DNA of 28,452 bases from a virus: the IMG/VR virus record IMGVR_UViG_3300006033_000793, positions 1-28,452 of that record; one strand, 5' to 3'. The first letter of the stretch is position 1. Every line of letters begins with the position of its first letter. The notes beneath the pieces are model-generated. The model searched no databases. It had not been told where the DNA came from and worked only from the letters and a program-made list of their open reading frames with translations. This document shows positions 1 to 28,452 of the stretch, piece by piece. Position numbers and translations under genes: made by a program.

Positions 1-429
1 CAGAAGCAGGGTGCCACCACCACCCTGCGCAGCGACTACGCCACCGCCCCGCTCACCAGCAACGGCGTGGCCGGGCGCCTGGGCGTCACAGCCGCTCACC
101 CCTCGGGCGCGGACGACCTGACCAGCTACCGCGCCGCCCTGGACGCCCGCTCGGACATGGGCGAACATGGCCTGGAATTGGACAGCCGCCGCAGCGGTGT
201 GTCGTGGCGCGCACGCACCGCGGGCAGCGTCGGCGTGCTGGCAGGCCGCTGGTTTCGCGGCCCACCCATCGGCAGCGGTTTTGCACTGGTCTCCACAGGC
301 GACGCGCCGGGCATTCCCGTGTACCGCTGGAACCTGCCCGTGGCCGTGAGCGATGCGCGCGGGCTGGCGCTGGTCACTACCCTGACCCCCTACCAATACA
401 ACCTGCTGGCCGTTCGTGAATGGAGTTGA
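1..429 (+). pseudogene. 3' fragment of fimbrial outer-membrane usher gene (host), truncated by prophage
   Basis: The frame is open from the window edge to the stop at 427-429. The protein resembles the C-terminal part of chaperone-usher outer-membrane ushers (FimD/PapC and spore-coat-U-associated type). The recognisable block reads SGFALVSTGDAPGIPVYRWN, followed by DARGLALVTTLTPYQYN, which matches the usher pattern of a barrel end leading into the plug-like C-terminal domain (typically GVRVYxNGQxVGRTDARGRxLVPxLxPYxxNxI). Ushers normally continue for roughly another 80-150 residues of C-terminal domain. Here the protein ends eight residues after PYQYN, so the last few residues are probably phage-derived. 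The family assignment is from remembered motifs; the truncation is inferred. The rest of the usher gene would be expected beyond the prophage's right end. Confidence 0.75.
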
Positions 430-435
430 GATATT
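405..435. other. Probable left host/prophage junction (attL)
   Basis: Usher homology fades after the codons for PYQYNLLAV, and the first phage gene, reading leftwards, stops at 547. The junction should therefore lie between about 405 and 435. Mu-family elements start with 5'-TG; a TG at 417 begins TGAATGGAGTTGAG and is the most convenient candidate. The exact base cannot be set because the right end and its 5-bp target duplication are outside the window. Confidence 0.4.
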
Positions 436-546
436 CAAAGAGGGAACGGCGCGATAAATCGATTTTTTCCGGGTTGAGTCGGGGTGTGCTGAGGTGAGAC
501 GGCGCAAAAGAGTTGCGCCACAGAAAAATGTAGTGAGCAGGATATT
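417..546. other. Non-coding phage left end, possible transposase-binding region
   Basis: About 130 bases hold no convincing gene. They contain related short stretches, GAGTTGAG near 422, GGGTTGAG near 471 and TGCTGAGGTGAG near 487, spaced by roughly 50 and then 16 bases, and an AT-rich tract ATCGATTTTTTCC near 459-471. Mu-type ends carry several imperfect transposase-binding sites in about this much DNA, so these repeats may be such sites. That role is inferred from position and repetition only. Confidence 0.3.
501..519. terminator. Perfect hairpin downstream of the gpG-like gene
   Basis: GGCGCAA at 501-507 pairs perfectly with TTGCGCC at 513-519 around a 5-base loop. It lies 28 bases beyond the stop of the last gene of the leftward operon, so it could end or protect that transcript before host DNA. 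No U-tract follows on the minus strand, so it is not a classical intrinsic terminator. Confidence 0.4.
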
Positions 547-1107
547 TCAGGATTTGGTTTGGCCTGAAATCCAGTCTTGAACGGTGTCTTTGATCTCTGT
601 CTCGTCGATGGCGCTGATACCCAGAAACGGGCGGGCCGGCATGTTGACTTGGTAAGCACCGCGAGTCACCCGGCGCTCTATTGCTCCTGTGTCGTTCTTG
701 CCTGCAAACAGTACCCGGCCCGCCACGCTGCGGTAGCGAACGGTACGGGACTGAGGATTTTGTGTGATGGTGCCGCCGAACTGGTGGATGGCCGCGTACG
801 GTGTGTTGGTGCCGACCTCGACGGTGTTGGCATCGACGGGTTGGTGGCGAATCCCGCTGCGCAGGTAGCCGTTCAGAGTGAGCACCTTATCCTTGTGGTA
901 CTTCTTCTGCTGGGCGTACCGGGTGTTCAGGGCTTTCCACTTATTGCCATCGGGCGCTGTTTGTGTCGTGAACCTGTTCTGCGTGGAGTCCTGCAGGTAT
1001 TGACCCAACCTTGGCATGAGATCGCCGGTATTGGCTTGGGCCATGGCCTCAAGACGTGCCTGGACTTCTGCATCATCAACATGGACTGTGAAATGTGTTC
1101 CGGCCAT
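547..1107 (-). CDS. Phage virion morphogenesis protein (Mu gpG-like)
   Basis: A 186-residue protein with features of the phage virion morphogenesis family (Mu gpG, P2 gpS-related), which acts at the head-tail interface or in tail completion. The sequence shows a short N-terminal strand (GTHFTVHVDD), a region with LGQYLQDSTQNRF, a basic stretch around KWKALNTRYAQQKK, then LNGYLRSGIRHQ, VEVGTNTPYAAIHQFGGTI and, near the C-terminus, PARPFLGIS, which is very typical of the family (AIHQFGG ... RPFLGIS). ATG at 1107 is preceded by a good ribosome site (AAGAGGA). It is the last gene of the leftward operon, downstream of the MuF gene as in Mu (F then G), and sits about 130 bases from the presumed phage end, an unusual place for a head gene. 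Confidence 0.88.
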   Translation of the reverse strand: MAGTHFTVHVDDAEVQARLEAMAQANTGDLMPRLGQYLQDSTQNRFTTQTAPDGNKWKALNTRYAQQKKYHKDKVLTLNGYLRSGIRHQPVDANTVEVGTNTPYAAIHQFGGTITQNPQSRTVRYRSVAGRVLFAGKNDTGAIERRVTRGAYQVNMPARPFLGISAIDETEIKDTVQDWISGQTKS

Positions 1108-1116
1108 GGGTTCCTC

Positions 1117-1263
1117 TTAAAATAGCGTTACTTCATCGGGTGAGACAGGCCGCACCAGGTCCACCGCTCCTACTCCCGGAAGAAGCCAGCGTGTGGTGCC
1201 GCGCTGGCTTACCTGTTTCCGCCATTTAAGGCACGCTGATACAGGCGAACGCCAATCCGCCAT
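1117..1263 (-). CDS. Small overlapping ORF between MuF and gpG genes (hypothetical, 48 aa)
   Basis: ATG at 1263 opens a 48-residue frame that overlaps the last 17 codons of the MuF-like gene in another frame and stops at 1117-1119, just before the ribosome site of the gpG-like gene. It begins MADWRSPVSACLKWRKQ and ends in VGAVDLVRPVSPDEVTLF, which looks like a genuine protein tail rather than random translation. An AAGTGAAG stretch upstream could serve for ribosome binding. I do not recognise a family. It fills the otherwise empty 100-base gap between two tightly packed head genes, which is the main argument for it. The alternative is that this frame extends the MuF protein through frameshifting, or is spurious. 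Confidence 0.4.
   Translation of the reverse strand: MADWRSPVSACLKWRKQVSQRGTTRWLLPGVGAVDLVRPVSPDEVTLF
1183..1210. other. Inverted repeat at the end of the MuF gene
   Basis: AAGCCAGCG at 1183-1191 pairs perfectly with CGCTGGCTT at 1202-1210 around a 10-base loop. The right arm overlaps the stop codon of the MuF gene (1209-1211). On the minus strand it would form a 9-bp RNA hairpin between the F- and G-like genes, without a following U-tract. It may trim or attenuate the message. Confidence 0.45.
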
Positions 1264-2468
1264 TCATCTTCACTTTGGGTCACACCTTTAAATGTGGTGA
1301 CGCCCGTCCAGCCGTCCTGGCCCAGCTCAAACACCGCCAACGCTGGTGCCTCCTGGCCTTCCACCTCGAAACGGGCCACGTACCGGCGGCGCACCACGGC
1401 TTTTTCCAACGCTTGGAGCCATTCCAGGCGCACCCAAATTTCATCGGGCTCTTGTAGCGCCATGGCCAGCAGAGCCATGAATGGGCCACGCCCGCGTTTG
1501 TCGGCCTTGATGTTGCCCTTCACGTCTGTGAACAGGTCTTTACCCACCACCAGACGCTCGCCAATGACATCGGTGAAAACCGCTGGGGTATCCAGCGTTG
1601 CGCCCAATGGATTCAGGAACGCCTGGGCGTAGTCCTGGGCAGGCAGGCCCGAGGGCAACAGTTCGGTAGCCGGTACCCGGCGCGGTGGCGGCAGCGGGTC
1701 CATCGGGCGCGTATTGGGCAGCCCATGCCCGCCAGCGCTGCCAGGAACAGGCGGATCGGGGCGCTCGGGTGGAATGGCGCTGCGCAGTCTTGCCGCACCT
1801 GGTGCGTATTCAAAGCCGGGGTCGATGCCCTCGGGCACGCGTACCGTGCGGGGGCCGTGGATGCTGCGTTGGCCGATGACACGATCCACCAGCTTCACGG
1901 GTGGCGCCTGATCAGGCCCTGACTTGCCCAAGCGTGCCAAATCGCGGGGCCACAAACCCCGCATGGTGCAGTGGCAACCCCAGCCGTTGGGCGGGTAGTG
2001 TGTTTCGAGCCACGGATGGCCGCGCTCCAGCACCAGACCGTCCCACGCCTTGTGCTCCTCACGCGGGTTTTCCACCCAGTCTTGGTGCACATACTGCCAA
2101 TACGGCGCAGCCTGCAACTGCTCGTAGCGGCCAGCGGCGTAGCTGGTGGACAAATTTGTCTCGTAAATCACTTTGCTGCGCCAATTGCGCCCGCCGTTGT
2201 AGTCCCAGCCGTGGGTGGCGACGATACGGTCAAAGTCCTTGCGGAAGTCTTCCAGCGTGCTGCCCCCGTCAATGGCTTTTTGCACCGCTTGCCGGAAGTC
2301 CGACACGATGGCGTCTCGATTCGCCCCTGCCACCACAAATGCGTAGTCGTGCTGCGAGGTGTAGATGTCGGTCCACCCGGTGGTGGGCAGATTCAGTTTG
2401 CGCCGAAAAAACGCCTCTTGTTCGGCGAACGCCAGGGAGCCATAGGCCGCCTCAGCCACCGAGACCAC
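1209..2468 (-). CDS. MuF-like head morphogenesis protein with C-terminal PBECR2-type nuclease domain
   Basis: A 419-residue, two-part protein. Residues about 40-180 match the phage Mu F / SPP1 gp7 head morphogenesis domain: note RNWRSKVIYETNLSTSYAAGRYEQ-type sequence at 94-117, AWDGLVL at 141-147 and the Cys pair in GWGCHC at 162-167. A proline-rich linker (about 232-265) leads to a separate domain at about 277-412, with DYAQAFLNPLGA, RLVVGKDLFTDVKGNIK, KRGRGPFMALLAMALQEPDEIW, RRRYVARFEVEGQ and QDGWTGVTTF. This pattern fits the phage Barnase-EndoU-ColicinE5/D-RelE-like nuclease 2 (PBECR2) domain seen at the ends of many MuF proteins. The start is GTG at 2468, overlapping the portal gene by 17 bases. 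Residues 1-270 give the structural role; nuclease activity is inferred from family resemblance only. Confidence 0.88.
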   Translation of the reverse strand: MVSVAEAAYGSLAFAEQEAFFRRKLNLPTTGWTDIYTSQHDYAFVVAGANRDAIVSDFRQAVQKAIDGGSTLEDFRKDFDRIVATHGWDYNGGRNWRSKVIYETNLSTSYAAGRYEQLQAAPYWQYVHQDWVENPREEHKAWDGLVLERGHPWLETHYPPNGWGCHCTMRGLWPRDLARLGKSGPDQAPPVKLVDRVIGQRSIHGPRTVRVPEGIDPGFEYAPGAARLRSAIPPERPDPPVPGSAGGHGLPNTRPMDPLPPPRRVPATELLPSGLPAQDYAQAFLNPLGATLDTPAVFTDVIGERLVVGKDLFTDVKGNIKADKRGRGPFMALLAMALQEPDEIWVRLEWLQALEKAVVRRRYVARFEVEGQEAPALAVFELGQDGWTGVTTFKGVTQSEDEWRIGVRLYQRALNGGNR

Positions 2469-4053
2469 CCGCTTCCTGCAGCACCTCGTAGCGCCCGGCC
2501 AGGTGCGCCACGCTCAGGGCCTGCGCCATGGCATCGGCATACTGGCTCAGGGTCATGTCGGGCAGCAGCTCGCTCAGACCGTCCCGAATTTCGTCCAACG
2601 ACTGCGCGCGCATCACCAGCGCACGCAACTGCTCAATCCACTGGTCCACCGCAGGCGCCATGGTGTTTGACATCTGGCCCGACATGGCCACAGGCACCGA
2701 CTGCGCGGCCATGGGCACGGCCGTGGCCCAAGCCACGCCAGGCGGGCGCTGAGACGACAGCGCCGCCACAACAGGCGCCCGGCTAGCGCTCTGCAGCACC
2801 GCCTGGTTGGGCTGCGGCATGGGAATACCCAGCTTCTCGTGCGCCCATTGCACTGTGGGTGCCATGCCAATGCTCACCAGCTTGGGCAGCGCATCGGCGT
2901 AAGTCTGCAAATCCTCCGGCTCCTGGGCGTTCAGCCGGAACTTGGCCGCACGGCGCAAGCCATCAGGCGCCAGGCCATTGATGGCGGCGATGGCGTACAC
3001 CACATCGCGGCTCATCGTCGAATTGAGCTGGCGCACATCGCCATCGCGCAAATCTTTGCGCACCTCGTTGTGGACATTGCCCAGTGCATTCGTGCTGCTT
3101 TTGCCGTCGGCGCCGCTGGTGAGCGTGCCGCCCAGAATCACCTTGCTCTGGTTGCGTTCGCACCAGGACATCATGAGCTCAAACGCCTTGGGGTCGCCCG
3201 TGGCCGCGTTGTGAAACTCAATCAGCATGCCCTCGGGCACGATGCCCGCCGCGTTGTGCCCCACGCCCACCAAGGCGCGCAGCAGCGTGGTCTTTTCCTT
3301 CTCACTGGCAGACGGCGGGTATTTGCCCACCCGCAACGGAATCCCGTAGATCTCCAGAAATTCAGCCAGGTCGCCCACCGCGTAGTTCTTGAACAGATAC
3401 GTCCACACCAGCTGGCGAAACAGCGACGAGCGCTCGATATAGCCCGACTTGGCCTTATGAACATGCGTGATCCAGCCGAACGGACGCAGCGGCTCACCCA
3501 TGAGGCCATCCACCACCGTGTTTGTGCGCAAACGCAACTCTTGGCGGTAGCTGCGTTGCACGGTAAACCACGACTGTGGGCGGTGCGTGATCGTTTTGGG
3601 CAGCCAAAACCCCTCCACCCGGTGCCATTCGATTTCTTGGCAGGCAAAGCCCTTGCCAATGGCGTCGGTGCTGTCGAACACCATGTCTTCCAGGTCGGGC
3701 ACCTCCGTCATCAGCTCCTGCAGCTGCTCCGCATCGCGTTTCTCCGCCGCGCTCGCGTTCACAGGTGGCACGATTTCCCAGTCCAGCACACAGGCGCGGC
3801 GACGCTTGCCCATTTCAGCGGCAATGTGCCCGTCCTTTTCCTCCATGTCTTCGAACAGCTCGGACTGCGACGTGATGTCGCCCGCTTCGGCCAGGTCCAA
3901 AATGCGCGCCAGCTTCGACGGCGTGAGGCCGCGCGTGGGGTGGCTCTGCACCTCACCCTGCAAGTGCAGCAGACGCGACGTTTGCGGCTCGTCGGCCAGG
4001 TCGGGCATTGCCATGGGTTGGCCATCGGGGCCCAGAATCATTGATGTGGCCAT
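2452..4053 (-). CDS. Phage portal protein (Mu gp29-like, DUF935)
   Basis: A 533-residue protein with the hallmarks of the Mu gp29/DUF935 portal family. This protein forms the ring at the head vertex through which DNA enters and leaves. The N-terminus holds TRGLTPSKLARILDLAEAGD, followed by DMEEKDGHIAAEMGKRRRACVLDWEI, a portal wing pattern. The middle has ITHRPQSWFTV, RSSLFRQLVWTYLFKNYAVGD and FLEIYGIPLRVGKY, and later EFHNAATGDPKAFELMMSWCERNQSKVILGGTLTS-type sequence. The Ala/Met-rich C-terminal third (from about 440) is variable in the family. The length is typical. It lies between large terminase and MuF, the order of Mu genes 28-29-30, and is separated from terminase by 46 bases. ATG at 4053 is preceded by GGAAG. 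Confidence 0.93.
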   Translation of the reverse strand: MATSMILGPDGQPMAMPDLADEPQTSRLLHLQGEVQSHPTRGLTPSKLARILDLAEAGDITSQSELFEDMEEKDGHIAAEMGKRRRACVLDWEIVPPVNASAAEKRDAEQLQELMTEVPDLEDMVFDSTDAIGKGFACQEIEWHRVEGFWLPKTITHRPQSWFTVQRSYRQELRLRTNTVVDGLMGEPLRPFGWITHVHKAKSGYIERSSLFRQLVWTYLFKNYAVGDLAEFLEIYGIPLRVGKYPPSASEKEKTTLLRALVGVGHNAAGIVPEGMLIEFHNAATGDPKAFELMMSWCERNQSKVILGGTLTSGADGKSSTNALGNVHNEVRKDLRDGDVRQLNSTMSRDVVYAIAAINGLAPDGLRRAAKFRLNAQEPEDLQTYADALPKLVSIGMAPTVQWAHEKLGIPMPQPNQAVLQSASRAPVVAALSSQRPPGVAWATAVPMAAQSVPVAMSGQMSNTMAPAVDQWIEQLRALVMRAQSLDEIRDGLSELLPDMTLSQYADAMAQALSVAHLAGRYEVLQEAGGLGG

Positions 4054-4099
4054 AGGGCTTCCAGAAAATTGGGGAACTTGAAAAGCTTGAACGCCTGGA

Positions 4100-5497
4100 C
4101 TACCAGGCGCCGTGCTCTATCAGCGGCAACGGCGAGTCATCGTCGTCGTCACGGCCATCGACCACGTTGTCAAAACCGCGCGGGGTGGTGGGCGCTGGCG
4201 TGTACTCAAACACCATGAGCCCGCCCGCTGCCGCCTGCTGCGCCAGAAAACACGCCCAAGTGCGGTCGGCGTGGCCCGTGCTGTCACTGTCGGCCACAAA
4301 ACGCGGTGTGCCCGTGGCACCCGTCACCTTCTTGAGCTTGTGAAGGTCGGCACGCAAATCGTTTCTCCCCTCGGGAATGCGCACGCGCCGGTCCTCAAAA
4401 CCCTCCTTGCCCCGTGTGGCCATCTCCAACTTCGTGGCCACATTGAACAAAACACCCTGCACCCGGCTGCTGCCATGGCGGCGCTGTGCGTCCTGCACCG
4501 GCTTCTCGCCCATGCCCGTCTGGTCCATGCAACAGCGCGTCACGTTGTAGCGGGAAAACACCTCGTCCAGCAGCATGTCCTGCTCGGCAAACAACACACG
4601 GCGGCGCTCAATGATCTCCCGCGTCCACAGCACATCACCCACCCGCTCAAACACCCAAATCACAAACAAGTCATGGCGCGCCGCAATGTCCACCCCCACG
4701 AAACAAGGGCCACCCTGGTAATGCTCAGGCCGCCCAGCCGCCTCATGCTCACAAGCCGTGATCAACTCAAAAGACAGCCACGCGCTCGCCTCATCCAGCC
4801 ACTTCAGCTCGAACTCCTGCGCCCACAAATCGTCATCGCCAGCGCCCCGGCGCAACTCCTCAATGTCACGCGGCAAGCCATCGGCCACCGCCTTGTAAAT
4901 ATCCGTCGTGTGGCGGCTCCAGCCGTCGCCGTGGCCCGTCATCAGGTCATAGAACTTATTGCCCTTGCCATTGGGCGTGCTGATCACCCGCAGCTTCAGG
5001 CCCGGCTTGGAAATCACCGGAAAAAGCGCCTTCCAGATCGCCCGACTGTCCTGGTGAAACGCAAACTCATCGAGCAACACATTCGCGCTGAAGCCGCGCG
5101 CCGTATCCGGGTTGGCGGGCAAAGCCGTGATCTTGCTGCCACCGGGCAACTCCACCTCCAACGCCTTGATGCCCGGCTCCCACTCATAGTCATAGGCCTT
5201 GAAGCCCGCCGCCAGCGCCGCCAAATGCAGCTTCACTCCCTCATTCATCGCCTCGCGCGCCTGGCGCTCGCCCCGGCTCAAAATCACCCAGCGCCGCCGC
5301 TGCCCCAGCGCTTCGGCGCGCGCGCAATCCAGCGCCAGCTCCAGCGTGCTCGTGAACGTCTTGCCACACTGCCGGGCAAACATCGCAATCTTGAACCGCG
5401 CCTCGTCAGCCACCCAGCGCTGCTGGTAGGGGTACAAGGGCAAGGCCGGGCGTGTCACCATGTTCATCGCCATCTCAAGCCGCCGGGGCAATGCCAT
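4100..5497 (-). CDS. Large terminase subunit (Mu gp28-like)
   Basis: A 465-residue packaging motor and nuclease. It cuts and pumps DNA into proheads; in Mu-like phages it cuts headful-fashion from integrated copies. The ATPase has a Walker-A-like ARQCGKT at 41-47, Walker B VLLDEF at 140-145 and a coupling-type STPNGKGN at 173-180. The nuclease half shows candidate metal-binding acidic residues D270 (in FVGVDIA), D325 (in CCMDQTGMG) and D411 (near GHADRTWA), arranged as in RNase H-fold terminase nucleases. The C-terminus ends in an acidic run (DGRDDDDDS). ATG at 5497 overlaps the gp27-like gene by 23 bases; an in-frame ATG at 5473, just after that gene's stop, is a reasonable alternative start. 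Confidence 0.93.
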   Translation of the reverse strand: MALPRRLEMAMNMVTRPALPLYPYQQRWVADEARFKIAMFARQCGKTFTSTLELALDCARAEALGQRRRWVILSRGERQAREAMNEGVKLHLAALAAGFKAYDYEWEPGIKALEVELPGGSKITALPANPDTARGFSANVLLDEFAFHQDSRAIWKALFPVISKPGLKLRVISTPNGKGNKFYDLMTGHGDGWSRHTTDIYKAVADGLPRDIEELRRGAGDDDLWAQEFELKWLDEASAWLSFELITACEHEAAGRPEHYQGGPCFVGVDIAARHDLFVIWVFERVGDVLWTREIIERRRVLFAEQDMLLDEVFSRYNVTRCCMDQTGMGEKPVQDAQRRHGSSRVQGVLFNVATKLEMATRGKEGFEDRRVRIPEGRNDLRADLHKLKKVTGATGTPRFVADSDSTGHADRTWACFLAQQAAAGGLMVFEYTPAPTTPRGFDNVVDGRDDDDDSPLPLIEHGAW

Positions 5498-6029
5498 AGG
5501 CCGCCTGAATCACAGCGGCCAGCATCGCCGGGTCCAGCTGGCCCGAGCGCCCCAGCTCGTCAAAACGGGAACGTTGCTCCTCCAGCAGCTTCTTGCGGGC
5601 TTTCTCCTCAATCGCCGCCCGCGCCTCCAGGCTGAACTTCTTGTGCGAAGCCGATGCCTTGCCAATTTCCGCCGCATTCTTGAACAGCTTGTTGACATCC
5701 ACGTCTTCGGCGTCAACGTCCGTCTCCATCAGTAAAGTCAAAATCTTTTGCTGGGTCACCCGAATCACCGCAGCGCCCAGCTTGTCCTGGTCGTCCGGCG
5801 TTGCATCCACCAGCGCACGCGCCTGCTCAGCGGCTATTTTGGACAGCGCCATCGCCCGTTCAAACGGACTGCCATAGCGCTGCAGGCCAGAAGCCGAAAT
5901 ATCCGCCCCGCGCGCCTTCAGGTCGGCTGCCAGCTGCGCGTAGTCAGAAAACCCGCGCTTGATCAGCTCAGCGTCCAGCCATGCCTTGAGCTCGGGGGGC
6001 AGCGTCAACACCTTGTTGCGTCTTGGCAT
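5475..6029 (-). CDS. Mu gp27-like packaging protein (DUF3486), probable small-terminase role
   Basis: A 184-residue protein of the DUF3486 family (Mu gp27). It begins MPRRNKVLTLPPELKAWLDA, the family's usual opening, followed by a helix-turn-helix-like stretch ELIKRGFSDYAQLAADLKARG and SASGLQRYGSPFE. Members are thought to recognise phage DNA for packaging, by analogy with small terminases; that role is inferred from gene order. The frame is open to 6101 but I place the start at ATG 6029, four bases after the preceding gene's stop, because family similarity begins there. The C-terminal half is helical and charged (RAAIEEKARKKLLEEQRSRF). It is followed directly by the large terminase. Confidence 0.85.
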   Translation of the reverse strand: MPRRNKVLTLPPELKAWLDAELIKRGFSDYAQLAADLKARGADISASGLQRYGSPFERAMALSKIAAEQARALVDATPDDQDKLGAAVIRVTQQKILTLLMETDVDAEDVDVNKLFKNAAEIGKASASHKKFSLEARAAIEEKARKKLLEEQRSRFDELGRSGQLDPAMLAAVIQAAYGIAPAA

Positions 6030-6033
6030 CGCA

Positions 6034-6354
6034 TCAGCCCTGCGTGATGCGGGGCCGGGCCACGCCAGGCTGCGCGTCAATCGTGTATTCGGCAAAGTCA
6101 ATGCCTGTGCGCGTCAGCTCCACAAACCAGTTGTCCAGCGGGTCCTTGGCAATGGTGACCATCTCCCGCGACTCCAAGTAATCCAGCTCACGCCGAACCT
6201 CCTGAAGCGTGGCATCGGGATACACCGACTGGATCACCGGCAGCATCGCCACCACATTGATGCCATTGGGCCGAGACAAGTTGGCCAAGTCCAGCAAATG
6301 CCAGCGAATCGCCTCGCGTCGGGCCTTCAAAATAGCGGGTTGGTGCATCGTCAC
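6034..6354 (-). CDS. Mu gp26-like phage protein (winged-helix-like)
   Basis: A 106-residue protein at the position of Mu gp26, between a gp25/DUF2730-like and a gp27/DUF3486-like gene. It contains AIRWHLLDLANLSRPNGIN, PVIQSVYPDATLQEVRRELDYLESREMVTI and LTRTGIDFAEYT. This has the pattern of a small winged helix: a helical bundle, then a recognition-like helix and a beta wing. I know no established biochemical role; involvement in packaging is inferred from context. It overlaps the upstream gene by four bases (ATGA). Confidence 0.75.
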   Translation of the reverse strand: MTMHQPAILKARREAIRWHLLDLANLSRPNGINVVAMLPVIQSVYPDATLQEVRRELDYLESREMVTIAKDPLDNWFVELTRTGIDFAEYTIDAQPGVARPRITQG

Positions 6355-6713
6355 AGGGAGCCTCCATTGCGCGTGTTGTCGCGCGTGCTGTCCAGCGCCC
6401 GCTCCATGCGCAGCGCAAAATTGTCAATCCGGGTGCTGATGCCGCCAATGGCTTGCACGAAGTCGTCTCGGCGCACGTAGTGCAACGGCATATCGGCCTT
6501 CATCAGCAGCAACTCGCGCTCGGCACGCTGCCAGTTCGTGGCCTCGTCCTGGTTGGCTTTTTCAATCTTTTCAAGCCTGTGGTTCTGCGCGGCAAAACCC
6601 GCTTCAATTTGCTTGATCTGCGCACTCATGACCAGCTTGGACATCGTAAAAAAACCGCTGATCAAAATCACGATCAGCGAAATCACATGCCACAGCTCCA
6701 GTTGAATCGTCAT
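6351..6713 (-). CDS. Mu gp25-like membrane-anchored coiled-coil protein (DUF2730)
   Basis: A 120-residue protein with one N-terminal transmembrane helix (about residues 8-27, WHVISLIVILISGFFTMSKL) followed by a long amphipathic helical region that is likely coiled coil (QIKQIEAGFAAQNHRLEKIE onward). This is the plan of DUF2730 proteins found just before the packaging genes of Mu-like phages. Function is not established. It overlaps the zinc-finger gene upstream by four bases and the gp26-like gene downstream by four, which implies coupled translation. Confidence 0.75.
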   Translation of the reverse strand: MTIQLELWHVISLIVILISGFFTMSKLVMSAQIKQIEAGFAAQNHRLEKIEKANQDEATNWQRAERELLLMKADMPLHYVRRDDFVQAIGGISTRIDNFALRMERALDSTRDNTRNGGSL

Positions 6714-6943
6714 AGCCTTCCCCGCCCTTTCATCTCATGCCGCGCCTGGCATGCAACGCAATACAAACAACCCGGAACCGCCACACGGCGGGCCAACGGA
6801 ATCCCATCGCCACAACTCTCGCACCACTCGGCAGAGTCAGCGGCCGTTTTGCCGGCCAGCCCGGCGCGTCGCGCCTGTTGGTACAGGGCTTCGGCCAGCA
6901 GCTCGCCCTCGCGCTCGCTGGCGCGGTCTACGTCATCGGTCAT
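6710..6943 (-). CDS. DksA/TraR-family C4 zinc-finger protein
   Basis: A 77-residue protein starting MTDDVDRASEREGELL with the C4 zinc finger CESC...CLYCVAC (spacing C-x2-C-x14-C-x2-C) and the DksA-type stretch CGDGIPLARRVAVPG. Phage TraR-like proteins bind the RNA polymerase secondary channel and mimic DksA plus ppGpp, altering host transcription; whether this one does is inferred. The frame extends upstream to 6970, which would add nine residues, but ATG 6943 gives the normal TraR N-terminus and overlaps the Rz-like gene by only 11 bases. It sits between the spanins and the packaging genes, where many Mu-like phages carry the same protein. Confidence 0.85.
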   Translation of the reverse strand: MTDDVDRASEREGELLAEALYQQARRAGLAGKTAADSAEWCESCGDGIPLARRVAVPGCLYCVACQARHEMKGRGRL

Positions 6944-7484
6944 GCGCGGGCTCCGCTGTGTGCCAGCCAATCAGAGCGGAAAGTCGGGCGCGGCAGATTT
7001 CATGCTCAGCTCGGGCGGTAGCGGCCCAATGCCCGACATCGGCATCTGTGGCAAAGGCCCCACCGGCTGCAGCAGCGCCGCCGGGGGTTTCGGGCACTGG
7101 CTCAAGTCCAGTGGGGGCGGTGTCGGAGGGCTGGTTGAGCACGCGCACAGCAGCACTGCTGAGGCAAGCGCGGCCAGTCGTGAGGCGGGCAAGTGCATGG
7201 CGATTTTCCGTTGAGAGTTGGTCAATCTGCGCCTGGCGCTGGGCCAGGTCATCGGTCAGCGCGTTGCCACGCTCTTGCGCCTGCTGCAAGAGGCGTGCAG
7301 CGGCTTGCGCTTGCAGGCGGTCTGTCTCGGCATGGGTGGTGCGCAGTTCGGCCATGTCAGCCCGCGCGCTGCTCAACTGCACCTGCAGCGGTGCCCGCGC
7401 AAAGTAGGCGCCAGCCGCCGCACCGGTGGCCAACACCACCAAGGCCAGCAGCCAGCCAGGCAATATCCGTATTGAGCTGCTCAC
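6933..7484 (-). CDS. Inner-membrane spanin subunit (Rz-like)
   Basis: A 183-residue protein with an N-terminal transmembrane helix (ILPGWLLALVVLATGAAAGA) and a long Gln/Ala/Arg-rich helical region (residues about 35-110) of coiled-coil character, as in i-spanins that bridge the inner membrane to an outer-membrane lipoprotein during the last step of lysis. I place the start at GTG 7484 because it overlaps the transglycosylase stop in a GTGA junction; the open frame runs further upstream to 7592 but that part lies inside the transglycosylase gene. The Pro/Ala-rich C-terminal third corresponds to the zone where Rz1 is encoded in another frame. Confidence 0.8.
   Translation of the reverse strand: MSSSIRILPGWLLALVVLATGAAAGAYFARAPLQVQLSSARADMAELRTTHAETDRLQAQAAARLLQQAQERGNALTDDLAQRQAQIDQLSTENRHALARLTTGRACLSSAAVRVLNQPSDTAPTGLEPVPETPGGAAAAGGAFATDADVGHWAATARAEHEICRARLSALIGWHTAEPAHDR
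6971..7198 (-). CDS. Outer-membrane spanin lipoprotein (Rz1-like), embedded in the Rz gene
   Basis: A 75-residue protein read in a different frame wholly inside the Rz-like gene. It starts MHLPASRLAALASAVLLCAC with a signal sequence and lipobox (LCAC, Cys at about residue 20), followed by a very proline-rich mature part (STSPPTPPPLDLSQCPKPPA). This is the classic Rz1 layout: short lipoprotein, Pro-rich, nested in the Rz frame. The frame is open to 7252, but ATG 7198 gives a proper lipoprotein signal. Together with the Rz-like product it should complete outer-membrane disruption after the transglycosylase has acted. Confidence 0.85.
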   Translation of the reverse strand: MHLPASRLAALASAVLLCACSTSPPTPPPLDLSQCPKPPAALLQPVGPLPQMPMSGIGPLPPELSMKSAAPDFPL

Positions 7485-8200
7485 AGCACACGCCCCCAAG
7501 CGGCGTAGCGCGGCTGCAGCACATTTAAGATGCGCAGGGGGTAACCCAGGTTCTCGGCGCAATGCGTGCGGTGGCGGCGGGCCTGGCCACACGCAGCGTC
7601 CACCTGGGCCAGCGTGGGCTGGGCCAGCCCGGTACTGGCGGCCTCCGCTCTCCAGTGGCCCAGCCCGCCGTTGTAAGCCCGCAGCGCCACATGCAAGCGC
7701 TCGCGTTCGGTGTACCTGGTGGGGGTGAGGTCAAACAAGTATTTGTCGTAACCCACCAGCGCACGCAACGCCCAGGTCGGGTTTTTGGGCTGGCAATCGG
7801 CAGCGCTCAGTTTGTGCAAGCTGCACCACCAGGTGGCCGTGCCCGGCATGAACTGAGCCATGCCCTGCGCCCCCACGCGGCTCACCGCGTCGGAGCGCCA
7901 TCCGCTTTCTTGGTGCACCTGCGCGGCCAGTGCCGAGATGGGCGCATCAAGGCCCCACTGTGTGTGGGCAGCGCGAACCAGCTCGGCGCGGTATTTGTGG
8001 GCAGCGGCGGGCACCTGGGCGTGGGCAACAGGGAAAAAACCGCCAAACGACAAAAGCGTGACTGCCACGACCACATCAAGGCTGTACATCCAAACGTTGT
8101 ATTGGCCTTTCGGCTGGCCATGTCTGGCCAGGTGGATGCCCAGGTTTAGCAACACAAGGCAAATCCAGATCGCTTGCGGCCATCCAAGTTGAAGTTGCAT
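7481..8200 (-). CDS. Phage lytic transglycosylase (endolysin) with N-terminal membrane segment
   Basis: A 239-residue protein with an SLT-type lytic transglycosylase domain at about 65-235. The likely catalytic Glu is E98 in QVHQESGWRSDAVS, followed by GAQGMAQFMPGTA and the family's AYNGG at 175-179. The first 56 residues (LGWPQAIWICLVLLNLGIHL, then ARHGQPK...YN) match my memory of a separate two-helix phage membrane protein of about 70 residues that often sits in lysis cassettes; here it is continuous with the enzyme. The second hydrophobic segment ends in PVAHA-Q, a good signal-peptidase site. An internal ATG at 8089 would give an enzyme with an ordinary signal peptide. It lies three bases after the holin and overlaps Rz by four. 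Confidence 0.9.
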   Translation of the reverse strand: MQLQLGWPQAIWICLVLLNLGIHLARHGQPKGQYNVWMYSLDVVVAVTLLSFGGFFPVAHAQVPAAAHKYRAELVRAAHTQWGLDAPISALAAQVHQESGWRSDAVSRVGAQGMAQFMPGTATWWCSLHKLSAADCQPKNPTWALRALVGYDKYLFDLTPTRYTERERLHVALRAYNGGLGHWRAEAASTGLAQPTLAQVDAACGQARRHRTHCAENLGYPLRILNVLQPRYAAWGRVL

Positions 8201-8203
8201 GGC

Positions 8204-8587
8204 TCAGGCCCCCAAGCCCATGGCCAACATGGCGCAGCCCACAATGACCGCCCGGCGCAGCATGGCGAGGCCAAACACCAGGGATGGCTCGGGCATGGCC
8301 TCCAGCGTGTAGGTGTTTGTCGGGGAATCATCGGACTGCAGGTCGGGCAGCATGTCGCTGCACAAAAACTTGTCCGGCCGGGCGTAGGGAAACAGCGAGC
8401 GGTCCAGCCAGTAACCTACCACGGCTGCCAGCGCCACCAGGCTGAGCTTGTACAGGCTCAGCGGCAGCTGCTGCGGCGCCAGCGCCCACACAGCCACCAG
8501 CAGCGCCAGCGTGATGAGCGCCCACCCCCAGAGGCGTGGGGTGCGTTGGTTGAAGGTGAGCTTGGTGGGGCGGTTCAGTGTCTGCAT
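8204..8587 (-). CDS. Putative phage holin
   Basis: A 127-residue membrane protein opening the lysis cassette. It shows two adjacent N-terminal transmembrane helices (WGWALITLALLVAVWAL and LYKLSLVALAAVVGYWL) and a third near the C-terminus (AVIVGCAMLAMGLGA), with a polar middle (SDDSPTNTYTLEAMPE). The N-terminal part, ending LDRSLFPYARPD, is the signature of the putative holins of Mu-like phages of Burkholderia and Pseudomonas. Its role would be to form membrane lesions that time lysis. It is directly followed by the transglycosylase. It could instead be an accessory antiholin; the position as first lysis gene favours holin. Confidence 0.8.
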   Translation of the reverse strand: MQTLNRPTKLTFNQRTPRLWGWALITLALLVAVWALAPQQLPLSLYKLSLVALAAVVGYWLDRSLFPYARPDKFLCSDMLPDLQSDDSPTNTYTLEAMPEPSLVFGLAMLRRAVIVGCAMLAMGLGA

Positions 8588-8650
8588 GGTGCAGCCACTG
8601 TGCCCGGGGTGAGGGTCGAGCCCTCAGGAAAGCGTTTTAGAACGTGGGAG
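8588..8650. promoter_or_regulatory. Gap between cargo and lysis genes, with dyad
   Basis: This 63-base gap separates the lower-GC cargo genes from the holin. It contains a perfect dyad, TGAGGG at 8610-8615 and CCCTCA at 8621-8626 with a 5-base spacer. A late promoter for leftward lysis and head genes would be expected here, or upstream of the cargo, but I see no convincing -35/-10 pair. The dyad could be an activator site or a weak hairpin ending the cargo transcript. Confidence 0.3.
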
Positions 8651-9859
8651 CTACGGAGAGCCAGAGAACAACCCACGCAAAAACAGCCAAGCAGGCTCTG
8701 TCATGGCCAGATAAAGTGCAGCTGCAGCAAGAAAACCAGTAACAAGAATGCATTGCACCGTCCAAAAAGCTAAACGCTGCAATTTCAGTCTGGATTCCAG
8801 CTTGGGAAAGGTTCCAGAAACCATATCCCTGATCACAGCGTACTCACTCAGTACCTTTGTTTTTTTTCGTTTGATCTCGGCTTCAAGTGCTGCCAAGGTA
8901 TGCAGCTGGTTGCGCATTACAAAATTGGCCAACACGACAAACACCAATACACCAAGCAATATCGCCGTGTTGACCCATGCTTCCTGCCGCCAGACGGCAG
9001 TCACTTTGAACTGGGTAGCGACCAGCACCGTAGCCACAGGAATACCCAGAATTTGCCCTTGCACATCTGCAAATGTTTTGTTGATGCGAGCCAATTCGTC
9101 CAGCATGTCAGCCTCCAACTGACTGCGCACTTTTTCATAGGAAAAGCTGGCCACATACAAGCGCCGTCCGTCGTCAAAGTCCTTGGCCACATCAGATAAA
9201 TGGCTCAGAAGCGATGCAAAGCGACGCGAAGGCTCCAAGCCGCCAACATGCTTGACCACGGCATCGGCCAAGATGGGCAGCAACTGTTCGTGCAGTTTGT
9301 CGCTCCCATCAAATTGACCCAGCATGGACTGAAGGGCAGGCATATTCAGACTGTCCAAGTCGGTGGTGGTGTATCGGACAGGTAGACTGACCTTGCCAGA
9401 TTTCAAAAACACCAGCTCTTCCGTGTCCTTGTCAAAGTAAGCTGCTGCCTTGGCCAGCAACGACACCAGTTCAATGACCTGCTTGTACCGAGTAAACACG
9501 GCATGGGAATTCAACTCGTCATCAGCATGAGCCAACCCATGCTCAAGCCAAAAAAAACGTGGCACCGTTGATCGGCCTCGTGGAAACTGAAGCACATCGT
9601 CGAACTTGTCTGCGAGCAAGCCTAGGCCCGTAGCCGGGTCGACCAGCTCCACCTCGACCGATGTACCCAAGGCAATACCAGCGCTCACATCCTGGCGCAG
9701 GACAATGCCGTACCGTCTCTCGTCGTTACGCACCATGTTGAATACGTCAACCAGTTCGGCCGTGTCCAGCGTCAACACACCCGTGCGGCCACTCCCGCCG
9801 CACAACTGCGTTTGGCGGTAGAGAGGCACAAGCAGGGTGTCAAACTTCGTCGGCTTCAT
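8651..9859 (-). CDS. Cargo: membrane protein with large N-terminal soluble domain, unknown function
   Basis: A 402-residue protein I do not recognise. Residues 1 to about 265 are soluble and mixed alpha/beta (FDTLLVPLYRQTQLCGGSGR at the start; WLEHGLAHADDELNSHAVFTRYKQVIELVSLL later). Three hydrophobic helices follow: about 269-286, 296-315 (VNTAILLGVLVFVVLANFVM) and 364-386 (AFWTVQCILVTGFLAAAALY), with a basic helical stretch KRKKTKVLSEYAVIRDM between the last two. The start is ATG 9859, which overlaps the NdpA-like gene by 20 bases; the frame allows a TTG start at 9880. The coding overlap suggests the two proteins are made together. Base composition is lower in GC (about 53% in one hand-counted 60-base line) than the phage genes (about 67% in another), so it looks acquired. 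A sensor or effector role at the membrane, as in exclusion or abortive systems, is a guess. Confidence 0.75.
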   Translation of the reverse strand: MKPTKFDTLLVPLYRQTQLCGGSGRTGVLTLDTAELVDVFNMVRNDERRYGIVLRQDVSAGIALGTSVEVELVDPATGLGLLADKFDDVLQFPRGRSTVPRFFWLEHGLAHADDELNSHAVFTRYKQVIELVSLLAKAAAYFDKDTEELVFLKSGKVSLPVRYTTTDLDSLNMPALQSMLGQFDGSDKLHEQLLPILADAVVKHVGGLEPSRRFASLLSHLSDVAKDFDDGRRLYVASFSYEKVRSQLEADMLDELARINKTFADVQGQILGIPVATVLVATQFKVTAVWRQEAWVNTAILLGVLVFVVLANFVMRNQLHTLAALEAEIKRKKTKVLSEYAVIRDMVSGTFPKLESRLKLQRLAFWTVQCILVTGFLAAAALYLAMTEPAWLFLRGLFSGSP

Positions 9860-10868
9860 CTGTCTGGTAGTCACGCTCAAGGTCGTCTCGCAAAGACTGC
9901 GGTAGGTTACTCAAAGTCAACGTGCCGTCTTCGCGGTTGAACAAAATCTCTCGGTTGCGCAATGCTTTGCGGTCAAAAGTCAGTTTCCAGTATTCTGCCT
10001 TTCCCTCAAACTTGACCAAAGCTTTCAGTGCGCGCTGATCTGGAACGAAACCGTCTGTGATTGCGTTGGCCGGATCAGCCATGACTGTTTTCAGCGCAAC
10101 GGGATCATCTGGCCAAACATGGTTGCTGAACGCCTCAAGCTCAACAGGCCGTTTGCCCTTGGACAAGGCCGTCAAGTAGGTATAGGCCAGGTCAAACAAG
10201 TGGTCTCGCTGATCGGGAGCAAGTGCTTGCTGATCTGCAAATGACTCCAATGCTACGACCAGTTTCTTTGACTCAGCAAGAGGAACATGAATGTCATTGC
10301 ATCCCAAGAACAGCCTGAAATAGCTTGATACGTCAGACCGGCCCTTCAGAAAACTGATGTACCGGTCACCACCTGACTGCCATGCAGTCAAATCGATTCG
10401 ACCAGCAACACGCATGTGGCTCATGTCCAAATACTGGCTCTCAATCACGTCCAGACCATTGGTGATGGCCACCCCAGCTACTTCGGTCACGATGGCGCAC
10501 AGCAGATAGTGATTGCCATCGGCTGTGATTTTTGCGAACAGTACGAATCCGCCAGTTGCAAACTGCTCCGCGCTGGCCCGAGTTTGCAAATGGCGCATCA
10601 GGTTGGCCGATAGCTCCAAAAAGTCGACACCGCCCTCTGCAAGGTGGTTTCGAAGGTGACCCTGCACGGGATATTCGTTTTCATCCGCCTCAAACCGACC
10701 AAAGCCTTTGCCAACCTGTTCGCTGTACTGCTTGTAAATAAGGTCAATGAGCCTCTGAACCTGGTTGTTGATCGGTAGTAGCTGTGGCCGTAGTTCAAGC
10801 GTGGCGATGCGTTGGCCTGATTCTTTGATGAGTTTGTGAACAACCGCATGGGTGATTTCGTTTGGCAT
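9840..10868 (-). CDS. Cargo: nucleoid-associated protein of the YejK/NdpA family
   Basis: A 342-residue protein matching the 37-kDa nucleoid-associated protein family (E. coli YejK/NdpA, about 335 residues). It begins with ITHAVVHKLIKE, contains an RLIDLIYKQYSE helix, a GGFVLFAKI strand motif at about 106-114, and the family's ISFLKGRSDVSSYFRLFLGC at about 171-190. The C-terminal half has KALVKFEGKAEYWKLTFDRK followed by an acidic tail. YejK coats nucleoid DNA and has been linked to topoisomerases; family members also turn up in mobile elements. ATG 10868 has an ideal ribosome site (TAAGGAGG five bases upstream), far stronger than its neighbours'. The product may silence or mark DNA, or sense incoming DNA for the membrane partner encoded next to it; those roles are inferred. 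Confidence 0.8.
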   Translation of the reverse strand: MPNEITHAVVHKLIKESGQRIATLELRPQLLPINNQVQRLIDLIYKQYSEQVGKGFGRFEADENEYPVQGHLRNHLAEGGVDFLELSANLMRHLQTRASAEQFATGGFVLFAKITADGNHYLLCAIVTEVAGVAITNGLDVIESQYLDMSHMRVAGRIDLTAWQSGGDRYISFLKGRSDVSSYFRLFLGCNDIHVPLAESKKLVVALESFADQQALAPDQRDHLFDLAYTYLTALSKGKRPVELEAFSNHVWPDDPVALKTVMADPANAITDGFVPDQRALKALVKFEGKAEYWKLTFDRKALRNREILFNREDGTLTLSNLPQSLRDDLERDYQTDEADEV

Positions 10869-10950
10869 TTTTCCTCCTTAAAAATCTGTTCGATCGCTTG
10901 CGATCCTTGAGCCGTGCAACGGAACGCGGGGTGTTGGCTTCAGGTGACCT
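10869..10950. promoter_or_regulatory. Intergenic region ahead of the NdpA-like gene, with palindrome
   Basis: The 82-base gap carries the strong ribosome site of the NdpA-like gene (CCTCCTTA on the plus strand, 10873-10880) and a palindrome, GATCGC at 10892-10897 and GCGATC at 10900-10905 with two bases between. Such a tight palindrome suits a protein-binding site more than an RNA hairpin. It is the only sizeable gap inside the cargo block, so the NdpA/membrane pair may have its own promoter here. I could not identify the promoter elements. Confidence 0.35.
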
Positions 10951-11763
10951 TCAAGGAAATGGTGCCTGGACAGGAAGTCCGCCTTGGCTTTCAACCTCAG
11001 CCATCAGCGCCTTGTATTTGCGCATCGCGGCCCATGAGTCCAGCTTCTTGCGGAACTGGTTACGCTTGTACGCGACGTATGATTTTTCTCCACCCGAGTA
11101 ACGCCCCTTGGGCAAGCGGCCCGCAATGCTTTCTTCAAGCAAGTGGGCCGTTTTGCGAAGCACTGCCGCTGCATCGGTTACACGACCGCCTGCCAGCAAC
11201 AGCTTGACCCACTCATACACCCGACCGGTGTGAATCATCGAATCCACTTCGTTGGAAAAGTACGCAAGTTCGTCAGCAGGGGCTTGCATATCACCCCGGG
11301 CTACCCGCAATTCGAAGTACCGCTCTGCGTACCGGACTTCATCTGGATCACCCGCCAGCGCCTGTTGAAAGCCTGTGATCGCTGTGTCAACGTCACCCCT
11401 TTCCATGGCCAAGCTGGCCAGGCAGAAATCACGGTAGTGGCTCGGGTGCGAGACAAATTCGTCAAACGGAACCCCTGCACGCACGTAGTCCAGCATTGGA
11501 AAGAAGTGGTCCACCACCCGCTTTCCGGTTGAAAGCGCCTCTTGTTCCTGCGCAACCGTTCGCCACATGCGACGAAACTCGTACAGATTTTCGCCTCCGG
11601 TCTGTTCTACCAAACCTGTTTTGCTCATGGCTACTTGAAACCCCAAGGCCTGCCATTGATCCAGCGGTCGAACCCGCGCGTAGTGAGCCAAGTACGGGCG
11701 GTGGCGGGTATCTGTCAAGGCATATTTAAAGTTGGGTGACAAGAGCAACATAGTCATGCTCAT
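10951..11763 (-). CDS. Cargo: soluble protein with possible TPR-like stretch, unknown function
   Basis: A 270-residue protein starting MSMTMLLLSPNFKYALTDTR. The open frame continues upstream to 11973, but that part runs through the preceding membrane-protein gene. ATG 11763 shares one base with that gene's stop (TGATG), so I take it as the start. Residues about 133-175 (FCLASLAMERGDVDTAITGF, then QQALAGDPDE and YAERYFELRVARGD) have the helix-turn-helix rhythm and Ala/Gly/Pro positions of a tetratricopeptide repeat. A second, similar helical stretch follows at about 190-225 (YEWVKLLLAGGRVTDAAAVL). The C-terminus is basic and helical (YKRNQFRKKLDSWAAMRKYK). No catalytic motif is visible. TPR-like proteins usually mediate protein contacts, so it may be an adaptor for the cargo system. 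Confidence 0.65.
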   Translation of the reverse strand: MSMTMLLLSPNFKYALTDTRHRPYLAHYARVRPLDQWQALGFQVAMSKTGLVEQTGGENLYEFRRMWRTVAQEQEALSTGKRVVDHFFPMLDYVRAGVPFDEFVSHPSHYRDFCLASLAMERGDVDTAITGFQQALAGDPDEVRYAERYFELRVARGDMQAPADELAYFSNEVDSMIHTGRVYEWVKLLLAGGRVTDAAAVLRKTAHLLEESIAGRLPKGRYSGGEKSYVAYKRNQFRKKLDSWAAMRKYKALMAEVESQGGLPVQAPFP

Positions 11764-12101
11764 CAGGCAGCACGCTGCTGTTTGGTCATACGAACCGGCT
11801 TCAACACCCCCCACTCCAGCAGCGCCAGGCTCAGCACCAACTGCGTGGTGAGCAGCACCAGGGGCGTAGACCATTGGTTGGTGGTGGTGTGAGCCACAGC
11901 GAACTGCACCAGCCACCAGGCGCTCCAGATGGCTGACGGCACCAGCACCGCCACAAACAGCCAGTGGCTCCACTGCAGCCGCTGTAAGGGTGGGCGCCTG
12001 GGCGCGCGCCAGATGACGTTGATCACAAAGGTGACGGGTGCGTTGTTGGTGATCTGATTGGCAATCTGGCCCGTGACATGGCCAATTTCCGGTTTTTCCA
12101 T
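11763..12101 (-). CDS. Cargo: small two-helix membrane protein
   Basis: A 112-residue protein with an N-terminal polar motif, IGHVTGQIANQITNN, a basic stretch (WRAPRRPPLQRLQ), then two transmembrane helices (LFVAVLVPSAIWSAWWLVQF and LVLLTTQLVLSLALLEWGVL) and a basic C-terminus (RMTKQQRAA), giving a cytoplasmic N- and C-terminus by the positive-inside rule. It lies directly downstream of the repressor and one base ahead of the TPR-like gene. The Gly/Asn/Gln motif resembles the C-terminal motif of the adjacent repressor. Small membrane proteins beside phage repressors often act in superinfection exclusion; that is inference from position. I do not recognise a named family. Confidence 0.7.
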   Translation of the reverse strand: MEKPEIGHVTGQIANQITNNAPVTFVINVIWRAPRRPPLQRLQWSHWLFVAVLVPSAIWSAWWLVQFAVAHTTTNQWSTPLVLLTTQLVLSLALLEWGVLKPVRMTKQQRAA

Positions 12102-12117
12102 CCCTGAAAAACTCCCT

Positions 12118-12137
12118 AAAAAAGCTGCAAAAAGCAG
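12118..12137 (-). terminator. Weak intrinsic terminator-like element after the repressor gene
   Basis: Read on the minus strand, a short stem CTGC-TTTTT-GCAG (12125-12128 with 12134-12137) is followed by C and six T residues (12118-12123). The stem is only four base pairs, so termination would be partial at best and the cargo genes could be transcribed by read-through from the repressor promoter. Confidence 0.35.
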
Positions 12138-12159
12138 TGGGCTGATGACCTGAAGTGAT

Positions 12160-12774
12160 CTATTTGCGTGGTGTTGATGTCACGCCGAAATGGCTGGTGA
12201 AGTGCAGTTCCTTTTCGTTCGTCTGGTTACCCTGCACCACCTGGCCATGCACCGTGTTGATACCAAGCGGTGGTGGGGTGGATGCCCGCCCCGCCAGATG
12301 CCTTGTCTCAATTTCCTCGGCACGCTCAGCACGGTGCAGCTTCACCACCAGCTGCAGGGCCAGTCGAAGGGTGTCGTCTGAGCAGGCGGCCAGCACGTCC
12401 TTGATGGCTTCATAGGTGCCCGCACGGCTGGCGTTGCCAGCGGCCATCGTGGTGCCTGCGGCGTCCAGCAGGCTGCGCAGTCTTTCTTTTTCTGCGGGTG
12501 TGGTGTTCAGCGCCTGCGTGAAGGCCTGCGCCCGCTCTTGCGCCTGGCGCTGGTGCGCCGTGAGCGTGCCACCGGTGAGCACGTACTCCACATCAATGCC
12601 CAGCTCGGGGCGCTGCTGGGCTAGGGCGCGGAGTTCCCGGTCTGGGAAAGACCCGCGTTTCTTCCTCTCGCTGAACGCTGTTTTCGAGAGCCCCAGTGCG
12701 GCGGCGACCTCTTGATCCTTGCTGACGCGCAAAAAAGGCTTGAGTCTGTCCAGGCAATCTGAAAATAAGTTCAC
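12160..12774 (-). CDS. Phage immunity repressor with CI-type helix-turn-helix
   Basis: A 204-residue protein with a CI repressor helix-turn-helix domain at about 5-68: DQEVAAALGLSKTAFSERKKR, RELRALAQQRPELGIDVEYVLTG. The long helical region that follows (about 75-165) probably mediates oligomerisation, and the C-terminus carries INTVHGQVVQGNQTN. No S24 peptidase motif is present, so induction by RecA-type self-cleavage is not expected. The start is GTG at 12774 with AAGGGG seven bases upstream. It is divergent from the early operon across an 82-base control region, the standard position of the lysogeny repressor. The plus-strand gene at 13713 encodes a paralogue of its DNA-binding domain. Confidence 0.85.
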   Translation of the reverse strand: MNLFSDCLDRLKPFLRVSKDQEVAAALGLSKTAFSERKKRGSFPDRELRALAQQRPELGIDVEYVLTGGTLTAHQRQAQERAQAFTQALNTTPAEKERLRSLLDAAGTTMAAGNASRAGTYEAIKDVLAACSDDTLRLALQLVVKLHRAERAEEIETRHLAGRASTPPPLGINTVHGQVVQGNQTNEKELHFTSHFGVTSTPRK

Positions 12775-12839
12775 GAAAACCCCTTACTATTCCACAAAAT
12801 ATGGATTAAAGTTCACACACAGATTCACCGATGAACTTT
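12767..12839. promoter_or_regulatory. Divergent early control region with repeated AAGTTCAC operator half-sites
   Basis: The half-site AAGTTCAC occurs at 12767-12774 (overlapping the repressor start codon) and again at 12809-12816, 42 bases apart. AAAGTTCA at 12808-12815 forms a perfect inverted repeat with TGAACTTT at 12832-12839. The region is clearly AT-richer than its flanks and separates the leftward repressor from the rightward early operon, so it should contain both promoters. These repeats are the best candidates for repressor or gp16-like operators. I could not fix the promoter hexamers with confidence. Confidence 0.6.
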
Positions 12840-12856
12840 CTAAGAGGTTACGACAA

Positions 12857-13048
12857 ATGGAAACGCCTGAACAGATCAAGCAACGATTTAAACAAGAGGG
12901 TTTGACCTTCACGCAGTGGGCAAAAGACCACGGGTATCCGGTCAACAAGGTGCACCGCGTCATGGCGGGCATCGAGAAAGGCCACTACGGCAAAGCGCAC
13001 GAGATCGCCGTGAAGCTGGGCCTCAAGCCCGGCCCAAGCGCCCAGTAA
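12857..13048 (+). CDS. Small DNA-binding regulator, BcepMu gp16 family
   Basis: A 63-residue protein, METPEQIKQRFKQEGLTFTQ at its start, with a compact helix-turn-helix (TFTQWAKDHGYPVNKVHRVM) followed by AGIEKGHYGKAHEIAVKLGLK. This matches the phage-associated BcepMu gp16 family, whose members end in the pattern KGxYGxAHxIAVxLGLK. It is the first gene of the rightward operon and takes the place of Ner in Mu or Cro in lambda; a role as early repressor or switch protein is inferred from that. The open frame extends upstream to 12719 but crosses the control region. ATG 12857 has AAGAGGT at 12842-12848. Confidence 0.85.
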   Translation: METPEQIKQRFKQEGLTFTQWAKDHGYPVNKVHRVMAGIEKGHYGKAHEIAVKLGLKPGPSAQ

Positions 13049-13050
13049 GC

Positions 13051-13095
13051 CGGGTATCAGACCAGTGATTTCTCACGCCCCTGACCTGATACCCG
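13051..13095. promoter_or_regulatory. 10-bp perfect inverted repeat upstream of the Rha-like gene
   Basis: CGGGTATCAG at 13051-13060 is mirrored by CTGATACCCG at 13086-13095 with 25 bases between. A second dyad, CAACCAG (13105-13111) and CTGGTTG (13137-13143), follows. The 116-base gap between the gp16-like and Rha-like genes is large for this compact operon. The dyads may be operators or an RNA structure controlling Rha expression. No U-tract follows. Confidence 0.45.
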
Positions 13096-13164
13096 CCCCA
13101 CAACCAACCAGCTCACAAGCCAGTTACCTGACTCCACTGGTTGAACCAACCGAGGCATTTTGAC

Positions 13165-13716
13165 ATGAACCCAACCGCCCAACTCACCCTGGCCCTGCCC
13201 AACCCGCTGGCCGCCCGCGAGGTGCTGTTTTTGAGCACCGACGGCCAGCCCTTCACCACCAGCCGCGCCGTGGCCGAGCGCTTTGGCAAGCTGCACAAAA
13301 ACGTGTTGCGCGACATTGAAAACCTGCTGGCCGACATGCCTGATCCAGCTTTCGGACGGCTCAATTTTGAGCCGTCCTCCTACCTGAATGAGCAGCGCAA
13401 AGCCCAGCCCGAATATCGCCTGACCCACGACGGCTTTGCCTTTCTGGCCATGCGCTTCACGGGCCGCGATGCCATGGCCTGGCAGATCGCTTTCCTTCAG
13501 GCCTTCAACGCCATGGAGGCCGAACTGCACCGCCTGCAAGACGCCAAGGCCCACGCGCTGGACGTGCTGCGCCCCTGCCTGCAACCGGTGATTGACGGCG
13601 AGCGCGTGGGTGCCAACCGCGCCCTGATTGCCCGCTACATGGGCAAAAGCCTGGGCGCTGTGAGCTACCACCGCCGCGTGGCCCGCCGTTTGGGTTTGCT
13701 GGGAGCTGCGGCATGA
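13165..13716 (+). CDS. Rha-family phage regulatory protein
   Basis: A 183-residue protein with the Rha domain at about 22-115: SRAVAERFGKLHKNVLRDIE, FEPSSYLNEQRKAQPEYRLT, then DGFAFLAMRFTGRDAMAWQI and FLQAFNAMEAEL, a close match to the family's H(K/S)xVLRDIxxL...YxxxxGRxxPxYxLTxDGFxxLxMxFTGxxAxxxKxxFIxAFNxME pattern. Rha proteins are lambdoid-phage-type regulators, first described as interfering with infection of hosts lacking IHF. The C-terminal 65 residues include a helix-turn-helix-like stretch (RALIARYMGKSLGAVSYHRR). ATG 13165 is chosen over TTG 13141 because of the GAGG about 10 bases upstream. The next gene overlaps by four bases. Confidence 0.85.
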   Translation: MNPTAQLTLALPNPLAAREVLFLSTDGQPFTTSRAVAERFGKLHKNVLRDIENLLADMPDPAFGRLNFEPSSYLNEQRKAQPEYRLTHDGFAFLAMRFTGRDAMAWQIAFLQAFNAMEAELHRLQDAKAHALDVLRPCLQPVIDGERVGANRALIARYMGKSLGAVSYHRRVARRLGLLGAAA

Positions 13717-14177
13717 AAACCACTTTCGTGCAACGCCTGCTGCGTTTGAAGCTGCAACTCAAAGTCACCAAGGACAAGCAAGTTGCAGAGGCCCTTGGAC
13801 TCAGCGAAAAAGCGTTTGCCATACGCAAATGCCGCAATGCATTCCCCGAAAAAGACCTGCGCGTCCTGGCGCAGCAGCGCCCCGAGCTGGGCCTTGATGT
13901 GGCCTACATCCTGGGCGATGAAAGCACAGCCGCTGCCGATGCACCGGCGACAGACGCGCAGCCCACCGATCCAGCTGCGGCGCAGCTGCACGCGCACACC
14001 CTGAACCGCGTGGTGCCCGCCATGGCCGACGGTTTCACCATCGCCACCACCTACGGCGATCTGGCCATTGAGCCCGGCCCGCTGGCCGAGCGCATGCGCG
14101 ACCTGGTGGCGCTGTACGCCCAGCTGGAGCTGGTGCGCCTGCAAGGCCGCGCAACGGGCGAAGAGGTGCGCCCATGA
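13713..14177 (+). CDS. Second CI-type helix-turn-helix regulator (paralogue of the repressor)
   Basis: A 154-residue protein whose first 68 residues match the repressor's DNA-binding domain almost helix for helix: KDKQVAEALGLSEKAFAIRK and KDLRVLAQQRPELGLDVAYI here, against KDQEVAAALGLSKTAFSERK and RELRALAQQRPELGIDVEYV there. The linker is Ala/Pro/Asp-rich (about 72-95), and the C-terminal helical part differs from the repressor's. It is in the rightward operon, coupled to Rha (ATGA) and to the next gene (ATGA). It might bind the same operators as an antirepressor or Cro-like competitor, or heterodimerise; those ideas are inferred. Differences in the putative recognition helix could also mean separate targets. 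Confidence 0.8.
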   Translation: MKTTFVQRLLRLKLQLKVTKDKQVAEALGLSEKAFAIRKCRNAFPEKDLRVLAQQRPELGLDVAYILGDESTAAADAPATDAQPTDPAAAQLHAHTLNRVVPAMADGFTIATTYGDLAIEPGPLAERMRDLVALYAQLELVRLQGRATGEEVRP

Positions 14178-14494
14178 GCGAAGCCAAACCCACCAAGCCG
14201 CTGGCCGAGAACCTGCGCAAGACCTGCGAGCTGTTTCGCTTGCTGACCGGGCACGAGGTGCTGGGCCTGGCCCCGGGCGAGATTGCCAAGGGCCTGGGCG
14301 TGTCGCCCAGCTGGGTGTCCATCAACCTGCCTGCGCTGGAAGCCGAAACCGCCTTTGTGGAGCGCGTAGCGGGCACCAACCGCTGGCGCTTGGGCGTGCC
14401 CTTTGTGCGCGTGGCCATGACCGTGACCGCCAACCTCAACGCCGAACGCCAGCGCCTGGAAGAAACCGCAGCGCGCTACGGCGTGCCGCTCTGA
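14174..14494 (+). CDS. Winged-helix DNA-binding protein (IclR-like HTH)
   Basis: A 106-residue protein with an N-terminal helix, then GEIAKGLGVSPSWVSINLPALE, a clear helix-turn-helix, followed by a wing (AFVERVAGTNRWRLGVPFVR) and a helical tail. It looks like the winged-helix part of IclR-type regulators, a fold common in the early operons of Mu-like phages. Its target is unknown. It overlaps the preceding stop by four bases and is 37 bases from the next gene. Confidence 0.7.
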   Translation: MSEAKPTKPLAENLRKTCELFRLLTGHEVLGLAPGEIAKGLGVSPSWVSINLPALEAETAFVERVAGTNRWRLGVPFVRVAMTVTANLNAERQRLEETAARYGVPL

Positions 14495-14531
14495 ACCGAA
14501 TTCCCTCAACAACACAAACCGAGAACCGAAC

Positions 14532-15413
14532 ATGACCGCAGGAAGAAAAGCCACCCCCGCCCCCGAGAGCCGCGAAGTGGCCATCAACGAAGACGCCGCC
14601 CGCGCCGACTTTGCCACCCTGGCCGAGCTGGGCACGCAAGAACAAGAGCGCGTGACGGCGCTGGCCGTGCAAATCGGCTACCAAGGGTCGCTGTCCGTGG
14701 GCGCACTGGAGGATGAGATACGTTTTTACCAGCGCCGCACCGTCGAAGCCATCCTGGAGACGGGCAAACGGCTGTTGCTGCTGCGCGAGCTGTCCCAAAT
14801 TGGGACGGAGTTCGAGAAGCGCTGCGAGATGTTGGGATTTGCTCGCTCGACGGCGTATCGCTTCATGCAGGCGGCCAGCAAGACGGCCAAAAGCGACAAA
14901 TTGTCGTTTTTGGCCAGCCAAGTGAAAAGCGGCAGCGCCTTCTTGGAGCTGATCACCCACGACGACGATGAGCTGAAGGTGCTGGACGGCATGGACGATG
15001 TGGACCGCATGAGCGCCAGCCAGTTGCGCGCCGCGTTTCGCAAGGCCGAGGCCGAGGGCAAGCGCAACAAGGCGGTGATTGAAGAGATCAACACCGAGCT
15101 GATGGACCTGAAGTTGCAGCGCAAGGTGGTGGCGCACACCGACTGGCCCGACGCGCTGGTGCCGCTGACCGACCAGGTGGCCGCCGCCGGGCGCAAGCTG
15201 GCGCAGGGCTTGAGCGAGCTGCAGGCCTGCCGCCTGGCGCTGTTTGCCGCTGGTGTTGACTTGGCCGAAGAAGACCGCGTGCGCTTTGAAGCGGCCATTG
15301 GGCATGTGGCCGACGTGTACGAAGAGGCGCTGAGCCGTGCCGAGCGCAGCCTGGAAAAAGAGCGCAACACCTTTGACCAGGTGATGGGTCCGCTGACTGG
15401 GGGTCAGTCATGA
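14532..15413 (+). CDS. DUF3102-family phage protein
   Basis: A 293-residue protein. After a polar N-terminus it shows FYQRRTVEAILETGKRLLLL, RELSQIGTEFEKRCEMLGFA and RSTAYRFMQAASKTAKS, the pattern of DUF3102 proteins in which a helical domain with a helix-turn-helix (GFARSTAYRFMQAA) resembles parts of ParB-like or KorB-like DNA-binding proteins. Highly charged helices occupy the middle and C-terminal parts. It precedes the transposase genes in this operon. A role in regulating or assisting transposition is possible from position, but no experimental function is known to me. The next gene starts in its stop (ATGA). Confidence 0.75.
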   Translation: MTAGRKATPAPESREVAINEDAARADFATLAELGTQEQERVTALAVQIGYQGSLSVGALEDEIRFYQRRTVEAILETGKRLLLLRELSQIGTEFEKRCEMLGFARSTAYRFMQAASKTAKSDKLSFLASQVKSGSAFLELITHDDDELKVLDGMDDVDRMSASQLRAAFRKAEAEGKRNKAVIEEINTELMDLKLQRKVVAHTDWPDALVPLTDQVAAAGRKLAQGLSELQACRLALFAAGVDLAEEDRVRFEAAIGHVADVYEEALSRAERSLEKERNTFDQVMGPLTGGQS

Positions 15414-15844
15414 GCGCCGACAAAATGCCGACCGAAATCGAGGCGGTTTCCAACAATCTTCAGGATGTGGCCCAGGGCTTGGCCTGCGACATCGCTGCCT
15501 TTCCCGGTGACGTGGCGGCCATTTGCGGATGGAGGCTTGACCCCGAGGAAACCGAGGCATTGCGCCAACTCGCTTGGAAGCTCGGACACAAGGCTCGGCT
15601 GCTGGAATTTGGACTTGAGCGTATCCACGGGCTGTGCGCGTCGTTGGCGGATGAGGATAGAACCCTGTTTGCTAAGACCATGCAGCTGGTTGATATGTGC
15701 CGTTTTGCCCGGGCAACTCCAGACAACGGACCGGCGCCGGAACCAACCACCACAGCTTTGGCGGATGCGTTGGAAGCGGCTGTTGCTGATGTGCAGGATG
15801 CACTGCGGCAGCGATTCCCTGGCGAAGAATTTCCAGGGGCCTGA
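15410..15844 (+). CDS. Hypothetical early protein upstream of transposase
   Basis: A 144-residue acidic, mostly helical protein that I do not recognise. It contains DPEETEALRQLAWKLGHKAR, then ERIHGLCASLADEDRTLFAK, and a Pro/Thr/Ala-rich hinge (PDNGPAPEPTTTALADAL) before a final helix. It is coupled to the DUF3102 gene by a four-base overlap and ends four bases ahead of the transposase start, so it is part of the transposition operon. Its codon use and composition are like the neighbours'. Confidence 0.65.
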   Translation: MSADKMPTEIEAVSNNLQDVAQGLACDIAAFPGDVAAICGWRLDPEETEALRQLAWKLGHKARLLEFGLERIHGLCASLADEDRTLFAKTMQLVDMCRFARATPDNGPAPEPTTTALADALEAAVADVQDALRQRFPGEEFPGA

Positions 15845-15848
15845 CACC

Positions 15849-17663
15849 ATGCCGCCCACCATGCCCTTTGACCAGCTCCAAGAGTTGGTGGCCTTGCGCG
15901 ATGCACTGCTGAGCGCCCCACCCAAGGGCGGCGAGCGCACGCGGTTGATCAAGGCCTTTGCGCAAGACAAACACCAGTCCACCAGCACGGTGTACCGCTG
16001 GCTGAAGGAACATGCCGGGTTTGAGACCGGGCGCAAGCGCCGCACGGACTCGGGCACCTCGCGGCTGCCGGTGCAGTCGCTCGAATTCATTGCAGCGTCT
16101 TTGCAGCAGAGCGTGCGGCGCAACGGCATCAGCACCAAACCCATTTGCGTGGCCATGAACATTGCCAGTCAGAACGGTTTGGTTATCAACGTGTCTGAGA
16201 GCCGCATAGGCTCGCTGCTGCGGGCGCAGCGCATGGACGTAAAAACCCAGGCCACCGCCCGCAACCACCAGCGCCTGCGCAGCGAACACCCCAACCATGT
16301 GCACCAGATAGACCCCTCGTTGTGCTTGGTGTATTACCTGGGCGGGCGCCAGGTGATCATGACCGAAAAGGAGTTCAACAAGAACAAGCCGGTGGCGCTG
16401 GAGAAGGTGAAGCTCAAGGTGTGGCGCTATGTGCGTTACGACCACGCTTCGCGCAGCATTGATGTCCGCTACTACGAGTCTGCCGGTGAGAACCAGCGCA
16501 ACTTGTTTGAGTTTCTGCTGCACACCTGGGGCAGGCAAGCCCAGCGGCTGAGCCACGGCGTGCCGCGCATGCTGTTGTGGGACAAGGGCAGCGAGTTCAC
16601 CAGCCCGGGCGTGCGCCGCTTGCTGGAAGCGCTGGGGGTGGTGTACGAGGCCCACGCCACGCACCACGCCTGGGTCAAGGGCGGCGTGGAAAACGCCAAC
16701 TGGATTGTTGAGCGCCACTTTGAGAGCCGCCTGCGCGACGAACCGGTGGAGACGGCGGAACAGCTCAACGCCAGCTCTGCGGCCTGGGTGCGCGACCACA
16801 ACGCCAACGCGATCAAGCATGTGGACGCCCGCACCCTGTGCGACGACGGGCAGCTGCGCGTGCGCGATGACCTGTGGAACCTGATTGCCCACTACCCCGG
16901 CGCTCTGGTGGAGATGCCAGACCGGGAAACCTGCGCCTACTTCATGCGGGGCAAAGAAGAGACGCGGGTGATCAAAGACTCGCGCATCACCTTTGTGCAC
17001 CCGCAGACGAAGAAGAGCGAGCTGTATTTGTTGGAGCCGTGGGCGGGTTCGTTTGCCAACGGCCAAAAAGTGGTGGTCAGCCCGCTGCTGCTGGGCGATG
17101 CCACGGTGCGCGTGACGCTGGAGAACCACGGCAAAGATGCGCAGCATGTGGACGTGGCACCGCAGCGCGAGTTCGATGCCTTTGGCCGCCCCATGTCGGC
17201 CACGCTGATTGGCTCTGAGCGGCGCACCGCCCCGCACAACGCGGCGCAAGAAGCGGGCAAGCGCATTGCAGCGGCCACCTACGGGCCGGGCACTTCGCTG
17301 GACGAGGCCGAGAAGTTGAAGACGAAGAACGCCCGCCCGTTCATGCACCTGAACGATGGCAAGGGTGTGGTGGCGCACACGCACCTGGGCCAGGGCGAGC
17401 TGCCTACGCGCTTGCTGCCCGAGGCGGTGCCCATCAAAACCGCTGAGCTGCAAGCCCTGCGCACCCAGCACGCGGACGCGATGCTGAACCACTTTGAGGC
17501 GGTTCGCGCGTTGATGGGTTTGGGTGTGGCCATGTCGCCCGGGTTGCTGGCCACGCTCAAAAACCTGCACCCCGATGCGGTGCCAGAAAGCGCTTTGCCC
17601 GAGCTGGCCGCCCGCCTCACGGTGCGCGCTGGCCTGCGTGTGGTCAACGGTGGTGCGCTGTGA
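15849..17663 (+). CDS. Mu-type transposase (MuA-like DDE recombinase)
   Basis: A 604-residue transposase that would cut and join the phage ends for integration and replicative transposition. The N-terminal part has a helix-turn-helix (QSTSTVYRWLKEHAGFETGR). The catalytic core shows the acidic triad D155 (VHQIDPS), D245 (LLWDKGSEF) and E281 (KGGVENAN), with 35 residues between the second Asp and the Glu, a textbook D,D(35)E spacing. A C-terminal beta-barrel-like region follows (about 340-470), then a helical tail that in Mu contacts MuB and ClpX. The frame is open from 15465, but ATG 15849 is the first start after the previous gene ends. The next gene begins in its stop (GTGA). Confidence 0.95.
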   Translation: MPPTMPFDQLQELVALRDALLSAPPKGGERTRLIKAFAQDKHQSTSTVYRWLKEHAGFETGRKRRTDSGTSRLPVQSLEFIAASLQQSVRRNGISTKPICVAMNIASQNGLVINVSESRIGSLLRAQRMDVKTQATARNHQRLRSEHPNHVHQIDPSLCLVYYLGGRQVIMTEKEFNKNKPVALEKVKLKVWRYVRYDHASRSIDVRYYESAGENQRNLFEFLLHTWGRQAQRLSHGVPRMLLWDKGSEFTSPGVRRLLEALGVVYEAHATHHAWVKGGVENANWIVERHFESRLRDEPVETAEQLNASSAAWVRDHNANAIKHVDARTLCDDGQLRVRDDLWNLIAHYPGALVEMPDRETCAYFMRGKEETRVIKDSRITFVHPQTKKSELYLLEPWAGSFANGQKVVVSPLLLGDATVRVTLENHGKDAQHVDVAPQREFDAFGRPMSATLIGSERRTAPHNAAQEAGKRIAAATYGPGTSLDEAEKLKTKNARPFMHLNDGKGVVAHTHLGQGELPTRLLPEAVPIKTAELQALRTQHADAMLNHFEAVRALMGLGVAMSPGLLATLKNLHPDAVPESALPELAARLTVRAGLRVVNGGAL

Positions 17664-18703
17664 GCCGCATTGCCCCCAACCGTTTTGACCTGGTGGTGCC
17701 TGCGGCACCCCAGAAAGAAGTTGGCCCCAGCGTGGTGGAACACGCCGAGGCCTTTCCCGCCCTAGAGGCATCCGTTGAAGAACCGTTTGAACAGGAAGTA
17801 CCCATGTTATTGCAAAACGCCGCCCTGACCCCCGAGGCACGCCGCCACTTTGGCTTGTCGCGCAACCCGTTTGTGGACGATGTTCAGTCGTCCGACGACG
17901 TGTACCAGACTCCCAGCGTGCGCTATGTGCGCGCCAGTTTGCTGGACTGCGCCATGCACCACGGCTTCATGGCCGTCGTCGGCGAGAGCGGTGCGGGCAA
18001 GTCCACCCTGGCCGAAGACCTGGAGGAGCGCATCCGCACGGAGGGCAAAGAAGTGGTGGTGATCCGCCCCTATGTGCTCGCCATGGAAGAGTCTGAGGCC
18101 AAGGGCAAGCCCATGAAGAGCGGGCAGATTGCCGAGGCCGTGGTGCGCACCCTGGCGCCGCAGGTGAGCCCAAAAAGCAGCCCCGACGCACGCTTTGCAC
18201 AGGTGCACCAATTGCTCAAAGCCAGCGCCAACGCAGGCCGCCGCCACCTGATCTTGATCGAAGAGGCGCACACCATGCCCGCCGCCACGCTCAAGCACCT
18301 CAAGCGCTGGCTGGAGTTGAAAGACGGCCTGCGCCGCCTGGTGGGTGTGGCGCTGGTGGGCCAGCCCGAGCTGGGCGCCCGCCTGTCCAACGGCGGCGCT
18401 GAACTGCGCGAAGTGGCGCAGCGCTGCGAGCTGGTGCCCCTGGGTCCGCTGGACCACGATCTGGAGGGCTATTTGCGCCACAAGTTTGCGCGGTTTGACT
18501 TGAAGTACGAGCAGGTGTTTGCGCCCGACGCGGCCGACGCCATTCGAACCCGGTTGATCCACCTGCCGCGCGGCGCCAAGCCCAGCGAAGCGCGGAGCAT
18601 TTGCTACCCACTGGTTGTGAACAACCTGGTGTGCCGCGCCATGAACGAAGCCGCCCGCGTGTGCTACCCGGTGGTGGATGCCAGTGTGGTGAAGGGGTGC
18701 TGA
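17660..18703 (+). CDS. MuB-like AAA+ ATPase for transposition target selection
   Basis: A 347-residue ATPase. It has Walker A GESGAGKST at 108-116, Walker B LILIEEAH at 197-204, and sensor-like GVALVGQPELGARL, the arrangement of the MuB/ExeA-like AAA family that captures target DNA and activates the transposase. The first 48 residues are acidic and not typical. They depend on the GTG start at 17660 coupled to the transposase stop; an in-frame ATG at 17804 has a better ribosome site (AGGAAG seven bases upstream) and starts MLLQNAALTPEARRHFGLSR, so the shorter form is quite possible. It lies directly after the A gene as in Mu. ATPase function is well supported; partner identity follows from context. 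Confidence 0.9.
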   Translation: MSRIAPNRFDLVVPAAPQKEVGPSVVEHAEAFPALEASVEEPFEQEVPMLLQNAALTPEARRHFGLSRNPFVDDVQSSDDVYQTPSVRYVRASLLDCAMHHGFMAVVGESGAGKSTLAEDLEERIRTEGKEVVVIRPYVLAMEESEAKGKPMKSGQIAEAVVRTLAPQVSPKSSPDARFAQVHQLLKASANAGRRHLILIEEAHTMPAATLKHLKRWLELKDGLRRLVGVALVGQPELGARLSNGGAELREVAQRCELVPLGPLDHDLEGYLRHKFARFDLKYEQVFAPDAADAIRTRLIHLPRGAKPSEARSICYPLVVNNLVCRAMNEAARVCYPVVDASVVKGC

Positions 18704-18706
18704 GCC

Positions 18707-18853
18707 ATGCGCAGCTTCCTTGTCCGCATCGTGATGTGTGACGGCTCAGCCGGTGAGCACCACGGCCTGTACCCCAGCGGCTGCGACGCCGTGTTGTTTG
18801 CCCTCGACATCTTCCCAACCGCCCGCCGTATTTCTGCCCTGAAAAAACCATGA
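18707..18853 (+). CDS. Small conserved phage protein (48 aa)
   Basis: ATG 18707 opens a 48-residue frame starting MRSFLVRIVMCDGSAGEHHG and ending LFALDIFPTARRISALKKP. It begins three bases after the MuB-like stop and ends in an ATGA overlap with the next gene, a tight fit that supports it. The pattern (short beta start, DGSxGxHHGLY, a helix, then FPxAxRISA) agrees with small proteins I recall from early operons of related transposable phages. Function is unknown. Confidence 0.7.
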   Translation: MRSFLVRIVMCDGSAGEHHGLYPSGCDAVLFALDIFPTARRISALKKP

Positions 18854-19155
18854 GCACTGAAATTCCAACCCCCACAGCCCCTGTGGCCCCGATCAAAACC
18901 GCCACCCACCGCTACAGCTGCGAGCAGCTGGGCGTGTGCCAGCGCCGCAGCCCCGGCTGCAGCGGCTGCGCCCCGTTTGTGTCCAGCAAGTCCGAGTACC
19001 CCTTTGCGCCTGGCTTCATTGAGCCAACGCCCAGCGGCATGCTGGGCGACAAAAGCCAGCGTCATTACCTGATCAAGTACACCGCGGTCAGCTTTTCGCT
19101 TGTCATCGCCGTGGTGCTCGTTTCTGGCCTGCTGGGCTACTGGACGGCCCAATGA
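18850..19155 (+). CDS. Small membrane protein with Cys-rich cytoplasmic part
   Basis: A 101-residue protein with five Cys between about residues 24 and 39 (including CEQLGVCQRRSPGCSGCAPF), suggesting a metal or disulfide cluster, and one C-terminal transmembrane helix (AVSFSLVIAVVLVSGLLGYW). It overlaps both neighbours by four bases. I do not recognise the family. Membrane anchoring in an early operon is unusual and could mean an accessory host-modifying role, but nothing more can be said from sequence. Confidence 0.65.
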   Translation: MSTEIPTPTAPVAPIKTATHRYSCEQLGVCQRRSPGCSGCAPFVSSKSEYPFAPGFIEPTPSGMLGDKSQRHYLIKYTAVSFSLVIAVVLVSGLLGYWTAQ

Positions 19156-19787
19156 GCGCGAAGCCCAAAGATGCCATCTGCTGCCCAGTTTGCCGGTCTG
19201 AACTGACTTTGGAGCAGATCACCCGAAGCCTTGACGACGAGCAGGCCTTCACTCGTTTGGTGGCCTTGTCCGTGCCCATGGCCCACCTGGTTGTTTTATA
19301 CGTTGGCCTGTTCACGCCCGACAAACAAGCTTTGACCTTGAGAAAAAAGGTCCGGCTGATCGCCCAGCTGCTGCCCGACCTGCAGCGCCAGACTGTGACG
19401 CACCGGGGCCGCGACTGGGCAGTACCACACCGGCTGTGGGAGCGCGCCATTGAACAGGTGTTGACGGCCCGCGCCGCTGGCCGCATTGACCTGCCGCTCA
19501 CCAGCCACGCTTACCTGTACACCGTGCTGGCCGGCATGGCCGACAAGCAAGAAGCCAGCGCCGAGGCCCTGCGCGAGAGCGAGCGCCGCAGCGAGGCGCA
19601 GGCGCCGCGCAACAGCGTGACGGTGCGCGGTGTGCCCATGGGTATTGGCGCTGCGCTGGAAACGGTGTACGGCGGCAGCAACACCGCCATGCCCGAGGGC
19701 GCCAAGAAGACGGCGCCGCCCAATGAAGCCGCGCGCGCCAAGATTGCCGCGATATTGGGCAAGCCGGTGCCGGGAGCCAAGCCATGA
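19152..19787 (+). CDS. Early phage protein with N-terminal CxxC motif
   Basis: A 211-residue protein with an N-terminal zinc-knuckle-like motif (CCPVCRSELTLEQITR) that lacks a second Cys pair, then a helical body (FTRLVALSVPMAHLVVLYVG, ALTLRKKVRLIAQLLPDLQR) and a charged, Ala-rich C-terminus ending AAILGKPVPG. I recall similar proteins in early operons of BcepMu-type prophages but cannot name a function. It is coupled by four-base overlaps at both ends. Confidence 0.65.
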   Translation: MSAKPKDAICCPVCRSELTLEQITRSLDDEQAFTRLVALSVPMAHLVVLYVGLFTPDKQALTLRKKVRLIAQLLPDLQRQTVTHRGRDWAVPHRLWERAIEQVLTARAAGRIDLPLTSHAYLYTVLAGMADKQEASAEALRESERRSEAQAPRNSVTVRGVPMGIGAALETVYGGSNTAMPEGAKKTAPPNEAARAKIAAILGKPVPGAKP

Positions 19788-20338
19788 GCAGCGCCAAAGC
19801 ACAAGCCCTGCGCGATGCCGTGCTGGCCCACCTGGTGGCCCACGGCCGTACCAACACCGACGACCTGTATGCCGCCGTCGGCGGCACGATGCGGCGCAGC
19901 GTTTTCGACGCAGCAGTGCGGTACATGCGATCCGTGGGCTACGTGCAAAACGTGGCTGGACCGGGCGTGACGGGCGTTTGGGTGGCCGACATGTCGGAGC
20001 TGCCCGCCGCCCTGCAGCCCGGTGCAGACGCCGCCGCACAAGAGCCGGCCGAACCGATCCACGATTACCCGCGCTACTGCTTGGAGCGTGTGCCCCCGCC
20101 GCGCCAGCACGACACCCGCCAGTGCACCGACTGGCGCCCGCCCGCCATGGCCTGCACCCGCCCCGGCGCCGCCGACTTTTTGAGCCTGCCCAGCCGGGTG
20201 GGCGAGCAGAGAAGCCCACACCAGCCGGGCTACATCGCCGCGCTGGCCAGCTGCCACAACCCGCCAGCTGTCGCACACCCCGCGCAGACCCCAACCGTTT
20301 TTACTTGTCCATACCCATCCCCAGAAAGACCCACATGA
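19784..20338 (+). CDS. Hypothetical protein with N-terminal winged-helix-like domain
   Basis: A 184-residue protein. Residues 1 to about 70 look like a small winged helix (ALRDAVLAHLVAHGRTNTDD, then FDAAVRYMRSVGYVQNV). The remaining two thirds are Pro-rich and low in predicted structure, with several Cys (YCLERVPPP, DTRQCTDW, AMACTRPGAADFL). The final part overlaps the start of the DUF3164 gene by four bases. The DNA-binding suggestion is moderate; the rest is unassigned. Confidence 0.55.
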   Translation: MSSAKAQALRDAVLAHLVAHGRTNTDDLYAAVGGTMRRSVFDAAVRYMRSVGYVQNVAGPGVTGVWVADMSELPAALQPGADAAAQEPAEPIHDYPRYCLERVPPPRQHDTRQCTDWRPPAMACTRPGAADFLSLPSRVGEQRSPHQPGYIAALASCHNPPAVAHPAQTPTVFTCPYPSPERPT

Positions 20339-20949
20339 CCCACACAATCCCCGCCGGTTACTGGCAAGACGCCAGCGGCAACCTGATCCCCGAGACCAAG
20401 GTCAAAGACATCGACAAGCTGCGCCACCAGGTGGTGATGGACTTGTGCACCATGGCCGAGACGCACGCGGCAGGCTTGAAAAAGTTCAAGCTGCACGCCA
20501 TGGGTGAAGTGGCCGCACTGGTGGCCACCAGCCTGGAGCAATACGGCGTGAAGACCGGTGGCGAGAAGGGCAACGTGACGCTGCTGAGCTACGACGGCCG
20601 TTACAAGCTGGTGCGCCAGATGCAAGACAAGATCACGTTCGGCGAGCAGCTCATGGCCGCCAAGGCGCTGATTGATGAGTGCGTGCACGAGTGGGCGCAG
20701 GGCGCCAACGACAACATCAAGGCGCTGGTGAACCACGCATTCCAGACCGACAAGGAAGGCAAGATCAACACGGGGCGCGTGCTGGGCCTGCGCCGTCTGG
20801 ACATCCGGGACGCCAAGTGGCAAGCCGCAATGCAAGCCATTGCCGACAGCATGCAAGCCGCCAGCACCAAGCCCTATGTGCGCTTCTACAAGCGCAATGA
20901 GACCACCGGCGCGTATGACGCCATCAGTCTTGATGTGGCGGCTGTATGA
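20335..20949 (+). CDS. DUF3164-family protein
   Basis: A 204-residue protein that matches the DUF3164 family of Mu-like and related phages. It starts with the recognisable IPAGYWQDASGNLIPE and continues with VKDIDKLRHQVVMDLCTMAE, GNVTLLSYDGRYKLVRQMQD and, near the end, DIRDAKWQAAMQAIADSMQA followed by KPYVRFYKRNETTGAYDAI. Members are sometimes labelled sulfate-transporter-like, which I consider unsupported. The role is unknown; it is a consistent early-operon gene in this phage group. The upstream frame runs to 19630 but belongs to the preceding genes' shadow. Confidence 0.85.
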   Translation: MTHTIPAGYWQDASGNLIPETKVKDIDKLRHQVVMDLCTMAETHAAGLKKFKLHAMGEVAALVATSLEQYGVKTGGEKGNVTLLSYDGRYKLVRQMQDKITFGEQLMAAKALIDECVHEWAQGANDNIKALVNHAFQTDKEGKINTGRVLGLRRLDIRDAKWQAAMQAIADSMQAASTKPYVRFYKRNETTGAYDAISLDVAAV

Positions 20950-21113
20950 GCAACCCCGCACAACTCGACCTGTTCGGCCCCGCCCCTATCGGCAACCCGT
21001 TTTTGCACATTCAGGGTGCCAACCTTTTCGGGCTGCGTGCCGTGTACACCGGCTTTTGCGATTGCACCGATGGGTTTCTTGAGCGGCCAGGCTATGGCGG
21101 GGGTGCAGCATGA
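20946..21113 (+). CDS. Small hypothetical protein (55 aa)
   Basis: ATG 20946 overlaps the DUF3164 stop (ATGA), and the frame runs 55 residues to a TGA that overlaps the next start (ATGA). The product begins MSNPAQLDLFGPAPIGNPFL and has YTGFCDCTDGF near its end. The perfect fit between two genes and the LDLFG opening, common in small phage proteins, make it likely real. Function is unknown. Confidence 0.6.
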   Translation: MSNPAQLDLFGPAPIGNPFLHIQGANLFGLRAVYTGFCDCTDGFLERPGYGGGAA

Positions 21114-21484
21114 GCACCGCATCAGACGCCGCCGTGCTGCATATCCTCAAGCGCATCAAAGCCGACCCACGGCTCGCATACCTGATGGGTCCGGGTTCGG
21201 AGGCTTTCGAGCTGCTGATGGTGGCCGGTGCTGCCATCACCCAGCGCGACCTTGACGCGTACCGTGAGATGTTCATGAGCATCGAGTTCCAGCCGGTGCC
21301 GGGAATCGGCAAGGTCGGCGCCGTGGTTGAGCCCGAGGAGCTGGAGCGCATTGCGATCTACGACAACAAAGCCCACGACCTGGACGACCAGGACGATCTC
21401 AACATGCTGGTCAATCACTTCGTTCGGCGTGGCCTGGACGTGGCCGAGGCCGAGCGCGACACCCAGACCGAGGAGCTGTTCTGA
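21110..21484 (+). CDS. Hypothetical early protein
   Basis: A 124-residue acidic protein that I do not recognise. It has helical stretches (AVLHILKRIKADPRLAYLMG, then FELLMVAGAAITQRDLDAYR) and an Asp/Glu-rich tail (NKAHDLDDQDDLNMLV, AEAERDTQTEELF). It is coupled to its neighbours by a four-base overlap upstream and a one-base overlap downstream. The acidic tail could suggest a DNA mimic or a protein-binding role, but that is speculative. Confidence 0.6.
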   Translation: MSTASDAAVLHILKRIKADPRLAYLMGPGSEAFELLMVAGAAITQRDLDAYREMFMSIEFQPVPGIGKVGAVVEPEELERIAIYDNKAHDLDDQDDLNMLVNHFVRRGLDVAEAERDTQTEELF

Positions 21485-22002
21485 TGTACCAGGGCTACAA
21501 CATCAAGATGGCATTGCCTCCTAGCGTGCCGATTGCCGCGATGGACGATTTTGACAAGGGTTTCAGCCGCGCTGCACCGGCCCCTGATACCAGCGCGGCT
21601 TCGGGGGGTTGTGGGCGCTCCTATGGGCCTCTGGCGGCCCCGCCCGATTTGCTGGCTTTTGTCCGTGCGCACCCGGTTCGTTACGTGAGCGATGCCCTGT
21701 GCTTGTCGCGCGGCACCGTGCACAACTTGCTGGCGGGCTACTGGCCCACTGACGCCCGCAAGATCACACAGGCCTGGGATCTGTACAAGGGCCGGCACTT
21801 CAAGCGCAGCACCTCCTGGTTCATCCGCCGCGTGGGCGCCGACGGTTTGCTGCGCCACGGCCGCAAGGTGTACGGCGCCGCGCAGCTGGCCAGTCGGGCG
21901 GGCGAGTTGCTGGCGGTGGCGCGGTCTGCCGACGGTGCGCTGGTGGCGGTGGCGCTGGAGCTGCCCGCTGAGCGCATCAACTTGCAGCGCCTGGAGGGCT
22001 GA
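21484..22002 (+). CDS. Hypothetical protein with helix-turn-helix
   Basis: A 172-residue protein whose central part reads as a DNA-binding helix-turn-helix: HPVRYVSDALCLSRGTVHNL followed by LAGYWPTDARKITQAWDLYK. The N-terminal 55 residues are low-complexity and Ala/Ser/Pro-rich. The start is ATG 21484 in the preceding stop. It may be a regulator of the middle genes that follow. The family is not recognised. Confidence 0.55.
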   Translation: MYQGYNIKMALPPSVPIAAMDDFDKGFSRAAPAPDTSAASGGCGRSYGPLAAPPDLLAFVRAHPVRYVSDALCLSRGTVHNLLAGYWPTDARKITQAWDLYKGRHFKRSTSWFIRRVGADGLLRHGRKVYGAAQLASRAGELLAVARSADGALVAVALELPAERINLQRLEG

Positions 22003-22004
22003 CC

Positions 22005-22250
22005 ATGGACCGTTATTTCACTGTCATCGAAACCGTGGCGGCTGTGGCGGGCATGCTGGGCGCCGCTCTGCTGGCCAGTACGGTGCACCCGGGCCTGGGC
22101 TTTGCTGCGTTCCTGGTCAGCAATGTGGGCTGGCTGGTGTTCAGTGCGGGGCATGGCCACTGGCGCATGTTTGCGCAGCAGGGGGTGTTTTTGCTCACAA
22201 GCCTGCTGGGTGTGTGGAACTGGTGGCTTGGGCCCCTGTGGCTGGGTTGA
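22005..22250 (+). CDS. Small multi-pass membrane protein
   Basis: An 81-residue, very hydrophobic protein with three likely transmembrane helices (VIETVAAVAGMLGAALLAST; GFAAFLVSNVGWLVFSAGHG; FLLTSLLGVWNWWLGPLWLG). The N-W-W-rich third helix is reminiscent of half-size PnuC/YgjV-like membrane proteins, but at this length I would not call it a transporter. It is in the middle operon just ahead of gemA. A role at the host membrane is all that can be suggested. Confidence 0.6.
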   Translation: MDRYFTVIETVAAVAGMLGAALLASTVHPGLGFAAFLVSNVGWLVFSAGHGHWRMFAQQGVFLLTSLLGVWNWWLGPLWLG

Positions 22251-22257
22251 TGCAACC

Positions 22258-22728
22258 ATGACCAAGACCGCAACCCGCAACAGCCACCTGGCTGCGATGC
22301 ACATGGCGCAGAAGGCGCTGAACCTGACCGCTGAAGAAGCGAGCGCGCTGAAGCTGGCGGTGACGGGCGTGGCCAGCGCGGCCGACATGACGGCTCTGCA
22401 GCGCCGCCAGTACCTGGCGCACCTGGCGGGGATGCAGGCCAGCGCGGCGGTGGCGCGTGGGCAAAAGCCTGCCTACGTGCCCAAGCGCCCGGCGCTGGTG
22501 CGCAACATTGACGACGCTGGCGACCAGCAGTGGGGCAAGGCCCGGGCGCTGTGGCACGCGCTGGCCGCAGCCGGTGTGGTACACACCGACACCGATGCCG
22601 CACTGCAGTCTTATGCCACGCGCCAGACCGGTGTCAGCGCCTGGCGCTTTCAGACACAGCCGCAGATCACTCGGGTGATTGAAGCGCTGAAAAAATGGGC
22701 CAAGCGCTCGAATGTGGAACTCAAATAA
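22258..22728 (+). CDS. gemA: GemA-like regulator (Mu gp16, DUF1018)
   Basis: A 156-residue protein with the DUF1018/GemA pattern: an N-terminal basic region, then ITRVIEALKKWAKRSNVELK at the very end and a central SAWRFQTQ segment after LWHALAAAGVVHTDTDAALQSYATRQTG-type sequence. In Mu, GemA affects host gene expression and DNA supercoiling and is encoded next to mor, exactly as here. The stop TAA overlaps the mor start (TAATG). ATG 22258 is chosen because the open frame upstream (to 22102) lies within the membrane-protein gene. Confidence 0.85.
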   Translation: MTKTATRNSHLAAMHMAQKALNLTAEEASALKLAVTGVASAADMTALQRRQYLAHLAGMQASAAVARGQKPAYVPKRPALVRNIDDAGDQQWGKARALWHALAAAGVVHTDTDAALQSYATRQTGVSAWRFQTQPQITRVIEALKKWAKRSNVELK

Positions 22729-23180
22729 TGACCCAACGCCGTTACATGACCGCCGCTGAGCTGGCCGTGCTCGAAGCCATGCTGCCCGAGAAAATGACCG
22801 ACCGCATGCGCGACGTGGCGGTGTGTATGTTTGAGGCGCTGGTGTTGCTGGATGCCCGGGCCGGGCAGGCGGCGCCGGATGGCGGGTGGCTGGCGCAGCT
22901 GCAGGCCTGGAGCGCCCAGGTGATGGCTCAGATGCAGCACATTGCCAACGAAGTGGGGGGTGAGGCCATTTACTTTGCCAAGGGCCTGGCGATGCACGTG
23001 AGCAGCCGCGATCGCGAGCTGTACGCCAAGTTCAATGGGCACAACCACCGGGAGCTAGCCAAGCTGTATGACATTACCGAAACGCGGGTGCGCCAGATCA
23101 TTGCGGCCATTGAGCGAGAGCGGTTTTTGGCCAGGCAGAACAGGCTGCCTGGTTTTGACGATGATGAAGATGGTTCCTGA
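22728..23180 (+). CDS. mor: Mor-family transcriptional activator of late or middle genes
   Basis: A 150-residue protein ending in a Mor/C-type helix-turn-helix at about 107-126 (HRELAKLYDITETRVRQIIA) preceded by the family's EIYVAKG-like segment (GGEAIYFAKGLAMHVSSRDR) and FNGHN. Mor proteins dimerise on a dyad and recruit RNA polymerase to a promoter lacking a good -35 box. Here mor is the last gene of the early/middle operon and is followed by a terminator and then the head genes, so it probably activates the rightward late promoter and perhaps also one for the left arm. No separate C gene is visible in the window. The length is close to Mu Mor (129) and C (140). Confidence 0.88.
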   Translation: MTQRRYMTAAELAVLEAMLPEKMTDRMRDVAVCMFEALVLLDARAGQAAPDGGWLAQLQAWSAQVMAQMQHIANEVGGEAIYFAKGLAMHVSSRDRELYAKFNGHNHRELAKLYDITETRVRQIIAAIERERFLARQNRLPGFDDDEDGS

Positions 23181-23207
23181 TGTCAGGAAAAATGATCAGC
23201 TACACAC

Positions 23208-23242
23208 AGCCCCTGATGCACCGAATGCACAGGGGCTTTTTT
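23208..23242 (+). terminator. Intrinsic terminator after mor
   Basis: AGCCCCTG at 23208-23215 pairs perfectly with CAGGGGCT at 23230-23237 around a 14-base loop and is followed directly by a T-run to 23242, then CTTT. This is a strong Rho-independent terminator on the plus strand. It lies 28 bases beyond the mor stop and separates middle from late transcription. Confidence 0.9.
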
Positions 23243-23293
23243 CTTTAAGGGCTTTCAGCGGCCCAAAATGCCGCCCACCGCGACAGTGTGGGC
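23243..23293 (+). promoter_or_regulatory. Expected late promoter region upstream of protease gene
   Basis: A fresh promoter is required between the terminator and the protease gene, and Mor-type activation is expected here. The 50 bases contain GGGCTTTCAGCGGCCC, an imperfect dyad, but no recognisable -35 box, which is normal for Mor/C-dependent promoters. The assignment rests on position. Confidence 0.35.
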
Positions 23294-24475
23294 ATGGCGA
23301 AACAAACCCCCTCCCACACAACGCAAGCAAGCCTGACCGCAGTGGCCATTGCGGTGTGCAGCTTTGCAGCCGCCACTCCGGGTGACGTGGCCGTGCAGTT
23401 GCCCGATGGGCTGGTGCTGTTGCAAGTCACGCCAGCGGGTGAGTTTGGCCCCAGCGACGGCCGCCCGGTGGATCACCCGCTGTGGCGCGTGGATGCGCAG
23501 AGCGCCCAGGGCGTGATTGCCCGTTTCAGCGCATTGGTCCAGCCCCCGGTGATCGACTACGAACACCAGACCCTGAACAAAGAAAAGAACGGCCAGCCCG
23601 CACCGGCGGCGGGCTGGATGCGTGAGCTGCGCTGGCTGGAGGGCAAAGGCCTGTACGCCGTGACCGAGCTGACCGCTCGCGCCAAAGCCCTGATTGACGC
23701 CAAGGAGTACCTGTACTTCAGTCCCGTTTTCGAATTTGACCGGCGCACCGGCACGGTGCTGTCGGTGCACATGGGCGCGTTGACCAACAACCCGGCCATT
23801 CACGGCATGGAGCCGCTGTCTTTGCTGGCAGCGGCCACGGCTGCTTTTTTGATTCCAACCCACCACCAGGAGCCCGACTTGAACCCTTTGCTCAAGGCTG
23901 TGCTGGCCGCCCTCGGCCTGCCAGACAACACCACCGAAACCGCCGCCTGCACCGCCCTGAGCGCTGTGGGCTCCATTGCCACGCTGCAGGCCCAGGCCGG
24001 TGCCGCGCGCCAGGCACTGGCGCTGCCCGCTGATGCCACGGCAGACGCTGTGGTGGCGGCTTGCACCAGTTTGCGCACGGCCACACCGGCTGCACCGGAC
24101 CCGGCGAAGTTTGTGCCGGTGGCCGTGGTGGAAGAGCTGCGCACCAACATTGCGGTGTTGAGCGCTCGCCAGCGCGACTTTGACATCGACGACAAAGTGA
24201 AACCCGCCCTGGCCGATGGCCGCTTGCTGCCCGCTCAGGAGGCGTGGGCGCGCGACTTGGGCAAATCCAACATGGCGGCACTGACCGCCTACCTGGCCAC
24301 AGCGCAGCCCATTGCAGCGCTGAACGGCACCCAGACCGGCGGCAAGCCGCCCGCGTCAACCGGTGCAGCCCAAGGTGCCCAACAGCTGTCTGCTGCCGAG
24401 CTGGCGGTGTGCAGCGCCATGGGCCTGAGCGCTGACCAGTACCGCGCTGTGACGCCCGCCACTGCTGTGGCCTGA
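23294..24475 (+). CDS. Phage capsid protease-scaffold fusion (Mu gpI-like)
   Basis: A 393-residue protein combining a head-maturation protease (about 1-170) with a scaffold part (about 195-393), as in Mu I/Z. The protease half shows VAVQLPDGLVLLQVTPAGEF, VIDYEHQTLNKEKNGQPAPA, AAGWMRELRWLEGKGLYAVT and AKEYLYFSPVFEFDRRTGTV, strongly typical of Mu-like prophage I proteins (PF10123). The C-terminal half is Ala-rich and helical, like scaffolds that are degraded after assembly. Start: ATG 23294; a GTG two codons upstream (23288) is also possible. It opens the rightward late operon. In Mu, I follows G, but here G is on the other arm. Confidence 0.9.
   Translation: MAKQTPSHTTQASLTAVAIAVCSFAAATPGDVAVQLPDGLVLLQVTPAGEFGPSDGRPVDHPLWRVDAQSAQGVIARFSALVQPPVIDYEHQTLNKEKNGQPAPAAGWMRELRWLEGKGLYAVTELTARAKALIDAKEYLYFSPVFEFDRRTGTVLSVHMGALTNNPAIHGMEPLSLLAAATAAFLIPTHHQEPDLNPLLKAVLAALGLPDNTTETAACTALSAVGSIATLQAQAGAARQALALPADATADAVVAACTSLRTATPAAPDPAKFVPVAVVEELRTNIAVLSARQRDFDIDDKVKPALADGRLLPAQEAWARDLGKSNMAALTAYLATAQPIAALNGTQTGGKPPASTGAAQGAQQLSAAELAVCSAMGLSADQYRAVTPATAVA
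23879..24475 (+). CDS. Probable internally initiated scaffold protein (Mu gpZ-like), nested in the protease gene
   Basis: Within the protease gene a TTG codon at 23879 is preceded six bases upstream by AGGAG (23868-23872), an excellent ribosome site in the middle of a reading frame. Translation from it gives a 198-residue protein beginning at LNPLLKAVLAALGLPDN, precisely where the protease part ends and the helical scaffold part begins. In Mu the scaffold Z is made from an in-frame start within I, so the same arrangement is likely here. TTG is a weak start codon, which the strong ribosome site would offset. Confidence 0.6.
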   Translation: MNPLLKAVLAALGLPDNTTETAACTALSAVGSIATLQAQAGAARQALALPADATADAVVAACTSLRTATPAAPDPAKFVPVAVVEELRTNIAVLSARQRDFDIDDKVKPALADGRLLPAQEAWARDLGKSNMAALTAYLATAQPIAALNGTQTGGKPPASTGAAQGAQQLSAAELAVCSAMGLSADQYRAVTPATAVA

Positions 24476-24510
24476 GCCAACACACCCACCACCCCACAAC
24501 GGACCAGCCC

Positions 24511-24921
24511 ATGACCGCACTCACCCAAGACCGCAACACCCTGCGCCGCAACGGCGACCAGATGGAGCCCCCCGTGGCCGCAGCGACCCGCATCTTTGCC
24601 GGGTCCATGGTCGCTATCAACACCGGCGGCTATGCCGTGCCAGGTGCCACGTCCACCACCCTCAAGGCCGCTGGCGTGGCCGAGCACCGCGCTGACAACT
24701 CGGCCGGTGCGGCTGGCGACATCCGGGTGCGCGTGAGCAAGGGCGTGCATCAGTTGGGCAACAGCGCCTCCACCGATGCCATTGCCCTGGCCGACATTGG
24801 CGCTGATTGCTACATGGTGGACGACCAGACCGTCGCCAAGACCAGTGGCACCAGCACACGCAGTGTGGCCGGCAAGGTGTTTGACGTGGATGCCGATGGC
24901 GTCTGGGTCAAGTTCAACTGA
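24511..24921 (+). CDS. Capsid decoration (cement) protein
   Basis: A 136-residue, Ala/Gly/Thr-rich, beta-type protein between scaffold and major head genes. Patterns such as ATRIFAGSMVAINTGGYAVP, GVAEHRADNSAGAAGDIRVR and GKVFDVDADGVWVKFN, with alternating strands, match the small head-stabilising proteins found in this position in Mu-like and B3-like phages. It would bind the outside of the mature capsid. The assignment comes from pattern and gene order. Confidence 0.75.
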   Translation: MTALTQDRNTLRRNGDQMEPPVAAATRIFAGSMVAINTGGYAVPGATSTTLKAAGVAEHRADNSAGAAGDIRVRVSKGVHQLGNSASTDAIALADIGADCYMVDDQTVAKTSGTSTRSVAGKVFDVDADGVWVKFN

Positions 24922-24954
24922 CCACCCCACCCACCATCACAAGAAGAGCGAACC

Positions 24955-25845
24955 ATGATCATCAATCACGCCAACCTGTCCATCCTCCACCAATCTTTCA
25001 GCGCGGCTTTCCAGATGGGAATGACCAGCACTGCCCCCATGTGGAGCCAGTGCGCCACGCTGGTGCCCAGCTCCAGCTCTGAGCAAAAGTACGGCTGGCT
25101 GGGCAAGATCACCAAGTTCCGCGAATGGATTGGCGAGCGCCAGCTCCAAAACCTGGTCGCCCACGACTACGCCATCAAGAACAAGACGTTCGAAAACAGC
25201 GTCACAGTCAACCGTGACGAAATCGAGGATGACCAGTTCGGTGTCTATCGTCCTGTGGTGGAGCAAATTGGCCAAGATGCCGCCCAGCACCCCGACGAAA
25301 TGGTGTTTGGCTTGATGAAAGCAGGTTTCACCACGCCTTGCTACGACGGTCAGTATTTCTTCGACACCGATCACCCTGTGGGCGCACCTGGCAAGCAGGT
25401 CAGTGTGAGCAACTTCCAGGGTGGCAGCGGCACGCCCTGGTTTTTGCTGGACACCACCAAGGTGCTCAAACCCATCATTTACCAAAAGCGCCGCGACTAC
25501 GCCATTACCGCCAAGACCAGCCTGACCGACGACAACGTCTTCAGCCGCAATGAGTTCATTTGGGGTGCTGACGGGCGCGGCAATACCGGCTTTGGCTTGT
25601 GGCAGCTGGCCTATGCCAGCAAAGAGACGCTGGACATCACCAGCTACGCCGAGGCACGGGCCGAGCACCAAAGCTTTGTGGGCGACAACGGCAAGCCGCT
25701 GGTCATCCGCAGTAATGAGCTGTGGGTGCCGCCGAACCTGGAGAAGGCAGCGCTGGAGGTGGTGCAGGCCGAGCGCCTGGCCAACGGCGCCTCCAACGTG
25801 ATGCGCAACCTGTCCAAAGTGGTCGTTTGCCCCTGGTTGATCTGA
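24955..25845 (+). CDS. Major head (capsid) protein, Mu gpT-like
   Basis: A 296-residue major capsid subunit of the Mu gpT family (PF10124). It begins MIINHANLSILHQSFSAAFQ and continues with MWSQCATLVPSSSSEQKYGW, KITKFREWIGERQLQNLVAH, YAIKNKTFENSVTVNRDEIE and DDQFGVYRPVVEQIGQDAAQ, the strongly conserved block of these proteins. Later come YFDTDHP-like FFDTDHPVGAPGKQ, NLSKVVVCPWL at the end, and ANGASN before it. The length is normal (Mu T is 305). It follows a decoration protein and precedes the FluMu/HI1506-like gene, as in other phages of this type. Confidence 0.94.
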   Translation: MIINHANLSILHQSFSAAFQMGMTSTAPMWSQCATLVPSSSSEQKYGWLGKITKFREWIGERQLQNLVAHDYAIKNKTFENSVTVNRDEIEDDQFGVYRPVVEQIGQDAAQHPDEMVFGLMKAGFTTPCYDGQYFFDTDHPVGAPGKQVSVSNFQGGSGTPWFLLDTTKVLKPIIYQKRRDYAITAKTSLTDDNVFSRNEFIWGADGRGNTGFGLWQLAYASKETLDITSYAEARAEHQSFVGDNGKPLVIRSNELWVPPNLEKAALEVVQAERLANGASNVMRNLSKVVVCPWLI

Positions 25846-25898
25846 CCCAGGCCGCTGCGCCCATCGTACAAACCTTGAACCCCTCTGGAGAAGCCCAC

Positions 25899-26156
25899 AT
25901 GGCCACCGCCAAAAACAGCACCAAATCTGCCACCGCAGCCAAACCCCTTGCCACCAAACCCGAGCAGGGTGATAAGCCCAAAGGCTTGAAGGTGGTGCCC
26001 AAGCGGGCTGGTTTTCGCCGCGCTGGCTTTGCCTTTCCCGATGGCGAAACAACCTTGCCCCTGGCCGAGTTGAGTGACGAGCAGTACGCACAGCTCACCA
26101 CCGAACCCATGCTGGTGACCATGTTGGTGGATCTGGACGTGCCCGCCACCGCCTGA
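25899..26156 (+). CDS. HI1506-like (FluMu) small head-region protein
   Basis: An 85-residue protein with a basic, Ala/Thr/Lys-rich N-terminus and the core KRAGFRRAGFAFPDGETTLP, LAELSDEQYAQLTTEPMLVT, the signature of FluMu N-terminal-type proteins (HI1506 of the Haemophilus Mu-like prophage). ATG 25899 has CTGGAG nine bases upstream. The function is unknown; it lies consistently between the major head and gp36-like genes. Confidence 0.8.
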   Translation: MATAKNSTKSATAAKPLATKPEQGDKPKGLKVVPKRAGFRRAGFAFPDGETTLPLAELSDEQYAQLTTEPMLVTMLVDLDVPATA

Positions 26157-26177
26157 TACAGCCTGAGCCCGCCCACC

Positions 26178-26717
26178 ATGCCTTACATCACAACCGCTGA
26201 GCTGGCTGAGCGCCCAGGGGCCCGCGAGCTGGCCCAGGTGGCCAGCGCCGAGCACCTGGCCGTGACGGACTACGCGCTGATGGATGCCACGCTGCGCGGC
26301 ACCGACCGCAGCGCCTGGACGTTGGCCCAGCTGGATGCGGCCGATGCCGCGCTGGCCCGGGTTGAAGACGCGGTGGCTGAGGCCAGCGCGTTGATTGACG
26401 GCTACCTGGTGCAGGGCGGCTACACGCTGCCACTGGACTTGGGTGCCAGTGCGTCCAGCAAAAATGTGTTGACGGCATGGGCGCGGGCCATGGCGCGCTA
26501 CCTACTGAACCAGCACCGCATTACCGACGAGACCAAAGACCCGGTGGCGCGCGACAACCGAGATGCGCACCGCATGCTGGCGCTGGTGGCCCAGGGCAAG
26601 TTCAGCCTGGGCGTGGCAGACCCAGCGGCCAGCGCAGCAGCGGGCAGCGCCACCGATGTGCGCTTTGCCGGGGCCGCGCCGGTGTTTGGCCGCTCACAGC
26701 TCAACGCGTTTCGGTAA
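26178..26717 (+). CDS. Mu gp36-like head-tail connector protein (DUF1320)
   Basis: A 179-residue protein starting MPYITTAELAERPGARELAQ, with VEDAVAEASALIDGYLVQGG, YTLPLD and WARAMARYLLNQHRI, the DUF1320 (Mu gp36) pattern of a helical head-completion or adaptor protein. It is followed by a gp37-like gene as in Mu. Confidence 0.88.
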   Translation: MPYITTAELAERPGARELAQVASAEHLAVTDYALMDATLRGTDRSAWTLAQLDAADAALARVEDAVAEASALIDGYLVQGGYTLPLDLGASASSKNVLTAWARAMARYLLNQHRITDETKDPVARDNRDAHRMLALVAQGKFSLGVADPAASAAAGSATDVRFAGAAPVFGRSQLNAFR

Positions 26718-26726
26718 AGCCGCAGC

Positions 26727-27149
26727 ATGGACACCACGCTCATTCTTGGACGCTTGAAGGCCCGCCTGGTGGGCTTGCGCGAGATCGAATCAGCCGCCGG
26801 GCTGGACGCCGCGATGCGTGGCAACCGGGTGGCGCCGGCGGTGTACCTCATACCGCTGGCCGAGCGCGGCACGCTGATTGAGGACACCGGCCCTGCCTCG
26901 CAGGTGGAGGATCGTGTGTTTGGCGTCATCCAGGTGGTGAACACGCTGGACCCTTTGGGCACACCTGGCGTGCTGGACCTGGCGGGCTTGCGCGCTCAGG
27001 TGAAGGCCGCGCTGATTGGCTGGGTGCCCGATGACGATACGGGCGAGCCGGTGTGGTTTCTGGGCGGCGAACTGGTGCAGTTTGCGGGCGATGGGCGGCT
27101 GTGGTGGAGCGACGAATTCACCTTCAAAAACTATTACAGGAGCGCCTGA
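26727..27149 (+). CDS. Mu gp37-like protein (tail terminator family)
   Basis: A 140-residue protein with VAPAVYLIPLAERGTLIEDT, VEDRVFGVIQVVNTLDPLGT, DLAGLRAQVKAALIGWVPDD and GELVQFAGDGRLWWSDEFTF, matching the Mu gp37/phage tail terminator pattern (an alpha/beta protein that caps the tail tube at the neck). The position between the gp36-like and tail-tube genes agrees. The next start is two bases after its stop. Confidence 0.8.
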   Translation: MDTTLILGRLKARLVGLREIESAAGLDAAMRGNRVAPAVYLIPLAERGTLIEDTGPASQVEDRVFGVIQVVNTLDPLGTPGVLDLAGLRAQVKAALIGWVPDDDTGEPVWFLGGELVQFAGDGRLWWSDEFTFKNYYRSA

Positions 27150-27150
27150 C

Positions 27151-27333
27151 ATGGCCAAGAACTCTTCCCCAACGCCTCAAGCCGGCGCCGCGAACGACGC
27201 GCCCAACAACACACCGACCCCCGACAACACCCCTTTGCCGGGTGGCGGCAGCTGGCGCTGGGACCCGGTGCAGGCCTGCTGGGCAGATGATGCCGCGCCT
27301 GCTGCCATCCCTTCTGTGCCCACGTCGGAGTAA
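27151..27333 (+). CDS. Small Pro/Asn-rich phage protein (60 aa)
   Basis: A 60-residue protein starting ATG 27151, two bases after the gp37-like stop, with an ACAGGAG ribosome site just upstream. It is rich in Pro, Thr, Ala and Asn (APNNTPTPDNTPLPGG-like) and ends around GSWRWDPVQACWADDAAP. It occupies the place of Mu gp38. Its likely disordered, Trp-containing sequence gives no function. Confidence 0.65.
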   Translation: MAKNSSPTPQAGAANDAPNNTPTPDNTPLPGGGSWRWDPVQACWADDAAPAAIPSVPTSE

Positions 27334-27339
27334 CGCACC

Positions 27340-28305
27340 ATGACCCGCTACATCAAGAAAACCGTCGTCCTGGGCAAGGTCGAGACCACCCCCGGCACGG
27401 ACGCAACCCCCACGGGTGCTGCCAATGCCATCAAGGCGCACGACCTGTCGATCACCCCGCTGGAGCTGAGCGCCACTGAGGTGGCTTCCATGACGGGCTG
27501 GTTCGGTTCGGCTCAGTCGTTTCCTGGCACCTCCTATTCGAAGTGCAGTTTCTCGGTGCTCTTGTCGGGCGCCGGCCTGGCGGCCACGGCGCCGGTATGG
27601 GGTGCGTTGCTGCTGGGCTGCGGCATGGCAGAGGCCACAGGCCTGCTCACGCCGAACCGGGTGGAATATCTGCCGATCACAGACCTGCTCAAGACCTTGA
27701 CCCTGTACTGGTACGACGACGGCCTGCTGCACAAGCTGGTGGGCGCCAGGGGCACGGTCAAGCTCTCGGCCAAAGTGGGCGAGGTGCCCAAGCTGGTGTT
27801 CGAGTTCACCGGCCTGGAAGCTACCCCGACGGCGGTGGCCAACGTGGCGCCCACGCTCACCGCCTGGAAAGACCCGGTCGCCATCACCCGGGCCAACGTC
27901 ACCGACATCACGCTGGGTTGCACCTATGCGGCCGGCGCGCTGGCCGCTGGCGTGGCCTACAACAGCTCGGGCCTGGAGCTGGACTGGGGCAACCAGGTGG
28001 CGTTCAGCCCGCTGCTCACTGATGAGGAGGTGGTGCTGCAGGACCGCAAGATCAAAGGCTCGATGGGCCTGGCGCTGACGGCGGCGCAGGAAGCCGCCTT
28101 CATTGGTCATATCAAGAGCCGCACGGTGCAGAGCCTGGGCTTTGTCATTGGCAAAACCAGCGGCAACCAGATTCTGCTGCATGCCCCGGCCATGGTGCTC
28201 AAGGCGCACCGCAAAGAAGACTTGAATGGCAAGCGCATGGTCGGCCTGGACTTCGAGCTCGACCCTGTAGCCGGCAACGACGAGCTGCGCATCGTCAGCC
28301 TGTGA
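27340..28305 (+). CDS. Phage tail tube protein (siphovirus-type)
   Basis: A 321-residue protein resembling the tail tube proteins of Mu-like phages with long, flexible tails (B3/D3112 type). It begins RYIKKTVVLGKVETTPGTDA and contains LSITPLELSATEVASMTGWF, PVWGALLLGCGMAEAT, LTLYWYDDGLLHKLVGARGT and VKLSAKVGEVPKLVFEFTGL, then ends RMVGLDFELDPVAGNDELRI. The large beta-barrel-like domain with GLEAxP-type insertion is typical. It takes the place where Mu has a contractile sheath gene (L), so the tail is predicted to be non-contractile. Confidence 0.8.
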   Translation: MTRYIKKTVVLGKVETTPGTDATPTGAANAIKAHDLSITPLELSATEVASMTGWFGSAQSFPGTSYSKCSFSVLLSGAGLAATAPVWGALLLGCGMAEATGLLTPNRVEYLPITDLLKTLTLYWYDDGLLHKLVGARGTVKLSAKVGEVPKLVFEFTGLEATPTAVANVAPTLTAWKDPVAITRANVTDITLGCTYAAGALAAGVAYNSSGLELDWGNQVAFSPLLTDEEVVLQDRKIKGSMGLALTAAQEAAFIGHIKSRTVQSLGFVIGKTSGNQILLHAPAMVLKAHRKEDLNGKRMVGLDFELDPVAGNDELRIVSL

Positions 28306-28339
28306 GCCTTCATTTTTCAATCACCCGGAGCTTTTCTTC

Positions 28340-28452
28340 ATGTTCGTCGTTACCCAGAAACCCACTTTCACGGCCCCCGTCACTGCCAAAGTGCCCAGCG
28401 ACGGCGGGAAGTTCACACCCGTGAAGTTCACCGTGGTGTTCAAGGCGCTGGA
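28340..28452 (+). CDS. Probable tail assembly chaperone (5' part, cut by window edge)
   Basis: ATG 28340 opens a frame to the window edge that reads MFVVTQKPTFTAPVTAKVPS and continues DGGKFTPVKFTVVFKAL. The opening is that of tail assembly chaperones following the tail tube gene in B3-like phages. CCCGGAG lies about 10 bases upstream. Only 37 residues are visible, so the call is tentative. Confidence 0.55.
   Translation, partial: MFVVTQKPTFTAPVTAKVPSDGGKFTPVKFTVVFKAL

What the first reader, a model, noticed from the sequence alone, without database searches (positions are those of the whole stretch)
1209..2045. Toxin-like PBECR2 domain on the MuF head protein
Residues about 277-412 form a domain distinct from the head morphogenesis part, after a Pro-rich linker, with KRGRGPF, PDEIW, RRYVARFEV and GWTGVTTF motifs of the PBECR2 nuclease-like family. 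MuF proteins enter the virion, so the domain could be injected with phage DNA and act on host or rival RNA or DNA. No immunity gene is evident next to it, unless the 48-residue ORF overlapping its 3' end serves.
Basis: partly seen in the sequence, partly recalled or inferred. Interest (0 to 1): 0.6.

Follow-up and report, generated by a model that had tools for sequence, protein, structure and literature searches.

The report
Phage head protein with dead nuclease domain

Summary
Observation confirmed. The gene lies on the minus strand (1209-2468, 419 aa), between portal and neck gene G of a Mu-like phage: Phage_Mu_F at residues 57-169, PBECR2 (PF18810, E=1e-28) at residues 283-411, window 1236-1622.

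The toxin reading is not supported. PBECR homologues that carry the family's catalytic His have it in 8 of 8 sequences; the window's clade has it in 0 of 45, and no His column occurs in 107 orthologues. The modelled helix that bears it shrinks to a short turn. No immunity gene exists: the next gene is G, as it also is beside His-bearing copies. The domain is under purifying selection but dispensable: some Burkholderiales phages carry a 71%-identical MuF cut off before it. MuF-PBECR fusions, and an inactive one in Mu, were published in 2017 (PMC5512222). Best reading: a minor head protein with a probably non-catalytic PBECR2 domain.

The 48-residue "ORF" is not a gene: it covers a ~100-nt leader of G with strong covariation (75 double-changed cells against 20 in shuffles), absent from Rfam. 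That leader is the most novel thing here.

The parts
1209..2468 (-). Mu gpF-like minor head protein (MuF), 419 aa
   Evidence: PF04233 and phrog_220 'minor head protein and DNA pilot' E=7e-86; between portal and G
1962..2300 (-). Phage_Mu_F (PF04233) domain, residues 57-169
   Evidence: 46.9 bits against cut-off 29.6
1641..1778 (-). Pro-rich linker, about residues 231-276
   Evidence: sequence; low pLDDT 57-74 around residues 221-250
1236..1622 (-). PBECR2 domain, residues 283-411, without the helix His
   Evidence: PF18810 1e-28; AF2 pLDDT mostly 79-97; 0/45 His at the catalytic column
2452..4053 (-). Portal protein (Portal_Mu, PF06074)
   Evidence: E=8.8e-96
547..1107 (-). Gene G, Phage_tail_S / tail completion or Neck1 protein; occupies the place where an immunity gene would be expected
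   Evidence: PF05069 2e-32, phrog_26
1108..1214 (-). Conserved structured leader of G (two covarying hairpins, then a Shine-Dalgarno-like AGAGGA); candidate cis-acting RNA
   Evidence: covariance model hit 102 bits; 75 double-changed cells against 20.3 in shuffles and 5-12 when slid; no Rfam match
1117..1263 (-).
   Evidence: stops or frameshifts in relatives; overlies the structured leader

Best explanation
This is the gpF/MuF minor head protein of a Mu-like transposable phage, with a C-terminal PBECR2 domain that lacks the histidine and most of the helix that its His-bearing relatives have for RNA cleavage. Most likely MuF sits at the portal end of the head (known for SPP1 gp7; inferred here), and the PBECR2 part is a kept, fast-evolving, non-essential accessory domain that acts, if at all, by binding nucleic acid or another protein rather than by cutting RNA. 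Shown here: domain, gene order, missing His, missing immunity gene, purifying selection, natural absence in close relatives. Inferred: lack of catalysis, virion location, binding role.
For: PF18810 and PF04233 on one protein; portal-F-G order. Catalytic column: His 8/8 in His-type, 0/45 in this clade; the two groups fall on either side of one 100/100 branch. Helix 30-39 of the His-type model corresponds to only residues 310-313 in the window model. No His column in 107 orthologues; median dN/dS 0.38 for PBECR2 against 0.24 for MuF. G follows directly beside His-type copies too (L139, L144, L145, L147, L148, L150, L156). MuF cut off at residue 234-235 in L077 and L110, and matching only to residue 230 in L109 and L111, with G starting 4 nt later in L077, L109 and L110, and no PBECR2 anywhere in the two tested records G002 and G006. 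Iyer et al. 2017 call the PBECR domain of Mu gp30 inactive and suggest RNA binding (PMC5512222).
Against: Core residues shared with His-type copies stay invariant (Pro341, Glu343, Trp345, Arg404, Gly406; Tyr363 nearly so), and Thr391 is kept in 36/45, so some chemistry could remain; BECR nucleases without a catalytic His exist (RelE, colicin E5; own knowledge). Domain net charge is -3, which does not favour simple nucleic-acid binding. Virion location was not tested. The His column depends on an alignment of 20-31% identity across the two groups.
Confidence: 0.68

Rival explanations
1. Active phage-borne endoRNase with an Arg/Glu/Tyr-based (RelE-like) active site, packaged with MuF and injected to cut host, rival-phage or CRISPR RNA, needing no immunity because it is made late and sequestered in heads.
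For: Iyer et al. describe one of six PBECR families with Arg in place of His (PMC5512222). Arg325, Arg327, Glu343, Tyr363, Arg404 are present. Purifying selection.
Against: Arg327 kept in only 33/45 and absent in orthologues such as L022, L054, L069; the helix is eroded; some phages do without the domain.
Confidence: 0.17
2. Polymorphic MuF toxin with a partner immunity gene, in the sense of Jamet et al. 2017.
For: MuF plus C-terminal nuclease-family domain; a Stenotrophomonas phage with 57% identity over residues 3-246 has a different C-terminus.
Against: Next gene is G (186 aa), not a small unknown ORF; the 48-aa ORF is not conserved; extra genes found between F and G in L034, L132 and L061 differ from each other and two lie on the opposite strand; catalytic His absent; the architecture is constant across 107 orthologues.
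Confidence: 0.05
3. Purely structural C-terminal extension of the portal-vertex or internal head protein, with the old nuclease fold reused as a packing module.
For: Conserved core without the catalytic helix; faster but purified evolution alongside MuF.
Against: Phages without the domain exist and keep an intact downstream G gene, so assembly does not need it in all relatives.
Confidence: 0.1

Closest known systems
MuF-PBECR fusion proteins of Mu-like phages (Iyer et al. 2017, PMC5512222), including Mu gp30
   Same: Same order portal-F-G, same MuF plus C-terminal PBECR architecture; the authors also judged the Mu domain inactive
   Different: Mu gp30 itself does not reach PF18810 here, only PF18819 MuF_C below cut-off, and profile comparison gave no link
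F protein of Pseudomonas phage JBD25 and kin (NC_027992)
   Same: 55% identical over residues 11-416 including PBECR2
   Different: No F-G gap and no structured leader found; Arg327 region replaced
Rhodobacter phage RcapMu RcapMu37 (YP_004934680)
   Same: MuF plus PBECR2, 37% identical over 2-416
   Different: Longer N-terminus as annotated (493 aa), deeper branch of the domain tree
MuF polymorphic toxins (Jamet et al. 2017, PMC5576092)
   Same: MuF protein with nuclease-family C-terminus in a temperate-type phage
   Different: No small immunity ORF, active-site His absent
Colicin D catalytic domain (1tfo)
   Same: Top structural neighbour of the His-type PBECR2 model, Z 4.8, rmsd 3.2, 82 aligned
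   Different: Not recovered for the window's own model; the His is not kept here

Membership tests
PBECR2 (PF18810) | Profile score above the gathering threshold | tested here: met
   100.4 bits against 27.1, whole profile 1-120
PBECR/BECR nuclease (active) | Catalytic His in the N-terminal helix | tested here: not met
   0/45 in the clade against 8/8 in His-type; no His in residues 277-419
PBECR/BECR nuclease (active) | C-terminal Ser/Thr in the late strand | tested here: inconclusive
   Ser of the His-type DGSLxWN motif falls in a gap; Thr391 nearby kept in 36/45
PBECR/BECR nuclease (active) | BECR fold | tested here: inconclusive
   Window model: no significant match. His-type model: colicin D top at Z 4.8, with two CDI toxins and one toxin-antitoxin chain among the top eight
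MuF polymorphic toxin | MuF domain followed by a recognised toxin-family domain | tested here: met
   PF04233 then PF18810
MuF polymorphic toxin | Small immunity ORF directly downstream | tested here: not met
   Next gene is G; 48-aa ORF not conserved
MuF polymorphic toxin | Delivered in virions and toxic | not testable with these tools
   needs proteomics and expression
Mu gpF/gp30 orthologue | Gene between Mu-type portal and G (Phage_tail_S) | tested here: met
   PF06074, PF04233, PF05069 in order
Structured RNA element | Covarying base pairs beyond shuffles and slid controls | tested here: met
   16 pairs with double changes, 75 cells against 20.3 shuffled and 5-12 slid; the alignment was fitted to the structure
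Structured RNA element | Match to a described Rfam family | tested here: not met
   no match at E<=1

The most novel reading that the evidence does not exclude
A much less likely extension (about 0.04) is that the PBECR2 domain encoded just upstream binds it to regulate G.
Probability: 0.62. Interest if true: 0.45.

Novelty: new member of a known kind. Interest (0 to 1): 0.32.

Why it matters
It warns against reading every MuF-PBECR2 fusion as an injected toxin: in the large Mu-like clade tested the catalytic His is absent, no immunity gene exists, and some phages do without the domain. It makes the 2017 proposal of an inactive, perhaps RNA-binding, PBECR domain testable in a tractable phage. 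The covarying leader of G is a separate, apparently undescribed control element in phage late operons.

Tried and rejected
Direct sequence search of solved structures with the protein and both domain profiles: nothing significant. Profile comparison of PBECR2 with the C-termini of Mu, B3, JBD67 and phiSHP3 F proteins: no relation detected, only four sequences on one side. PADLOC: no defence match. The idea that the F-G element is the Mu-type central gyrase site was set aside: in the window it lies about 1.1 kb from the contig end and not centrally, and GU pairs favour a sense-strand RNA. Single-sequence folding of the element is no more stable than shuffles (z 0.01), so only the covariation supports it. 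The JBD30 structure paper gave nothing on F for the terms searched. A link between PBECR2 and the element was considered: the phages without PBECR2 (L110, L077) also lack the element, but one deletion would remove both.

Full report
What is there. On the minus strand, window 1209-2468 encodes 419 aa between a Mu-type portal (2452-4053) and gene G (547-1107). Pfam gives Phage_Mu_F at residues 57-169 and PBECR2 at residues 283-411 with E=1e-28. PHROGs gives 'minor head protein and DNA pilot' at 7e-86 over residues 7-411. The transposase, the late activator and the head maturation protease elsewhere in the window show a Mu-like phage.

Relatives. 80 viral loci, 31 bacterial loci and 264 phage records hold relatives; most of the first two sets match over the whole length. 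In a survey of 398 genomes of one phylum, 31 had a PF18810 match. His-bearing PBECR2 copies occur in the same MuF architecture (L144, L145, L147, L148, L150), and once with MuF and PBECR2 as two overlapping frames followed by G (L139).

Active site. Aligning 53 domains and splitting them: the column that is His in 8/8 His-type sequences is never His in the 45 others. Those 45 share Phe313, Pro341, Glu343, Trp345, Tyr363, Arg404 and Gly406 without exception. Across 107 orthologues no column is His in more than 30%. The two sets are separated by one branch with 100/100 support; which state is ancestral is not known. AlphaFold2 models agree in the order of elements, but the His-bearing helix (30-39 in the His-type model) is reduced to residues 310-313 in the window. 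The His-type model's best structural neighbour is colicin D (1tfo, Z 4.8, rmsd 3.2, 82 residues), with two CDI toxins and one toxin-antitoxin chain in the top eight; these Z values are weak, and the window's own model gave nothing usable. Arg325/Arg327 are present in the window, and Iyer et al. mention one family with Arg for His; Arg327 is kept in 33/45.

Selection and dispensability. Median dN/dS by Nei-Gojobori is 0.24 for MuF and 0.38 for PBECR2 over 1328 non-independent pairs. In Acidovorax sp. 210-6 (L110) and viral contig L077 a 71%-identical MuF stops at residue 234-235 and G begins 4 nt later; the L110 genome and the L077 record contain no PBECR2. L109 and L111 match the same way only to residue 230. 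Chromohalobacter phage YPCBV-1 has a 263-aa MuF without the domain. So the domain is kept by selection where present but is not needed for assembly in all relatives.

Immunity gene. None. The 48-aa frame matches relatives mainly in its second half, where stops and a frame change interrupt it. Genes inserted between F and G in L034, L132 and L061 are unlike each other by inspection, and the best candidates in L034 and L132 lie on the opposite strand.

What the gap holds instead. Eight F-G gaps fold to a common two-hairpin structure. A covariance model found it in about 40 loci, ending 0-20 nt before G in nearly all, including L034 and L061 where 388 and 707 nt separate it from F. L003 has two copies in tandem. 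In 29 distinct sequences 16 of 24 pairs show double changes, 75 cells against 20.3 in shuffles and 5-12 when partners are slid; the alignment was fitted to the model, which inflates this, but the slid controls are far lower. GU pairs on the sense strand favour RNA. Rfam has no match. In genome surveys it appears in 5 of 301 family genomes and 4 of 398 phylum genomes; two copies (L167, L170) lie in host-like surroundings, L170 next to an F remnant.

Literature. Iyer et al. 2017 (PMC5512222) described PBECR domains, their fusion to MuF, and an inactive one in Mu gp30; they suggested RNA binding for that one and RNase action for intact orthologues. Jamet et al. 2017 (PMC5576092) described MuF polymorphic toxins, usually with a small downstream ORF. 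The present case is a new member of the first kind and lacks a defining trait of the second.

Verdict. Real domain, right family, toxin reading unsupported; ordinary as a find, with a side discovery of a structured leader that deserves its own follow-up.

Noticed in passing
window 1108-1214 (-): Conserved two-hairpin leader of gene G with strong covariation, no Rfam match, tandem copies in L003 (5242-5345 and 5349-5454).
   Followed up: yes
window 547-12774 (-) and 12719-28305 (+): Split late region: packaging genes to G on the minus strand near the contig end, protease-capsid-tail on the plus strand after the late activator. Same layout in the L077 record; contiguous F-G-protease order in the L003 record.
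   Followed up: partly
L110 about 4213-4857: In Acidovorax sp. 210-6 host-like genes begin soon after G, which suggests that the phage end lies directly behind G in this layout.
   Followed up: no
L121:2647-3771: Acidovorax sp. Leaf78: remnant of F with the start of PBECR2 fused in frame to an N6/N4 DNA methylase (PF01555), probably by deletion.
   Followed up: no
L034:3254-3535, L132:1163-1489, L061:5320-5955: Accessory ORFs of different sequence inserted between F and the G leader, as if the gap were an insertion site for morons.
   Followed up: partly
L042 and L104: MuF part dS 1.01 but PBECR2 part dS 0.18 between the two, a sign of recombination inside the gene.
   Followed up: no
L167:1501-1606, L170:1501-1606: Copies of the G leader in host surroundings (beside a NYN-like gene and an aldehyde dehydrogenase; beside an F remnant and an argS-like gene), probably prophage remnants.
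   Followed up: partly
window 8651-10868 (-): Two genes between lysis genes and repressor: phrog_5023 (unknown) and a phrog_3767 nucleoid-associated protein.
   Followed up: no

What the first reader, a model, noticed from the sequence alone, without database searches (positions are those of the whole stretch)
8651..12101. Four-gene lower-GC cargo block between repressor and holin: candidate undescribed exclusion or defence system
Four tightly packed minus-strand genes (two-helix membrane protein, protein with possible TPR-like repeats, NdpA/YejK-like protein, three-helix membrane protein) have no obvious role in the phage cycle. Two pairs overlap (TGATG at 11761-11765; 20 bases at 9840-9859), which suggests co-translation. 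A hand count of one 60-base line in the block gives about 53% GC against about 67% in the transposase gene. Genes beside a phage repressor are often expressed in the lysogen and protect it from other phages. A nucleoid-associated protein coupled to a membrane protein suggests recognition of DNA linked to a membrane effector. I know of no named system with this composition.
Basis: partly seen in the sequence, partly recalled or inferred. Interest (0 to 1): 0.8.

Follow-up and report, generated by a model that had tools for sequence, protein, structure and literature searches.

The report
Phage-borne DS-1-like defence gene pair
Two of the four cargo genes of this Mu-like phage, a DNA-binding-type protein and an overlapping membrane protein, form a widespread, tightly linked gene pair distantly related to the recently tested bacterial anti-phage system DS-1, while the other two genes are separate passengers that sit beside the phage repressor.

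Summary
In detail: four minus-strand genes, both overlaps, 54.0% GC against 63.6% in the rest. They are not one system. The core is a pair: an NdpA/YejK-like protein (9840-10868) and a membrane protein (8651-9859). The same pair, in the same order, lies in 114 of 120 related loci from phages, plasmids and genomes, and the two proteins co-vary (Mantel r 0.90). Both match, far below cut-off, the NCBIfam models named after DS-1, one of 42 units validated against phages in E. coli (Science 2026). Profile comparison links the membrane proteins (97.5%). No window-type NdpA has the cysteine-rich N-terminus of the two DS-1 loci examined, so I call it a sister family. In seven loci of other Mu-like phages the pair fills the same slot; a phage with a similar backbone holds the candidate system PDC-M53AB there. 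The TPR and two-helix proteins do not travel with the pair; the TPR protein recurs beside other phage repressors. Best reading: superinfection defence made in the lysogen, DNA-binding sensor plus membrane effector, working like RexAB or Kiwa. Defence rests on homology and context, mechanism on inference; nothing was tested at the bench.

The parts
8651..9859 (-). Membrane partner (402 aa): soluble N-terminal domain, long helix 221-270, hydrophobic segments near 271-287, 292-319 and 363-388; distant relative of DS1_2
   Evidence: NF053869 50.7 bits, E 1.4e-13, cut-off 315; phrog_5023 E 2.1e-66; hhalign of its family to two DS-1 membrane proteins 97.5%, E 6.9e-12; model pLDDT 89.9
9840..10868 (-). 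NdpA/YejK-like (NA37) protein, 342 aa, without cysteine-rich N-terminus; distant relative of DS1_1
   Evidence: PF04245 E 2.1e-72; NF053868 54.8 bits, E 7.2e-15, cut-off 330; PDB 9be2 YejK E 5.8e-68 with family profile A3
10869..10950 (-). 82-base gap upstream of the pair: AGGAGG at 10878-10873 before the NdpA start, and a short palindrome GATCGCAAGCGATC at 10892-10905 of unknown meaning
   Evidence: sequence read directly
10951..11763 (-). TPR-type protein, 270 aa; repressor-linked accessory gene, not part of the conserved pair
   Evidence: PF13428 24.1 bits over cut-off 23.5; model pLDDT 80.4 from 4 rows, TPR folds; homologues 53-57% behind repressors in L129/L130 and L131/L132; 0 homologues in the 120 pair loci
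11763..12101 (-). Two-helix membrane protein, 112 aa, with backbone-like composition; no relative found
   Evidence: only CopD at E 0.035 under cut-off in Pfam, none in PADLOC, PHROGs, NCBIfam; 0 of 120 loci; 0 of 399 genomes, no positive control; GC3 80%
12160..12774 (-). CI-like phage repressor upstream of the block on the same strand
   Evidence: PF07022 E 3.7e-7
8204..8587 (-). Holin, first lysis gene downstream of the block
   Evidence: PF13272 E 1e-32; phrog_1528
7481..8200 (-). Transglycosylase-type endolysin
   Evidence: PF01464 E 1.3e-10; phrog_669

Best explanation
Genes 3 and 4 are a two-gene anti-phage (superinfection-exclusion) module of the DS-1 superfamily, carried as cargo by a Mu-like phage and read with the repressor in the lysogen. 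Inferred mechanism: the NdpA-like protein binds DNA and senses or engages foreign or replicating phage DNA; through the soluble N-terminal domain of its partner it acts on the membrane protein, whose most conserved part (the juxtamembrane helix and first hydrophobic segment, 239-290) opens or damages the inner membrane and stops the infected cell from making phage. Shown here: homology, pairing, order, co-variation, slot, composition. Inferred: expression in the lysogen, DNA sensing, complex formation, membrane action. Genes 1 and 2 are repressor-linked accessories, not required parts of the pair.
For: Each protein matches its own DS-1 model; DS numbers denote units that reduced plaquing, 42 of 94 (PMC13092281). 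Membrane families aligned by hhalign over 217 columns, 97.5%, E 6.9e-12. NdpA just upstream on the same strand in 114 of 120 other loci; ORFs overlap in 100 of 106 complete pairs (longest-ORF starts, so an upper bound). Mantel r 0.904, reached by 0 of 9999 permutations, 82 dereplicated pairs. In 200 genomes of one family the 4 strong NdpA matches all have the partner (one of them, G001, was the centre chosen because it has the pair); 0 of the 30 best-scoring enterobacterial YejK loci do. Same slot in 7 of 110 loci, with modules that do not track the phage backbone. The L013 pair (membrane partner 76% identical) lies in a stretch with PDC-S13, a Fic protein and a helicase. Conservation peaks at 239-290 (3.1 bits against 1.6-2.1 in residues 1-220).
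Against: Both NCBIfam scores are about one sixth of the cut-off, so function is carried over a long distance. No PADLOC model matches any of the four. The two loci over the DS-1 cut-off have a cysteine-rich N-terminus on the NdpA-type protein; 0 of 106 pairs here do. Three Cupriavidus loci hold a shortened membrane protein without NdpA. No promoter-like site or other evidence of co-transcription with the repressor was found. Only 7 of 110 loci show the repressor-to-lysis slot. The neighbour scan has no control set. In the NdpA tree three paired rows (L006, L010, L011) fall outside the main paired set. No bench data.
Confidence: 0.6

Rival explanations
1. Kiwa-like mode: the membrane protein anchors the NdpA-like protein at the inner membrane so that it coats incoming phage DNA and blocks replication and transcription, without membrane damage.
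For: Kiwa couples a membrane protein with a DNA-binding partner that blocks replication and late transcription (PMC12904381, one passage read). The membrane model has a large soluble part that could dock a partner.
Against: No Kiwa model among the PADLOC matches. The strongest conservation lies in the juxtamembrane/first hydrophobic segment rather than in the soluble domain, which favours an active membrane role.
Confidence: 0.25
2. A phage self-regulatory pair: the NdpA-like protein tunes the phage's own transposition or the lysis-lysogeny decision, and the membrane protein is a lysis-timing accessory next to the holin.
For: Lies between repressor and holin; lambda RexA biases the lambda switch (PMC11077077, abstract start in the listing and passages). 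NdpA without this partner is common in phages: 67 phage records match NdpA, 6 match the partner.
Against: The pair also occurs on plasmids and in genome loci without Mu-like genes, and in three positions in Mu-like phages; five records of the nearest relatives by transposase that cover the slot lack it, and so do the TPR-bearing relatives L129-L132.
Confidence: 0.1
3. The four genes act together as one operon-encoded system.
For: Tight spacing and one strand; the TPR protein sits upstream of another two-gene candidate defence cassette in L129/L130.
Against: 0 of 120 pair loci show genes 1 or 2; the TPR gene of L131 has no cassette before the holin; gene 1 has backbone composition.
Confidence: 0.05

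Closest known systems
DS-1 (DefensePredictor system; NCBIfam NF053868 + NF053869)
   Same: NA37/YejK-type protein followed by a membrane protein on one strand; homologous membrane partner over 217 columns
   Different: The two loci over the cut-off (L143, L144) have a cysteine-rich N-terminus on the first protein; the window pair scores far under both cut-offs and its NdpA falls in a separate set of the tree
RexAB, lambda and Pseudomonas putida prophage P1
   Same: Prophage two-gene pair: DNA-binding protein plus membrane effector; in P. putida the effector damages the membrane (PMC12894663, abstract and passages)
   Different: No Rex family among the Pfam, PHROG or NCBIfam matches; RexB of P. 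putida has four predicted TM segments, here two clear and one short
Kiwa (KwaA/KwaB)
   Same: Two components, one in the membrane, one binding DNA (PMC12904381, one passage)
   Different: No PADLOC match
Chromosomal YejK/NdpA
   Same: Same NA37 family; solved structure 9be2
   Different: No membrane partner in 30 of 30 enterobacterial loci; separate set in the tree; NF001557 score 210.3 under cut-off 341
PDC-M53AB (PADLOC candidate)
   Same: Occupies the same repressor-to-lysis slot, behind a homologue of the TPR gene, in L129/L130
   Different: The window proteins match no PADLOC model, the L129 proteins do

Membership tests
DS-1 (NF053868/NF053869) | First protein over the NF053868 cut-off (330 bits) | tested here: not met
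   54.8 bits
DS-1 (NF053868/NF053869) | Second protein over the NF053869 cut-off (315 bits) | tested here: not met
   50.7 bits
DS-1 (NF053868/NF053869) | NdpA-type gene directly upstream of the membrane gene, one strand | tested here: met
   window and 114 of 120 other loci; the two loci over the NF053869 cut-off, L143 and L144, show the same order
DS-1 (NF053868/NF053869) | Cysteine-rich (zinc-ribbon-like) N-terminus on the NdpA-type protein | tested here: not met
   present in L143, L144; 0 of 106 pairs incl. the window. The paper's legend lists ZF among its abbreviations; that ZF belongs to DS-1, and that it defines DS-1, is my inference
DS-1 superfamily (broad) | Homology of both partners at profile level | tested here: met
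   NdpA profile A3 also finds the L143/L144 NA37 proteins at 108.8 and 86.9 bits
DS-1 superfamily (broad) | Anti-phage activity | not testable with these tools
   bench experiment needed
RexAB | Sequence homology to RexA/RexB | tested here: inconclusive
   no Rex family listed at E up to 1; the published P. putida Rex relative was found by HHpred and fold, and the fold of the NdpA-like protein was not compared with RexA
RexAB | DNA-binding protein and membrane protein, linked to the repressor | tested here: inconclusive
   gene layout fits; DNA binding and co-transcription not shown
Kiwa | Match to KwaA and KwaB models | tested here: not met
   no PADLOC family at E up to 10 for any of the four proteins; that PADLOC 2023 holds Kwa models is recalled
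YejK equivalog (NF001557/PRK00378) | Score over 341 bits | tested here: not met
   210.3 bits
NA37 (PF04245) | Score over the gathering threshold | tested here: met
   244.7 against 24.6 bits

The most novel reading that the evidence does not exclude
The repressor-linked TPR protein is a shared regulator or adaptor onto which unrelated two-gene effector pairs (a DS-1-like pair here, PDC-M53AB in L129/L130) are plugged, making this a modular prophage immunity cassette; and the DNA-binder-plus-membrane pair is a further independent solution of the RexAB/Kiwa kind.
Probability: 0.15. Interest if true: 0.7.

Novelty: new variant of a known kind. Interest (0 to 1): 0.5.

Why it matters
DS-1 was shown to protect E. 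coli, but the sections and legends I read give no mechanism for it, and PADLOC 2023 has no model that matches these proteins. This work finds a broader branch without the cysteine-rich N-terminus, 82 distinct pairs in the loci examined, nearly all in Pseudomonadota by record title where a title is given; a near-strict pairing that marks the membrane protein as the partner of this NdpA clade; a recurrent slot in Mu-like phages; and conserved residues to test. It also gives a reason to ask what solo NdpA genes in phages and chromosomal YejK do.

Tried and rejected
Single-sequence scans of viral contigs with P0003 and P0004 found no relative; the profile scans did. P0004 in plasmids and phages by tblastn: none at E 0.01. 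P0001 in 399 family genomes: none, without a positive control. A search of 399 genomes of the order with the TPR profile gave 5 matches, four near the threshold and one at 3.4e-19 (L133); only L133 was looked at, and its short context says little. Fold search of the membrane protein: no PDB or BFVD match at E up to 0.001; VIA-align best row MukF Z 8.8, within the level the tool calls usual for long helices, so I draw nothing from it. CopD as a match of gene 1 (E 0.035, under cut-off) and SLATT for the holin were rejected. Promoter scan: 0 found; terminator-like sites 7 against 5.5 expected. In literature searches on NA37/NdpA/YejK and defence (lists capped, e.g. 20 of 903) the DS-1 paper was the only listed one I recognised as describing a YejK-type defence; this does not show that no other exists. 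Chromosomal YejK falls between paired lineages in the unrooted tree, with weak support (84/80, 85/62) and long branches; I make no claim on that.

The neighbour scan used 101 of 131 listed neighbour ORFs of at least 150 aa (30 not given, mainly near copies and short ones). Matches at E up to 1e-20 among the first 25 of 96 families include HamA/HamB, PtuA, HEC-05, type I and II methyltransferases, mad2 and AriA. There is no control set, so it is description only. The tree used 45 of 48 dereplicated paired NdpA rows. Of 12 plasmid and phage records that match gene 4, ten were fetched (H45 and H52 were not). My first count of pairs was 113 of 120; one search showed that L049 also has the NdpA gene, missed because its longest-ORF start overlaps by over 150 bases, hence 114.
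Full report
Setting. The window is a virus record of 28,452 bases. It carries the transposase-type gene A and its neighbour B (15465-18703, plus strand), a CI-like repressor (12160-12774, minus), a late-activator match (22695-23180), and lysis and terminase genes. The labels A, B, portal, F and protease are mine, from the translations and from Mu-like relatives. The four genes of the finding lie between repressor and holin on the repressor's strand.

Observation. Coordinates and both overlaps are right. The block has 54.0% GC against 63.6% in the rest; the lowest of 362 same-length windows outside has 61.5%. Third-position GC separates gene 1 (80%; eight backbone genes have 72-88%) from genes 2-4 (57-62%).

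Family matches. Gene 3 is an NA37 protein (PF04245, 244.7 bits). NCBIfam gives NF053868 DS1_1_antiphage for gene 3 (54.8 bits, E 7.2e-15) and NF053869 DS1_2_antiphage for gene 4 (50.7 bits, E 1.4e-13), both far under their cut-offs. PADLOC has no match for any of the four. DS numbers come from the DefensePredictor paper (PMC13092281; I read sections 5, 7 and 15 and passages): 42 of 94 cloned units gave anti-phage protection, and a YejK domain is listed among newly validated defence domains. That DS-1 is the YejK unit, and that it has two genes, rests on the NCBIfam names together with that text; the parts I saw do not describe DS-1's mechanism.

The pair. Tblastn of gene 4 finds 6 of 50,697 phage records and 6 of 72,556 plasmid records. 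I fetched five of each. In all five phage loci and four of the five plasmid loci an NdpA gene lies directly upstream; the fifth, Cupriavidus, has a shortened gene 4 alone. A profile of the family then gave 80 genome loci and 30 viral loci (82 genome candidates were confirmed, 80 kept). Over L002-L121, 114 of 120 loci have the NdpA gene just upstream on the same strand. Of the other six, three begin at a contig edge (L057, L084, L117) and three are the shortened Cupriavidus form (L009, L042, L044). In 106 complete pairs, the window included, the ORFs overlap in 100; starts are the first possible start codons, so this is an upper bound. After removal of near copies, 82 pairs give a Mantel correlation of 0.904 between the two distance matrices, reached by 0 of 9999 permutations, highest permuted value 0.19. 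In 200 genomes of the family of G001, 12 have an NA37 match. The 4 strong ones (194.7 bits and more) all have the partner, the 8 weak ones (64.3 bits and less) do not. This is not a free sample: G001 is the genome of L012 and was the centre. Of the 30 best-scoring enterobacterial YejK loci none has the partner.

Link to DS-1. Among 295 genomes of the family of G795, 9 match NF053869, 2 over the cut-off. Those two, L143 and L144, encode an NA37-type protein with a cysteine-rich N-terminus, then the membrane protein. Hhalign of the window family (A6, 50 rows) with the two DS-1 membrane proteins (A9) gives 97.5%, E 6.9e-12, 217 columns at 18% identity, through the juxtamembrane helix and first hydrophobic segment. 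No pair of the window type has the cysteines (0 of 106). In the NdpA tree (45 of 48 dereplicated paired rows, 10 YejK, 5 DS-1-like, 2 DS-1, 3 weak), 42 paired rows with the window form one set (94/87; 41 of them 97/91), apart from YejK (100/100), DS-1 proper (100/97) and DS-1-like (100/98). Three paired rows (L006 with L010, and L011) fall outside; the tree is unrooted and has long branches. I therefore call the window pair a sister family, not DS-1.

Genes 1 and 2. Neither has a homologue (phmmer E up to 1, ORFs of 50 aa and more) in the DNA held for the 120 loci, including the two closest, L012 (82% in gene 4) and L013 (76%). Some loci end close upstream of the pair, so the absence is not equally informative everywhere. 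A homologue of gene 2 (57%) was found in 1 of 399 genomes of the family. Its locus L129 is a Mu-like prophage (A 39%, B 47%, endolysin 72%, portal 82%) with repressor, TPR gene, PDC-M53A (E 2.9e-34), PDC-M53B (E 1.5e-51), holin and endolysin in this order. A profile of the two TPR proteins finds three viral loci: L130 with the same genes as L129, and L131 and L132, which look like one phage, with the TPR gene between repressor and holin. So gene 2 is a repressor-linked accessory seen with two different cassettes and with none. No relative of gene 1 was found.

The slot. In 7 of 110 loci (L012, L093, L101, L102, L103, L116, L120; L101 to L103 are close to each other) the pair lies in the same place: transposase leftward, then the pair rightward, then lysis or terminase genes. 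A cro-like match lies between in 5 of 7. A repressor lies before the pair by BLAST in L093, L103, L116 and L120, by Pfam HTH in L012, by eye in L101; L102 was not examined for it. In L085 and L088 the pair lies between terminase and portal, in L119 after the F-like gene. The modules do not follow the backbones: L120 has a portal 69% identical to the window's but NdpA 25%; L116 terminase 70%, NdpA 30%; L012 terminase 33%, but gene 4 82%. The six nearest records found by transposase, L123-L128 (61-81%), show no match to genes 1-4, by ORF or in six frames. L125 and L126 look like one phage, and L128 does not cover the slot. I also read the slot ORFs of L123, L124, L125 and L127 by eye. The slot thus exchanges cargo. 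P. aeruginosa Mu-like phages are known for such plastic, partly low-GC regions (PMC4378225, abstract and passages), and the beetrevirus Fc02 has an exclusion gene apparently in the repressor transcript (PMC9936078, abstract).

Defence context. L013, a Limnohabitans MAG contig, has PDC-S13 (E 7.6e-131), a histone-deacetylase-type gene, a Fic protein (SoFic E 8.8e-15), the pair, and a helicase (MkoA E 1.7e-93, part of the model). Among 101 scanned neighbour ORFs of genome loci, matches at 1e-20 include HamA, HamB, PtuA, type I methyltransferases, mad2 and AriA; Pfam gives integrases, TniQ and conjugation genes. No control was run, so I do not claim enrichment.

Structure and mechanism. Gene 4 folds confidently (pLDDT 89.9, 50 rows): an alpha/beta part to about residue 220, a 50-residue helix, then hydrophobic segments with a helical insert between the last two. 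No PDB or BFVD match reaches E 0.001. Information content is 1.6-2.1 bits in residues 1-220, 3.1 in 239-290, 2.6 in 291-318 and 1.9-2.1 in 319-386. A variable soluble part with a highly conserved membrane-proximal part suggests a partner-facing end and a conserved effector end; this is inference. The closest tested parallel that I found is the RexAB-type pair of a P. putida prophage: a DNA-binding protein and a membrane effector that causes membrane damage (PMC12894663, abstract and passages). Kiwa offers the other mode, in which the DNA-binding part blocks phage DNA and does not cleave it (PMC12904381, one passage). I prefer the RexAB-like mode; sequence does not settle the choice. DNA binding by YejK itself is recalled, not tested, and the NdpA-like protein was not folded.

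Verdict. The unit is two genes, not four, and a distant relative is already known and tested.

Noticed in passing
L156, L161, L162 (also L157): Divergent NA37 proteins of the same bacterial family (37-54 bits) are followed by an ORF of about 327-343 aa with a start like MKEAELLARWRAEKPLYEAW, unlike the membrane partner; possibly another NA37 two-gene pair.
   Followed up: no
L129:9404-12190, L130:7599-10385: A Mu-like prophage with a backbone close to the window's carries the PADLOC candidate system PDC-M53AB in the same slot, behind a TPR homologue.
   Followed up: partly
window 547-8587 and 23288-25845: The late genes are split: lysis, terminase, portal and F-like genes run leftward from the repressor, protease and capsid genes run rightward after the late activator. 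In L085 these genes lie on one strand in one run; in L128 the lysis genes follow the late activator.
   Followed up: no
L009, L042, L044: Cupriavidus loci hold a shortened membrane partner (about 209 aa, 49% identical) without NdpA beside it, perhaps a remnant.
   Followed up: partly
window 10892-10905: Palindrome GATCGCAAGCGATC in the gap before the NdpA gene.
   Followed up: no
window 12160-12774 C-terminus, 11763-12101 N-terminus, L012:4561-4911, L123:6457-7327: Repressors and small repressor-adjacent proteins of these phages seem to share a short glycine- and asparagine-rich stretch (by eye only).
   Followed up: no
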